Below, piece after piece: positions 1 through 51,254 of a stretch of DNA of 51,254 bases. Position 1 is the first letter of the stretch. The number at the start of each line of letters is the position of its first letter. The stretch comes from Clostridia bacterium (GTDB taxonomy: Bacteria > Bacillota > Clostridia > Oscillospirales > Acutalibacteraceae): contig JAFXCT010000126.1 of assembly GCA_017521365.1 (NCBI GenBank), positions 1-51,254 on the forward strand, given 5' to 3'. The notes under the pieces were generated by a model. That model was not told the DNA's origin. It searched no databases and saw nothing but the letters and a program-made list of their open reading frames with translations. Both the position numbers and the translations under genes were made by a program.

Positions 1-327
1 AGCTATATTATCGTATTCCAGAAGCTCAATTGCCTTTTTCTGCGTGAGCACCGTACCCTGCGGTGACATATAAATCACGTGGGGCTTTTTGCCCAGATCC
101 TCGCAAAGCGATTTATAGCAGTCGTAAACGGGCTGTGCCTGCATAACCATACCCGAGCCGCCGCCGTAGGGAGCATCGTCCACCCTGCGGTGCTTATCAA
201 GGGTATACTTGCGGATATTGCGGCAATTGATTTCAACAAGTCCCTTTTCCCTTGCCCTGCCGAGTATGCTTTCGCTTACAACGGTTTCGCACATTTCGGG
301 AAAGAGGGTCATTATATCAATCCTCAT
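1..327 (-). CDS. trmD: tRNA (guanine-N1-)-methyltransferase TrmD, 3' part cut by window edge
   Basis: TrmD methylates G37 of tRNAs using S-adenosylmethionine and prevents frameshifting. The 109 N-terminal codons are present and the gene continues past the left edge. The translation starts MRIDIMTLFPEM, the family's hallmark N-terminus, and carries the RKYTLDKHRRVDDAPYGGG segment that is strongly conserved in this SPOUT methyltransferase, followed by VIYMSPQGTVLTQKKA. The ATG at 327 lies inside the last codons of rimM (11-base overlap), so translation is probably coupled. The order rimM-trmD is standard in Bacillota. Identification is firm; only completeness cannot be judged. Confidence 0.96.
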   Translation of the reverse strand, partial: MRIDIMTLFPEMCETVVSESILGRAREKGLVEINCRNIRKYTLDKHRRVDDAPYGGGSGMVMQAQPVYDCYKSLCEDLGKKPHVIYMSPQGTVLTQKKAIELLEYDNIA

Positions 328-838
328 CGTCAAAAATCCCCTTCAGCGGTCTTATGAAAACCTTTTCATTTTCAACGTCGGTACTGATTACAACGGGAGG
401 AATGACGGGGATAAGATACTCCTTGCCGTTTTCGGCTGTAATGTGCCAGACATCGTTTGCGCCCGTCTGGCTGACGTCGGTAACCGTACCCCAGATTTTG
501 TTTTCATCGTCGGCATCGTGCGCCTTGCTGCCGATAAGGTCGGCTATAAACCAGCTGCCCTCAGGGAGTTTAGCATCCTTTCGTGCCATATAGAGAATTT
601 TATTCCGCATTGCCTGTGCCTGCTCAACCGTATCAATCCCCTCCAGCTTCATAAGGGCAATATTACCGTGAGGACGGGCAGAAATAACCTTGACGGGCTT
701 TTCGCCCTTATCGTCAAAATATACGGTTTTGAACTTGCAGGCAAACTCAGGGCTGTCGCACCACGGGTTTACACGCAATTCACCACGCACACCGTGGGTT
801 GACACGATTTGTGCTAATTCCAGATATTCCTTTAACAT
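317..838 (-). CDS. rimM: 16S rRNA processing protein RimM
   Basis: RimM is an assembly factor for the head of the 30S subunit and binds ribosomal protein S19. The 173-residue product begins MLKEYLELAQIVSTHGVRGELRV, the typical start of the N-terminal beta-barrel. The C-terminal PRC barrel follows from about residue 90 (GSWFIADLIG, then IWGTVTDV and YLIPVIPPVV), ending in an acidic FDDED tail. A CAGGAGA ribosome-binding site precedes the ATG. It lies between a KH-domain gene and trmD, the usual context. A 118-base gap separates it from the KH gene and holds a terminator-like hairpin, so expression relative to the upstream genes may be reduced. Confidence 0.96.
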   Translation of the reverse strand: MLKEYLELAQIVSTHGVRGELRVNPWCDSPEFACKFKTVYFDDKGEKPVKVISARPHGNIALMKLEGIDTVEQAQAMRNKILYMARKDAKLPEGSWFIADLIGSKAHDADDENKIWGTVTDVSQTGANDVWHITAENGKEYLIPVIPPVVISTDVENEKVFIRPLKGIFDDED

Positions 839-860
839 TCTCTGTCTCCTGAAAATTAAT

Positions 861-887
861 ACTTAAAAACGCCAATAGCCCTATGGC
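861..887 (-). terminator. terminator-like hairpin inside the rimM leader
   Basis: On the minus strand GCCATAG, two bases, then CTATTGGC (one bulged T) forms a short stem directly followed by GTTTTTAAG. It lies between the KH gene and rimM, so it would act as a partial terminator or attenuator within the operon. The stem is short and imperfect, so function is only suggested. Confidence 0.4.
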
Positions 888-956
888 TTTTTAAATTCTC
901 AAAAAGCACATAGAGCGTGGCTGTACTATTGTAAATAGAACCTTGGTTTAGCGAGA

Positions 957-1190
957 TTATTCGATCTCAACTGCGATTTTCTCGTTGTTGCGGGTCGCAG
1001 CGGCACGCATAACGGTGCGGATAGACTTGGCAATACGGCCCTGTTTGCCGATTACTCTGCCCATATCGTTCTCGCCGACGTGAAGGTGGTAAACCGTTAC
1101 GCCCTCTTCGTTGGGTTCATCTACAGTAACCGTTACTGCGGAAGGATCCTCGACAAGACCTTGTGCGATTGCGATTAAAAGCTCTGTCAT
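957..1190 (-). CDS. khpA: KH-domain RNA-binding protein (KhpA/YlqC family)
   Basis: This is a small single-KH-domain protein of 77 residues. In Bacillota and streptococci this family (KhpA) pairs with KhpB/Jag and binds diverse RNAs, affecting cell division and growth. The GxxG loop of the KH fold is GKQG at residues 48-51, within GRVIGKQGRIAKSIR. An in-frame GTG lies nine bases further upstream, but it overlaps the GGAGG ribosome-binding site (1199-1203). The ATG at 1190, eight bases after GGAGG, is therefore the better start. It lies between rpsP and rimM, the standard position for ylqC. Confidence 0.93.
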   Translation of the reverse strand: MTELLIAIAQGLVEDPSAVTVTVDEPNEEGVTVYHLHVGENDMGRVIGKQGRIAKSIRTVMRAAATRNNEKIAVEIE

Positions 1191-1236
1191 TGACAGCACC
1201 TCCGATTATTTTTGCGGCTTTGCTTATTAATTAAAC

Positions 1237-1482
1237 TCAGCCGATAACGCCTGACTTCTTAAGGATATCCTTAACTGTGTCTGTGGGCTGTGCGCCGTTC
1301 TTGATCCACTGCTGAGCCTTCTCAACATCGACCTTGATTTCAGCGGGGTTCTTCATTGTGTCGTATGTGCCGATTTCCTCGATGAAACGACCGTCACGGG
1401 GGTAACGGGAATCTGCTACAACGATACGGTAGAAGGGTGCCTTCTTTGCGCCCATACGGCGCAGTCTGATTTTAACTGCCAT
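1237..1482 (-). CDS. rpsP: 30S ribosomal protein S16
   Basis: S16 is an early-binding protein of the small ribosomal subunit. The 81-residue product shows the family signature at the N-terminus ([20 protein letters not shown]), followed by [21 protein letters not shown]. Length is typical. A TTTGGAGGAAAACC ribosome-binding region precedes the ATG. It sits downstream of ffh and upstream of khpA in the conserved SRP/ribosome-maturation operon. Confidence 0.98.
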
Positions 1483-1571
1483 TTTGGTTTTCCTCCAAAT
1501 ATATAATAATAATTTTTTATAAAATTACAATATACCTTATTCTATTCGTGCATATTGATTTTACCGATTGT

Positions 1572-2912
1572 TTATCTGCGCTTCTTTTTGCCCTTGTAGG
1601 ACTTGGACAAGCGCTTGCCCATACCCTTGCCGCCGAACTGCTTGAACATCTTCTGCATCTGCCTGAACTGTGCAAGCAGGCGGTTGACATCCTCAACCTC
1701 CATACCGCAGCCCGCTGCAATACGGCGCTTACGGGAGGGATTGATAATGTCGGGGTTTTCTCTCTCCTGCGGAGTCATTGAAAGGATGATTGCCTGAATT
1801 CTGTCGAACTGGCTTTCGTCAACCTCTACGTCCTTAATCTGCTTGTTCAGACCCGGAATCATACCGAGCATATCCTTAAGCGAGCCCATTCTGCGAATCT
1901 GGTCGAACTGGTCGAGAAGGTCATTGAGGTCAAACTTGTTCTTGCGGAGCTTTTCTTCAAGCTCCTTTGCCTTTTTCTCGTCAAGTGCCTGCTCCGCCTT
2001 TTCGATAAGGGAAAGCATATCGCCCATGCCGAGAATTCGGGAAGCCATACGGTCGGGGTGGAAAACGTCGAGGTCTTCGAGCTTCTCACCGATACCGACA
2101 AACTTAATGGGCTTGCCCGTAACAGCTCTTGCGGAAAGAGCAGCACCGCCTCGTGTATCACCGTCGAGCTTGGTGAGGACAAGACCGTCGATGCCCAAAG
2201 CATCGTTAAAGCCGTTGGCAACGGTAACGGCGTCCTGACCTGTCATTGAGTCAACAACGAGAAGGATTTCGTGAGGATGAACGGCGCTCTTGACCGACCT
2301 GAGCTCGTCCATAAGCTCCTCATCTATGTGAAGGCGGCCTGCCGTATCGAGGAACACGTAATCGTAGCCCTGGTCCTTGGCAAGCTTTATAGCCTCCTGA
2401 GCAATTGTAACGGGGTTGGACTGACCCATTTCGAAAACAGGCACGCCTGCCTGCTCACCGACAACCTGCAACTGCTTGATAGCAGCGGGACGGTAGATAT
2501 CGCAGGCGACAAGCAGCGGACGGTGGCCCTGCTTTTTGAGCATAAGGGCAATCTTTGCGCTGTGTGTCGTTTTACCCGAGCCCTGCAGACCGCACATCAT
2601 AATAACCGTAGGCGGATGCGGAGCAGAGGTGAGCCTAGTCTGTGTACCGCCCATAAGGTTAGTCAGCTCTTCATTGACTATTTTAATAACCATCTGGCCG
2701 GGAGTAAGGCTCTCCATAACCTGAGCGCCGATTGCACGCTCGGTTACGGTGTTGGTGAAATCCTTGGCAACCTTGAAGTTAACGTCTGCTTCAAGAAGAG
2801 CAAGTCGAACCTCACGCATAGCCTCCCTTACGTCATGCTCGGTAAGGCTGCCCTTGCTTTTGAGGCGTTGAAACGCAGCTTCAAGTCTGTCTGAAAGGCC
2901 TTCGAATGCCAA
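1572..2912 (-). CDS. ffh: signal recognition particle GTPase Ffh
   Basis: Ffh binds SRP RNA and signal peptides of nascent membrane proteins and docks with FtsY. The 446-residue product has an N-terminal helical domain (AFEGLSDRLEAAF), the NG GTPase domain with P-loop GLQGSGKTT, the DTAGRLHIDEELM segment and TKLDGDTRGG, and a methionine-rich M domain from about residue 300 ending in a basic tail (KGMGKRLSKSYKGKKKRR). The start codon is TTG at 2910-2912, with GGAAG about ten bases upstream. No ATG closer to the family N-terminus exists, so the TTG start is well supported. It follows ylxM, its usual partner. Confidence 0.97.
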   Translation of the reverse strand: MAFEGLSDRLEAAFQRLKSKGSLTEHDVREAMREVRLALLEADVNFKVAKDFTNTVTERAIGAQVMESLTPGQMVIKIVNEELTNLMGGTQTRLTSAPHPPTVIMMCGLQGSGKTTHSAKIALMLKKQGHRPLLVACDIYRPAAIKQLQVVGEQAGVPVFEMGQSNPVTIAQEAIKLAKDQGYDYVFLDTAGRLHIDEELMDELRSVKSAVHPHEILLVVDSMTGQDAVTVANGFNDALGIDGLVLTKLDGDTRGGAALSARAVTGKPIKFVGIGEKLEDLDVFHPDRMASRILGMGDMLSLIEKAEQALDEKKAKELEEKLRKNKFDLNDLLDQFDQIRRMGSLKDMLGMIPGLNKQIKDVEVDESQFDRIQAIILSMTPQERENPDIINPSRKRRIAAGCGMEVEDVNRLLAQFRQMQKMFKQFGGKGMGKRLSKSYKGKKKRR

Positions 2913-2948
2913 GAAAATACACTTCCTTTATAATAAGATATGTAGAAA

Positions 2949-3314
2949 TCAGTTTTCCATAAGGGTTGCCGCAAGTGCACGGATGCGCACGGTTGCGTCG
3001 TTAATCTCACGAGAAAGACCGAAGCGCATATTCTGCTCAAATATTAAGTTTGCGCTCTCGGAGATTTCGTTAAGACCGCGGCGAAGCTCTTCAAAACGGG
3101 CAAACAGGCCGAGCTTATTTTCCATATCGAAAAGCTGAGCCTCTGCACGCTTGATTGCGTCACGGACACCCTGCCTTGTGATGCCCTCGTTTTCCGCAAT
3201 TTCGGAAAGAGAAAGGTCATCGTTATAATAATATTCTAAAAAGCTGCGCTGTTTTTCGGTCAGCATCTCGCCGTAAATGTCGAGCAGGACCGTGACCTGA
3301 AGATTCTTAGCCAC
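2949..3314 (-). CDS. ylxM: YlxM family helix-turn-helix protein, SRP-associated
   Basis: YlxM is a small sigma-70-region-4-like helix-turn-helix protein encoded with ffh in Bacillota; in streptococci it has been linked to SRP GTPase regulation. The protein (121 residues from GTG at 3314) carries LTEKQRSFLEYYYNDDLSLSEIAENEGITRQGVRDAIKRAE-type sequence in its first half, the family core. The reading frame opens further upstream, but GGGGG eight bases before GTG 3314 and the family N-terminus (AKNLQVTVLLDIYGEML) favour this start. First gene of the operon behind a consensus promoter. Confidence 0.92.
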   Translation of the reverse strand: MAKNLQVTVLLDIYGEMLTEKQRSFLEYYYNDDLSLSEIAENEGITRQGVRDAIKRAEAQLFDMENKLGLFARFEELRRGLNEISESANLIFEQNMRFGLSREINDATVRIRALAATLMEN

Positions 3315-3337
3315 AAGGTTATCCCCCTTGATATTAT

Positions 3338-3361
3338 CTGTAAAGCAAATATTCTTTACAG
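3338..3361. promoter_or_regulatory. inverted repeat at the ylxM transcript start
   Basis: CTGTAAAG, eight bases, CTTTACAG is a perfect 8-base inverted repeat. It begins at the predicted +1 of the ylxM-ffh promoter and ends before the GGGGG ribosome-binding site. It could be an operator or a 5' stem protecting the mRNA; sequence alone does not decide. Confidence 0.5.
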
Positions 3362-3367
3362 TCAAGC

Positions 3368-3396
3368 ATTATACTAAATAAAAAGCTCCGTGTCAA
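3368..3396 (-). promoter_or_regulatory. perfect sigma-A promoter of ylxM-ffh operon
   Basis: On the minus strand TTGACA (3391-3396), a 17-base spacer and TATAAT (3368-3373) match the sigma-A consensus at all 12 positions. Transcription would begin near 3361, about 47 bases before the ylxM start. An 8-base inverted repeat CTGTAAAG/CTTTACAG (3338-3361) sits exactly at the predicted start of the transcript. Confidence 0.9.
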
Positions 3397-3454
3397 GGCT
3401 TAATTTGCACACAAAAAAGCCCCCATTTTGTGGAAAACCTTGTGGATTTCGGTG

Positions 3455-3485
3455 AAAAATGCGACTTATGGTGGTTCAAGTCGCA
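3455..3485 (-). terminator. candidate terminator after the small ORF
   Basis: TGCGACTT, ten bases, AAGTCGCA gives an 8-base perfect stem; on the minus strand it is followed by TTTTTCACC. It would terminate any minus-strand transcript coming from the small ORF at 3574-3711 before the ylxM promoter. Confidence 0.5.
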
Positions 3486-3573
3486 GTATAATACTAAATG
3501 TCGTTAAAAAATCCACAATTTTTCCAAAATGTAATGAAAAAATTATTTTTGAAAGAATTTTGCAAGAAATCGT

Positions 3574-3711
3574 TTACAATTTGTTCACAAAAAAGACATT
3601 ATTTATTATCAAATTAAGGCGAAAAGTATTGTAATATATAACCACGGAAAGCAATTCCGTCTTTCCACTTTTCTTCTTTATTTTGATTTCTTCTTTTTGT
3701 TTCTTTTTCAT
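3574..3711 (-). CDS. possible 45-residue lysine-rich small protein
   Basis: Hypothetical and not recognised. On the minus strand AAGGAAGGAGTAA precedes an ATG at 3711 that opens 45 codons. The first half is strongly charged (MKKKQKEEIKIKKKSGKTEL), the second half hydrophobic (VVIYYN, then LIINNVFFV). A 15-base-stem hairpin lies directly upstream of the ribosome-binding site and a terminator-like hairpin downstream (3455-3485), which together look like a small transcription unit between rpoD and ylxM. Against it: low-complexity AT-rich sequence produces such ORFs by chance, and no clear promoter was seen. The opposite strand would instead give a pyrimidine-rich RNA. Confidence 0.3.
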   Translation of the reverse strand: MKKKQKEEIKIKKKSGKTELLSVVIYYNTFRLNLIINNVFFVNKL

Positions 3712-3726
3712 TTACTCCTTCCTTTT

Positions 3727-3760
3727 GCAAACAGGCGAGCCTAACGGCTCGCCTGTTTGC
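3727..3760. other. 15-base-stem hairpin between rpoD and the small ORF
   Basis: GCAAACAGGCGAGCC, loop TAAC, GGCTCGCCTGTTTGC is a perfect 15-base stem. On the plus strand it is followed by ATTTTGCG, a weak T tract; on the minus strand it is followed by AAAAGGAAGGAG, the ribosome-binding site of the small ORF. It may be a plus-strand terminator, a second barrier downstream of rpoD, or a 5' structure controlling the small ORF. Confidence 0.55.
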
Positions 3761-3812
3761 ATTTTGCGCATAAATCAAATCGGACTATTTAATTTCCGAA
3801 TTATAACGCAAT

Positions 3813-3841
3813 ATAAAAAGCAGGAGACCGAAGTCTCCTGC
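3813..3841 (-). terminator. rho-independent terminator of rpoD
   Basis: On the minus strand GCAGGAGAC, loop TTCG, GTCTCCTGC followed by TTTTTATATT. The 9-base GC-rich stem with a stable tetraloop and a T tract lies 18 bases after the rpoD stop codon. Confidence 0.9.
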
Positions 3842-3858
3842 AAGCATACGGTATAAAC

Positions 3859-4956
3859 TTATGAATCGAGGAAGTCGCGGAGCTTTTTGCTTCTGCTGGG
3901 ATGGCGGAGCTTACGAAGGGCCTTTGCCTCAATCTGGCGGATACGCTCACGTGTAACGTTGAACTCCTTACCGACCTCTTCAAGTGTTCTCGGGTGGCCG
4001 TCGGCAAGGCCGAAGCGCAGCATAATTACCTTTTCCTCTCTGGGTGTGAGGGTTTTGAGTACATCGTCGAGAGATTCCTTGAGAAGGATATTGGAAGCGG
4101 CATCAGCAGGTGCAAGAGCATCGTCATCGGGGATAAAATCGCCAAGGTGGCTGTCTTCCTCTTCGCCGATGGGTGTTTCGAGTGAAACGGGCTCCTGAGC
4201 AACACGGAGGATTTCACGCACCTTATCGACGGGCATATCAAGCTCCTGTGCAATTTCCTCCGCAGACGGGTCTCTGCCTATCTTGTGGAGAAGCTGGCTG
4301 TTGGTCTTCTTGACCTTGTTGATGGTTTCAACCATATGCACGGGAATACGGATAGTTCTTGCCTGGTCGGCAATGGCTCTTGTGATAGCCTGTCTTATCC
4401 ACCACGTTGCATAGGTGGAGAACTTGAAACCCTTTGTATAGTCGAACTTGTCAACAGCCTTAATAAGGCCGAGGTTACCCTCCTGAATAAGGTCAAGGAA
4501 CTGCATACCTCTGCCGACGTAGCGCTTTGCAATACTTACAACAAGACGCAGGTTAGCCTCGGCAAGTCTGCTCTTTGCGGCTTCATCATCGTTGGTAATA
4601 CGGATTGCAAGGTCAATTTCCTCCTCGGGTGTGAGAAGCGGAACGTGGCCGATTTCCTTGAGGTACACCTTAACCGGGTCGTCCATAGCGGCATTTTTGA
4701 GCTCCTGAGAAGCTGCGTCCGAGCTGCCCTTGGTAATTTCGGTTTCAAAGGAAAGGCTGTCAAGTGCAATATCGCCAAGGTCGTCTATAATCTTGATATT
4801 CTGACCCTCTATGCTTTCATAGAGCTCGTCAAGCTCATCAATATCGAGGTCCATTTCCTCGATTGCGGTGTCAATTTCCTGTGTTGTGAGCTTACCCGTC
4901 TGTTTGCCCTTTTCGACGAGCATTCTCAATGCATTCTTTTTTTCTGCTACTTCCAT
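3859..4956 (-). CDS. rpoD: primary RNA polymerase sigma factor (RpoD/SigA)
   Basis: Housekeeping sigma factor directing RNA polymerase to -10/-35 promoters. The 365-residue product has an acidic N-terminal region 1.1-like part, region 1.2 ([18 protein letters not shown]) near residue 92, region 2 with [21 protein letters not shown] and [13 protein letters not shown] (the -10 contact), region 3, and region 4.2 [20 protein letters not shown] near the end, with the canonical DFLDS C-terminus. The length is that of SigA in Bacillota. AAAGGAGAAAGACA precedes the ATG; dnaG ends 15 bases upstream, so the two are co-transcribed. Confidence 0.98.
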
Positions 4957-4971
4957 TGTCTTTCTCCTTTA

Positions 4972-6720
4972 TCACTCAAACAGTTTTCTGAAATCTTCAT
5001 CGCTCATTGCTCCGGGGTCTGCCACATCCGTTTTAGCTTTTTCCTCAAGCAGGAGCTTTATGCAATCGCCGCATACGGCGGCGCTGTTGCCGGTAATAAT
5101 ATTGGTTGCGCTTATTCGTGACAGCTCACTTAACTGCTGCTCATCAAGGCTTTGTGACAGCAGGGTGAAATCTGCCTGCTCTCCCCTTTCGAGCAACGGC
5201 TTCATCGCCGTGAAAACAGCTTTGCCGAAATCCGTCGGGAACATATCCTCACTAAGCTTGTCCGCAAATCGCCTGTAATTTTCAGGGCTGCGCAGAAGAT
5301 GGGCAAGCAGGGTTTCCTGCGCCCTTACCGCACCGAGGTTTTTCAGCGGCACGGCTGAATTCTGCTGACCGAAGGAATTGGTCTGGATTTTACGAAATTC
5401 GTCACGCTGTTTATAGCGGTTTCTGCTCCGCCTTGCCGCATTTACCTGAGCGGTGACAGCCTCCTTGGAAATATCCATTTCATTTGAAAGGCGGCTTATA
5501 TATACGTCCCGTTCAATTTCCGAGGAAATTTCGGCAAGGACGTTGACGGCTTCACGCATAAAGCCTATCTTTCCGTCGTCCGACAGCGTGTTATAATTGG
5601 CACGGATACCGCTGAGGCGGTATTCAACGTCGCTTTCAGCAGCCTCCACTATCATTCTGAAACGCTCGGGCCCGAATTTTTTGATTATTTCGTCGGGGTC
5701 CTTGCCGCCCTTGAGCTGAAGGACACGCACCTTGACTCCCGTTTTTTCAAACGCCGCAATTGCACGGCGCACCGCCTTCTGCCCCGCCTCGTCCGAATCG
5801 TAGGACAAGAGCACCTCGTCGGCATAGCGGCTTATCAGGTTAACCTGCTCGTCGGGCAAGGCTGTACCCAGACAGGCTATGGTGTTTTTGAAGCCCGCCT
5901 GGTGCAGAGCTATCGTATCCATATAGCCTTCTGTTATTATCAGCTTGCGTGAGCCGGAATCCTTGGCGAGGTTGAGCGCAAAAACACCTGCACCCTTTTT
6001 ATAAACAAGAGTATCGGAGGTGTTGATATATTTCGGCTTGGAGTCATCAAGCACTCTGCCGCCGAAGGCAACAACGTTACCTCTTACGTCAATAATCGGC
6101 ACCATTGCACGGTTACGGAAATTATCATAATAATTAATTTTTCCGTTTTTTTCGCTTTTACGCACAAGGTTGGCATCAACAAGCTCGCCCGAGGTAAAGC
6201 CCTTTGCCCTTAAGTGGTCGTATAGTCCGCGCCATTCGTCGGGCGCATAGCCCATACCGAAGCGGCGTATTGTTGCAGGCTGATAGCCCCTGCCGAGAAA
6301 ATAGTCAAGGCAGACTCTGCCCTTTTCGCTCATAAGCACGGAATGGTAAAAGCGTGCCGCCTCACGGTTTGCCTCAAGTATTCTGCGGCGGCGCTTGCTC
6401 AGGGTATCGTCAAAGCCGTCCTCAGGCAGAGCCATACCTGCACGCTGTGCAAGCGCTTTTACGGCATCGATATAGCCGAGGTTGTCCATTCTGCGGACAA
6501 AGCTGATAACATCGCCGCCTGCACCGCAGCCGAAGCAGTAATACGACTGTGTTTCGAGATAAACGGTAAACGACGGCGTTTTTTCGTTGTGAAACGGACA
6601 AAGGCCGTTCATTGTGGAGCCTCTGCGGCGCAGATTGACATAAGCGGAGATAACCTCGGAAATTTCGTTCTTTTCCCGAAGCTCACGAAGGAAATCTTCA
6701 CTTAGTCTGTTTCCTGCCAT
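4972..6720 (-). CDS. dnaG: DNA primase DnaG
   Basis: Synthesises RNA primers at the replication fork. The 582-residue product has the N-terminal CHC2 zinc finger with C41, H44, C62 and C65 all present, the RNA polymerase core, and the TOPRIM domain with IITEGYMDTIALHQAG (glutamate near 270) and YDSDEAGQKA. The C-terminal region contains a DnaB-binding-like helical part, ending DEDFRKLFE. GGAG lies seven bases before the ATG. It is followed by rpoD and preceded by a dGTPase gene 51 bases upstream, a common clostridial arrangement. Confidence 0.98.
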   Translation of the reverse strand: MAGNRLSEDFLRELREKNEISEVISAYVNLRRRGSTMNGLCPFHNEKTPSFTVYLETQSYYCFGCGAGGDVISFVRRMDNLGYIDAVKALAQRAGMALPEDGFDDTLSKRRRRILEANREAARFYHSVLMSEKGRVCLDYFLGRGYQPATIRRFGMGYAPDEWRGLYDHLRAKGFTSGELVDANLVRKSEKNGKINYYDNFRNRAMVPIIDVRGNVVAFGGRVLDDSKPKYINTSDTLVYKKGAGVFALNLAKDSGSRKLIITEGYMDTIALHQAGFKNTIACLGTALPDEQVNLISRYADEVLLSYDSDEAGQKAVRRAIAAFEKTGVKVRVLQLKGGKDPDEIIKKFGPERFRMIVEAAESDVEYRLSGIRANYNTLSDDGKIGFMREAVNVLAEISSEIERDVYISRLSNEMDISKEAVTAQVNAARRSRNRYKQRDEFRKIQTNSFGQQNSAVPLKNLGAVRAQETLLAHLLRSPENYRRFADKLSEDMFPTDFGKAVFTAMKPLLERGEQADFTLLSQSLDEQQLSELSRISATNIITGNSAAVCGDCIKLLLEEKAKTDVADPGAMSDEDFRKLFE

Positions 6721-6771
6721 TGAATTGACTCCAATATATAATGTATATACTTTAAATACCGATTGCTATAT

Positions 6772-7776
6772 TTAGTAAGCAAGCCACGAGCCGGGAACGA
6801 AAAGACGGTTGAAGGTGCTCACGGCAAACCTGTCCGTCATACCTGCAATATAGTCGCAGGCTGCTCTGTCTGCCCCCTCACGGAAGCATATTTCTTCGTA
6901 GGCGTTGGGCAGGGCTTCGGGGTTTTCCGCAAAGTAGTGATAGAGCTGTTTTATCATAGTATCTGCCTTGCTTTCCTCACTCTTGCAGTAGGGATTCGTA
7001 TAGACTCTGTCGAACATAAATGCACGAAGCTCTTTGACCGCTTCGGCAATTTCCGGCGAAAGCGAAATCGTTTCACTGCTGTTTTCGATAACGGAGCAGA
7101 TAACCGTTGTTATGCGCTGGGATTTGTTTTCGCCGAGGGTTTTGCGAACCTCAAGCGGAATATCCGTTTCGCACATTACGCCTGCACGCACGGAATCGTC
7201 AATATCGTGGTTTATATAAGCCGTTTTATCGGCAAGCCTTACTATTCTGCCCTCTAAGGTTTGCGCTTCAACACCGCTTGTGTGGCATTTTATGCCGTCG
7301 ATAACCTCGGCGGTAAGATTCAGCCCCTTGCCGCCTCTTTCAAGGTACTCGCACACACGAACGCTCTGCTCATAGTGGCGGTAGCCGCCCGGATGAACGT
7401 CGTTGAGCGCACGCTCACCTGCGTGGCCGAAGGGTGTGTGGCCCAAATCGTGTCCCAAGGCAATTGCCTCGGTAAGGTTTTCGTTAAGACGCAGACCCAC
7501 GGCAATCGTTCGGGCAATCTGCGAAACCTCAAGGGTATGCGTAAGACGTGTACGGTAATGGTCGCCCTCGGGAGAGAGAAAGACCTGTGTTTTATGCTTT
7601 AAACGGCGGAAGGAATTGCAGTGAATAATCCTGTCTCTGTCACGCTGATAGCAGGTGCGTATCGGACAAGGCTCCTCGGGAATTTTTCTGCCGAGCGAAG
7701 AATCGGAAAAAGCGGCAAGCGAAGATAAAACCAGATGCTCGTTCTTTTCCGTAAGCTCTCTGACATTCATATTCAT
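6772..7776 (-). CDS. dGTP triphosphohydrolase-like HD-domain protein
   Basis: Hydrolyses deoxynucleoside triphosphates to the nucleoside and tripolyphosphate, shaping dNTP pools. The 334-residue product shows the dGTPase signature RIIHCNSFRRLKHKTQVF, then the HD metal-binding residues in RLTHTLEVSQIAR and ALGHDLGHTPFGHAGE, and DKTAYINHDIDD further on. It belongs to the shorter bacterial dNTPase group found beside dnaG in Clostridia. AGGAGG lies seven bases before ATG 7776; a GTG three bases earlier is the less likely start. The position upstream of dnaG-rpoD fits a role in replication. Confidence 0.93.
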   Translation of the reverse strand: MNMNVRELTEKNEHLVLSSLAAFSDSSLGRKIPEEPCPIRTCYQRDRDRIIHCNSFRRLKHKTQVFLSPEGDHYRTRLTHTLEVSQIARTIAVGLRLNENLTEAIALGHDLGHTPFGHAGERALNDVHPGGYRHYEQSVRVCEYLERGGKGLNLTAEVIDGIKCHTSGVEAQTLEGRIVRLADKTAYINHDIDDSVRAGVMCETDIPLEVRKTLGENKSQRITTVICSVIENSSETISLSPEIAEAVKELRAFMFDRVYTNPYCKSEESKADTMIKQLYHYFAENPEALPNAYEEICFREGADRAACDYIAGMTDRFAVSTFNRLFVPGSWLAY

Positions 7777-7859
7777 CACGTTACCTCCTCCCGAAAAAAT
7801 CTTTTTATCTATTTATACAACAAAAAGAGTAAAAACCCTTTATTTTTTTCGTAATATTT

Positions 7860-8483
7860 TCAGCTTATCTGTGCAAACAGCGTTTCAAGCTCGGTTGCGC
7901 TGTATTTCCCGAGGCTTGAATCGACAAGCTTTGCACAAAATGAGCCATAGAGATTCTGCGGCATTGTAAAAGTAACCTTTACGCTTTCGGTGAAATCGCT
8001 GCTTTCAATTATACCGCCGCATTCGGGAATCAACGAAGCAAGCCTGCCGTAGTAGCCGTAATCGCACTCACATTCGGCACGCACGCACATAGACATTTTA
8101 ATTACACCCGAAGCATCAACAGCGAGCTTTGCCGCATGGGAATAGGCGCGCACAAGGCCGCCTCCGCCAAGAAGGATACCGCCGAAATAGCGTGTTACGA
8201 CCACAACGCAGTCGGTAAGCCCTTCCTTCTGTAACACATCGAGCACGGGAATGCCTGCCGTGCCCTGAGGCTCACCGTCGTCGGAATAGCGGCGAATCTG
8301 TCCGTCACGAAGGATATATGCATAAACATTGTGAGTTGCATCCCAATGCTTCGATTTTTTAGAGTTTATAAATTCGACAGCCTCATCCTGCGTTGTAACG
8401 GGCTTTATGTACCCGATAAACCGTGAGTGCTTGACAACAAATTCGTCCTCGGCTTCCTTGGCAACGGTAAGATATTCCTGCAT
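7860..8483 (-). CDS. yigZ: YigZ/IMPACT family protein
   Basis: The IMPACT/YigZ family is widely conserved; its eukaryotic member regulates the eIF2 kinase GCN2, and the bacterial role is not established. The 207-residue product carries the family signature from residue 15 (EFVVKHSRFIGYIKPV), then ATHNVYAYILRDGQIRRYSDDGEPQGTAG-type sequence, and TRYFGGILLGGGGLVRAY. A C-terminal ferredoxin-like part follows. ATG 8483 has GGAGGGAAAGT before it; the frame is open further upstream into the rpmE terminator but lacks family sequence there. Confidence 0.94.
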   Translation of the reverse strand: MQEYLTVAKEAEDEFVVKHSRFIGYIKPVTTQDEAVEFINSKKSKHWDATHNVYAYILRDGQIRRYSDDGEPQGTAGIPVLDVLQKEGLTDCVVVVTRYFGGILLGGGGLVRAYSHAAKLAVDASGVIKMSMCVRAECECDYGYYGRLASLIPECGGIIESSDFTESVKVTFTMPQNLYGSFCAKLVDSSLGKYSATELETLFAQIS

Positions 8484-8510
8484 ACTTTCCCTCCTCTGAC
8501 ACAAATAAGA

Positions 8511-8536
8511 AATCAAGGCGGTGCCAATGCACCGCC
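8511..8536 (-). terminator. hairpin after rpmE
   Basis: GGCGGTGC, loop, GCACCGCC (8517-8536) is a perfect 8-base stem. On the minus strand it is followed by TTGATTTCTTATTT, an interrupted T tract. It lies 14 bases beyond the rpmE stop and upstream of yigZ, so it probably reduces read-through. Confidence 0.6.
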
Positions 8537-8549
8537 TCGTATCCGGCAA

Positions 8550-8756
8550 TTATTTGCTTTCGAGATTAAAGCGCTTCTTGAATCTGTCAACACGTCCGCC
8601 TGTATCGACAAGCTTCTGCTTGCCTGTGAAGAACGGATGGCACTTGGAGCAAATATCTACGCGCATATTGGGCTTTGTTGAGGAAGTCTCAAAAACAGCA
8701 CCGCAAGCGCAACGGATTTCGGTCTTCTCGTACTTGGGATGTACACCCTGTTTCAT
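8550..8756 (-). CDS. rpmE: 50S ribosomal protein L31, zinc-binding type
   Basis: Large-subunit ribosomal protein. The 68-residue product begins [16 protein letters not shown] and has the four zinc-ligand cysteines of the C+ form at residues 16, 18, 36 and 39 (CAC, then CSKC followed by HPFFTGKQK). Zinc-replete bacteria use this form. An AGAGGTGA ribosome-binding site precedes the ATG and a strong promoter lies upstream. Confidence 0.98.
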
Positions 8757-8803
8757 TTCTTTTCACCTCTCTCGGCTTTTGTGGGAATTACATTAACGTA
8801 TGG

Positions 8804-8832
8804 ATTTTATCACAATGTATTTGAAAATGCAA
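8804..8832 (-). promoter_or_regulatory. sigma-A promoter of rpmE
   Basis: On the minus strand TTGCAT (8827-8832), a 17-base spacer and TAAAAT (8804-8809), with an extended TGA in front of the -10. Transcription would start near 8797, about 40 bases before the rpmE ATG. Confidence 0.8.
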
Positions 8833-8876
8833 GCGATTTTTAAATTTTTTTTGAAAAATTTTTCCGAGCTGCCGAA

Positions 8877-11800
8877 TCAGCATACTTTTATCTCTTTTTT
8901 CAGGGGTAAAGAGTAAATATATGCCGCTTTTACCCTGCAATCCGTACAGCGCTCCATAGCGGCTTTGTAAACGGAAAGCTGTTCGCTGTGGCGTCTGATA
9001 AGTTCCGCTTCATCCACACCACGGTCGGTCTTATAATCGACGATTACGATTTCGCCGTCCTCGACAAAGGCAAGGTCGAGCATACCCTGAACAACAATCG
9101 TTTCGTCAGCAAAGGTATCGGGTAAATCGGGATAGGCTTCCGTAACAGACATCAGCATTGCGAACTTCTTTTCACGCATAACGGTTTGCGAAGCCTGAAT
9201 ACGTGCACAAAGCTCTGACGCAAAGAAAGCCTCAAGCTCATCGGTCTTCATTTCTTTAACTTCAGTTTCGCTGAATATACCCTCAGCCGTCATACGGTCA
9301 AGCTGTGATTTCACGTCGGGGTTATTAACATCGCAAAGCTGCATAAACCTGTGGGTTAAAGTGCCCTTCTGTGCGGCAGTCAGACCGCCCGTATTCATAA
9401 AAGCGGGTCTTGAAGAAGCAAAGAAGCTGTCGTCAAAGGCCTCCTGATTAAAAACGGAGGCAAGCTTTTTGGACGATGCTCCGCTCAGAGCGGCATAGGG
9501 ATAGACGTAATCCGTTCTTTCCTTTATCTGCAGGGCAAGCTCCATATCGGGCTGAGAAGCAGGCGTTTCTTCCTGCGCCTGTATCGGCTGTGCTTTCACA
9601 AAGCCCTCGTTACAGTACTGCGCCTTCAGCGAAAAATCGGGAGAAAGCAGCAAACGGTCACGGTCGATATCGGCAAGGTTATAAAACTCGGCGGCATCGG
9701 AATGGCGGCAGAACACGGGCAACAGCCAATCCAAAGCGGAATTTACCGAAACGGCGTAGCCGTAATCAAGCGACTTCGTGCCGTTGCAGAAGGCCAGCTT
9801 CGTATTTGCCGCTTTGTCGGCAGGCTTGCTTTCTGTACCGACGAAAACGAGGAGCTCCTTTGCCCTTGTCAAGGCAACGTAAAGTATTCTGACCTCCTCG
9901 GAAAGGTCACGCAGCATTGATTCGCGGTTGCCGGCAACGAACGGCAGAGTTTTCACGGTTTTACCGCTCAAACTATCCTTCACAACCAGACCTGCACCGA
10001 AGCTGCGGCTCAGCGACATTGCAGAGCGTTCGCCGTGGGCAAGGTTTGAGGAAAGGTCGGCAAGAATACACACGGGAAATTCAAGGCCCTTACTCTTATG
10101 AGTGTTCATCACCTTGACGGCGTGGGAATTCTCGGCAACGCCGTACTCCGTGCCTGCGCCTTTGGTTTTTTCCATATAGCGCAGAAATGCGGAAAGGCCG
10201 CATCCGCCCGAGGAATCAAAGCCCGAGGCACAGTCCAGCATAGAATACAGATTTGCCACACGCTGTTCCGGTGAGGAAAGAGCCTTGGCAATTGACAGAA
10301 TACCCGTTTCGTCAAATATCCTGCGGAGCAGTTCGGCAGCGCCCATACCGATACCGATACGCCTTATCGAGTCTATTTTTTCGAGAAAGCCTTTACACTT
10401 CATATCGCCGTTATTTGCGGCGGTAACAACGCTGCGGTAAAGCGGAGTTCTTCTGTCCGCACCCATACGGATATTTGCAAGCTGTGTTGAGCTGAAGCCG
10501 AAAACGGGTGACATCATAACAGCCGCAAGAGGAATATCCTGCAGCGGATTATCGAGTATTTTCAGCAGCGACACAATCATTCTGACCTCTGCCGCACAGC
10601 TTATTTCACCCTCCACAAAGCTGACGGCAGGTATTCCCCTATCTTCAAGCGCCTGAGCATAAAGCATCATCGGCTTCTTGAAACGGGTGAGGATACATAT
10701 GTCGCCCGGTGTAACGGGTCTGTGGGTATCGCCGTCCTTTATAAGTCTGCCCGAAGCGAGGAGCTTTTCAACATATTCCGCAACAAATTCGGGCTCGCTG
10801 ATTTGGTCGGAAGCATCACGCAGATAAAACTCAACGTCGGGCTGTACCTGCTCTGCAAAGCCCGACGCCATAGCGTTGAGCCGTTCGTTTTCGTTATAAT
10901 CTATTTCGCCGAGCTGAGGCGACATAAGCTGAGTAAAAAGGAAGTTTATCGCTTTTGTGACGTTGCTCTTACTGCGGAAGTTTGCACCGAGATTGACCCT
11001 TGCAGGGTAATTATCTCCGTTAAAGGCAGGTACGCTGTCCCGTCTGTGCAAAAAGATTTCGGGCATAGCCTGACGGAAGCGGTATATGCTCTGCTTGACG
11101 TCACCTACAAAGAACATATTGCTTTCGTTTTTGGATATTGCGGAGAATATCATATCCTGAAGCTCGTTGGTGTCCTGATACTCGTCCACCATAATTTCAA
11201 CAAACCGCTCGGAAAGTGCAAGCGCAAGAGGTGTTTTCTGCGGTATGCCGTTTTCATCCTTTTTGACCAATAGCTCAAGAGCGATATGCTCAATATCGTT
11301 GAAGTCGAATTTTTCCGTCAGCCTTTTGATTTTCAGCAATTCGTCGGTATATTTTGACACACACTCCTTAAGTGCCCGTGCACAGGGACGGAGCATAGCC
11401 ATATCTGCCGAAAATTCCTCGGCGGTACAGCAGAAGTTTTCCGCAACGGAATCTGCCGTTTTTTTCGCTTTGTCACGGCGGATTTTAACGTCCGCCTTAA
11501 GTGCGGCATCAAGATTGCGCTTCCCCGAAAATCTGCAATAGCTTCTTGAATTCAAGGTAGAGACAAGCTCATCCCACTTATTGGATTTCGCAATCGAGGT
11601 AAGAGACTCATACATCTGCTTTTCATTGAGCACCATTTCGCTGAGCGCATCGGCAGTTGCTTTATCGGCGTTTATATCGGTGAGCAAGGCTTCGGCGCTT
11701 TGCATAAGGCTGCGGCAGTAATCAAAACGCACAGCCGCATCCTCAAGAAGGAAAGCACCCCAGCAGCTTTCTTCAACGGGAAGGTCTGTAAAATAAGGCT

Positions 11801-12383
11801 CAAAAAGCTTATCCAGAGCATCCTGAGGAAAGGGGTAGGACGAAACGACCGTGTGTATACGCCTTATCGCTTCTTCAAGCCCCTTATCGCTTGCCCCGGA
11901 GGAAAGTATATCGGTAAGCACGGCAAAGCCCTCACCGCCCGAGGAATACATTTCATCGAGCACGGCTTTGAGCGCCTTTTCGGAATAGGCTTCCTGCTCA
12001 CCGCTGTCAGCAACGGCAAAGCCTGCGCTTATTCCCGTTTCCTGAAAATTCTCACGCACAATGTCCGCACAGAAGCTGTCAACGGTACAGATTTTTGCCG
12101 ACTGCAAAAGAAGCTGCTGCTGCATAAGCCACGCATCGGCAGTTTCAGCAATCTTTGCTTCAAGCGCCGCTTCTATACGCTCCTTCATCTGTGCGGCGGC
12201 GGCTCTTGTAAAGGTAACTATAACAAGCTTATCGGCAGGACAGCGGTTTTCCGTATCGGTAAGGCGGCGTATGACACGCTCGACAAGCACCGCCGTTTTG
12301 CCCGAGCCTGCGGCGGCGCTTACAACAAGCGAGCCTCCCCTGCCCTCAATGGCTTTGAGCTGGTCGTCAGTCCATTTCGGCAT
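8877..12383 (-). CDS. addA: ATP-dependent helicase/nuclease subunit AddA
   Basis: AddA is the UvrD-like helicase and nuclease subunit of AddAB, the Bacillota counterpart of RecBCD, which resects double-strand ends for recombination. The 1168-residue protein has Walker A SAAAGSGKTAVLVERV near residue 25, helicase motifs including IMVDEYQDTNELQD and FVGDVKQSIYRFRQA, LEFPVCILADLSS and ILYVALTRAKELLVF, and a C-terminal RecB-family nuclease with IVIVDYKTDRG near residue 1115. The ATG overlaps the end of addB by 17 bases. Length is typical. Confidence 0.97.
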   Translation of the reverse strand: MPKWTDDQLKAIEGRGGSLVVSAAAGSGKTAVLVERVIRRLTDTENRCPADKLVIVTFTRAAAAQMKERIEAALEAKIAETADAWLMQQQLLLQSAKICTVDSFCADIVRENFQETGISAGFAVADSGEQEAYSEKALKAVLDEMYSSGGEGFAVLTDILSSGASDKGLEEAIRRIHTVVSSYPFPQDALDKLFEPYFTDLPVEESCWGAFLLEDAAVRFDYCRSLMQSAEALLTDINADKATADALSEMVLNEKQMYESLTSIAKSNKWDELVSTLNSRSYCRFSGKRNLDAALKADVKIRRDKAKKTADSVAENFCCTAEEFSADMAMLRPCARALKECVSKYTDELLKIKRLTEKFDFNDIEHIALELLVKKDENGIPQKTPLALALSERFVEIMVDEYQDTNELQDMIFSAISKNESNMFFVGDVKQSIYRFRQAMPEIFLHRRDSVPAFNGDNYPARVNLGANFRSKSNVTKAINFLFTQLMSPQLGEIDYNENERLNAMASGFAEQVQPDVEFYLRDASDQISEPEFVAEYVEKLLASGRLIKDGDTHRPVTPGDICILTRFKKPMMLYAQALEDRGIPAVSFVEGEISCAAEVRMIVSLLKILDNPLQDIPLAAVMMSPVFGFSSTQLANIRMGADRRTPLYRSVVTAANNGDMKCKGFLEKIDSIRRIGIGMGAAELLRRIFDETGILSIAKALSSPEQRVANLYSMLDCASGFDSSGGCGLSAFLRYMEKTKGAGTEYGVAENSHAVKVMNTHKSKGLEFPVCILADLSSNLAHGERSAMSLSRSFGAGLVVKDSLSGKTVKTLPFVAGNRESMLRDLSEEVRILYVALTRAKELLVFVGTESKPADKAANTKLAFCNGTKSLDYGYAVSVNSALDWLLPVFCRHSDAAEFYNLADIDRDRLLLSPDFSLKAQYCNEGFVKAQPIQAQEETPASQPDMELALQIKERTDYVYPYAALSGASSKKLASVFNQEAFDDSFFASSRPAFMNTGGLTAAQKGTLTHRFMQLCDVNNPDVKSQLDRMTAEGIFSETEVKEMKTDELEAFFASELCARIQASQTVMREKKFAMLMSVTEAYPDLPDTFADETIVVQGMLDLAFVEDGEIVIVDYKTDRGVDEAELIRRHSEQLSVYKAAMERCTDCRVKAAYIYSLPLKKEIKVC

Positions 12384-15300
12384 CCTCTGTCCCCTCCTTC
12401 ATAAGCAGTTCAAGGCAATCCTTGTGTTTCATTGACGGGTAATCGTTTACGGGTGCGCCCTCTTCACGAAGGCAGATATCCGAATAGGCGCAGTAGTCGC
12501 ACGGCAGAGAATACGTACCGCCGCTGACAGGCTTCGGTTCAACAAAGCCCTTATGAAGCTTCGTGCCCATTTCACGCACGGTATCAAGCACCGCATCTTC
12601 GAGCTTTCCGAGCGCCTCAAGGCTGATAAGGCTTTCCGCCATATCGCTTTTTCCTGCAATAACCGTACCCGTACACTCACGGTCGGTCGAATGAATAACC
12701 CTATCATCATCAAGAACAAGACCCGTCATCCTGCCCTCTTTGACAACGGCACTTAATATATCTTCTTTGGAGTCGGAATGGTTTATTCTTCCGCCCTTGC
12801 CCTTTGCAGGCACGTAAAGCACGCCCGCAGGCACGACGTTACCGTAGCGCTCCTTGCCGTTTGCCTTTATGGCAAAAAGGTAGAGAAGCATCTGCATATT
12901 GAGTCCGTGAAGAACGTCAACCAGTTTAAAGCTCTTTGAGCCGGTCTTATAGTCCATTACACGCACGAAGGTCTGCTCCTCGGTTTTGAGCACGTCCACA
13001 CGGTCAACCTTACCGTTGAGCACCACCTTACCGCCGTCGGGCAGATTTATTTCGAGCGCAGGCACCTGAGGCGTGTCGCTGCCTATCTGCAGTTCAAAAT
13101 CCGCAGGCTCAAAGTCGCTCAGCTTCATTTCGTTCACAAGCCTTGCCGCAACGACGCAAAGGGAGCTTACAAGCCTTGAATATAGATATACGAAGCGTGC
13201 ATCCTTTTCTTCCGTGCCGCCCATATTCTCTTCCAGGAATATGTTGAGCAGGGCTTCAATTTCTTTCCTGATGCTTTCTTCATCAAGCTCAATAAGCCCC
13301 TTGCCAAATTTCGCAACAAGGTTTTCGAGCACAAAGTGAACAACTGTACCGCTGAGCATACTGTCCATTTCGGCTGTTTTCTGCTCGCCGAGCTTGAGCC
13401 CGTGACGGCAGAAGAACATAAACGGACACTTATTGAAGTCCTCAATCCTCGTGGCGGAGGCGTGGATATCGCTGCCGAAAAACCTCGTTGCAACGGCAGC
13501 ATCGTCTATTCTGAAATTATCGGTTTTTCCCGTTCTGTTGAGTGCTTCTATTCTGTCTGCATATTCCGCTTTTTCCCTGAAGCACAGCTCCAGCGTTTTG
13601 TTGAGCACGCTGTTTTCATTACGGGTCTGTGCAAAAAGCTCAAATGCGGATGCCTCGCTTTCAATAAGCTCAAGCGGCGTATACGCCTTGCTGTCGGTTT
13701 GTCTGCATTCGGGCAGGCAGGCCTTTATTTTGGCAATCAGCTCGGACGGCACGCACTCGTTTCCGCCGAAATCGGTTGCACAATGCGAAACGTAAAGCCT
13801 TTCGTCGGCACAGCAGAGCGCATTATAGGCTATATGCCTTTCCTCAAGAAACGCATATTCAAAGGGCTCGACAATGCTCAGACCCATTTCGGTCAGGGCG
13901 CGCCTATCGGAATCGTTGAGCACTTTGCCCGAGGAAGGCTTTTTAGGAAACACGCCGTCATTCACGCCAACCGCAAACACGGCTCTCGGGCGGTTGACCC
14001 TTATTCTGTCGGCAGAGCCGATTGTAATTTCATCAATACCGGCAGGTATTACACCCATATCCTGCACACCGAGCACGAGAGAAAAAAGCTCGTAAAATCT
14101 TGATGCGCTGATTTTAAGCTCACCCAAAGCACCTGCAAGCTGGTCGAGCATATTCATAAGGCTGTCCCATATTCTGCCAAGCTCCGTCGCTTCGGCGGTT
14201 TCACCGCCAGCATCAAGCGTGACAGCAAGGGATTTCAGATTTTCCTGCACACCGTATTCCGTAAGGCAGTTATACAACGCCGCCGCCATATCACGTGCGG
14301 TTTCCGCTTTTTTTACTGCACCGATATATTTCACCAGAGGTGCCGTGCACCTTTCCCTATATGCGTTGAGTTTTTCGAGTATCTTCACGTCCTTTGCGGT
14401 AACGCCCGAGCCGAGACCCGACGGATTGGCAACCCATTCTTTCAGCCACCTTGAGCCGTCGATACGCCAGAGGTACACATAGTTTTCAAGCTCACACGTC
14501 TGCTGTGTATCAAGCCCCGTAAGCTGTGTTTTAAGCAGACGGAAAACGGCATCGCTCGATATTCCTCTTGCCGCAATCTCGACAAGCGCCCTTGCGGAAA
14601 CTACGGGAGGACAGACCGACATAGGCCTGCGCTTATCCTCAAACACGGGAACACCGTGCTTTTTGAGTGCGGAGCGCAGCGCCTTTGAGTAATCACCCTC
14701 GCTTCGGGAAATAACCGCAATATCACGGCAGCGGTAATTTTCTTCACGCAGTAATTTCTTTATGGTCAGGGCAACAAAATCGCACTCCTCATAGGCTGTC
14801 TTTGCGCTGAAAATGCACACCTCGTCAGCCTTACCGCCGTAAGCCGACGGCTTTGAAGTATAAAGCGATTTTTCGAGCGTTTCAATTGCCCGTGATTTAT
14901 ACCTGCCCTCAAATTCGGGCGGTGTCACATAACCCACGGCAACGTTTCTTTTCTTTGCGGTATCTATGAGCCTTCTTGCCGTTGCACGCACGCAGGCAAA
15001 GGGAGAAATATCGTACTCCTCGCCGTAAACGCTGTCGGTACACAAAGTTACATACGTGTCGTCGCTCTGTGCAATTATATGCGACAGCACCTTGATTTCC
15101 TGCGCCGTAAAGCCCTTAAATCCGTCTGCAAAAACCGTTGCGTTTTTAAAGTACGGCTTTTCTTCAAGCCCGTGTGCAAAAACCGTGAGCAAATCCCTGT
15201 CATCCGAAAAGCTCTGTGCCGCAAGTGCGTCAAACGCCGAGGTTATAAGCGAAAGGTCCGTAAGCTTGTTTTTCAGCATACCCTCAGGCAGTCTGCGTGC

Positions 15301-15714
15301 TGACTCCTCGAGCATTTCGGGCGTAACCGCCCCCTGCTTGAGCTCGGTTGAAACGTTAAGCATTTCGGAAATAACAGCCGTACTTCCGGCGTATTTGCTG
15401 TAAACGCTCATTTTGTCCGCAGTCTGCTCAAGTGCGGTGCTCATAAGCGCTATCATTCCTGCACCGTCAAGCCTGCGGAGCATCCGGCTGTCGCCCACGG
15501 CAGTCTGCGCAAGGCGTGAGAAGCTGCACACCTCAACGTCAAGTGCAGCCTTTTCGCCCAAAAGCTTTATCATACGCTTTTCGCTTTCAAACGAAAACTG
15601 CTCAGGCACAAGCAGAATAACTCTGCTGTCCCCCTTGCGTACACAGTCCTTGATTAGGTTCTGTATATATGTTGTTTTACCGCTGTTGATTCTGCCGAGA
15701 ACGAGTTTGAGCAT
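12367..15714 (-). CDS. addB: ATP-dependent nuclease subunit AddB
   Basis: AddB partners AddA; its helicase-like part recognises Chi and its nuclease domain cuts the complementary strand. The 1115-residue protein starts MLKLVLGRINSGKTTYI, containing Walker A. The RecB-type nuclease motif is RVMDYKTGSKSF near residue 920. Four cysteines predicted to hold the 4Fe-4S staple are present: one in FNKCPF near residue 762 and PCDYCAYSDIC (C-x2-C-x5-C) near residue 1071. ATG 15714 has AGGAGAAATAAAG before it; upstream in-frame sequence contains the promoter and is not coding. Confidence 0.97.
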   Translation of the reverse strand: MLKLVLGRINSGKTTYIQNLIKDCVRKGDSRVILLVPEQFSFESEKRMIKLLGEKAALDVEVCSFSRLAQTAVGDSRMLRRLDGAGMIALMSTALEQTADKMSVYSKYAGSTAVISEMLNVSTELKQGAVTPEMLEESARRLPEGMLKNKLTDLSLITSAFDALAAQSFSDDRDLLTVFAHGLEEKPYFKNATVFADGFKGFTAQEIKVLSHIIAQSDDTYVTLCTDSVYGEEYDISPFACVRATARRLIDTAKKRNVAVGYVTPPEFEGRYKSRAIETLEKSLYTSKPSAYGGKADEVCIFSAKTAYEECDFVALTIKKLLREENYRCRDIAVISRSEGDYSKALRSALKKHGVPVFEDKRRPMSVCPPVVSARALVEIAARGISSDAVFRLLKTQLTGLDTQQTCELENYVYLWRIDGSRWLKEWVANPSGLGSGVTAKDVKILEKLNAYRERCTAPLVKYIGAVKKAETARDMAAALYNCLTEYGVQENLKSLAVTLDAGGETAEATELGRIWDSLMNMLDQLAGALGELKISASRFYELFSLVLGVQDMGVIPAGIDEITIGSADRIRVNRPRAVFAVGVNDGVFPKKPSSGKVLNDSDRRALTEMGLSIVEPFEYAFLEERHIAYNALCCADERLYVSHCATDFGGNECVPSELIAKIKACLPECRQTDSKAYTPLELIESEASAFELFAQTRNENSVLNKTLELCFREKAEYADRIEALNRTGKTDNFRIDDAAVATRFFGSDIHASATRIEDFNKCPFMFFCRHGLKLGEQKTAEMDSMLSGTVVHFVLENLVAKFGKGLIELDEESIRKEIEALLNIFLEENMGGTEEKDARFVYLYSRLVSSLCVVAARLVNEMKLSDFEPADFELQIGSDTPQVPALEINLPDGGKVVLNGKVDRVDVLKTEEQTFVRVMDYKTGSKSFKLVDVLHGLNMQMLLYLFAIKANGKERYGNVVPAGVLYVPAKGKGGRINHSDSKEDILSAVVKEGRMTGLVLDDDRVIHSTDRECTGTVIAGKSDMAESLISLEALGKLEDAVLDTVREMGTKLHKGFVEPKPVSGGTYSLPCDYCAYSDICLREEGAPVNDYPSMKHKDCLELLMKEGTEDAEMD

Positions 15715-15742
15715 CTTTATTTCTCCTGAATTTGATAATCTG

Positions 15743-15771
15743 ATAATACCACAATAAAAGCTTATAATCAA
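15743..15771 (-). promoter_or_regulatory. sigma-A promoter of addB-addA
   Basis: On the minus strand TTGATT (15766-15771), 17 bases, TATTAT (15743-15748), with extended TGG before the -10. It lies about 25 bases before the addB start. Confidence 0.75.
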
Positions 15772-15871
15772 TTCCCGATTCAGGTTTTACCATTATTTGA
15801 GGGATGAAAACGGGACTTCAGCTGTGTTAAAATGGCAAAGAACTGTTTTTTCGACGAGAAAGGAAGGTAAT

Positions 15872-16828
15872 ATGCGACGAAGTATATGCGCCGTACTGTG
15901 TGCGGCGGTAATTTTAAGTTTTTGTACTTTCTTTGCTTCTGCAAAGGAAAGCTACCCGATGGCCGGTCAGATTTCGACCGCTTCGGGAAATCTAAACGTA
16001 AGAAGCCGTGCAGGCGGAGAGATTATCTCAAGCCTGCAAAAGAACAGCTACGTAAACCTGATTTCGCTGACAGACGGTTGGTACAAGGTTGAATACGCCG
16101 ACGGAAAATACGGCTATTCTTCAGCCGACTTCATAAAAGCACTTCTCAACAGCTACTCCGCAACCGTAAAAACGACCTCAGGCAGGCTGAACGTGCGAAG
16201 CAGCGCAGGCGGAACAATAGTAAACTCGCTTGCAAGCGGCACGAAGGTAACGGTTATTTCCACATCGGGCGACTGGAGCAGAATTATTTACCACGGAATA
16301 CGCACGGGCTGGGTAAGCAGTAAATATCTCGTAACGGGCACGCAAAGCGGCTACAAGGCAGTTTCGCTCACCGTACCCGATTACAAGCAGACAGACTCAC
16401 GCTGGGCAAGCAAAAAAATCGGCTCGACCAAATACACTATAGGTCAGATAGGCTGTACCACGACCGCACTTGCAATGACCGAAAGCTACCGCACGGGCAA
16501 GACCGTTTACCCCGACACGATGTCAAGCAGACTCAGCTATTCTTCGGGCGGCTCGCTTTACTGGCCAAGCAACTATTCGGCAACTACGAATTTTTCAAAT
16601 TATATGCAGACAATCTATAATCTTTTAGTGCAGGGCAAGCCCGTAATTGTCGGCGCAAAAAAGGCAAACGGCAGTCAGCACTGGGTTGTCGTAACGGGCT
16701 ACACGGGAGCAAGCACGCTCACACCCACGGCATTTAAAATCAACGACCCGGGCACGGCAAGCAGAACTAACCTCGGACATTTCTTTACTGAATATCCGTA
16801 TTTGCACAAAATTGTCCGGTACAACTAA
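15872..16828 (+). CDS. secreted protein with two SH3 domains and C39-like peptidase domain
   Basis: Probably an exported cysteine peptidase that binds the cell wall. The 318-residue product has a signal peptide (MRRSICAVLCAAVILSFC then FASA), two bacterial SH3 repeats (about 30-90 and 98-155; each with LNVRS, AGG and a terminal GYSS/GWVSS motif), and a C39_2-type papain-like domain from about residue 165. The catalytic residues appear intact: C195 in QIGCTTTA, H270 in SQHWVVV, D292 in INDPG. ATG 15872 follows AGGAAGGTAAT; upstream in-frame codons lack a signal sequence. Substrate is unknown; wall remodelling or an extracellular protein are both possible. Confidence 0.85.
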   Translation: MRRSICAVLCAAVILSFCTFFASAKESYPMAGQISTASGNLNVRSRAGGEIISSLQKNSYVNLISLTDGWYKVEYADGKYGYSSADFIKALLNSYSATVKTTSGRLNVRSSAGGTIVNSLASGTKVTVISTSGDWSRIIYHGIRTGWVSSKYLVTGTQSGYKAVSLTVPDYKQTDSRWASKKIGSTKYTIGQIGCTTTALAMTESYRTGKTVYPDTMSSRLSYSSGGSLYWPSNYSATTNFSNYMQTIYNLLVQGKPVIVGAKKANGSQHWVVVTGYTGASTLTPTAFKINDPGTASRTNLGHFFTEYPYLHKIVRYN

Positions 16829-16830
16829 GA

Positions 16831-16967
16831 ACTAAGTTTGCCCTTGCAGGTAAGTGAAGTTATCTTCGATAGTGAAGTTGTACTGCGTACAGTGAAGTTT
16901 CGCCCACGGCGAAATAAGCAAACTTAACTTCACTACGCAGTAACTTCACGCAAAGCAAATTCACTTT
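16831..16967. repeat. palindromic intergenic repeat, AGTGAAGTT family, copy 1
   Basis: Directly after the C39 gene. AAGTTTGC (16834-16841) pairs with GCAAACTT (16918-16925). Between them are three direct copies of AGTGAAGTT (16853, 16871, 16891) separated by short palindromes (ATCTTCGAT, GTACTGCGTAC, TTTCGCC/GGCGAAA). After them the motif appears inverted as AACTTCACT (16926), AACTTCAC (16942) and a degenerate AATTCACTT. Copy 2 at 28790-28853 shares ACTAAGTTTGCC and GCAAACTTAACTTCACT. Similar modular repeats occur in gut Clostridia, from memory. Confidence 0.85.
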
Positions 16968-16975
16968 AAATCTCA

Positions 16976-17016
16976 CAAAACAGCCACCCGGAAGCATAGC
17001 GCTTCAAGGTGGCTGT
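16976..17016 (-). terminator. terminator of the ClC channel gene
   Basis: On the minus strand ACAGCCACC pairs with GGTGGCTGT (17008-17016 with 16980-16988), with an inner GAAGC/GCTTC stem, followed by TTTTGTG. It lies just after the ClC stop and can also serve the converging C39 gene, whose plus-strand side ends in AAGTATTTT. Confidence 0.75.
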
Positions 17017-17024
17017 AAGTATTT

Positions 17025-18233
17025 TCACACTATCTGCTTATGGTAAAGGCTTATTCTGCCCGAAACCGCCTTGGCTACAAGCGAGGCGGCAAAGAAGAAA
17101 ACGAAGCCCTTTTCGCCGAAAAGCTCAACGCTCATAACCGCCGCAGCGAGCTTGCAGTTTGTAACACCGCTGAAAAATGCCGTCATACCCAGAGCAGCGC
17201 CGAAGCCAACCGGAAGTCCGATTATCGGGGACAAAACCGCACCGAGCGATGCGCCGATAAAGAACGACGGCACGATTTCGCCGCCCTTATAGCCTGCCGC
17301 AACAGTAATTACGGTAAACAGCATCTTGAGCAGGAAAGCCTCGGGTCTTACATAATACTCATCGAAAATCCGCTCTATTACAACCATACCGCCGCCGTTG
17401 TAATCCGTGCCGAAAGCGAGAGTCAGCGCAACGAGCACACAGCCGCCCACGGCAATTCTAACGAAGGAATTTTTAAATATTTTCTGAAAAAGGCGCTCGC
17501 CGCCGTGAAGAAGATTACAGAAAACGAAGCTCATAACACCGACAACAGCCGCAACAGCAAACGCACGGCACAAAACGCCGACGCTGAAATCGGGCACAAG
17601 ACCCATTACGAAGCGTTCGGGCGTAACACCAAGCGCAAGGGAAACAACGTGTGCAACGATGCTCGACGTAAAGGCGGGCAGAATTGAACGCACGCTCAAT
17701 CGCCCGACGATAGCGACTTCGGCAGCGAAAACGCACGCACCCACGGGTGTTCCGAAAACCGCAGAAAAAAGACCTGCCATACCGCAGGCAGTCAGCACAC
17801 GGGTATCCGCCTTTGAAAAGCGTGAAACTATTCTGGCAATTGCGGCACCGAGCTGCAGCGCCGCACCCTCCTTGCCTGCCGAGCCGCCGAAAAGATGAGT
17901 TATGCACGAGGCAGCAAAAATAACGGGCAGAAGCACGAGGGGAACGCTTGACTCTCCCCTTTCGGTTTCAAGCACCCTGTCCGTTCCTATGCCTTCGGTT
18001 TTTGTTAATTTATAAATTCCTGCCGAGACAATACCGCCCAGAGGCAGAAACCATATGAGAAAGCTGTTGCTTTCCCTAAGGTAAGTGACAAAGCCCACGC
18101 TTTTGGCAAACGCCGCACCTATAAGCCCGCAAAGCAAGCCGATTACAGCGGAGGACACCATCCAGCTGAGAGCGGCAAACAGCTTTTTGCGAAGCTCATC
18201 AGTTTTATTTTTATCAAAGCAAGCTGATTTCAT
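17025..18233 (-). CDS. ClC family chloride channel or H+/Cl- antiporter
   Basis: Membrane protein moving chloride (or another anion) across the cytoplasmic membrane. The 402-residue product has about ten hydrophobic segments and the ClC selectivity-filter motif as GSAGKEGAALQLG near residue 115, where the glutamate is the gating glutamate; the usual proline after it is alanine. GGEIVPSFFIGASLGA near residue 320 is the second conserved filter segment. No C-terminal CBS domains are present. The start is an ATG with a weak GGTAGGGT site. Fluoride-specific ClCs differ in filter residues; I cannot assign the anion. Confidence 0.88.
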   Translation of the reverse strand: MKSACFDKNKTDELRKKLFAALSWMVSSAVIGLLCGLIGAAFAKSVGFVTYLRESNSFLIWFLPLGGIVSAGIYKLTKTEGIGTDRVLETERGESSVPLVLLPVIFAASCITHLFGGSAGKEGAALQLGAAIARIVSRFSKADTRVLTACGMAGLFSAVFGTPVGACVFAAEVAIVGRLSVRSILPAFTSSIVAHVVSLALGVTPERFVMGLVPDFSVGVLCRAFAVAAVVGVMSFVFCNLLHGGERLFQKIFKNSFVRIAVGGCVLVALTLAFGTDYNGGGMVVIERIFDEYYVRPEAFLLKMLFTVITVAAGYKGGEIVPSFFIGASLGAVLSPIIGLPVGFGAALGMTAFFSGVTNCKLAAAVMSVELFGEKGFVFFFAASLVAKAVSGRISLYHKQIV

Positions 18234-18267
18234 TTTAGCTACCCTACCTTTAACCTGAACGACGGAT

Positions 18268-18296
18268 ATTTTATATCAAAGTGAGTTTTAAGTCAA
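18268..18296 (-). promoter_or_regulatory. sigma-A promoter of the ClC gene
   Basis: On the minus strand TTGACT (18291-18296), 17 bases, TAAAAT (18268-18273), about 35 bases before the ClC ATG. It is back to back with the promoter of the divergent SDR gene. Confidence 0.75.
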
Positions 18297-18318
18297 TAGC
18301 CATAACGTCAATTATCAA

Positions 18319-18347
18319 TTGACACAAAACGCTTTTTTCTGTACAAT
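18319..18347 (+). promoter_or_regulatory. sigma-A promoter of the SDR gene
   Basis: TTGACA (18319-18324), 17 bases, TACAAT (18342-18347): 11 of 12 consensus positions. Transcription near 18354 would leave a leader of only about 15 bases before ATG 18369. TCAATTATCAATTGA just upstream is a short palindrome. Confidence 0.85.
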
Positions 18348-18368
18348 TAAACACGGACGGTGATTGAA

Positions 18369-19163
18369 ATGAAAAACAAGGTTGCTTTGGTTACGGGCGG
18401 CAGCTCGGGCATAGGGCGTTGCACGGCGCTCAGCCTTCGTGATGCTGGCTGTACCGTTTACGAAATAAGCCGCAGGGACATTCCGCTTGAGGGTGTGACA
18501 CACATCACGGCAGACGTTACGAAAGAAGCCGAGGTAAATGCGGCTGTTGAAAGAATTTTAAGCGAGCAAGGCAGGATAGATATTGCCGTAAACTGTGCAG
18601 GCTTCGGCATTTCGGGTGCGGTTGAATTCACAAGCCTTGAGGATGCCAAGGCACAGTTTGACGTAAACTTCTTCGGTACGGTTAACGTAAACCGTGCGGT
18701 GATACCCGTAATGCGAAAAAACGGCGGCGGCAGAATAGTCAACACAAGCTCCGTAGCGGCGGTTGCACACATTCCGTTCCAGACGTTTTACTCCGCAACA
18801 AAGGCGGCAACCGAAAGCTACACCTGCGCACTAGATAACGAGGTGAGGCCCTTCGGAATTACCGTAACCGCTGTTCAGCCCGGCGATATCTGCACACAAT
18901 TCACGCAGGCACGCAAGAAAACGATGCTCGGCGACGACGTATACGGCGGCAGAATTGCAAGAAGCGTTTCGGGTATGGAAAAGGACGAGCAAAAGGGAAT
19001 GAAGCCCGAAGCCGCAGGCGCATATATAGCAAAAATCGCCCTTAAAAATAAGGTCAAGCCGATATACGCAATCGGCACAAGCTACAAGTTTTTAAGCACG
19101 CTTTGCAAGGTTTTCCCCTGCGGAATACGAAACAGAATTATAGGTATGCTTTACGCAAGATAA
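18369..19163 (+). CDS. short-chain dehydrogenase/reductase (SDR)
   Basis: NAD(P)-dependent oxidoreductase of the classical SDR type, 264 residues. The cofactor motif TGGSSGIGRCTALSL is near residue 9, the NCAGFG motif near residue 80, and the catalytic YSATKAA near residue 140 with the preceding serine (NTSSVAA). The C-terminal sequence (FLSTLCKVFPCGIRNRII) resembles the membrane-touching SDRs annotated as oxidoreductases acting on lipids or sterols. Substrate unknown. ATG 18369 is preferred to a GTG nine bases upstream because the family start MKNKVALVTGG begins there. It has its own strong promoter and terminator. Confidence 0.9.
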   Translation: MKNKVALVTGGSSGIGRCTALSLRDAGCTVYEISRRDIPLEGVTHITADVTKEAEVNAAVERILSEQGRIDIAVNCAGFGISGAVEFTSLEDAKAQFDVNFFGTVNVNRAVIPVMRKNGGGRIVNTSSVAAVAHIPFQTFYSATKAATESYTCALDNEVRPFGITVTAVQPGDICTQFTQARKKTMLGDDVYGGRIARSVSGMEKDEQKGMKPEAAGAYIAKIALKNKVKPIYAIGTSYKFLSTLCKVFPCGIRNRIIGMLYAR

Positions 19164-19176
19164 TATAATAACAATA

Positions 19177-19210
19177 AAAGACAAGCTTCAGGGAGAACCT
19201 TGTCTTTTTT
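19177..19210. terminator. bidirectional terminator between SDR and propeller gene
   Basis: AAAGACAAG (19177-19185), 13-base loop, CTTGTCTTTTTT (19199-19210). T tracts on both sides allow it to stop the SDR transcript and the converging minus-strand gene. Confidence 0.75.
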
Positions 19211-19214
19211 GCTT

Positions 19215-20402
19215 TTATTCACCTATTTTTATTTTTGCCACGGATATTTTATAGGTTGAAGCATAGCACGGCGGATTGTTGGCGTAATAAAGCGTTGTGC
19301 CGTCCTCGGAGAAGAAGAGTGCAGGGCTGTAGCCGCAGCGCTCATAGGGGTCGTGAGAATACGGCAACGGGTTATCGACGGGGACGAAGGTTTTGCCGTA
19401 ATCGAAGCTTAAAAACATATCCGAGCCCGTGGGACTTCCACCCTTTGCCATATGGTGTCCGACAACAACAAGCGTGCCGCACTCACCGCCTGCGGGAGTC
19501 CACGCAGCATAGGGTGATGAACCAAGGCACTTGCCTGTAGCGGATATCGGTTTTCCGTAATCGGAAACGTCTCCCCAATCGTCAAGCGAGGCGCTTGTTT
19601 TGTAATAGACGGTGACACCCGGCAGATTGAACATCTCATACGCCATAAAGTATTCGCCGTTGCCCATTTTTGTTACGGTCACCATACCCGGGCGCAGATT
19701 CGGGTCGTCGCAGGCAACACACTCTTTCTTTTCGCTCCAGTTGACAAGGTCGGTTGTGTATTTATACACGAGCTTCTGTGAATGCTCAGGGTCGGAATCA
19801 TCGGAATAGAAGCAGAAAAGTCTGCCCGTTTCTTCTTCATAAATCAGGTACGGCTCCCACACGCCCCAATCTATGCCGCCTGCCTTATCAACGTTGCAGA
19901 AGGCGTTGAACGACCTGCAAAGGTCTGTGCTTGAATAGAGCGTAATCGTGCTGTCGGTAACGCCCTCGCCGTAAATTGAGGTTGCGGCAAGGATGATTGT
20001 ACCCTTTTCAAATTCGCCCATATCCGCTGGCAGTTCATAGAGGAATGGCATCCACTCGTTCCAGTAACCCGTGTTGAGGTTGTCCTTCACCGTGGTGACA
20101 TAGTGCCAGGTTTCTGCGTCATCCGTGCTTTCAAAAACGGGATATGTATCTCCCCATTTTTCAAAGGCTGCAAACAGCTTGCCGTTATCCGCCTCGTTTT
20201 TCTGGTGATGAAGCTTAATGATTGTCGGGTATTCACTGACATTGGCATTTTCATCGGCAGGAACAAAAATATCGCTGACACTTTCCACCTCAAAATCAAC
20301 CGGCAATTTGTCATACGGAATATTGGTACCAAAGCCGAACAGCGTTCTGAACACCGTCATCAATGCGATTACAATATAAAAAACTATTCCGTCCATATTC
20401 AT
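19215..20402 (-). CDS. exported beta-propeller glycosidase-like protein (sialidase/BNR type)
   Basis: Probable exo-acting glycoside hydrolase with a beta-propeller fold; exact family not assigned. The 395-residue product begins with a hydrophobic segment (VFYIVIALMTVFRTLFGF), a signal peptide or anchor. Asp-box-like motifs recur: STDDAETWHYV near residue 95, SSTDLCRSF, TTDLVNWSEK and SFDYGKTFV near residue 340. The segment WGVWEPYLIYEEETGRLFCFYSDD resembles GH93/GH33-type propellers. AAAAGGATGT precedes the ATG. It stands alone between two terminators/repeats. Arabinanase, sialidase or a non-catalytic propeller are all possible. Confidence 0.6.
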   Translation of the reverse strand: MNMDGIVFYIVIALMTVFRTLFGFGTNIPYDKLPVDFEVESVSDIFVPADENANVSEYPTIIKLHHQKNEADNGKLFAAFEKWGDTYPVFESTDDAETWHYVTTVKDNLNTGYWNEWMPFLYELPADMGEFEKGTIILAATSIYGEGVTDSTITLYSSTDLCRSFNAFCNVDKAGGIDWGVWEPYLIYEEETGRLFCFYSDDSDPEHSQKLVYKYTTDLVNWSEKKECVACDDPNLRPGMVTVTKMGNGEYFMAYEMFNLPGVTVYYKTSASLDDWGDVSDYGKPISATGKCLGSSPYAAWTPAGGECGTLVVVGHHMAKGGSPTGSDMFLSFDYGKTFVPVDNPLPYSHDPYERCGYSPALFFSEDGTTLYYANNPPCYASTYKISVAKIKIGE

Positions 20403-20520
20403 ACATCCTTTTCAAACGCTGTGGTGTACTCTCCAGCGAGTACACTCACACGACACAAATGGAACAAGCTCCCTATATTTCACAATGTTATCAACATAAG
20501 ATTTAACTAAAACTTCTTTC

Positions 20521-20588
20521 GTAGGGGCGCATATTATGCGCCAGCAAATTTTGATTAAGCCTATCGGGCGGATAATATCCGCCCCTAC
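20521..20588. repeat. palindromic intergenic element bounded by GTAGGGGCG
   Basis: GTAGGGGCG (20521-20529) and CGCCCCTAC (20580-20588) form the outer inverted repeat. Each end contains its own palindrome: GGCGCATATTATGCGCC and GGGCGGATAATATCCGCCC. The central part is AAATTTTGATTAAGCCTAT. The gap (20403-20673) has no gene. I recall the GTAGGGGCG type as a dispersed non-coding repeat in Clostridia; no transposase is present here, so it would be a non-autonomous MITE-like or REP-like unit. Confidence 0.85.
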
Positions 20589-20673
20589 TTGGATAATCTT
20601 TAAATTTCATTTCTTAAATTAACTACATTCCTATTTTTTCAAGGGAGTAATTATTTCGCAGTAAAAATAGAAC

Positions 20674-20874
20674 TCAATCGTCCAAAACATTATCTGCACA
20701 GTTTTGGCAAAAAACTACCCAATCCTCATCAGGTATGTTGTCTTTCTCAGCTTTAACCTCAACCAAATTATCGCAATTTTCTCCATCGCAATGAAGTTTG
20801 ACTGTTTCGGATTTACAAGCAGCTAAACTCAGTAAAAACATTACCATAAGGATTAACAAACATATTTTTCTCAT
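20674..20874 (-). CDS. small cysteine-rich lipoprotein
   Basis: Not recognised as a named family. The 66-residue precursor has a lipoprotein signal (MRKICLLILMVMFLLSLAAC, lipobox LAAC at 17-20). The mature part of about 46 residues contains HCDGENCDN and FCQNCADN, two paired-cysteine knuckles typical of a small zinc ribbon, and many acidic residues. An AGAGGTAGCTCGAA ribosome-binding region precedes the ATG. It starts 22 bases after the DUF4230-like gene, so it is the third gene of that operon. A metal-binding or partner-binding role at the outer face of the membrane is inference. Confidence 0.7.
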   Translation of the reverse strand: MRKICLLILMVMFLLSLAACKSETVKLHCDGENCDNLVEVKAEKDNIPDEDWVVFCQNCADNVLDD

Positions 20875-20896
20875 TTCGAGCTACCTCTAACTTTAA

Positions 20897-21598
20897 TTAT
20901 TCTGTCGCCGAACTCGCTTGTTTAGCAGTTGCTGCTGGAATTTCGTTGGATACCTCTATCCAATCAACTGTATAATTCTCGCCAACCGACTTACCTACAT
21001 TAACAACATACTGCTCTATTAAATCCTTTGCGCTATTATAAGCTATATTTATTATTTCTTGAGTTTTGACATCGTCCCTAAGCTTTTCTACGCCTTCATA
21101 GACGATTCTCAGTTCGTCATCCGTCGTAAATTTTGTAAATGCACCAAGCTTATACACAGGTTTAGAAATAGTAGATTTATCTGCCTTTGCGCTAAGAATC
21201 TTGGCCGGTGGCAAAAATATTTTTACTACACCTTTAGATGTCGGTTCTTCAATCCGCACCTCATTAACATCAATTCCTGCCTCAACAATAACATCATACT
21301 CAAACCAAACGTATTGCTCACCTACGCCTAAAACTTTACCTTCTTTATCATAAACTGCAACATTGTGATAGCGACAATTTATAGTTGTCAATTCGCTTAT
21401 CATCTCAATGCTAAACAAGTTGTGATTAACTTTTTTATTATCTGGTCTGAAGATAAACCAAGCAGATAAAATAATAGCGGTAATTGCCAACAAGACACAG
21501 GAAATCAGCAAATTCCTAACAAATGGAGTAAGTTTTTTCTTTTCCTCTTTTACTTCGGCATCGCTATATATTATAGTGTTGTTTTGTATTTCCTCCAA
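20897..21598 (-). CDS. DUF4230-like membrane-anchored protein (second copy)
   Basis: Function unknown. The 233-residue product has a cytoplasmic N-terminus of about 25 residues, one transmembrane helix (LLISCVLLAITAIILSAWFIF, first 20 residues near 30-50) and an external domain. The pattern EMISELTTINCRYHNV, then a beta-strand region with AGIDVNEVRIE and KIFLPPAKILSAKADK, followed by a helical part, matches my memory of DUF4230 proteins. The start is TTG at 21598, with GGAGG eight bases upstream; this site overlaps the stop region of the preceding paralogue (3-base gap). Confidence 0.7.
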   Translation of the reverse strand: MEEIQNNTIIYSDAEVKEEKKKLTPFVRNLLISCVLLAITAIILSAWFIFRPDNKKVNHNLFSIEMISELTTINCRYHNVAVYDKEGKVLGVGEQYVWFEYDVIVEAGIDVNEVRIEEPTSKGVVKIFLPPAKILSAKADKSTISKPVYKLGAFTKFTTDDELRIVYEGVEKLRDDVKTQEIINIAYNSAKDLIEQYVVNVGKSVGENYTVDWIEVSNEIPAATAKQASSATE

Positions 21599-21601
21599 AT
21601 C

Positions 21602-22186
21602 TTACACCTCCAAACCTGCACTGCTCTTAAAGGCTATTGTATATCCAGATTCATTTAGTAACGGTTTCATTAACACTTCAATCGTGTTGGTCAAACTTTC
21701 TTGTGCCTTTTTTATAAGTTCAGTATTCTCCTCAGCCTTTTGTTTAGCATCCGTTTCACAAATATAAAGAGCATCCTTAGCAGTCCATTTTGACTCTTTG
21801 GGATAGAAAGAATAGTTATGGTCTTCATCATTTAAAATTTCGACATCAAAAGTGAATTTATTTGGAATTATTACGATTATTTCTTGTTTTTCCTCATTAA
21901 TGTCATATGTGATTTCTTCAAGGTTTACATTTGGCTTTACAACTGCATAATAAAGCACGTATCCATCACCTTTTCCGTCAATATGTACTTTTGCAATACC
22001 ATTCTGTACATACTTTGCAGTTGCCAATTTGGCAGTCTCAATAGCCTTTGTCAAGGTAGAAGAGGTTATTAATGTTTCTTCAGGTTTGTCAAAAACGCCT
22101 ACCGAAAACAAGCCTATTATAGTTGCAACTATAATTAACGTTACAATTAACGGAGAAAACTCAATTAATTTTTTGATAAAAACCAT
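21602..22186 (-). CDS. DUF4230-like membrane-anchored protein (first copy)
   Basis: Function unknown. The 194-residue product has one N-terminal transmembrane helix (LIVTLIIVATIIGLFSVGVF) and an external domain. TKAIETAKLATAKYVQNGIA, a beta region (VLYYAVVKPNVNLEEITYDI) and IIVIIPNKFTFDVEIL parallel the neighbouring paralogue segment by segment but with little identity. A long helix with AKQKAEENTELIKKAQESL closes it. First gene of a three-gene operon behind a promoter with a perfect -10. The ribosome-binding site GGAAAGGA is unusually close to the ATG. Confidence 0.65.
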   Translation of the reverse strand: MVFIKKLIEFSPLIVTLIIVATIIGLFSVGVFDKPEETLITSSTLTKAIETAKLATAKYVQNGIAKVHIDGKGDGYVLYYAVVKPNVNLEEITYDINEEKQEIIVIIPNKFTFDVEILNDEDHNYSFYPKESKWTAKDALYICETDAKQKAEENTELIKKAQESLTNTIEVLMKPLLNESGYTIAFKSSAGLEV

Positions 22187-22215
22187 TCCTTTCCGATGAA
22201 TAATTACACAATTGT

Positions 22216-22244
22216 ATTATATACCCCTTTACCGTAGAAGTAAA
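22216..22244 (-). promoter_or_regulatory. sigma-A promoter of the DUF4230 operon
   Basis: On the minus strand TTTACT (22239-22244), 17 bases, TATAAT (22216-22221), about 30 bases before the first DUF4230-like gene. Confidence 0.75.
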
Positions 22245-22321
22245 TACCATTTGTCGAAACAACACAGAATCTGTAAATTGTTGTCTCTAAACACAATTTG
22301 TTTTTTTAGCGAACAGATTTA

Positions 22322-22361
22322 AAACAAAAAAATACAACGGTTTATAATAAAACCGCTGTAT
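22322..22361 (-). terminator. terminator of tRNA-Leu
   Basis: On the minus strand ATACAGCGGTTT, loop TATTAT, AAACCGTTGTAT, then TTTTTTTG. A 12-base stem with one wobble pair and a strong T tract, five bases after the tRNA CCA end. Confidence 0.9.
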
Positions 22362-22366
22362 CTAAG

Positions 22367-22451
22367 TGGTGCGGGTAACAGGGGTCGAACCTGCACGCTT
22401 GTGGGCATAAGATCCTAAATCTTACGTGTCTGCCAATTCCACCATACCCGC
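22367..22451 (-). tRNA. tRNA-Leu (anticodon UAG)
   Basis: An 85-base tRNA reading GCGGGTA at the 5' end, pairing with TACCCGC at the 3' end, followed by ACCA, so CCA is encoded. The anticodon stem TAAGA/TCTTA encloses TTTAGGA, giving anticodon UAG for CUA-type leucine codons. A long class II variable arm (GCCCACAAGCGTG region) and T arm CAGG-TTCGACC-CCTG fit leucine. It has its own promoter and terminator. Confidence 0.98.
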
Positions 22452-22481
22452 ATATTTGAAATATTAAGAGTGAATAGGTGC

Positions 22482-22510
22482 ATTATAACAGAAAAAAGAT
22501 ATTATGGCAA
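22482..22510 (-). promoter_or_regulatory. sigma-A promoter of tRNA-Leu
   Basis: On the minus strand TTGCCA (22505-22510), 17 bases, TATAAT (22482-22487), about 30 bases before the mature tRNA 5' end. Confidence 0.88.
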
Positions 22511-22546
22511 GAGGAATTTAATTTAAGTTTTATAAGAGTAATATTC

Positions 22547-22575
22547 TTGATATTATTGCAATAATATGATACTCT
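22547..22575 (+). promoter_or_regulatory. promoter of the GH27 gene with internal palindrome
   Basis: TTGATA (22547-22552), 17 bases, TACTCT (22570-22575) preceded by an extended TGA. The spacer is almost filled by the perfect 18-base palindrome ATATTATTGCAATAATAT (22550-22567). A repressor bound there would block RNA polymerase, so this is a candidate sugar-responsive operator. Confidence 0.55.
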
Positions 22576-22608
22576 ACTGTTGTAAATTACACAAAGGACT
22601 GATAAATT

Positions 22609-23916
22609 ATGCATAAGAAACTTGCGCCTACTCCGCCTATGGGCTGGAACAGCTGGGACTGTTACGGTGCGGCTGTGAATGAAGAACAGTTGCTTGCCAA
22701 CGCCGATTATATGGCAGAGCACCTGAAGGACTACGGCTGGGAATACGTTGTTTGCGACATTCAGTGGTCGGAGCCTACTGCCGACAGCTTTTATTACCAC
22801 TATTTCGCCGAGCTTTGCATGGACGAATACTCCCGTCTTATTCCCTCGGTTGAGCGTTTCCCCTCCTCCGCAGGCGGCAAGGGCTTCAAACCGATTGCCG
22901 ATTATATTCACTCACTCGGGCTTAAATTCGGTATTCACATTATGAGGGGTATTCCAAGGCAGGCGGCACACAGAAACACAAAAATCAAGTGTGAGGGTGT
23001 TACGGCAAGGGATATTGCAAAGCCATCTTCCGTTTGTTTGTGGAACCCCGATATGTACGGACTCAACACCGAAGCCAAAGGTGCACAGGAATATTACGAT
23101 TCGATATTCGAGCTTTACGCTTCGTGGGGCGTTGACTACATCAAATGCGACGATATAGCCAACACCGAAATATTCCCCCACGACCCGTATTCGGCAAGAA
23201 AAGAAATTGAAATGCTCCGCAAGGCAATTGATAACTGCGGCAGGGATATGGTGCTCAGCCTCTCCCCCGGCCCTGCTCCCGTTTGGGAACACGAGCATCT
23301 TGCGGCTAACGCCAATATGTGGCGTATGACGGGTGATTTCTGGGACGAGTGGCCGAAACTCCACGCAATGTTTGAACGCTGCTACGCCTGGCAGGAATAC
23401 GTTCAGCCCGGTGCCTGGCCCGACTGCGATATGCTTCCCATCGGCAGAATTCAGAAAACTGAAAAGCTGGAGAAATACAGAAACCGCTACACCCGTTTCA
23501 CGCACGATGAACAGATAACAATGATGACTCTTTGGGGCATTTTCCGCTCGCCGCTGATGATTGGTGCGGAAATGCGTGAAAACGACGAATTCACGCTTTC
23601 GCTTCTGCAAAACAGAGAGCTTATTGATATGCTCAGAAATTCAAGCGGAGCAAGACAGTTCAGCCGTAACGAAACCGACGGCAAGGGTGAAATAGTCTGG
23701 ACTTCAGAGGGTGAAAACTGCAAATACGTTGCACTTTTCAACACCGACGATAAGGAAAGAGAAATCAGCTTTGATATTTCCGATATCGCTGTAGCCGGTG
23801 CTGAATACAGCGTATGGGATATGTGGGCACACGAGGAATACACCGTTACCTGCAATGAATTTTCCGCAAAGGTAAATTCCCACGGCGCAAGGCTTTTCAA
23901 GATTACTTTGAAATAA
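22609..23916 (+). CDS. alpha-galactosidase, GH27 family
   Basis: Retaining alpha-galactosidase (or alpha-N-acetylgalactosaminidase) removing terminal alpha-galactose. The 435-residue protein begins with the clan-D hallmark PTPPMGWNSWDCYG. The nucleophile is D181 in DYIKCDD and the acid/base D243 in MTGDFWDEW, both intact. The C-terminal beta-sandwich runs from about residue 340. No signal peptide: cytoplasmic, so the substrate must be imported. AAAGGA lies ten bases before the ATG. It converges with a GPH sugar symporter gene, a plausible importer. Regulation by the palindrome in its promoter is likely. Confidence 0.93.
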   Translation: MHKKLAPTPPMGWNSWDCYGAAVNEEQLLANADYMAEHLKDYGWEYVVCDIQWSEPTADSFYYHYFAELCMDEYSRLIPSVERFPSSAGGKGFKPIADYIHSLGLKFGIHIMRGIPRQAAHRNTKIKCEGVTARDIAKPSSVCLWNPDMYGLNTEAKGAQEYYDSIFELYASWGVDYIKCDDIANTEIFPHDPYSARKEIEMLRKAIDNCGRDMVLSLSPGPAPVWEHEHLAANANMWRMTGDFWDEWPKLHAMFERCYAWQEYVQPGAWPDCDMLPIGRIQKTEKLEKYRNRYTRFTHDEQITMMTLWGIFRSPLMIGAEMRENDEFTLSLLQNRELIDMLRNSSGARQFSRNETDGKGEIVWTSEGENCKYVALFNTDDKEREISFDISDIAVAGAEYSVWDMWAHEEYTVTCNEFSAKVNSHGARLFKITLK

Positions 23917-23930
23917 TATTCATACATAAA

Positions 23931-23970
23931 ACAGCCTCAGGTGTGAGCACACCCGAGGCTGTAATTTTTT
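23931..23970. terminator. bidirectional terminator between GH27 and GPH symporter
   Basis: ACAGCCTCAGGTGTG (23931-23945) pairs with CACACCCGAGGCTGT (23948-23962) with one mismatch, followed by AATTTTTTT. It lies between two convergent genes. Confidence 0.9.
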
Positions 23971-23980
23971 GTAGCTTAAA

Positions 23981-25576
23981 TTATTTCTTTGCTTTGCGTG
24001 CTTCGATTTCAGCAACCATTTCACGCTGACGCTTTTCTGTGATTGTGTAGAAGAACATCGGTACTGCACAGGCAAACATACTGATAACACCGGAAAGGAT
24101 AAGAACGTTCCAGAGTGCATCAGCGTTGCCGACGGTGTACGTTTTGGTATCAATCTGTGCAATGCTAAGAGCCATAACGCCGATGAATGCACCGACAGCC
24201 ATACCGATTTTGTTGATAAGGGTCTGCATTGCAAAGCAGATACCCTCGCCTCTCTCACCTGTTTTCCACTCGAGGTAGTCAACGGTATCACCGATCATAG
24301 CGTAGGTGATGATGTTGTTGACACCCTGGGGAATACCGAGGAGAACAAGACCGACTGCACAAATAGCAATCTTCCACGGTGCGTCGTAGCCGACGAAATA
24401 CATTATAGCCATAACAACGCCGCCGAAGAGGTGAACAACGATATATGACCACTTCTTTGTGAACTTCTTGGACATCCACGGAACGAGAAGAGAAGCAACA
24501 AGACCACCGGGAACAACAAGAAGAGTGATTACGCCGTAAAGACCTTCGTTCTGAAGGATGTACTTTGCAAAGTAAAGACCGCCTGTGTAAGAGTAAACCA
24601 TTCTTGCACCGCCGAGAACGCCGGAAAGAACGATGAGAAGAAGCTCTTTGTTTCTGAAAAGGAGCTTGAGGTTGTGACCGAATGAGGGAGGATTATCGTC
24701 TGAAGTGAATCTCTCTTTTGTGTTCTTGAAGCCGTAGAAGAACATCGGAACAGCGGAAACAACAAGAACAACGGCACAGATAAAGTAAACGATTTTGAGG
24801 GTATCTGCGTTTGAAATTTCCTGACCCTTCATAACCGTGCCGACGAATGTATTTGCGGCTTCTTCAGCGGTAATGCCCTGGTTCTTGACCATATTTGCAA
24901 TCGCCTCTGCCTTATCCTGCATAATAAGGGCAATATCGTCAACCGTGTACTTGAACTTAGCTGTTACTGCGCCGGTTATCATAGGAACGAAAACGGTAAC
25001 AATACCGGCACCGACTGTACAGAACATACGGGCAACCGTAAGAATGTTACCACGGACAGTTGTGTCATTAGTAAGGCAGGTTGAAAGTCCCCAGTAAGGA
25101 ACATCTGCAATAGTGTAAAGAACAGACCATACAACGTAAAGAACTGCTATTGTGACAAAGGTCTGTGTAGTCTTTGAGCCGTCGTAAACAGCTTCTGCGC
25201 TGAAAACGGGAAGGAAGCACAGAATTGTTGAAATTGCAATAGGAACAGCCATCCACTTAAGATAAGGACGGCACTTGCCCCACTTTGTACGGGTTTTGTC
25301 AACAACGCTGCCCATAATGGGGTCGTTGAAAGCGTCGAAAACACGGGCAGCAAGCATAAGGATAGCAACGGCTACCGCACCGCTTATGTGACCGACCTTA
25401 ACACCGTCTGCACCGAAGAGAAGGGCATCTGTCATAAATACTGTGATGTACGAGCCGATAATTGTACAGATGAAATTCTGACCGAAACCGGCAATACTGT
25501 ACGCAACTGCTTCCTTCGGCTGAACACCCTTACCGGGAGTTGTGCCGAAGAGCTTGTGAAGAAAAGAAGAATTCAC
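23981..25576 (-). CDS. GPH-family sugar:cation symporter (MFS superfamily)
   Basis: Twelve-helix secondary transporter of the glycoside-pentoside-hexuronide family (MelB/XylP/GusB relatives). The 531-residue product shows the family signature FDAFNDPIMGSVVDKTRTKWGKCRPYL-type sequence near residues 75-105 and GIPQGVNNIITYAMIGDTVDYLEWKTGERGEG-type sequence near 420-450, with about 12 hydrophobic segments. A polar insertion near residues 215-255 makes it slightly longer than average. Start is GTG at 25576 with GGAGG eight bases before; no ATG fits. It follows the ADP-ribosylglycohydrolase-like gene by 65 bases and converges with the alpha-galactosidase. Confidence 0.92.
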   Translation of the reverse strand: MNSSFLHKLFGTTPGKGVQPKEAVAYSIAGFGQNFICTIIGSYITVFMTDALLFGADGVKVGHISGAVAVAILMLAARVFDAFNDPIMGSVVDKTRTKWGKCRPYLKWMAVPIAISTILCFLPVFSAEAVYDGSKTTQTFVTIAVLYVVWSVLYTIADVPYWGLSTCLTNDTTVRGNILTVARMFCTVGAGIVTVFVPMITGAVTAKFKYTVDDIALIMQDKAEAIANMVKNQGITAEEAANTFVGTVMKGQEISNADTLKIVYFICAVVLVVSAVPMFFYGFKNTKERFTSDDNPPSFGHNLKLLFRNKELLLIVLSGVLGGARMVYSYTGGLYFAKYILQNEGLYGVITLLVVPGGLVASLLVPWMSKKFTKKWSYIVVHLFGGVVMAIMYFVGYDAPWKIAICAVGLVLLGIPQGVNNIITYAMIGDTVDYLEWKTGERGEGICFAMQTLINKIGMAVGAFIGVMALSIAQIDTKTYTVGNADALWNVLILSGVISMFACAVPMFFYTITEKRQREMVAEIEARKAKK

Positions 25577-25641
25577 CGCATATACCTCCGTTAAGTTGAT
25601 TTTATAATTATATCACAGCTAACTGAATATTACAAGTATAA

Positions 25642-27006
25642 TTATATATGTTCAAGCGTTAATTCGACAGCCTTTTCTATGCTGACCGTTTCCGAACCGA
25701 AAAGCGAGGTGTGGATTTTGCCGTTAACTGGCTTTTTCCAGTATTCGTCTATGCCGTCTATGCCGTTTCGCATACCGAGAATTGAGCCGACGGTTGCGCC
25801 GTTGCAATCGGTATCAAAAGCCATACCCACGGCAATACAGATTGATTTGCCGAAATCTCCGCCGCCGTAAAGAAGCGCAGCGGTAACTATCATAGCGTTG
25901 GAAATTACGTGGCACCAGCCGTGGTCGGTGTGCTCGTCGTAAGCAGAGTGAATAATATCGAAGCAACCGTCAACCGTTACGCCGCTTTTGCAGGCGTTCA
26001 AAATACCCGTAACGGACTCGTAAAGGCGTGAGGACTGCGGAATCTGTGCAAGACCGCCGAGAATTATATCCTCAATATTATCCGTAACTGCGGCACAGGC
26101 TATCATAGCCGAAGCAAACATTTCACCGTAGATACCGTTCTTTGTGTGCGATATTCTTGCATCTCTGTATGCCATTTCAGCCGCTTCCTCGGGCTTGCCG
26201 GGGTTGATATAGCCGAAATAGTCACCTCTTATCTGTGCGCCTATCCACTCACGGGCAACGTTTTTATACATTGCAGACGAGGGCGGCATAATACAGTTGA
26301 TAAAGTTGATATAAGCCGTTCTTTCGGCGGTAAAGTAAGAGTGGACAGACTGGCTTTTAAGCCACATTGAAGCTACGTCCTCCGACTCAAAATCCCTGTC
26401 GAATTCTTCAATAAGCTTCTGTGCCATAACGACGTAGTTTGTGTCATCGTCAACGGGCATACCGTCCACCGTATCGGCATAGCACTTATTGCGAAGCCAG
26501 AATTTATAGTGTGAGCAGACCTCGTTTGTGATATCGGTGCTTAAGATATACCTGTGCATAGGATAATTGCCTGTTTCCTTGAGCAAGGGAATAAGCTCGT
26601 TGCTTCTGATGCACTCGACGGGTTTACCGAGAAGACAGCCGCAGGCTCTGCCCGTCCACGCACCGAGAAGCTTTTTACGCAGAGTATCATTATCGGGCAT
26701 AACAGACTCAAAGCTATGCGGTTTACGCAAGGCTTTTATTTCGTCAAGTTCATTTGGCTCGTTGTATTTATAGTCCTTTCTTATATCTGCATTAAGGACG
26801 ATATCAAAAAGCACGTCGCTCAGCCTCGATTTGTATTCGCCGTTATCAAGCTGAGCAACCGCCTCAAAAAGAGGCTTGTATTTTTCGATATTGAGGCCTT
26901 CCTCGCAGGACTGAACGTACTCCTTCATAATATCCGACGGATAGCTGCCGAAGCCGTCAACGCTGTTGTAATCATATTTGATTTTTGGGTTATTGTTTTT
27001 CGCCAT
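25642..27006 (-). CDS. ADP-ribosylglycohydrolase-fold protein
   Basis: All-helical ADP-ribosylglycohydrolase (DraG/ARH) fold, 454 residues. The domain starts near residue 110 with LLGAWTGRACGCLLGKPVE; metal-site motifs are DDDTNYV near residue 190 and FDTDCNGATVGSILG near residue 410, both intact. The N-terminal 100 residues are family-specific extra sequence. No signal peptide. The gene precedes a GPH sugar symporter in the same direction, so a role on an imported N- or O-glycoside is as likely as classical de-ADP-ribosylation. AGAGGTGATTTTTT precedes the ATG. Confidence 0.88.
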   Translation of the reverse strand: MAKNNNPKIKYDYNSVDGFGSYPSDIMKEYVQSCEEGLNIEKYKPLFEAVAQLDNGEYKSRLSDVLFDIVLNADIRKDYKYNEPNELDEIKALRKPHSFESVMPDNDTLRKKLLGAWTGRACGCLLGKPVECIRSNELIPLLKETGNYPMHRYILSTDITNEVCSHYKFWLRNKCYADTVDGMPVDDDTNYVVMAQKLIEEFDRDFESEDVASMWLKSQSVHSYFTAERTAYINFINCIMPPSSAMYKNVAREWIGAQIRGDYFGYINPGKPEEAAEMAYRDARISHTKNGIYGEMFASAMIACAAVTDNIEDIILGGLAQIPQSSRLYESVTGILNACKSGVTVDGCFDIIHSAYDEHTDHGWCHVISNAMIVTAALLYGGGDFGKSICIAVGMAFDTDCNGATVGSILGMRNGIDGIDEYWKKPVNGKIHTSLFGSETVSIEKAVELTLEHI

Positions 27007-27067
27007 AAAAAATCACCTCTGCAAATAATCTTATCATATTAACGTTATTTTGAAAAGACATTAAATA

Positions 27068-27096
27068 TTGATTTTATTCAAAACAACTGTTACAAT
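27068..27096 (+). promoter_or_regulatory. sigma-A promoter of the beta-helix gene
   Basis: TTGATT (27068-27073), 17 bases, TACAAT (27091-27096) with extended TGT. About 25 bases before the ATG and its GGAGGTAAGAAAT site. Confidence 0.82.
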
Positions 27097-27120
27097 ACTG
27101 TTCATACGGAGGTAAGAAAT

Positions 27121-28788
27121 ATGCTTCAATTGTTCAGATTCTTATTCAGATGCTTTATTACTTTGTCGATAAGCTTTTCTTCGGTTTTCTCACCCGCAGT
27201 TATTGCACCGCCTACGGACGGATTGGATTTAGGCGTGCTTGAATACCCGAAAGAAGCGGTAAAAACGCTTGAGGTATGGGACATTACGGTTGAGGAGCTC
27301 AAATCCCGAGCCGATTCGGACAAGGAGCTTTACGAGTCCGCACAGGGTTACGAGGACGTGAACGGAATTGTGGTTTCGCCCTATTACACGGCGAAAATCG
27401 GCGAAAAAGATATTCCCGTCTATGCCGCAACGGTTTTCCTCGGCGAAACGCAGTACGGCGAGCTTCATTCCTTTTCGGAAGTATATCTTGAGGAAGGCGA
27501 AGAGTTTTCGTTCAATATTGAGCTCACCTCAAAGGATTTCAGAATAAGGGATGCCATCTGTCTGCCCGAAAAGCTCGGAGTAAAGGCAAAATGCTCGGGC
27601 GGTGTTATGGCGGCGAGCATAGACGGCTTCGGCATATACACCTTCCTTTTCAACTCCGCCTCGCAGGAATGTGCTTACACGCTTTTTGTCAGAGAAAAAA
27701 TTGACGAGGAGGCTGAAATCAAGGCATATCAGCAGCAATACGGCGAGGATAATGTTCTTGTCGTTGAAAGCGGGCTGCTCGAAATTCCCTACGCCTGCTT
27801 CTATCAGATGAACAACACGGTTGTTTACCTCAAGCAGGGAGCTTACGTGCTCGCACAGCACGTTTATGACATTATGAGTGAGGAGGATGAAATGCGCCAC
27901 GCTGACCCGGATGCGTTTTACCTCAACGCCTTCGGTCTGTCCCGTCACCCGTTTGTAAACTTCTACAAATGCGACAACATAAAATTCGTCGGCAGAGGCG
28001 TGCTTGACCTTTCCCACCTCGACCGCAGAGAGCGCAGAGGCCTTGTTTTTACCGAGTGCAGCAACATTGAGGTAAGAGGAATGAAAATTGTCAACTCGCC
28101 CGAATGGTCGTTTATCAGCTACCGCTGTCAGAACTTAAATATTAAGGACGTTGACATTTTCGGCTACAGACAGAATTCCGATGCATTTGCAATCTGTAAC
28201 ACGCAGGGCGGTCTGATTGAACGCTGCTTTGCCCGAAGCGGCGACGACCTTTTTGACGTCAAGGCACTCGGTGCTGCCGAACCCTCCGCAAGTGAAAACA
28301 TCACCTTTACCGACTGCGTAGCCTGGGGCGGAAAGGCAAGGTGCTACGGCATACACGGCGAGGTAAACAGAGCAATCCGCAACATCACCTTCAAGGACAG
28401 CGCAGTAATCTGCCGAGATGCAACGTGGAACAACGAAAGAATAGCCTCGCTTGCGGTTATCGTTGAGCTTGCCGAAGGCAGTATTGACGGCGTTACCTTT
28501 GACAACATTGAAATTTTCCGTGACGACGGCAGAGCTATGGCGTGCGTAATATTCACGGAAGAAATCGGCGATATGGACACCGTGCCGATTTATAATTTCA
28601 CCGCTGACAATGTTGTTTTCAAAAACATAACCTACAATGCGGCTATGAAGCCCAAATTCTCCGCTGCAAACGAAACAAATACAGTTAACGTAACGGTTGA
28701 AAACGTAAAATTCCAGGGCTTCAATTCCGCCAAGCACAGCCGGCTGATGTTTGAGCAGGACGAATTTGCGAACGTGACGTACAGATAA
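27121..28788 (+). CDS. exported GH28-like right-handed beta-helix protein
   Basis: Probable extracellular polysaccharide-degrading enzyme of the pectin-lyase-like superfamily. The 555-residue protein has an N-terminal export signal (LFRFLFRCFITLSISF), a beta-sandwich-like domain to about residue 220, and a parallel beta-helix with repeating strands (NIKFVGRGVLDLS, CSNIEVRGMKIVNSPEW, CQNLNIKDVDIFG). GH28-like acids appear as YRQNSDAFAI and ARSGDDLFDV; the histidine motif is YGIHGEV, not the classical GHG. This resembles dextranase/GH49- or GH28-related families with altered active sites. Substrate not assigned. Confidence 0.72.
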   Translation: MLQLFRFLFRCFITLSISFSSVFSPAVIAPPTDGLDLGVLEYPKEAVKTLEVWDITVEELKSRADSDKELYESAQGYEDVNGIVVSPYYTAKIGEKDIPVYAATVFLGETQYGELHSFSEVYLEEGEEFSFNIELTSKDFRIRDAICLPEKLGVKAKCSGGVMAASIDGFGIYTFLFNSASQECAYTLFVREKIDEEAEIKAYQQQYGEDNVLVVESGLLEIPYACFYQMNNTVVYLKQGAYVLAQHVYDIMSEEDEMRHADPDAFYLNAFGLSRHPFVNFYKCDNIKFVGRGVLDLSHLDRRERRGLVFTECSNIEVRGMKIVNSPEWSFISYRCQNLNIKDVDIFGYRQNSDAFAICNTQGGLIERCFARSGDDLFDVKALGAAEPSASENITFTDCVAWGGKARCYGIHGEVNRAIRNITFKDSAVICRDATWNNERIASLAVIVELAEGSIDGVTFDNIEIFRDDGRAMACVIFTEEIGDMDTVPIYNFTADNVVFKNITYNAAMKPKFSAANETNTVNVTVENVKFQGFNSAKHSRLMFEQDEFANVTYR

Positions 28789-28789
28789 A

Positions 28790-28853
28790 CTAAGTTTGCC
28801 GTACGGCAAACCCGGCAAACTTAACTTCACTTTCGCTTTTGCGAAAACTTCAC
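28790..28853. repeat. palindromic intergenic repeat, AGTGAAGTT family, copy 2
   Basis: Immediately after the beta-helix gene. AAGTTTGCC (28792-28800) pairs with GGCAAACTT (28814-28822); then AACTTCACT (28823-28831), the palindrome TTTCGC-TTTT-GCGAAA, and AACTTCAC (28846-28853). It is a shorter version of the element at 16831-16967 and lies in the same position, just behind a plus-strand gene stop. Confidence 0.85.
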
Positions 28854-28870
28854 CAATCAGATACATACAA

Positions 28871-28908
28871 AAGGACAGAGAACGTTGAAATTCTCTGTCC
28901 TTGTATTT
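28871..28908. terminator. bidirectional terminator between beta-helix and HAD genes
   Basis: AAGGACAGAGAA (28871-28882), 8-base loop, TTCTCTGTCCTT (28891-28902), then GTATTTTT. A 12-base perfect stem between convergent genes. Confidence 0.88.
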
Positions 28909-28915
28909 TTATGAT

Positions 28916-29665
28916 TTAAGCTAACGAAAGCTCTTTTTCTATCAGCTCTCCGACACCGAGGGTGATAAAATCGGCAAGAGCTTTGATTTGGTCAACGCCG
29001 TTTTCCATTGCGTACGAGCGGAATTCCCTTATCATATCGCTGTCGTTGATATTGTCGCCCACGGCAATTATATCGGAATAATCAGCACCGAGATAATCGG
29101 CAAGAATGCGAAGACCCTGCGCCTTGTTCATATCCGCTCTGACAATATCTATACACGTGCCGTTCTGCAAGGCTTTAAGGCTTTCTCCGAAATGCTCGTC
29201 AATAAGCTTTGTGACCCTTGCCGCTGTTTCAAAGTTCGGTAAAGCCGTGCTTATCTGGCTGAAATACGGCACCTCCGGCATTGTTGCGAGGGCAAAATCG
29301 GTTTCATCCTCACGCTCGCTTTCCTCTGCATAAACCTTGCAGGCAAAGGCGGTATCTGCCTTAGCCCAGGGGCAGCCCCAGCCAAGCAAAGCTTTTATTA
29401 AGGGTGGGGCAAGAGCACCGTCGCACCGTGTTTCGGACACAACCGTACCGTCCGTTTTCATTATGGTGGCACCGTTATCGGCAATCAGAAAATCGCAGGG
29501 AAACTGCTGCCTGTTATAAAGCTCGATAACATCCTCACGGAATCTGCCGCTGATAAGCGCAAACACGTTGCCCTTACTGCGCCAGAGCTGGAGCTTCTGC
29601 TTTTTCGCTTCGTCAATTCCGTTGTGGTTTAAGGTTCCGTCGTAATCACTGCCGATTATTTTCAC
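28916..29665 (-). CDS. HAD-superfamily Cof-type phosphatase
   Basis: Cytoplasmic phosphatase of the Cof/YidA group acting on sugar phosphates or flavin-type phosphates. The 249-residue product has motif I GSDYDGTL (nucleophile and acid/base aspartates) at the N-terminus, motif II ALISGRF, and motif III/IV AVGDNINDSDMI near residue 205, with a C2-type cap between. Start chosen at GTG 29665, giving MKIIGSDYDGT with GGGTGAT upstream; GTG 29674, overlapping the previous stop as GTGA, is the alternative. Translationally coupled to the upstream membrane protein gene. Confidence 0.87.
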   Translation of the reverse strand: MKIIGSDYDGTLNHNGIDEAKKQKLQLWRSKGNVFALISGRFREDVIELYNRQQFPCDFLIADNGATIMKTDGTVVSETRCDGALAPPLIKALLGWGCPWAKADTAFACKVYAEESEREDETDFALATMPEVPYFSQISTALPNFETAARVTKLIDEHFGESLKALQNGTCIDIVRADMNKAQGLRILADYLGADYSDIIAVGDNINDSDMIREFRSYAMENGVDQIKALADFITLGVGELIEKELSLA

Positions 29666-29670
29666 GCTAA

Positions 29671-31347
29671 TCACCCGATTGTACAAGAAATAATTTCCTT
29701 ACCAGAATGGGTCAGCGTTACGCTGTCCCCTGCCTCTATGAGAAGCATATTTTCGTTTTCCGCCGCTTTGGCCCTGAAAGCGTTGCCGTTTTTATCGAAA
29801 AGATAAATATAGGTATTGCCGCCAATATCAATATATTTCACATTGTCAACCGTGATTTGAGTTTCCGTTATATCCTCATCACGGAAGCTGCTCTCAATTC
29901 CGAGCGCAGACTTGTATTTTTCGATACATTCCGCCTGCGTTGCGGCTGTTGCAACTATATTGTACTGCTCAACGCTTACCGCTGCATACAGCTTTACAAG
30001 ACCGCCCGAATCCTTGAGCACCATTATGTATGTAGGATTGCCGTCAACGTTGATAAGCGACGGGAAGGAGGCCTGATAGCCCTTTTCCTGCACCTCGCCC
30101 TCGGCGGCAGACATAGCGGACTTTTCGTCGGCACCCGCAACGGAATAGTAACGGCTTTCGCCCGTTCTTTCGTTGGCAAGCAGGAAGCCGATATTTGAGC
30201 TGTCACCGTTTACAGAGGTTACGCCAGTATAAATCCAGATATCGCCGTCCTTGGCAACGTAGCCGTAGTCGCAAGCCGGTGTTTCGTCGTCAGCTTCCTC
30301 GTCAGACAAATAGTACGTGGTTATCTGCTTGCAGTCCTTCTTGGCAAAAAGGCTGTTGAGATAGCCGTTTTGCAACGTGCCGTACCAGTTGTACTGCTCA
30401 CAGATAAGGTCACCGTAATAAACGACGTCCACCCATTGCGGAATACTGTCCAGACAGTATTTGGCGCTTTCGCCGGATATGGGGTCAAGCACGATACAGC
30501 CCGTTACGGTTTTACCGCCAAAGAGCATAACCGTGTTCTCGAAAACGGTTGCAACGTAGCAAGGCTCGCCGTCCTCATCAATTTCAAAGTGAAGGTTTTC
30601 AAACAGCGTTGTGGGATACGCCCTGCGGAGATAGCGGTACGCATCCTCAAGGAAATATGCGGAGGGAACGTATTTCATCCCTTCGGTTCTGACAAACGAG
30701 GCCGACATTGAAACCGGGTCAACCGTTACGTAGCCTATAACACCCTCATCCCTGTTGTTTATCCATTTGAAAAAATCCGCATACATAAGCGCAGAAACCT
30801 TGACGGGCTTGCCGTCATAATCAATCTGCGTGTAATTGTCGGAAACATCAAACTGGCTTACAACGTCGGACAACGCACCGATTTCACGGTCGCCGAGCAT
30901 CTTTGCGGAAGACGTGTCCATAAGCGCAATTGAATCCGTACCGACCGACTCTGCAATGTCTTTGGAAAAATCCGCATTGCTGACCTTAAGTATTTTTGCA
31001 TAATCCGTTGCGTTCATTACCGTACTTCCGCAGAATGAGATAATTGCGGTAAGCACAATAAGGGCTATGGGCGGAATATAGTATTTTATATTGAAATTGA
31101 ATTTCGTGTGCTTTTTGGTACGACCCTTGGAGCCGGTTTTCTCGCTGACCGTAACCCAACCGAAATCCTTGCGGCCCTTTACAAGCCGCACAACACGTAT
31201 AAAAACGAACAAGGCAAAGGCAGCAAGCAACCACATTACCGGATTCTGAACGTTAACGGCGGGACAGAAAATAAACAGGCACAGCGCCGTGACGACGGCA
31301 GTTACAAGCAAGCCGATTATATACGAAAAGAAATTAATTTTCTTCAT
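29671..31347 (-). CDS. membrane protein with large external domain, unknown
   Basis: No family recognised. The 558-residue product has three hydrophobic segments near the N-terminus (IIGLLVTAVVTALCLFIF, WLLAAFALFVFIRVVRLV, and YIPPIALIVLTAIISFCG), with a basic cytoplasmic stretch between the second and third. About 430 external residues follow, rich in aromatic and acidic beta-strand sequence (WIYTGVTSVNGDSSNIGF, SLINVDGNPTYIMVLKDSGG), which may contain PepSY-like repeats. ATG 31347 has AAAGGAG eight bases upstream; a GTG nine bases earlier overlaps this region. It has its own promoter and is coupled to the HAD phosphatase. Confidence 0.7.
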   Translation of the reverse strand: MKKINFFSYIIGLLVTAVVTALCLFIFCPAVNVQNPVMWLLAAFALFVFIRVVRLVKGRKDFGWVTVSEKTGSKGRTKKHTKFNFNIKYYIPPIALIVLTAIISFCGSTVMNATDYAKILKVSNADFSKDIAESVGTDSIALMDTSSAKMLGDREIGALSDVVSQFDVSDNYTQIDYDGKPVKVSALMYADFFKWINNRDEGVIGYVTVDPVSMSASFVRTEGMKYVPSAYFLEDAYRYLRRAYPTTLFENLHFEIDEDGEPCYVATVFENTVMLFGGKTVTGCIVLDPISGESAKYCLDSIPQWVDVVYYGDLICEQYNWYGTLQNGYLNSLFAKKDCKQITTYYLSDEEADDETPACDYGYVAKDGDIWIYTGVTSVNGDSSNIGFLLANERTGESRYYSVAGADEKSAMSAAEGEVQEKGYQASFPSLINVDGNPTYIMVLKDSGGLVKLYAAVSVEQYNIVATAATQAECIEKYKSALGIESSFRDEDITETQITVDNVKYIDIGGNTYIYLFDKNGNAFRAKAAENENMLLIEAGDSVTLTHSGKEIISCTIG

Positions 31348-31374
31348 TTTCCCCACTCCTTTAATTTTGCTTTT

Positions 31375-31403
31375 ATATTACCACAGTTTTTCGGGAAGCA
31401 CAA
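31375..31403 (-). promoter_or_regulatory. sigma-A promoter of the membrane protein-HAD operon
   Basis: On the minus strand TTGTGC (31398-31403), 17 bases, TAATAT (31375-31380), with extended TGG before the -10. Confidence 0.7.
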
Positions 31404-31445
31404 CGGGATTAAGTGAAAATTTTTACGGTGCGATTTGCACAGCAA

Positions 31446-31471
31446 AACGCCCACGGTAAACCGCAGGCGTT
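31446..31471 (-). terminator. terminator of the RR-HK-GH95 operon
   Basis: On the minus strand AACGCC, T, GCGG, TTTA, CCGT, G, GGCGTT, then TTGCTG. A two-part stem located seven bases after the GH95 stop; the T tract is short. Confidence 0.6.
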
Positions 31472-31477
31472 AAAAAA

Positions 31478-33685
31478 TTATTCTACCGTAATATTTTTAC
31501 CTGTCTTGCAATCCTCTGCAAGGTTGAGGTTCATAAGGATTACGGGCTTATCGGCAGAAACGGAAACGACCTTGCCGTTTTTCCACTTGAAGGAAAGCTG
31601 TGCGCCGTTGATGAGCATATTCCTGACCTCGCCGTTTTCCCAAGCAGAGGGAAGTGCAGGAAGAAGTTCCGTTTTGCCGTTTTCGCTGTAAACGAGCAGA
31701 GCGTTTACGCCTGCGGTAAAGCCGAAGTTGCCGTCAATCTGGAAAAGGAAGGGCGGATGAGTGTCGAAAAGGTTGGAGAACACGGAATAAGTGAGCATAT
31801 TTGCAATAATCTCGCTTGCCGTATCGGGCTCGTGGAGAGTACCTGCAAGGCAGATTGCCCAAGCGGCAGACCAGCCGATATAGCGTTCCCAGTTCTTCTT
31901 GCGGAAATGGTAAAGCTCACGCACCCACTCACGCTGTTCTTCGTTTTCGTAATACTTGATTGTATCCGACGGATAAAGACCGTAGAGAGGTGAAAAATGT
32001 CTGTGACCCGGCTCGTGAAGCTCGTAGTCCTTTGACCACTCCATAATGCCCGTACTGCCCTTTTTCAGCGGACGTAGCTTTGCAAGCTTCTCCTTAATCT
32101 GCTTGGCAAGCTCACCCTCGGACTCAAAATCAAGATAAGCAAGCAAACCCTTTCTTGCAACCTCCATATCGAAGGCACTGGCGCAATCAATTGCAATTGA
32201 CCTGCCGTTAAAGCTGAATTCGTTTTCGGGTGAGGTTGAGGGAGCAACAACGTATTCGCCGTTGAACTCAACAAGATAATCGTTGATAAACTCTGCAGAA
32301 GCCTTTACGCTTTCAAAAATCTTGTCCTTATACTCGTCAAGGCCGCCGTTCTTATAGTGGCCGTAAACCTCATTCACAAGCCACGCACCGCAAAGCGGAG
32401 AGAACATATAGCACGGGTCGCCCTCAACGGGTGAGGTCTTGCGCCAAAGGTCCGTATTGTGGTTACAGCAGGCACCCTTACAGCCGTAGTTCGTCTTTGC
32501 CGTGCTTCTGCCCGTCTGCATAAGCTCCCACGCAAGATTTACAAAGGGCTCGGCACATTCTGCCATATTGCTCTTTGATACGGGCCAGTAGTTCATTTCC
32601 GTGTTGATATTTACAGTATAGTTACTGCTCCACGGGGGACGTACCCTTGCGTTCCATATACCCTGCAGGTTAAGCGGCTGACCGCCCTTACGGCTGCCGG
32701 CAATCATAAGGTACTTGCCGTAGTTATAGAAAAGCTCAACGAGCTTGGCATCAGGCTTGCCCTTCTTTGCAGTTTCAAGGAGCCTGACCGTTTCTTCTTC
32801 GCTTGTGCCGCCGATTGAAAAGCTCTGTCTGTCAAAAATTTTCCTGTAATCGGCAACGTGCTTTTTAAGGAGCTTATCGTAATCGGGCTTTACATTTGCA
32901 AGCTTCTTTATGCAAGCCTTTCTTACAGCCTCACGGTCTGTTTCGGGCATTTTATCGTAAGCAATAAAGCCCGTGGCGGTTGTGGCAAGAAGCACGGTTG
33001 ATGTGGAATTTTTGACCGTTATTTTTTTGTCGGAATATATAACCTCACCGTCAGTAACAACCTTTACGGCAAGGCAGAACGCCATACCCTTGTCGCCGTA
33101 AATAACGGCATCGGGAATTTTGCCGAGGTAACTCGGCATAGAAATATCGGGCGCATTACCGCAAAGGCAGAGGTAACCGTCCTTTACAACCGTCTTTGAC
33201 TTAATCTTTGATTTTGCCTCAACAGTAATATTGACGGGCTTTTCGCTTTCGCTTTTATAAACGACAACGTCGTCGGGATAAGAAGCAAAGGCTGTACGCT
33301 TTTCGCCCTTGAACGAAACGGTATGTACGGCGTTATCGATATCAAGCTCTCTTGTGTAGCCCTTTGTAGTCAAGGAGGAAAAGCTGATTTTAAGGTCGCC
33401 GAGGGGTGTATAAGCCTCGCTGTAGCAGCCGCAAAGCTTGCTTTCAACTATGTCGTGTGCCTCGTCGGGCTTGCCTGCAAAAATGAGCTGACGCACCCTT
33501 TCAAGGTTTTCAAGGCTTTCGGGGTTATCCTGATTTTTCGGGAAGCCCGACCAAAGCGTTACGTCGTTAAAGCAGAGCGTTTCCTTTCTTCTACCGCCCC
33601 AGACCATAACACCCGTGTGTCCGTTACCCAGCGGAAGCGCCTCGTTCCAGAGCTTTGCCTGTTTCTTGTACCAGAGTTTGTTCAT
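31478..33685 (-). CDS. alpha-L-fucosidase-type glycosidase, GH95 family
   Basis: Inverting glycosidase of family GH95 (alpha-1,2-L-fucosidase, in some members alpha-L-galactosidase). The 735-residue protein starts LWYKKQAKLWNEALPLGNGH, the typical N-domain opening, followed by FNDVTLWSG. The catalytic (alpha/alpha)6 domain has INTEMNYWPVSKSNMAEC near residue 355 and EPGHRHFSPLYGLYPSD near residue 570, both signature regions. No signal peptide: cytoplasmic. AGAGGTC precedes the ATG. It begins 18 bases after a histidine kinase gene, so it is the third gene of a regulator-sensor-enzyme operon. Host mucin or plant hemicellulose oligosaccharides are likely substrates. Confidence 0.92.
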   Translation of the reverse strand: MNKLWYKKQAKLWNEALPLGNGHTGVMVWGGRRKETLCFNDVTLWSGFPKNQDNPESLENLERVRQLIFAGKPDEAHDIVESKLCGCYSEAYTPLGDLKISFSSLTTKGYTRELDIDNAVHTVSFKGEKRTAFASYPDDVVVYKSESEKPVNITVEAKSKIKSKTVVKDGYLCLCGNAPDISMPSYLGKIPDAVIYGDKGMAFCLAVKVVTDGEVIYSDKKITVKNSTSTVLLATTATGFIAYDKMPETDREAVRKACIKKLANVKPDYDKLLKKHVADYRKIFDRQSFSIGGTSEEETVRLLETAKKGKPDAKLVELFYNYGKYLMIAGSRKGGQPLNLQGIWNARVRPPWSSNYTVNINTEMNYWPVSKSNMAECAEPFVNLAWELMQTGRSTAKTNYGCKGACCNHNTDLWRKTSPVEGDPCYMFSPLCGAWLVNEVYGHYKNGGLDEYKDKIFESVKASAEFINDYLVEFNGEYVVAPSTSPENEFSFNGRSIAIDCASAFDMEVARKGLLAYLDFESEGELAKQIKEKLAKLRPLKKGSTGIMEWSKDYELHEPGHRHFSPLYGLYPSDTIKYYENEEQREWVRELYHFRKKNWERYIGWSAAWAICLAGTLHEPDTASEIIANMLTYSVFSNLFDTHPPFLFQIDGNFGFTAGVNALLVYSENGKTELLPALPSAWENGEVRNMLINGAQLSFKWKNGKVVSVSADKPVILMNLNLAEDCKTGKNITVE

Positions 33686-33703
33686 AAAATAGACCTCTCT
33701 TAC

Positions 33704-34921
33704 TTATTTAAAAATTACGGTGAATATAATTTTTTCTTCTCGTGTATCGGCAAAAATATCTGCCTTGTGCTTTTCGGCAACAGCCTTTGCAATTGAAAGG
33801 CCGAGGCCGTGGCTGCCCGTCTCACGCGAGCGTGATTTATCCGCCCTGTAAAAGCGGTCAAACAGTCGGTCCGTGTCAACGGTTTCGCCCGAAATCAGGC
33901 TGTTTTCAACCTCAAACACCACGGACTTGTTTTTCTTTTTCAGGCGAATGTCAATCTGTGACTCTGGCGGAGAGTATTTCACGGCGTTATCAACCAGAAT
34001 ATTGACAAGCTCGGTAATACTTTTTTCATCGCAGTAAACCCTTATGCCCGGCCAGACCGACAGCTTTATTCTCTTGCCGTCCTTTTCGGCAAGGATTGCA
34101 AACGAATCCGCCGAATTTTCAACGATTTCGCTGAGCGTTACCGTTTGGAAATTCTTTTTGTCGATGCGTTCTTCCATTCGGGCAAGCACGAGCATCTGAT
34201 TGACAAGGTCTGCCATTCTGCCCGTCTGCTTGCGGATTGAGCTTGTCCAGTCGTTTTCACCGCAGGTCATTTCAAGCACCTCGGTGTTGGCTGAAATAAT
34301 TGCAAGCGGAGTTTTAAGCTCGTGACCCGCATCGGCAATGAACTGCTTTTGCTTGAGTGAATTTTCTTCAACGGGTCGGATAAAGTACTTTGAAACGAGC
34401 ACCACGACAACCGACAGAAGCAGGAAGAAAAACAGCGCTATCGAAACCGAAATAACCATCATTGAGCCAACGTACAACAGCTCCTCGTGTATATCCATAA
34501 AGCACACACGCTGACAGCCGTCTGCCGGCTTCACCGTGTATTTGTACATTGCCTCGTTATACCCTGCCGTTTTCCCCGATGCCAGCACAGTCCTTGCGTA
34601 TTCAACGGCTGTTTCATCGTCAACCGCCGCTATGTTCTTCGTGTTGACGGCGGTAATTTCACCGTCCTCGGAAAACTCAACATAGAAAAAGCGTGTTATG
34701 TAGGACAATTCCTCGTAGTTTACAAATTCGGGAAGCGGTGTTTCATAGGCGTTTATGTCGAACACTCCGCCGTTTTCGCAGATATTGTCAATCAGCCGTG
34801 CGGTACGCTTGTCCATACTGATTATACTGACAACGTTTATCAAGCCGACAACAACCATCAGCAAAGCAAAAGCGGAGGCGGTAATACTGACTATAAACTG
34901 TCTTCGCAGCTTTTTAATCAT
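33704..34921 (-). CDS. sensor histidine kinase
   Basis: Membrane sensor of a two-component system, 405 residues. One transmembrane helix lies near residues 10-32, an external sensor region of about 110 residues follows, and a second helix lies near 145-175. The cytoplasmic part has the H-box AGHELKTPLAIISAN, N-box VNILVDNAVKYSPP and G-box GSHGLGLSIAKAVAEKH. Its ATG overlaps the response regulator stop as ATGA, so translation is coupled. The ligand cannot be read from sequence; the downstream GH95 gene suggests a carbohydrate or envelope cue. Confidence 0.93.
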   Translation of the reverse strand: MIKKLRRQFIVSITASAFALLMVVVGLINVVSIISMDKRTARLIDNICENGGVFDINAYETPLPEFVNYEELSYITRFFYVEFSEDGEITAVNTKNIAAVDDETAVEYARTVLASGKTAGYNEAMYKYTVKPADGCQRVCFMDIHEELLYVGSMMVISVSIALFFFLLLSVVVVLVSKYFIRPVEENSLKQKQFIADAGHELKTPLAIISANTEVLEMTCGENDWTSSIRKQTGRMADLVNQMLVLARMEERIDKKNFQTVTLSEIVENSADSFAILAEKDGKRIKLSVWPGIRVYCDEKSITELVNILVDNAVKYSPPESQIDIRLKKKNKSVVFEVENSLISGETVDTDRLFDRFYRADKSRSRETGSHGLGLSIAKAVAEKHKADIFADTREEKIIFTVIFK

Positions 34922-35610
34922 AGCTCCTCATCACCGCCGTTTCTTTTTTCAACGGAATATCCGACGCCTCTGGTTGCCTTGATTTCAACGTCAGCCTCAA
35001 TAAGTGACAGCTTTTTGCGAAGGTACGATATATATACCCATACTACGCTGCTTTCCGTTTCGCTGTCGTAGCCCCATATATGCTCCATAAACTGCTCAAC
35101 CGAGATTATTCTGCCCTGTGCGCTCATCAGCATTTCAAGCATCTGAAATTCCTTGCCTGCCAGCTTGAAGCTGCCGCCCGGTGCGGAAATTTCGTAGGTT
35201 TCACGGTTGAGGTTAAGGTTACCCAGAGTAATTACGTTGGGCTGATAGTCCGTCCTTCTTCGGGTTATTGCTCTGACACGGGCAAGAAGCTCGCCCATTG
35301 CAAAGGGCTTGGTCAGGTAATCGTCGGCACCTGCGTCGAGCCCCTGAATCTTGTCCTCCGTTTCCGCCTTGGCGGTAAGCATCATAACCGGCGTGGTTAT
35401 GCCCTTTGCTCTTATCCGCTCAAGCACCTCTATGCCGTTCATTTTAGGCATCATTATATCAAGCAGTATGCCGTCGTAATTCTCCGTTACCGCCCAATCG
35501 TAAGCCGACTGACCGTCGTAAACGGCATCAACGGAAAAGTTATTGTGCCTGAGCACCGCAACCACAGCGTTTGAAAGCTCTTTTTCATCCTCTGCAAGAA
35601 GAAGTCTCAA
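34918..35610 (-). CDS. OmpR-family response regulator
   Basis: DNA-binding regulator, 230 residues. The receiver domain has the acidic pair in LLAEDEKEL, phospho-acceptor D51 in GILLDIMMPKMNG, T in MLTAKAE and K in DDYLTKPFAMGEL. The C-terminal winged helix includes GYDSETESSVVWVYISYLRKK-type sequence and ATRGVGYSVEK. The start is probably TTG 35610 (giving MRLLLAEDE), which has GAGG eight bases before it; GTG 35619 lies on top of that site. First gene of the operon with the kinase and GH95 gene. Confidence 0.93.
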   Translation of the reverse strand: MRLLLAEDEKELSNAVVAVLRHNNFSVDAVYDGQSAYDWAVTENYDGILLDIMMPKMNGIEVLERIRAKGITTPVMMLTAKAETEDKIQGLDAGADDYLTKPFAMGELLARVRAITRRRTDYQPNVITLGNLNLNRETYEISAPGGSFKLAGKEFQMLEMLMSAQGRIISVEQFMEHIWGYDSETESSVVWVYISYLRKKLSLIEADVEIKATRGVGYSVEKRNGGDEEL

Positions 35611-35642
35611 CCCGTTCACCTCACTTTTGTTTACAATAGTGT

Positions 35643-35670
35643 ATTATAACATACTACACAAATAAAACAA
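35643..35670 (-). promoter_or_regulatory. promoter of the RR-HK-GH95 operon
   Basis: On the minus strand TTGTTT (35665-35670), 16 bases, TATAAT (35643-35648), with an extended TGT before the -10. Divergent from the promoter of the OYE operon. Confidence 0.72.
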
Positions 35671-35708
35671 ATAGAAAAAATAAATTTAGTTTATTTTTTA
35701 TGTTTTTA

Positions 35709-35737
35709 TTGAATTTATGCCCCATATAGAGTAATAT
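35709..35737 (+). promoter_or_regulatory. sigma-A promoter of the redox/lyase operon
   Basis: TTGAAT (35709-35714), 17 bases, TAATAT (35732-35737), about 40 bases before the OYE ATG. It is the only clear promoter ahead of six closely packed genes. Confidence 0.75.
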
Positions 35738-35778
35738 GGTTTTAAATAATTATTCATTTATTTTACGGAGAACTGCCA

Positions 35779-37104
35779 ATGATTCGCAAGGTTTATACAA
35801 GCAAGGACGAATTTATTTCACAGCGTGACGAATTGAAGCTGAACATACCGTATGCCGAGGATGTTTCCGTGCTCGGAACGCCTTTACAAATCGGCAAAAA
35901 AGCTGTACCCAACCGCCTTGCCTGCCAGGCTATGGAGGGCTGTGACGGCACGGCTGACGGCTCACCCGATGAGCTGACGATACGCCGCTACGACCGTTTT
36001 GCCAAAGGCGGTGCCGGCACAATATGGTTTGAAGCCACCGCAGTTATGCGTGAGGGCAGAGCAAATCCCCGACAGCTTTGGATACACAACAGCAATATTG
36101 ACTCTTTCCGGCGTGAGGTTGAGCGGATTAAGCAGACAGCCGTTAAGGAAAACGGCTTTGAGCCGCTCGTAATAATGCAGGCAACGCACTCGGGCAGATA
36201 TTCAAAGCCCGACGGCACACCTGCACCGCTTATTGCGTATAACAACCCCATTTTTGAAAAAGACACTCCCATTGACAAAAGCCGTATCGTTACCGACGAA
36301 TACATTGATACGGTTAAGCAAGCGCTGGTTGAGGCTTCTCTGCTTGCAGAAAAAGCAGGCTTTGACGGTGTTGACATAAAAGCGTGCCACCGCTACCTGA
36401 ACTGCGAGCTGCTTTCCGCATACAACCGTGAAGGCAGATACGGAGGCAGCCTTGAAAACAGAACAAGGCTTTTAAGAGAAAGCATTTCGGGCGCAAAAGA
36501 GGTATGCTCAACGGATTTCATCGTGTCGTCAAGGCTTAACGTTTACGACGGTTTCCCCTACCCCTACGGCTTCGGTGTGAAGGGCGACGGCTCAACCGAT
36601 TTCGACCCGACAGAGCCGATATGGCTGCTCAGAGAGCTTGCAAAATCGGGCGTTGAGCTGCTGAACATAACTATGGGCAACCCCTATTTCAATCCGCACG
36701 TCAACCGTCCGTTTGCAAGCGGCGGTTACGATATTGACGAACATCCGCTTGAGGGTGTTGCAAGAATGTTAAACGGTACGGCAGAGCTGAAAAAGCAGGT
36801 GCCGAACATTAAAATAATAAGCTCCGCTCTCTCCTACCTCGGTGCGGCGGCGCCCAACGTTGCGGCAGGTTATATTGAAAACGGCGGTTTTGATATTGCA
36901 GGCTTCGGCCGAACGGTTTTCGCCTACCCCGATTTTGCAAAAGATATAATCAATGACGGCAGTATGAAAAAGGAAAAGCTTTGCATCTGCTGTTCAAAGT
37001 GCACGCATATTATGCGCTGTGCCGGCGGTACACCCGGCTGTGTAATCAGGGATAAGGACGTTTATTTACCGATATACAAAAAGCTTTGCGGAGGTAACGG
37101 ATAA
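35779..37104 (+). CDS. Old Yellow Enzyme-type NADH:flavin oxidoreductase
   Basis: FMN-dependent ene-reductase of the OYE/2,4-dienoyl-CoA reductase group. The 441-residue TIM barrel shows IGKKAVPNRLACQAMEGCDG near residue 40, YDRFAKGGAGTIWFEATAV, MQATHSGRYSKPDG, AGFDGVDIKACHRYLNCELLS-type sequence and YGGSLENRTRLL, the family's core motifs. A cysteine cluster at residues 402, 404, 405, 408, 414 and 421 is compatible with the 4Fe-4S site of the reductase subgroup, although the spacing is not the exact textbook one. The C-terminal FAD/NAD(P) module of dienoyl-CoA reductases is missing, so electrons must come from elsewhere. First gene of a six-gene operon; GGAG precedes the ATG. Confidence 0.9.
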   Translation: MIRKVYTSKDEFISQRDELKLNIPYAEDVSVLGTPLQIGKKAVPNRLACQAMEGCDGTADGSPDELTIRRYDRFAKGGAGTIWFEATAVMREGRANPRQLWIHNSNIDSFRREVERIKQTAVKENGFEPLVIMQATHSGRYSKPDGTPAPLIAYNNPIFEKDTPIDKSRIVTDEYIDTVKQALVEASLLAEKAGFDGVDIKACHRYLNCELLSAYNREGRYGGSLENRTRLLRESISGAKEVCSTDFIVSSRLNVYDGFPYPYGFGVKGDGSTDFDPTEPIWLLRELAKSGVELLNITMGNPYFNPHVNRPFASGGYDIDEHPLEGVARMLNGTAELKKQVPNIKIISSALSYLGAAAPNVAAGYIENGGFDIAGFGRTVFAYPDFAKDIINDGSMKKEKLCICCSKCTHIMRCAGGTPGCVIRDKDVYLPIYKKLCGGNG

Positions 37105-37842
37105 ATGAAAAAAATTGCATTGGTAACGGGTGCTTCCGCAGGAATAGGCAGAGCCTCGGCAAAGGCACTTCTTGAAAACGGCTTTGCCGTAATCGGTATG
37201 GGCACGAGAGAAAGAGAAACCGACCCGCTCGGCGGAGAATTCACCTACGTTTCGGGCAGTATAGCCGAGGCCGCAGACAGGGAAAGGTTTGTTAAAACCG
37301 CCCTGGATAAATACGGCAGAATCGACGTGCTCATAAATGCTGCCGGCGTTGCGCCCAAGGTAAGGGCAGACGTGCTGACAATGAGCGAGGAAAGCTACGA
37401 CAGGGTTATGGGCATAAACACCAAAGGCACGCTTTTCCTCACACAGCTTGCCGCAAACGAAATGATAAAAAACGAGGGTGACAGTAAGGGCACAATCGTC
37501 AACATTTCCTCAATTTCCGCCTACACAAGCTCGCCCAACAGAGGTGAATACTGCATATCCAAGGCAGGAGTTTCAATGATAACCAAGCTCTTTGCCGACA
37601 GGCTTTCCGAATACGGTATACCCGTAAACGAAATCCGTCCCGGCATAATTGCAACGGATATGACGTCGGGCGTTAAAGAAAAATACGACTCACTTATCGG
37701 CAGCGGCTTGCTTCCGATTAAGCGTTGGGGCACTCCCGAGGATGTTGCGGCGTGTGTACTTGCACTCTGTAACGGCTCACTCCCCTATATTACGGGTCAG
37801 TCGTTTGACGTAGACGGCGGATTCCACCTGAGAAGGCTTTGA
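37105..37842 (+). CDS. short-chain dehydrogenase/reductase (FabG/KduD-like)
   Basis: Classical SDR, 245 residues: TGASAGIGRASAKAL at residue 8, NAAGVAP near 80, catalytic S-Y-K in NISSISAY and YCISKAGVSMI near 150, and the C-terminal PYITGQSFDVDGG typical of sugar and keto-acid SDRs. It may reduce or oxidise a keto-sugar or deoxy-keto-uronate. The ATG follows the OYE stop with no gap (TAAATG) and its GGAGG lies within the OYE gene, so the two are translationally coupled. Confidence 0.92.
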   Translation: MKKIALVTGASAGIGRASAKALLENGFAVIGMGTRERETDPLGGEFTYVSGSIAEAADRERFVKTALDKYGRIDVLINAAGVAPKVRADVLTMSEESYDRVMGINTKGTLFLTQLAANEMIKNEGDSKGTIVNISSISAYTSSPNRGEYCISKAGVSMITKLFADRLSEYGIPVNEIRPGIIATDMTSGVKEKYDSLIGSGLLPIKRWGTPEDVAACVLALCNGSLPYITGQSFDVDGGFHLRRL

Positions 37843-37844
37843 TT

Positions 37845-39707
37845 ATGGATTTTTTAACCTTTGATGCACTTGTAATCGGCAGCGGAGCAGCAGGCTTCAA
37901 CGCTGCTAACACGATAAAAAAGTTGGGCAAAAAAAGCGTTGCCGTTATTACGGAAGGCGTTAACTGCGGCACTTCACGCAACACGGGCAGCGACAAGCAG
38001 ACCTACTACAAGTTAGGTCTTGGCGGCGACAGCCCCGACAGCGTGAGAAAAATGGCGCAGAATCTTTTTGCGGGCGGATGCACCGACGGCGACACGGCTC
38101 TTTGCGAGGCGGCGCTTTCGGTGAAATGCTTTATGCACCTTTGCGAGCTGGGCGTGGAATTCCCCTGCAACCGCTACGGTGAATACATAGGCTACAAAAC
38201 CGACCACGACCCCTACGCAAGGGCAACCAGTGCAGGCCCTCTCACCTCACACTATATGACAAACGCACTTGAAGCAGAGGCGAAAAGGCTTGAGGTGCCT
38301 GTATTTGACGGACTTCTTGCCGTTGAAATACTAAAACACAACGGTGAGGTCTGCGGGCTTATTTGTTTGGAAAAAGCAACGGGCAAATTCAGGGTTTTCC
38401 GTTGTACGGACATAATTCTTGCCACGGGCGGCCCTGCAGGAATTTACGCACACAGCGTTTACCCCGAAGGGCACACGGGCTCAACGGGGCTTGCGATTAA
38501 AGCAGGTGCAAGTCTTCAGAATATGACCGAGTGGCAGTACGGCCTTGCAAGCGTTAACCCGAGATGGAACGTTTCGGGCACGTATATGCAGTGCCTTCCC
38601 CGTTTTGTTTCGGTTGACGAAGACGGAAAAGAGCACGAATTTTTAGCAGAATTTTTTGACGATATTTACGGGGCACTTTCGCTCGTATTCTTAAAGGGCT
38701 ATCAATGGCCGTTTGACAGCAAAAAGGTGCTTGAAGGCTCATCGGTAATCGACCTGCTTGTATACCGAGAAACGGCAATAAAAAGCCGAAGAGTTTATCT
38801 TGATTTCACAAAAAATCCGTTCGGGCTTGAAAAAATTGATTTTGAAAAGCTGTCACAGGAAGCATTCTTATATCTGAACAACGCCTTTGCGTGCTTTGGC
38901 ACGCCGATAGAAAGGCTTACCAAAATGAACGCACCTGCGGTTGAATTATACCGCTCAAAGGGTGTTGATATAAGCAAAGAACGGCTTGAAATTGCACTTT
39001 GCGCACAGCACAGCAACGGCGGTGTTGCCGTTGATTTATGGTGGCAGAGTGACGTAAAGGGGCTGTTTGCCGCAGGCGAATGTGCAGGCACACACGGAAT
39101 AACCCGACCCGGCGGAAGCGCACTCAACGCAGGTCAGGTCGGCTCATACAGAGCGGCACAGTACATATCCGCACAAAACAAGGAGCTTTTATCCGAAAAA
39201 GAATTTGAAAGCGTTTTTGAAGCGGCATTAAAGGAACAGAACGTATTTTATTCTAACGCAAAGGCTGAAATTGCCAAGGCGCAAAGCCGTATGAGCAACA
39301 CCTGCGCCGCAATAAGGAACAGGCAGGCAATACAGACCGCTCTTGAAGAAACGCTCGGTACAATCGGCAGATTTGAAACGGCAGAGTGTACGTCGGAGGA
39401 ACGTTGGAACACGTTTAAGCTGCGTGATATTCTGCTCACACAGGCGGCTGTTTTAACGTGTGCAAACGATATGAACATCAGCCGCGGCAGTGCAATATAC
39501 ACCGACGAAAACGGTGCTTGGAGAAACGGACTTGACGAGATTTTCCGCTTTTCATCAAATGAACTTGCCGCCGACAGAATTCAGCAGATAAAATATGCCG
39601 ACGGCAAGTTCAGCACACTTTGGCGCAGCGTGCGTCCGATTCCCGATGACGGTGATTTTTTTGAAAATGTGTGGCGAAGCTACAGAGAAAACAAAAACAT
39701 TTTTTAG
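37845..39707 (+). CDS. FAD-dependent oxidoreductase, fumarate reductase flavoprotein-like
   Basis: Soluble flavoprotein of the succinate dehydrogenase/fumarate reductase/L-aspartate oxidase superfamily, 620 residues. FAD-binding GSGAAGFNAA at residue 12, NTGSDKQTYYKLG, ILATGGPAGIYA near 190, then HSNGGVAVDLWWQSDVKGLF and GECAGTHGITRPGGSALNAG near 410-430, where H and R residues match the active-site region. No flavin-transfer or cytochrome domain and no signal peptide. In the operon it could oxidise or reduce a sugar acid, or pass electrons to the OYE protein. ATG 37845 has AGAAGG eight bases upstream. Confidence 0.9.
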   Translation: MDFLTFDALVIGSGAAGFNAANTIKKLGKKSVAVITEGVNCGTSRNTGSDKQTYYKLGLGGDSPDSVRKMAQNLFAGGCTDGDTALCEAALSVKCFMHLCELGVEFPCNRYGEYIGYKTDHDPYARATSAGPLTSHYMTNALEAEAKRLEVPVFDGLLAVEILKHNGEVCGLICLEKATGKFRVFRCTDIILATGGPAGIYAHSVYPEGHTGSTGLAIKAGASLQNMTEWQYGLASVNPRWNVSGTYMQCLPRFVSVDEDGKEHEFLAEFFDDIYGALSLVFLKGYQWPFDSKKVLEGSSVIDLLVYRETAIKSRRVYLDFTKNPFGLEKIDFEKLSQEAFLYLNNAFACFGTPIERLTKMNAPAVELYRSKGVDISKERLEIALCAQHSNGGVAVDLWWQSDVKGLFAAGECAGTHGITRPGGSALNAGQVGSYRAAQYISAQNKELLSEKEFESVFEAALKEQNVFYSNAKAEIAKAQSRMSNTCAAIRNRQAIQTALEETLGTIGRFETAECTSEERWNTFKLRDILLTQAAVLTCANDMNISRGSAIYTDENGAWRNGLDEIFRFSSNELAADRIQQIKYADGKFSTLWRSVRPIPDDGDFFENVWRSYRENKNIF

Positions 39708-39717
39708 GAGAGCAGAT

Positions 39718-40461
39718 ATGTACAGCCTGGGTCTTGTTTCAATATCCTTCCGCAAGCACAGCCCCGAAGAAATAATACTTTCCGCCAAGAAAGCAGGGCT
39801 TGAATGCATCGAATGGGGCAGTGACGTACACGCACCGTATAACGATAACGAAAAGCTGAACGGTATTGCTGCTTTGCAGAACAAGCACGGTATTTGCTGT
39901 TCATCCTACGGCACTTATTTTCGTCTTGGTGTAACACCTACGGAAGAATTGCCGCAGTATATTTGTGCCGCAAAAAAACTCGGCACGGATATTTTAAGGC
40001 TTTGGTGCGGCGACAAGGGCTCTGCCGAATATTCACAGGAAGAAAAAGAGCTGCTTTTTGCAGAGTGTAAAAAAGCGGCGGCAATTGCCGAAAACAGCGG
40101 CGTTACGCTTTGTATGGAGTGCCACAACCACACGTTTACCGATGAATTAATTGCGGCGCTCGAACTGATGAACGCCGTCAACTCCCCTGCTTTTAAAATG
40201 TACTGGCAGCCCAACCAGTATAAAACGATTAATAGCAATCTGGAATACGCTGAAGCGATTTCCGATTACACCCGACATATTCACGTTTTCAACTGGTCGG
40301 GTGACGAGAGATATCCGCTGGGAGAAAGCGTAGATTTATGGCGGAAATACCTTGGGAAGTTCAAGGGCGAACGGGCTTTGCTGCTTGAATTTATGCCCGA
40401 TGACGATATAAATTCCTTAAGCCGTGAGGCTGACGCACTGAGAAAAATTGCAGGTAATTAA
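39718..40461 (+). CDS. sugar phosphate isomerase/epimerase-like TIM barrel
   Basis: AP-endonuclease-2/xylose-isomerase-like TIM barrel, 247 residues, a fold used by epimerases, IolE dehydratases and C-glycoside-cleaving subunits. Presumed metal ligands: E134 in CMECHNH, H187 or H189 in RHIHVFNW and E224 in LLEFMPD. The fourth position, normally aspartate, is Q164 in YWQPNQ; this variant exists in uncharacterised members, from memory. ATG 39718 with AGGAG ten bases before it is clear; sequence upstream in frame belongs to the previous gene. Fourth gene of the operon. Confidence 0.85.
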   Translation: MYSLGLVSISFRKHSPEEIILSAKKAGLECIEWGSDVHAPYNDNEKLNGIAALQNKHGICCSSYGTYFRLGVTPTEELPQYICAAKKLGTDILRLWCGDKGSAEYSQEEKELLFAECKKAAAIAENSGVTLCMECHNHTFTDELIAALELMNAVNSPAFKMYWQPNQYKTINSNLEYAEAISDYTRHIHVFNWSGDERYPLGESVDLWRKYLGKFKGERALLLEFMPDDDINSLSREADALRKIAGN

Positions 40462-40462
40462 A

Positions 40463-41464
40463 ATGAAGAGTATATTTTTGTGCGAGGTTGCAGACAACCC
40501 CGAAAGAGTTTTTTCAAAAGAAACCGTTGCTCTGCTCAAGGAAAAGGCAGGGCTTGAAGAAGCGGTTTACAACAAGGATTTTTTATATAAAAACCCCGAT
40601 AAATTTACCGACACACGGTACATTTTTTCAACCTGGGGAATGAGTGAGCTGACCGAAGAAGAAATTGAAAGATTTTTCCCGAGGCTTGAATGTGTGTTTT
40701 ACGCCGCAGGTACGGTACAGTATTTTGCCAGACCGTTTCTGAATAAGGGTATTCATATTTTCAGCGCATGGGCGGCAAACGCAGTACCCGTTGCGGAGTA
40801 CACACTGGCACAGGTTCTGCTTGCAAACAAGGGCTTTTTCCTTACCTCCCGTTTGCAAAGCACGGGCGAAACCCGAAAAGCAAACGCAGAAAAAGAAAAA
40901 TACAAGGGCAACTTCGGCGAAACGGTGGGCATAATCGGTGCAGGAATGATAGGCAGTCTTGTAATCGAAATGCTTAAAAATTACAAGCTTAACGTTAAAG
41001 TGTTCGACCCGTTTTTGCCCGACGAAAAAGCTGAAATGCTCGGCGTTGAAAAATGCCCGCTTGAAGAAATCTTTTCCACCTGCTCCGTTGTTTCAAACCA
41101 CCTTGCAAACAACGAGCAGACCCAAGGGATGCTGAAAAAAGAGCATTTTTCGGCTATGCTCCCCTACGCAACCTTCATAAACACGGGCAGGGGTGCACAG
41201 GTTGTTGAAAAGGATTTGGCTGACGTGCTTGAAAGCAGACCCGACCTTACCGCTCTGCTTGACGTTACACACCCCGAGCCGCCCGAGGAAGGCCACGCAT
41301 TTTACGCTCTGCCCAACTGCATACTCACGCCGCACATTGCAGGCAGCAGCGGCAACGAGGTGCACCGAATGGCAGAATATATGGCAGAGGAATATCTGCG
41401 GTTTGCCGCAAACGAGCCGTGCAGATACGAAGTAACACTTAAAATGCTTGAAACTATGGCGTGA
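40463..41464 (+). CDS. D-isomer specific 2-hydroxyacid dehydrogenase
   Basis: NAD(P)-dependent interconversion of a 2-keto acid and its D-2-hydroxy acid. The 333-residue protein has the Rossmann motif GIIGAGMIGS near residue 157 and the full catalytic set: R243 in NTGRGAQV, E272 in HPEPP and H291 in LTPHIAGS. It starts one base after the upstream stop (TAAAATG). Glyoxylate, hydroxypyruvate or sugar-derived 2-keto acids are typical substrates. In this operon a 2-keto sugar acid is the obvious guess. Confidence 0.92.
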   Translation: MKSIFLCEVADNPERVFSKETVALLKEKAGLEEAVYNKDFLYKNPDKFTDTRYIFSTWGMSELTEEEIERFFPRLECVFYAAGTVQYFARPFLNKGIHIFSAWAANAVPVAEYTLAQVLLANKGFFLTSRLQSTGETRKANAEKEKYKGNFGETVGIIGAGMIGSLVIEMLKNYKLNVKVFDPFLPDEKAEMLGVEKCPLEEIFSTCSVVSNHLANNEQTQGMLKKEHFSAMLPYATFINTGRGAQVVEKDLADVLESRPDLTALLDVTHPEPPEEGHAFYALPNCILTPHIAGSSGNEVHRMAEYMAEEYLRFAANEPCRYEVTLKMLETMA

Positions 41465-41475
41465 GGTGAAAATTA

Positions 41476-43404
41476 ATGTGCAACCCGTATTTTACAAAGG
41501 ATTACATTGAATTTATCAAAGCCTGCGAAGACCCGATGCTCATTTCGCTCAGAGAAGCCGTTATTGCCGCAGCAGACAAGGCGCTTGAGCTTGAGCCGAT
41601 TGCAGAATTCACCGTTAACGAAAGCGGTGAAGAACAACCCAATTACGGCCCGGCCTGCTTTCAGATAGAGGGTAACGCTATGCCTCTGGGCTTGGCCTAC
41701 CATATTACGGGCAAGGAGGAATATTTCCTTAAGGCGAGGGAGCTTATGCTCGCATACTGTGCTTACACCAAGTGGGGCGGTGATGAGTTTTTCAAGGGCG
41801 ATTTGCTGACGGGACATTTCTGCACGGGTATGGCTCAGGGCTATGCCTGCTTCAGGGATGTTTTAAGTGAGGAAGACAGAAAAACCATAGCGGAAGCTAC
41901 GTACAGGCTCGGTATCCGTGTACTGCTTGAGGACTGGGTGCTGCCCGAAACAAAGGCACATTGCTTTGACACGATGGGTCACAACTGGTGGGCAGTCTGC
42001 GCTTCAAACGGCGGACTTGCCGCAGCCGTAATGAGCGAGGATATTCCCGAATGCAGAGAGCTTGCCGACATTACCGCAAAAGGTATGGAGGAATGGTTCA
42101 ATTACCAAGGCAACCCGATTAACGTAAAGCCCGCAACGCTTGATGACGGCGCATTTTACGAGAGCGTGAGCTACTACAACTACGCTCTTTTTGAGTACCT
42201 TCGCTTTGCGTGGGCTTATCTTAAAACTACGGGTAAGGCACCGTTTGATGATGCGGCGATTCTGCGCCGTGCGGCACGCTTTTTCGTGCAGACCACCTAC
42301 CCGTCCGGCAAGGACAATTATTTTGTCGGCTTCGGCGACTGTGACAGAGGAACGGGCTTTGCCTCCTGCGTTCCCCTGCTGCTTGCACGCCTGCCCGATT
42401 TAAAAGAGCTTAAATGGTACGTAAGCAGTAAAGTAAACTTGCAAAATGACTGTATCTGCGAAAGGCTGTTACATTATAAAGATATATATCCGGCCGAAGA
42501 AAAAGCCCCCGAAGAAACCGCCTGTTTTTATCCGAACATAGGCTGGGCGGTATTCAGGGACAGCTTTGCACCCGACAGCAATTTGCTTGCCGTAAAATGC
42601 GGCGACAGCTGGAACCACGCTCACCTTGATGCGGCACATTTCGTGCTGTACAGAAACGGTGTGCCGGAAATTTACGATTCGCTCGGCTGCAACTATTCCA
42701 AGGAAATTTACAGAGATTATTTCGTTCAGTCCGCGGCACACAACGTTGTGCTTTTCAACGGGCAAGGTCAGCACCACGACGACCACCATCACCACGTAAG
42801 GGCCGTCGGAAAGCTGTACAATTTTACGGACGAGCCGGATTTCCGCTACGTTGCGGCAGATGCAAGCGGCCCTATGGGCAGGCATTTTCGCAAGCACTTA
42901 AGGCATTTCCTGTGGCTTAAGGATTTCATACTTATTTATGACGATATTCAGGCACACGAGCCGGGCGAAGCAAATTTCCTTCTCCACGCAAACGAGCCGA
43001 CCTGCTTCAAAATGCTCACAGAGTGTGAGGAAAGAGAAGAAAAAGGCGTATTCGGAGAGGATGCGCACGAGGTAACGTTCAAGTCCTTCAACCGTAATAC
43101 GGACAGCGAGGGCAGGGTAAAATTCGTTTCCGTGCTGGCACTCGGCGAAGAAACGCCGACAATGCAGAAGCTTGACGAAGCGTATAAAATAACCTGCGGC
43201 GACACAAAGGTTTACATAAACCTTTTAAGCGACGGCAGGGTTATGCACCGCAACTGCACCAACACCTTTGACGGCATAACGACCGATGCGGTAATTCTCG
43301 TTGAAGACGGCGAAGGCTATGCGGCAGTAAATGCAAGCTCAATAAGGAAAGACGGTAAAAGCCTTTTTGACAGACTCAGCAGAATTACGGGCAGAATAAA
43401 ATAA
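41476..43404 (+). CDS. heparinase II/III-like polysaccharide lyase or hydrolase
   Basis: Two-domain protein of 642 residues: an N-terminal (alpha/alpha) toroid to about residue 350 and a C-terminal beta-sandwich of the heparinase II/III type. MGHNWWAVCASNGG near residue 170, SVSYYNYALFEYLRFA near 235, and NHAHLDAAHFVLY with AAHNVVLFNGQ near 380-430 are the family's conserved blocks; the H-rich stretch HHDDHHHH follows. Relatives are oligoalginate, heparin and chondroitin lyases. No signal peptide, so it would act on imported oligosaccharides. GAGGTGAAAATTA precedes the ATG. Last gene of the operon. Confidence 0.85.
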   Translation: MCNPYFTKDYIEFIKACEDPMLISLREAVIAAADKALELEPIAEFTVNESGEEQPNYGPACFQIEGNAMPLGLAYHITGKEEYFLKARELMLAYCAYTKWGGDEFFKGDLLTGHFCTGMAQGYACFRDVLSEEDRKTIAEATYRLGIRVLLEDWVLPETKAHCFDTMGHNWWAVCASNGGLAAAVMSEDIPECRELADITAKGMEEWFNYQGNPINVKPATLDDGAFYESVSYYNYALFEYLRFAWAYLKTTGKAPFDDAAILRRAARFFVQTTYPSGKDNYFVGFGDCDRGTGFASCVPLLLARLPDLKELKWYVSSKVNLQNDCICERLLHYKDIYPAEEKAPEETACFYPNIGWAVFRDSFAPDSNLLAVKCGDSWNHAHLDAAHFVLYRNGVPEIYDSLGCNYSKEIYRDYFVQSAAHNVVLFNGQGQHHDDHHHHVRAVGKLYNFTDEPDFRYVAADASGPMGRHFRKHLRHFLWLKDFILIYDDIQAHEPGEANFLLHANEPTCFKMLTECEEREEKGVFGEDAHEVTFKSFNRNTDSEGRVKFVSVLALGEETPTMQKLDEAYKITCGDTKVYINLLSDGRVMHRNCTNTFDGITTDAVILVEDGEGYAAVNASSIRKDGKSLFDRLSRITGRIK

Positions 43405-43406
43405 AA

Positions 43407-44632
43407 TCACTCCGGATTATCTTCTGATAGTCCGGAGTTTTCGTTTATTATGAGTAAAGCAACAAGTATGAATGAAACGAACAGTATTGCAAACGTTCTG
43501 TAGCCCGAAGCCCATACCGTAGGCGAAAAGCCCATAAGCACGCGGCTGCCAAAGCCTGCGGAAAGAACGAGTGCACCAATCATTTTTGCCTGTTTTGTTT
43601 TCAGAAGCGCAAAAACCGCAATTATAACGCAGACTGCAACAAGCAGGAACAGCAAATCCGAAACGGGGCTGAAAACGTATTCCGCCTTGCCTACCCTGCC
43701 GTTTACCAGACCGCCGCAGACGGCCTTTACCCAATCGGGCCTTATTAATGACGTGATGCCAAAGCCAAGTACAAACACAAGAGGAAATACGCTTGCGGTT
43801 TTGACTGAGGTTTTACCGCAAAGCCTTACACCGCTGACAGCAAGAAACAGCGCAAAAACGGCAAAGCCCGCAAAGGCAAGGCGAAGCTCCATAGTCATAC
43901 AGTAAAAGGTTGAAGAAAAGCCGAGCTCTGCTTTTTGCAGGACGCTGAGTTCACCGAAGCCCGGAAAATACCGCGCTGTTTCGCGAAGCATTCTCGAATT
44001 GTCGGAAAAGACGTTAAGTGAATACGTATACACAGCCATTGCGCCGACGGCAACAGTCTGCAAGAGTGAGTACAAATCAAAATCTTTTCTGACAAACCAT
44101 AGATAAAAGTTTGTGCAAAGCAAAATTCCGAGCAAAGCCGCACACATCTGCTGCATATTGCAGGCATAAAAAAGCAACGGAACAATTGCAAGCTTATACC
44201 ACAGCGGTGTTCTTTCTTTGAGCAATTTGTTTCTTACGGGGAACAGACACAGCAGACCAAAGGTTATGGGCCAAAGGTAATTTACCGTTGTTGCGATAAA
44301 ACCTGCATCGACAAGCACCATTGACGGAAAAACCGCAAAGCAGGAAACGAGCTTTGTTGCCCGGCTTTTACGCACGGGCAATATTTCTTCAACGGCCGCC
44401 AAAAGAATTGTCAGCACAAGCGGATTTGCAATACGCCACGCAAGGTTAACCTTTGCGAAAATATAAGTTGCGGCATCGGTCAAGGGTCGGGCACTTGTCA
44501 GAAGAAATCGTCAAGCGAGGTTGAAGCCGCCTTTTCGTAAAACACGGCATCGTCCGACCAGTTAAGCGGCAAGAAAAAATGCACAACAAGCGCAGCGAAG
44601 AAAAAAGCAATATAAAACCTGTATCTTTTCAT
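43407..44632 (-). pseudogene. DUF6056-like polytopic membrane protein, frameshifted
   Basis: The gene starts at ATG 44632, one base after the SGNH gene, and encodes MKRYRFYIAFFFAALVVHFF then LNWSDDAVFYEKAASTSLDDFF before TGA at 44498-44500. In the -1 frame the sequence continues at once as LTSARPLTDAATYIFAKVNL and runs open to 43407 with about ten hydrophobic helices. Joined, the product is about 410 residues, similar to the glucosyltransferase-like DUF6056 membrane proteins (short N-terminal helix, acidic pair after it). One missing base near 44500 would restore it. The downstream part alone could start only from TTG 44483 without a good ribosome-binding site. No good site precedes 44632 either. 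Confidence 0.7.
43409..43441. terminator. bidirectional terminator at the lyase/DUF6056 junction
   Basis: ACTCCGGATTATC (43409-43421), TTCT, GATAGTCCGGAGT (43426-43438), then TTTTCGTTT. The 13-base stem (one wobble) lies inside the last codons of the minus-strand gene and just after the plus-strand lyase stop. Confidence 0.85.
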
Positions 44633-44633
44633 A

Positions 44634-45419
44634 TTAATATTTATAAGGTGTGCCGACAAAGCCAATCTGCGAGAAGGCTTCAAAATCGTGGCGGATAATG
44701 TAGTCGATATACGAGCTGATAATCTTTGCGGAGAAAAGATAGCCTGCGGCATTCATATGACCGCCGACAAAAAAAAGCTTTCTGAATTCTTCGTCACAAA
44801 CGGGGCCGTATTTGCGCCAGTCAATAATATATGTATTCGGGAAAAGCTCTGCCATTTCATATAGCAGGGCTGACATATCGTCTGCACCGCCGGGATTTCT
44901 CTCATCTCTGCTGTCCTTGGGCTTTGTGACGAGGAAAAACTTTGCATCGGGCTGAATTTCCTTATATCGCTGAATAATTTTGCCGTAGTTGCCTGCAAAG
45001 GTATCGGCGTTTTTGTTATAATCCTCAAGGCAGATATCCGCAAGGCTTCCTATCAGGTGACCTGCGTTGATTATGTCGTTAACGCCAAGGGCGATTATGT
45101 AGCCCTGTGCCGCCTTTTCCTTGTCCCACATACCGTTTTCTTCGGCAAAGGAAGCGCAGTATTCCCTTGCGGTCATACCGCCACGGGAGAAATTATACAC
45201 CTTGCAGCCTGCCATTCGGGCAATATACTGACCCCACGAATAATCGAACATATCGTGGTAACCACGCACGCCGTTTTCGTCCATTGACTCAAATTCACCC
45301 GATGAAAGGCTGTCACCGACGCAGGCAATTGTACGCATAATTCCGACAAAGCCGCCGTCCGTAACAAGATTATCAAGCGGTTTTTCGTTTTCGTTATTGA
45401 AAATAAAATTAAGGTTCAT
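44634..45419 (-). CDS. SGNH/GDSL-family hydrolase
   Basis: Esterase/lipase-fold hydrolase, often a carbohydrate deacetylase. The 261-residue product has block I ACVGDSLSSGE (S37), block II glycine in FSRGGMTAREY, block III asparagine in ALGVNDIINAG, and block V histidine in VGGHMNAAGY. The aspartate that normally sits three residues before that histidine is valine, so the triad is reduced to a Ser-His dyad unless another acid serves. No signal peptide. GGAGG is nine bases before the ATG. It is followed one base later by the DUF6056-like gene. Confidence 0.85.
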   Translation of the reverse strand: MNLNFIFNNENEKPLDNLVTDGGFVGIMRTIACVGDSLSSGEFESMDENGVRGYHDMFDYSWGQYIARMAGCKVYNFSRGGMTAREYCASFAEENGMWDKEKAAQGYIIALGVNDIINAGHLIGSLADICLEDYNKNADTFAGNYGKIIQRYKEIQPDAKFFLVTKPKDSRDERNPGGADDMSALLYEMAELFPNTYIIDWRKYGPVCDEEFRKLFFVGGHMNAAGYLFSAKIISSYIDYIIRHDFEAFSQIGFVGTPYKY

Positions 45420-45442
45420 TTTATAAAGCCTCCTTTTTTAAA

Positions 45443-45472
45443 ATTATATCACAATACCGCAATAAAGTGCAA
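45443..45472 (-). promoter_or_regulatory. promoter of the SGNH-DUF6056 operon
   Basis: On the minus strand TTGCAC (45467-45472), 18 bases, TATAAT (45443-45448) with extended TGA. About 17 bases before the GGAGG-ATG start region. Confidence 0.7.
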
Positions 45473-45488
45473 CAGATAAATGTCGGGC

Positions 45489-45524
45489 TTGAAAAAGCGG
45501 CAGTATTACTGTAAAATATTTTAC
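45489..45524 (+). promoter_or_regulatory. promoter of the Asp-box propeller gene with -10 palindrome
   Basis: TTGAAA (45489-45494), 17 bases, TAAAAT (45512-45517). The perfect 14-base palindrome GTAAAATATTTTAC (45511-45524) covers the -10 and transcription start, a typical operator position. Confidence 0.65.
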
Positions 45525-45537
45525 GGGAGATGATGAA

Positions 45538-46608
45538 ATGAAAATTGAGCTTATAGGGAAACCTGAAACAATAATATCCAACCCCGACAGCAAGCACAAC
45601 TATTTTGGTTGGCCGACGGCTGTCACTCTGCCCGACGGCAGAATTGCTGTAGGTGCTTCGGGCTTTCGGCTTGAACATATCTGCCCCTTCGGCAAGGCTG
45701 TAATTTCTTATAGCTATGACGGCGGAAAGACCTATACACGCCCTGCCCCCGTTATTGACACACCGCTTGACGACAGGGACGCAGGTATATGTGTTTTCGG
45801 CGAAAACTCGGTTATTGTAACCTCGTTCAACAACTCTGCCGATATGCAGCGCCACCACAACACTAAAAACAGATATGTGCAAAACTACATAAACACAATC
45901 ACAAAAGAGGACGAGGAAAAGTACCTCGGCGCAACATTCCGCATAAGCCGTGACGGCGGAATAACCTTCGGCGAAACCCACCGCTCCCCAGTTACCTCTC
46001 CGCACGGACCCGTTGAGCTTCGTGACGGCACGGTTTTGTGGGCAGGAACAAGGTTTGAGGATATTTTTGCAGGCATTGAGGTGCACAGGCTTGACACCGA
46101 AACCTGCCAAACCGAGCTTGTTGGCAAAATAATCAGTCCGGACAAAAACGCCGTGCTCAACGAGCCGCACCTGATTGAACTGCCCGACGGCAGACTTATC
46201 TGCCACATCAGAGGCGAAAACTCAGAGCTGTTTGACGGCGGCAAGGAGCACCTTTTCACAACGTTCCAGAGTATTTCCGAGGACGGCGGCAAAACCTGGA
46301 CCGAGCCCGAAATGCTGCTTGACAAAACGGGCGGTGCACCGCCCCACCTGTTTATGACAAGCAAAGGTGTTCTGCTTTGCACCTACGGCAGAAGAAAAAA
46401 GCCCTACGGCATTATGGCAATGTTCAGCACCGACGGCGGCAAAACCTGGGAAAAGGATGTGCGCCTTTACGAAAACCCGTTCAGCGACGACCTCGGCTAC
46501 CCCTCAACGGTTGAGCTTGACGACGGCACGCTGATAACGGTATTTTACGCAAAGAACGAAAAAGACGGCCCCTGCGAAATCATACAGCAGAGGTGGAGAA
46601 TACTGTAA
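45538..46608 (+). CDS. sialidase-like Asp-box beta-propeller protein
   Basis: Probable exo-glycosidase-like propeller, 356 residues. Four clear Asp boxes: SYDGGKTY near residue 60, SRDGGITF near 138, SEDGGKTW near 248 and STDGGKTW near 300. FGWPTAVTLPDGRIAVGASG opens the first blade and EPHLIELPDGRLICHIRG lies near residue 215. No signal peptide or transmembrane segment, so it acts in the cytoplasm or leaves by another route. The sialidase arginine triad could not be confirmed, so a sialidase name would be unsafe. Starts at ATG 45538 after GGGAGATGATGAA. Divergent from the SGNH gene. Confidence 0.75.
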   Translation: MKIELIGKPETIISNPDSKHNYFGWPTAVTLPDGRIAVGASGFRLEHICPFGKAVISYSYDGGKTYTRPAPVIDTPLDDRDAGICVFGENSVIVTSFNNSADMQRHHNTKNRYVQNYINTITKEDEEKYLGATFRISRDGGITFGETHRSPVTSPHGPVELRDGTVLWAGTRFEDIFAGIEVHRLDTETCQTELVGKIISPDKNAVLNEPHLIELPDGRLICHIRGENSELFDGGKEHLFTTFQSISEDGGKTWTEPEMLLDKTGGAPPHLFMTSKGVLLCTYGRRKKPYGIMAMFSTDGGKTWEKDVRLYENPFSDDLGYPSTVELDDGTLITVFYAKNEKDGPCEIIQQRWRIL

Positions 46609-46613
46609 AAAAC

Positions 46614-46638
46614 AAAGCACCTCAGTCGAGGTGCTTTT
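46614..46638. terminator. bidirectional terminator after the Asp-box gene
   Basis: AAAGCACCTC (46614-46623), AGTC, GAGGTGCTTT (46628-46637), then TAATCTTTT. A 10-base perfect stem between convergent genes. Confidence 0.88.
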
Positions 46639-46644
46639 AATCTT

Positions 46645-47307
46645 TTATTCGGCTTTGCTTTCCTGCTGTTCCTTATAGAACCTCTGAACGTTTATGAAAG
46701 CACCGATTACGCAGTAAAGTGCGTAAATGCCGTAGATAAGGTAAGTCATTTCTTTAAAGTCGTTCATTACCATCTGCACGTTGAGCAGAAGGCCGATAAC
46801 CGCCTGCACAATCCAGAGGTAGGTGTATTCAATGTATGCAAGCATAGTCAGAACAGGCACGATAAAACCGAGCAGAAAGGTTATGCTGTCGAGAACCGCA
46901 TACTCGTATTTCAGGTGAACGAACACGCCTGCAAGCACCGCCCAGGCGGCAAGCACGGCAAGGATAAATATAATTCTAACCTTGTTCGGCATTTTTCTGA
47001 AAACAGCCGTGTTTTTATACGCCTTCTTTTTCCAACTGAAAAAAGTACCGAGCTGAATCGGAAAGCTGAAAAGAAGAGCAGATGCGGCAGAAGCATAAAC
47101 GCCCATATAGATATAAGTTGCCGTATAGACAAGAGAGTTTACTGCACCTATAAGAGCACCGACTCTGTTAGCCTCGGACTGAAACGCCATTACGAAAAGC
47201 GAAACGAACAGAGGTATCATCAGGAAAAATTCCTGCTTGCACAAAATACCTGCGGCAAGAATTGCAAGGCCGGTCAGTATAATAATTATCTTTTTAGAAT
47301 TTTTCAT
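46645..47307 (-). CDS. PnuC-like nicotinamide riboside/mononucleotide transporter family protein
   Basis: Polytopic membrane protein of 220 residues with about seven hydrophobic segments. The pattern SEANRVGALIGAVNSLVYTATYIYMGVYASA, shown here as consecutive short motifs (NRVGALIGAVNS, then YIYMGVYASA), and a C-terminal TYLWIVQAVIGLLLNVQMV followed by YLIYGIYALYCVIGA resembles PnuC/NMN-transporter proteins, where the W and Q/N residues bind the vitamin. The identification is moderate. ATG 47307 lies 16 bases after the PHP gene; the ribosome-binding site (CGGTAA) is weak. Last gene of a three-gene operon. Confidence 0.6.
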   Translation of the reverse strand: MKNSKKIIIILTGLAILAAGILCKQEFFLMIPLFVSLFVMAFQSEANRVGALIGAVNSLVYTATYIYMGVYASAASALLFSFPIQLGTFFSWKKKAYKNTAVFRKMPNKVRIIFILAVLAAWAVLAGVFVHLKYEYAVLDSITFLLGFIVPVLTMLAYIEYTYLWIVQAVIGLLLNVQMVMNDFKEMTYLIYGIYALYCVIGAFINVQRFYKEQQESKAE

Positions 47308-47323
47308 AAGTTTACCGAGAATA

Positions 47324-48319
47324 TTATTTTTCAAAATACATTGCACCGCTCTGGGCAAAAATCAGCGGCGGTAGCTTCATACCCTTTTGCTCGGGTATTC
47401 GGGAGGCAATGGCGTAGTCGTGGATTTTGCTGTAGAAAAATCCCGGCTCAAAAACAACGTGAGCGCACACAAAGCCTTCTGTTTCAACAGGCAGGGTAAT
47501 GGAATAATCCCCCGTTTTCTTTGCGGTATATTCATAGCACAAGCCTCGGGAATTAAAGACCATAAGCTTATGGGTGCGGTGCAGCTTTTTGACATTTATT
47601 GTAACTGTTGTATCTTCCGTGAGCTTGACAGTATCGCCGAGTCTGCCCTCGCCGCTGACAATATCAACGAAGGTTGTTCCAACGTCAAAGCAAATAGTCG
47701 TATGTCCGCTGACGATTGCTTCAAGTATATCCTCGGGAGAATTCGATTTGGCATAAACGTATGTAACCGGCCAGGTGAGAAGATTTGTAACAACGTAGTC
47801 CTTGTGATAATCGCTGCCACCTACAACGGGAAGCTTAAAGCCGCTGCGAAGCTGCTCGTGCCACCACTCGGTGCACTCAAGGTTATCGTAGTGAGTGGGA
47901 GCATTCCACACCTCAAGCACATCAACGTCTGCCGCATTCTTTTCCCATCTCCACGGGCACTGCTTACAATGCGGATGGTTCATACAGATAACCGCACCGC
48001 GTTTTTTTGCCTCGTCCTTGATTCGCAGAAAATCCTCGTAGGTTTCGCAGGAATCATAATCCTCACGGTCGATAACGTCCTTAACACCCCACATATTGCA
48101 GTGACCGCCCCTTTTGGTAAGCTCTGCACCGTAGATAAGGGTAAGCCCGTCAACCTCGGGAAGCTCCTCACAGTTGACGTTGTGGTCGGTAATCATAAGA
48201 AAATCGAGCTTATTCTTTTTCGCCTTTTCAATAACCTGCTCCAAGGTGAGTCCGCCGTCGGAAGCAGTTGTGTGGCAATGCGGCACACCGACGTACCATT
48301 TGTAATTTTCGTAACCCAT
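47324..48319 (-). CDS. PHP-domain metal-dependent phosphoesterase-like protein
   Basis: PHP-fold hydrolase (CehA/McbA-like or polymerase/histidinol-phosphatase type), 331 residues. Metal ligands visible in order: HCHTTASDGGLT at residue 14, MITDHN near 42, GAELT near 65, MNHPH near 115 and GGSDYHKD near 165. A C-terminal beta domain of about 130 residues (VDIVSGEGRLGDTVKL and following) is typical of the group acting on glycan or phosphodiester substrates. GGGG lies seven bases before the ATG. Between the toroid protein and the PnuC-like gene. Confidence 0.87.
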   Translation of the reverse strand: MGYENYKWYVGVPHCHTTASDGGLTLEQVIEKAKKNKLDFLMITDHNVNCEELPEVDGLTLIYGAELTKRGGHCNMWGVKDVIDREDYDSCETYEDFLRIKDEAKKRGAVICMNHPHCKQCPWRWEKNAADVDVLEVWNAPTHYDNLECTEWWHEQLRSGFKLPVVGGSDYHKDYVVTNLLTWPVTYVYAKSNSPEDILEAIVSGHTTICFDVGTTFVDIVSGEGRLGDTVKLTEDTTVTINVKKLHRTHKLMVFNSRGLCYEYTAKKTGDYSITLPVETEGFVCAHVVFEPGFFYSKIHDYAIASRIPEQKGMKLPPLIFAQSGAMYFEK

Positions 48320-48332
48320 CGTAATTCCCCTT

Positions 48333-50195
48333 TTATTTAATAATATCGGGCATCATAAGTCCCATTAAAATTTCGGCATTTGTCCAGCCTGACTCGCTGC
48401 ATTTTGCCGCCCAGCCGACGTCGTGAGGGCAGGCGTAAACCTCGCCCATATCCATATCAAACGCTCTGCACCAGCTTCCCGCTGTTTTCGGGTCGTCCGA
48501 ATGCACCTGCGTTTTAACAAAGAAAGCGGAGATATCACGCCACAAATCATAAAACCGTTTGTCGCCCGTAACGCTGTGTGCAACGGCAAAGCCCACGGGC
48601 AGCCAGTTGACCGAATATAGCAAATCCGCAACGGGGTCGCCGTTATGGGTAAGCAGTGAGCATTCGCCGTCGGACTCGCGGGAGAAATTTGCCTTGTAGC
48701 CCGTGTCCCACTCTCGGTAGCCGCCGCAGGGATGGCGGTGCTTTACAAGGTCATCGGTAACACGGTAAAGCATAGCCCTGTGTGCTTCGGCCTTTGTCAC
48801 GTCATACAGCACGGCAAGAGGCAAGACAAGGCGGCAAAGCTCCTGCGTTTCGCTCTGCTCACGCTTTGTTTCGGGATATAGCGACATAATCGTTTCAAGG
48901 CCCCGTTTGCCGACCTCAAGATATTTTTCATTGCCGCCGATTTTATAGGCAAGCAGCAAGGCGGCGTGGTAGTAGGCGTTATAGTGTGCCGAGGGAAGAC
49001 CGTTTCCGGCCCGAGAAAGCTCAAGAATTGCCTGTTCGGTTAAGCTGCAGGCCTCGGTACGCATAACACGGCAGCCGTCCTTTGCGGTTGTTTTCACAAG
49101 AAAATCAAGTGCACGGCAGATATCGGGAAAGCGCCGTGTATCCCCGAAATAAAGGCAGTTATAAAGTTCGGGCAGAATTGCACGGGCAACGTCATCCTGA
49201 TAGCAGACCTCCCAGCCCGTATCAGTCCAGCGCACCATACCGTCAAGCAGTCCGCCCTTGACCGTCATTGGCCCGAAAACGAAGCTGCTAAGGTTTTCGG
49301 CAATTTGCGAACACTCATCATCGCCGTAAATTTTACCGTAAAAGCGGAAAGCACCCGATGCTTCGCCGCAGCAATCCGTCCTTACCGTGTCGGCGGTAAG
49401 CTGAATACCGTCGGGGGAGGTATTGTGGCGCAGGCCCTCTTTTATTCCGCCGTTACCCGCATCAACCAGATAACGGCTCAGCCACTCAATGCCCTGCTTT
49501 ATTGCTTTCTTGCGCTGACGTTCAAACACGGCACAGTCGGAAAAATCCTCGCTGAACAGGTGGCTTACGGCAGGCTCGGGGAAAAGGGCAGGCTTATTAC
49601 CCGTCAGCCACTCGGCAATAAACGAAACGAGGCTTTTCCACGCTTTCTGCGGCGCAAAACGGGCACGGACAAAATTGTGAAGCGCAAAGCCGCACATCAT
49701 AACGTTTTCGCCGAGCAGCCACAACGCAGGGTCACCGCCCGAAAGCAGCTCCTCGCAAGTTGCCTGCACCTTTGTGTGGGCAACCACACGCTCACGGTAA
49801 ACGAGAAGAATTTTCTGCTCGGGCACGGTGTACCACGGGCGCATTGTACGGTTACTGCCGTCGTCGAGCAAATCGCCCGTTTCAAGTCCGGTGATTTCAT
49901 TGCCGATTACAACAAGGCGGCTGCGTGTGGTATCGGGAAGCTCCTCGGAATAAACGCCGCCCCAGCTGTTAAGACCTTGTGTGAAAAGCCGTTTGCCCAC
50001 GGCAACCTCGGCTTCAAGGCTGACACGCAGACGCGGGTCAAGCACCCTGCCGTTTGCAAGCACGGCAAAGGCATCATATCCGTCGAGTGATATGCCGAGC
50101 GCCTCATCAATTGTTTTTCGTGTGATTTCAACGCCGCAGCTGTCCAGCACAAGGCTTAAATCACAGGCACCGTCGGCCAAAAGCAAAAGCTTCAT
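48333..50195 (-). CDS. large protein with toroid (alpha/alpha) glycosidase-like domain, unknown
   Basis: Not assigned to a named family. The 620-residue protein starts with an alpha/beta region (MKLLLLADGACDLSLVLDSC, IDEALGISLDGYDAFAVLANG, LLGENVMMCGFALHNFVRARF) resembling ThuA/glutamine-amidotransferase-like domains fused to glycosidases. From about residue 220 it is mainly helical with repeated aromatic and acidic motifs (YQDDVARAILPELY, YNAYYHAALLLAYKIGGNEKYL, SVNWLPVGFAVAHSVTGDKRFY), as in unsaturated-glucuronyl-hydrolase/GH88-GH127-like toroids. No signal peptide. ATG 50195 follows GGGGGAG; GTG 50207 is an alternative. It leads the operon with PHP and PnuC-like genes. Confidence 0.7.
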   Translation of the reverse strand: MKLLLLADGACDLSLVLDSCGVEITRKTIDEALGISLDGYDAFAVLANGRVLDPRLRVSLEAEVAVGKRLFTQGLNSWGGVYSEELPDTTRSRLVVIGNEITGLETGDLLDDGSNRTMRPWYTVPEQKILLVYRERVVAHTKVQATCEELLSGGDPALWLLGENVMMCGFALHNFVRARFAPQKAWKSLVSFIAEWLTGNKPALFPEPAVSHLFSEDFSDCAVFERQRKKAIKQGIEWLSRYLVDAGNGGIKEGLRHNTSPDGIQLTADTVRTDCCGEASGAFRFYGKIYGDDECSQIAENLSSFVFGPMTVKGGLLDGMVRWTDTGWEVCYQDDVARAILPELYNCLYFGDTRRFPDICRALDFLVKTTAKDGCRVMRTEACSLTEQAILELSRAGNGLPSAHYNAYYHAALLLAYKIGGNEKYLEVGKRGLETIMSLYPETKREQSETQELCRLVLPLAVLYDVTKAEAHRAMLYRVTDDLVKHRHPCGGYREWDTGYKANFSRESDGECSLLTHNGDPVADLLYSVNWLPVGFAVAHSVTGDKRFYDLWRDISAFFVKTQVHSDDPKTAGSWCRAFDMDMGEVYACPHDVGWAAKCSESGWTNAEILMGLMMPDIIK

Positions 50196-50233
50196 AAGCT
50201 CCCCCACCCCTGATGAAAAACATTATCAATAGA

Positions 50234-50262
50234 ATATTACCACGAAAAGGGAAAGTTTACAA
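50234..50262 (-). promoter_or_regulatory. sigma-A promoter of the toroid-PHP-PnuC operon
   Basis: On the minus strand TTGTAA (50257-50262), 17 bases, TAATAT (50234-50239), extended TGG. It lies immediately after the XRE gene stop, with no terminator between, so read-through from XRE is also possible. Confidence 0.72.
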
Positions 50263-50267
50263 TAGTT

Positions 50268-51017
50268 TTATAAGCCTTCTTCACATTCGGAAAGCATAGC
50301 CGTAATCTGTTTTGCTTTTTTGAGGTATTCGGGGTTATTTTCCGTTTGGCTGAGTGCCGTCAGGTGGTGCGTTATATCCCAGGCAAGCGGCTTGAGCGCC
50401 GATTTTGCAACCGCACGTTTTTCCTCGCCCTCAAGGAAATACACGAGGGCGTTTTCCCTTGATTTATAAAGGTTCGGCAGTTTTTTCGCCTGTTCGATTG
50501 CCTTTTCGTGCTCGCCGATTTTTTGGTAGGCAAAGCAGATATTGTAAAGCGTTGCGCCTCGCACCTCCGAGTCGGGGCAGAAGTTTATAATCTGCTCCTG
50601 CACGGCTATGGAGTCACGCAAATATTTTTCCTTTTCTTCGGGCGCAGTACCGATTTTTTCAAGCGAGGTTGAAAGCTGAACGAGCAAAAGTGCGTCATTC
50701 GGAAAGCTTTTGAGTGCTTCCCTCATCAGCTCAACGTTTTCGCCGTGCAGACCGTTTTTGTTGTTATAAGCCCAGGTGTTATTGATTTCATCGTACCTGC
50801 TTTGCTTTTCCTGTTCACTCACGCCGAGAAGTTCATCCACGCTGATACCGAAATAGTGTGCCAGGGCAGGAAGCAGCTCAATATCGGGGTAGCCATCTCC
50901 CCTCTCCCACTTGCTGACAGACTGCGAGGATATGCCGAGATGCGTTGCAACCTCCTCCTGCGTAAGACTGCGTTCAAGACGAATCCGCCTTATATTTGCA
51001 CCGATTGAAAGATTCAT
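50268..51017 (-). CDS. XRE-family regulator with C-terminal TPR-like region
   Basis: DNA-binding regulator, 249 residues. Residues 5-60 form the Cro/CI helix-turn-helix (IGANIRRIRLERSLTQEEVA, GISSQSVSKWERGDGYPDIELL) followed by FGISVDELLG. The C-terminal two thirds is helical with TPR-like repeats (ALLLVQLSTSLEKIG, TLYNICFAYQKIGEHEKAIEQAKKL), a layout of peptide- or metabolite-responsive regulators. ATG 51017 has GGAGGGTGATTTT before it; upstream in-frame codons run into a repeat and are not part of the gene. It may control the neighbouring operon. Confidence 0.9.
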   Translation of the reverse strand: MNLSIGANIRRIRLERSLTQEEVATHLGISSQSVSKWERGDGYPDIELLPALAHYFGISVDELLGVSEQEKQSRYDEINNTWAYNNKNGLHGENVELMREALKSFPNDALLLVQLSTSLEKIGTAPEEKEKYLRDSIAVQEQIINFCPDSEVRGATLYNICFAYQKIGEHEKAIEQAKKLPNLYKSRENALVYFLEGEEKRAVAKSALKPLAWDITHHLTALSQTENNPEYLKKAKQITAMLSECEEGL

Positions 51018-51048
51018 AAAATCACCCTCCGTTTTGGTTTGTGATATT

Positions 51049-51077
51049 AATATACAGGAAGCGTTTGCATTGTTCAA
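51049..51077 (-). promoter_or_regulatory. promoter of the XRE gene
   Basis: On the minus strand TTGAAC (51072-51077), 17 bases, TATATT (51049-51054). The spacer contains TGCAAACGCTTCCT, close to the catabolite-responsive-element consensus (12 of 14 positions by eye), a possible CcpA site. Confidence 0.6.
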
Positions 51078-51162
51078 TAACCGCTTCGGGGAACGGTTTA
51101 TACCGTGGGTTGATAAATTACAGTTTGTCGGGATGTTCTTAAGCATAAAGGTGATTGTCAAA

Positions 51163-51254
51163 AGCTCCCTTTGAAGGGAGCTGTCACGAAGTGACTGAGG
51201 GTTGCTTGTAAACAATTTAATGAACATAAAATCTTGCAATCCTCCGTCTTTTGC
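51163..51254. repeat. palindromic intergenic repeat, cut by the right edge
   Basis: AGCTCCCTT/AAGGGAGCT (51163-51171 with 51174-51182) is followed by GTCAC-GAA-GTGAC (51183-51195) and TGAGGGTTG. About 35 bases of AT-rich sequence then lead to CAATCCTCCGTC at the edge, which looks like the start of the opposite end. I recall this CTCCCTT/GTCACGAAGTGACTGAGGG layout as a dispersed repeat in gut Clostridia. No coding sequence is inside. Confidence 0.75.

Follow-up and report, generated by a model that had tools for sequence, protein, structure and literature searches.

Introduction

The closest described systems are the gene clusters that isomerise and reduce DHU, the linear form of the 4,5-unsaturated uronates. 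The clusters for unsaturated uronates were classified in a 2025 survey covering 3,550 strains according to how they combine KduI or DhuI with KduD or DhuD (PMC12838403), and in the accessible portions of the source papers the kduI-kduD, dhuD-dhuI and hybrid clusters are reported to co-occur with kdgA and kdgK at 98% (PMC12838403, PMC6045597). As these portions describe them, such clusters resemble the genes studied here in having an upstream lyase and an SDR-type reductase and, for the pathway proposed here, downstream KdgK and KdgA (PMC12838403, PMC6045597). They offer no counterpart there to two further proteins of our locus, an OYE-family FMN protein (OYE) and a fumarate-reductase-like flavoprotein (FP), and the word 'flavin' occurs 0 times in the main text of the survey paper (PMC12838403).

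A second point of comparison is 3-keto redox-elimination, for which the available excerpts describe the levoglucosan enzymes LgdA/B1/B2/C and GH4 (PMC7676230) and the O/C-glycoside eliminases (PMC10628242). The likeness is that oxidation, elimination and reduction are divided among several small enzymes; no flavoprotein pair acting on a C=C bond, unlike OYE and FP, was found in those excerpts (PMC7676230, PMC10628242).

Here we analyse a six-gene operon whose fixed unit is OYE, a short-chain dehydrogenase (SDR) and FP. This triad probably converts sugar acids to a standard intermediate. If that intermediate is 2-keto-3-deoxygluconate (KDG), the triad would be an overlooked third, flavin-dependent entry to uronate catabolism, and the KDG genes found beside it allow a direct coupled assay. 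Our literature search, in which subscription journals were thinly covered, found no published account of the OYE-SDR-FP triad among the entries it listed.

Methods

The window is the whole stretch of DNA analysed, 51,254 nucleotides of Clostridia bacterium contig JAFXCT010000126.1. From 63 FP-positive genomes we removed 7 weak matches (33-37% identity) and, by choice, 12 of the remaining 56, mostly of lower completeness or with a partial FP, leaving 44 FP-carrying genomes. The comparison set of 36 FP-free genomes was taken in handle order from 328, with G296 skipped and with G326 only 62% complete. Neighbourhoods came from a class sample (40 loci) and from named genomes (80 loci), two sets that overlap partly (L038 and L105 appear to represent a single contig); those called complete exclude short-flank loci, 10 of 40 and 35 of 80, respectively. 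Gene order was viewed for 72 of the 80 named and 39 of the 40 sample loci, since FP escaped the simple ORF caller at the others; the caller also put some genes on the wrong strand (the SDR in L055, KdgA in L051).

Results and discussion

Operon layout

Six intact, tightly packed ORFs form a single run in the window (Table 1). Their coordinates bear out the closely spaced run described in the initial annotation, with gaps of 0, 2, 10, 1 and 11 bases. The six protein names given there are all supported by Pfam, and inspection by eye found no signal peptide at any of the six N termini, as had been stated. The same annotation had placed one promoter before the run. A candidate site is present at the start given there (35709), weaker than claimed: upstream of OYE, nothing on the plus strand reached our threshold of 9/12. 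FP has an in-frame TTG at 37839 in addition to its ATG. The terminator is strong and sits between convergent genes, and the spacing alone suggests that the six genes are co-transcribed.

Table 1. Features of the six-gene operon, in window coordinates.
Feature	Position	Strand	Evidence
Promoter-like site TTGAAT-17-TAATAT	35709..35737	+	weak, 8/12 match, read by eye
OYE-family FMN protein (OYE), core gene 1	35779..37104	+	PF00724, E 1.8e-24
Short-chain dehydrogenase (SDR), core gene 2	37105..37842	+	PF13561/PF00106
FAD_binding_2 fumarate-reductase-like flavoprotein (FP), core gene 3	37845..39707	+	PF00890, E 9.3e-28
AP_endonuc_2 TIM barrel, optional gene	39718..40461	+	PF01261, E 4.3e-16
D-2-hydroxyacid dehydrogenase (D2HDH), optional gene	40463..41464	+	PF02826, E 6.8e-43
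Cytosolic heparinase II/III-like lyase, optional gene	41476..43404	+	PF07940, E 2.1e-16
Intrinsic terminator, operon end	43409..43438	+	13-pair stem, 4-base loop, T-rich tail

A conserved three-gene core

The FP has many relatives: one scan of species genomes gave at least 572 matched stretches, many from herbivore guts, and the OYE-SDR-FP triad is common to gut-type Clostridia and Spirochaetes. Both OYE and SDR lay no farther than 8 kb from FP in 27 of 30 complete neighbourhoods of the class sample and in 41 of 45 from named genomes, that is in 68 of 75 overall. A cultured relative, Faecalispora jeddahensis (L112), likewise has OYE, SDR and FP. The exact six-gene order recurred in L080, L086 and L092 among the 72 named loci displayed. 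Given these three loci and the frequency of the core, chance does not account for the arrangement. Co-occurrence across Clostridia, on which the initial annotation had staked its six-gene pathway, was found, with three of the six genes as the constant part: TIM barrel, D2HDH and lyase are optional, and the neighbourhood counts rule out an indispensable set of six.

OYE and FP as a putative redox pair

A [4Fe-4S]-type motif, CxxCxxC-x10-13-C, was present in 83 of 88 aligned OYE rows, and K201-x2-H204 stood in place of the usual His in 79 of these 88, an alignment that contains the window twice. Classical OYE ene-reductases combine an FMN barrel with a His/His or His/Asn pair; here the barrel is retained and the pair is Lys/His. 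The clostridial OYE-type [4Fe-4S] reductases BaiCD and bilirubin reductase share the barrel and the Cys cluster. Matches to their models were weak, with the window OYE far under all cut-offs, and the triad OYE differs in its Lys at the first active-site position, in its fixed FP partner and in mostly lacking the C-terminal FAD/NAD domain, which is absent from the window protein. Longer OYE proteins of 841-895 aa occur in L045, L047, L048, L061 and L070, and the one inspected, in L048, carries by eye a GltD-like NAD(P)H domain. OYE-like NADH input domains occur in fused acrylate/fumarate reductases; our literature search surfaced no paper on such a precedent.

FP has the FAD_binding_2 fold of fumarate reductase and L-aspartate oxidase flavoproteins and a distinct GTSRN-GSDKQTYYK motif. 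In alignment with FrdA, whose R390, H232 and H355 we take to be substrate-site residues under that numbering, the Arg is kept as R422, H232 is replaced by G235 and H355 by Q389. The fumarate reductase site of two His and one Arg is thus incomplete in FP, and the operon has no adjoining gene for an Fe-S subunit or haem partner. With two of three FrdA-type positions lost, which also weighs against the KDG reading developed below, we rejected a true fumarate reductase. The evidence is consistent with OYE and FP forming a putative redox pair.

KDG as the proposed end point

We read the operon as a form of a putative conserved uronate-catabolic module, with a fixed OYE-SDR-FP unit and KDG as its end point, a reading that we judge about evenly balanced between right and wrong. 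The cytosolic heparinase-like lyase would make a 4,5-unsaturated uronate, and the triad, aided by TIM barrel and D2HDH, would turn this product, or DHU as its linear form, into KDG. OYE (FMN, [4Fe-4S]) and FP (FAD, one carboxylate-binding Arg) would most likely move a hydride onto or off a C=C bond next to a carbonyl or carboxylate, and the SDR would act on a keto or hydroxy group of the same skeleton. KDG kinase (KdgK) and KDPG aldolase (KdgA), encoded outside the operon, would complete the breakdown. What the substrate is, and in which direction and sequence the redox steps run, is inferred.

Of 120 loci, 15 had KdgK and/or KdgA no more than 8 kb from FP. Among the 110 FP rows placed on a single FastTree tree, they were found at 14, with at least 10 changes, a count that includes truncated contigs scored as lacking the gene. 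Six of seven scanned kinases matched the kinase half of a KHG/KDPG aldolase/kinase fusion model at 486-622 bits, where the cut-off of 700 applies to the whole fusion, and the seventh, in L071, where the genes run OYE-SDR-FP-KdgK-KdgA, matched KDG-kinase models below cut-off. KDPG aldolase was present in 43 of 44 FP-carrying and 23 of 36 FP-free genomes (Fisher 7e-5), an association confounded, like every genome-level one reported here, by phylogeny and life style. Only 5 of the 44 had KdgA within 8 kb of FP (0.45 expected). The window's own genome, 86% complete, is the sole one of the 44 in which no KDPG aldolase was found. It does contain a 61% identical kinase truncated at the start of a contig; after it come a GPH-type transporter and a GH2-like gene (both by eye).

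Lyases and the source of the substrate

The predicted lyase has the C-terminal Hepar_II_III domain and the catalytic Asn/Tyr/His set of heparinase II/III-type lyases, residues whose roles we take as presumed. Its PDB matches were oligoalginate lyase 3a0o (E 3.2e-12) and PL35 chondroitinase 9o3q (E 1.2e-9). All 15 aligned rows, among them a second lyase group at 17-21% identity, keep N170, E229, Y233, H381, H383, D385 and H422. PF07940 was found in 30 of 44 FP-carrying and 9 of 36 FP-free genomes (Fisher 1.4e-4), and at least 7 of the 44 carried it close to FP (0.78 expected), counting G486, whose lyase was placed via locus L037. Lyases of several groups adjoin the triad, heparinase-like ones and one PL8 (in L088), which bears out the uronate and lyase setting that the initial annotation had proposed.

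The triad could instead act on a monomeric hexuronate or aldonate imported as such (glucuronate, or an iduronate/idonate-type acid), with lyases as one feeder and KDG still the end point; we regard this as a possible but distinctly less probable reading. At 60 of 110 FP rows, at the thresholds used, there was no TIM barrel, D2HDH, lyase, c23, KdgK or KdgA within 8 kb, and none of these six accessory types occurred in 37 of 75 complete neighbourhoods, so the lyase product is unlikely to be the sole source of substrate. Transporters of TRAP and ABC type and IlvD/Edd-like dehydratases stand beside other triads (by eye), UxaC lies near FP in 2 of 44 genomes, and L112 has a mannitol-dehydrogenase-family enzyme. 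At the genome level, however, UxaC did not differ significantly (32 of 44 FP-carrying, 19 of 36 FP-free). A lyase or c23 was moreover found at 27 of 110 FP rows in scattered tree positions, with 12 changes when truncated contigs are scored as lacking the gene, which speaks against import of monomers as the main supply.

Comparison with KduI/KduD-type enzymes

The SDR scored 296.8 bits against NF009386, above its cut-off of 250, and kept Y149 and K153 in at least 90% of 91 rows. At least 90% of rows likewise retained E134, H136, H189 and E224 of the TIM barrel (34 rows) and R243, E272 and H291 of D2HDH (36 rows); each of these three alignments includes the window twice. One might suppose that SDR and TIM barrel are simply the DK-II reductase and DHU isomerase, as in KduI/KduD or DhuI/DhuD, with OYE, FP and D2HDH treating another part of the glycan or serving as electron sink. 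We consider this unlikely. The SDR does match the KduD model, but at 150.7 bits it falls far under the cut-off of 338.85. TIM barrel and D2HDH do travel together (27 each of 80 named loci, 24 with both), but the TIM barrel was near FP in only 6 of 30 class-sample and 20 of 45 named neighbourhoods, compared with 28 of 30 and 41 of 45 for OYE. OYE thus has a closer link to SDR and FP than the TIM barrel does.

Compared by KduI and KduD models, the triad also differs from DHU clusters in its surroundings: none of the 44 genomes had KduI (PF04962) within 8 kb of FP, and GH88 does not belong to the triad set. GH88/105 gave one weak match within 8 kb among the 44, and GH88 had 0 matches in the window's own genome. 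KduI-family proteins do occur elsewhere in 19 of the 44 genomes, so the triad is not the sole possible route there.

A possible redox-elimination sequence

The superfamily of the operon's AP_endonuc_2 TIM barrel includes elimination enzymes, and some triad operons, this one among them, carry a TIM barrel. Its sole PDB match at E up to 0.01 was AsbF (3dx5, E 3.8e-7), which we take to be a dehydratase; this kinship is only a lead towards a variant of 3-keto-sugar elimination. One could conceive that, by redox elimination, the module stands in for KduI and KduD as well as for the unsaturated glucuronyl hydrolase, which we think improbable. Acting on a 4,5-unsaturated uronide, the SDR would oxidise its allylic C3-OH, the aglycone would then be eliminated, with the TIM barrel's help or spontaneously, to give a comenate-like 4-pyranone carboxylate, and OYE with FP would reduce the fumarate-like acyl-acrylate back to KDG. 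The net cost from unsaturated uronate (C6H8O6) to KDG (C6H10O6) would be one NAD(P)H, the same as for the known pathway. Our literature search on comenic acid gave no relevant pathway among the entries listed.

Readings that bypass KDG or start from O-methylated uronates

Because the window operon lacks KdgK and KdgA, the initial annotation had proposed mainly a reductive alternative that avoids KDG and takes the sugar acid to a 2-hydroxyacid end product. The retained Arg/Glu/His of D2HDH would fit such an ending. D2HDH is optional, however, and we reject the by-pass because KdgK and KdgA repeatedly join the triad in relatives; with a KdgK also in the window's own genome, we hold it to be very improbable.

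Just as improbable is that the triad handles an O-methylated uronate, such as the 4-O-methylglucuronate of xylan or arabinogalactan, and releases its methyl group as methanol through redox elimination: many hosts are herbivore guts and URO-D-family proteins occur in six loci, but GH67 exceeded its cut-off in 5 of 44 FP-carrying and 4 of 36 FP-free genomes and lay within 8 kb of FP in none of the 44, an absence of association on which we rejected this substrate, and the literature search on its catabolism gave no relevant pathway among the entries listed.

Other neighbours of the triad vary, which counts against the KDG reading; with names assigned mostly by eye, they were URO-D proteins, IlvD/Edd-like dehydratases (five loci), 5-oxoprolinase-like sets, a glycerol-kinase-like gene, and TRAP and branched-chain-type ABC transporters.

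A conserved redox core with optional neighbors

The initial annotation had described six closely spaced genes behind a single promoter, encoding an OYE reductase, an SDR, a fumarate-reductase-like flavoprotein (FP), a TIM-barrel isomerase, a D-2-hydroxyacid dehydrogenase (D2HDH) and a heparinase II/III-like lyase. The ORF map and Pfam bore out the operon, its spacing and all six family names; the promoter-like site upstream is weak on paper. Against NCBIfam models, five of the six genes gave nothing above cut-off, and the SDR exceeded it only for the generic '3-ketoacyl-ACP reductase' model. By eye, a divergent pair upstream resembles a response regulator and a sensor kinase. In FP locus L035 the operon has a BNR_4 protein as its direct neighbor; in L036 such a protein lies upstream.

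Coordinates of features in the window and in related loci
Feature	Location	Strand	Remark
Six-gene operon	window 35779-43404	+	genes intact, spacing 0-11 bases, strong terminator at end
GH95 glycosidase and BNR-repeat protein	window 31478-33685 and 45538-46608		flank operon region
Two long ORFs	window 8877-15771	-	overlapping, 1168 and 1134 aa
c23 family	L036:12689-14386		beside triad
c23 family	L037:14477-16177		beside triad
c23 family	L064:5301-7001		beside triad
c23 family	L091:12907-14571		beside triad
c23 family	L125:11767-13422		beside triad
c23 family	L082		beside triad
Dihydroorotate-dehydrogenase-like Fe-S protein	L121:16159-17382		by eye

FP was found in 63 of 391 genomes of the class, at 44% identity or more in 56 of these. 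We compared 40 fetched FP loci (30 with enough flank) and 80 named loci from a species-genome scan (45 complete). OYE and SDR both lay within 8 kb of FP in 27/30 class-sample and 41/45 named neighborhoods; one or both were missing in L040, L060, L063, L120, L150, L153 and L154. The remaining genes were optional, with the TIM barrel near FP in 6/30 and 20/45, D2HDH in 5/30 and 20/45, and the lyase in 4/30 and 13/45. The co-occurrence search suggested initially found the OYE-SDR-FP triad conserved across Clostridia, but not the six genes as one obligate set. The window's exact gene order recurs in L080, L086 and L092, and OYE-SDR-FP-TIM-lyase with a divergent D2HDH in L095, L097, L099-L103, L108, L111 and L140. 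Within the window's taxonomic order the heparinase-like gene is rare (matched in 4/295 genomes at 1e-20), the other three matches reaching only 30-40% identity. By record title, many hosts are herbivore-gut Clostridia and some are Spirochaetes.

Enzyme features

Where ordinary OYEs carry His-x2-His/Asn, 79/88 OYE rows have Lys-x2-His; 83/88 have a Cys motif for [4Fe-4S]. Five loci (L045, L047, L048, L061, L070) encode an extended OYE of 841-895 aa, and in L048, the only one read, the second half resembles by eye a GltD-type NAD(P)H/Fe-S domain, GltD being an NAD(P)H-dependent electron-input protein. FP aligns with FrdA over the FAD and substrate regions, with one Arg retained and two His lost. 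Flavoenzymes of the FRD and OYE types transfer hydride at a C=C adjoining a carbonyl or carboxylate. The sole PDB match of the TIM barrel was AsbF, a 3-dehydroshikimate dehydratase, and D2HDH retains Arg, Glu and His. URO-D-family (uroporphyrinogen-decarboxylase) proteins share the FP locus in L051 (Pfam-checked), L054, L106, L109, L116 and L124; L039 has one that looks alike by eye. A dihydroorotate-dehydrogenase-like Fe-S protein (named by eye) lies near the TIM barrel in L121, L123 and L143, two being Spirochaetes by title.

Probable connection to KDG

The absence of KDG kinase (KdgK) and KDPG aldolase (KdgA) from the operon had been taken to indicate a by-pass of KDG. One or both genes, however, are found no more than 8 kb from FP in 15/120 loci (L036, L050, L051, L064, L068, L069, L071, L076, L077, L088, L093, L119, L120, L127, L147), and the window's own genome holds a 61% identical KdgK at G000:C86, truncated by the contig start, so their absence from the operon is no argument for a by-pass. 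The original observation stands and its interpretation is supported in part, without the by-pass. Six of seven kinases scanned fit the kinase half of an aldolase/kinase fusion model (486-622 bits; whole-fusion cut-off 700); the L071 kinase matches KDG-kinase models below cut-off. We compared 44 genomes with FP and 36 without. KdgA was near FP in 5/44 (0.45 expected), and genome-wide in 43/44 against 23/36. On the FP FastTree tree the KDG trait is scattered (14/110 rows, at least 10 changes), a pattern that repeated recruitment would produce; part of these changes could be losses or ends of contigs. KdgA was not found in the window's own genome (86% complete assembly); since KdgA precedes KdgK in L036, the contig break at G000:C86 may have removed it. 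By eye, an AraC-like regulator, a GPH-type transporter and a GH2-like gene follow that KdgK.

The conserved triad is a putative uronate module, probably providing a third entry to KDG. The core, its gene neighborhoods and the retained motifs are observed; in the scheme built on them, the lyase would yield a 4,5-unsaturated uronate, which the triad would convert, as such or in linear form, to KDG.

Possible substrate supply

Heparinase II/III-family genes occur in 30/44 genomes with FP and 9/36 without, and near FP in at least 7/44 against 0.78 expected. The two main lyase groups share 17-21% identity, and both retain Asn, Glu, Tyr, Asp and three His; in L088 the lyase belongs to PL8 instead. 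Two observations count against every lyase-based scheme: 37/75 complete neighborhoods hold none of six accessory gene types (TIM, D2HDH, lyase, c23, KdgK, KdgA), and some triads have different genes beside them, dehydratases and transporters included. The main rival is therefore a monomeric substrate for the triad, either a uronate or an aldonate, which we consider less likely. The boldest scheme, redox elimination via a pyranone carboxylate, is compatible with chemistry and gene content but improbable.

The c23 family (~560 aa), beside the triad in six loci, may be an unrecognized lyase or glycosidase; a scan of five members gave no Pfam hit above threshold, and a two-row profile matched nothing in the PDB. 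Among the 44 genomes, the 8 kb on either side of FP held no KduI or GH67, one weak GH88/105 match and two UxaC; genome contrasts for UxaC, KduI and GH67 were not significant. In published accounts of glycosaminoglycan clusters, a GH88 hydrolase is called universal, with KduI/DhuI and KduD/DhuD (PMC6045597, PMC12838403); the triad differs from the clusters described there in lacking nearby KduI and in its single, weak GH88/105 match.

In L047 and L048 the triad is followed downstream by a 5-oxoprolinase-like three-gene set (by eye) and a further heparinase-like lyase; the lyase is also present in L045 and was Pfam-checked in L048. Directly upstream of the triad in L079, L080 and L092 (L086 in part) are GH30 (confirmed by Pfam in L092), what looks by eye like a MalY/PatB-like protein fused to a redoxin-like part, and a GPH-type transporter.
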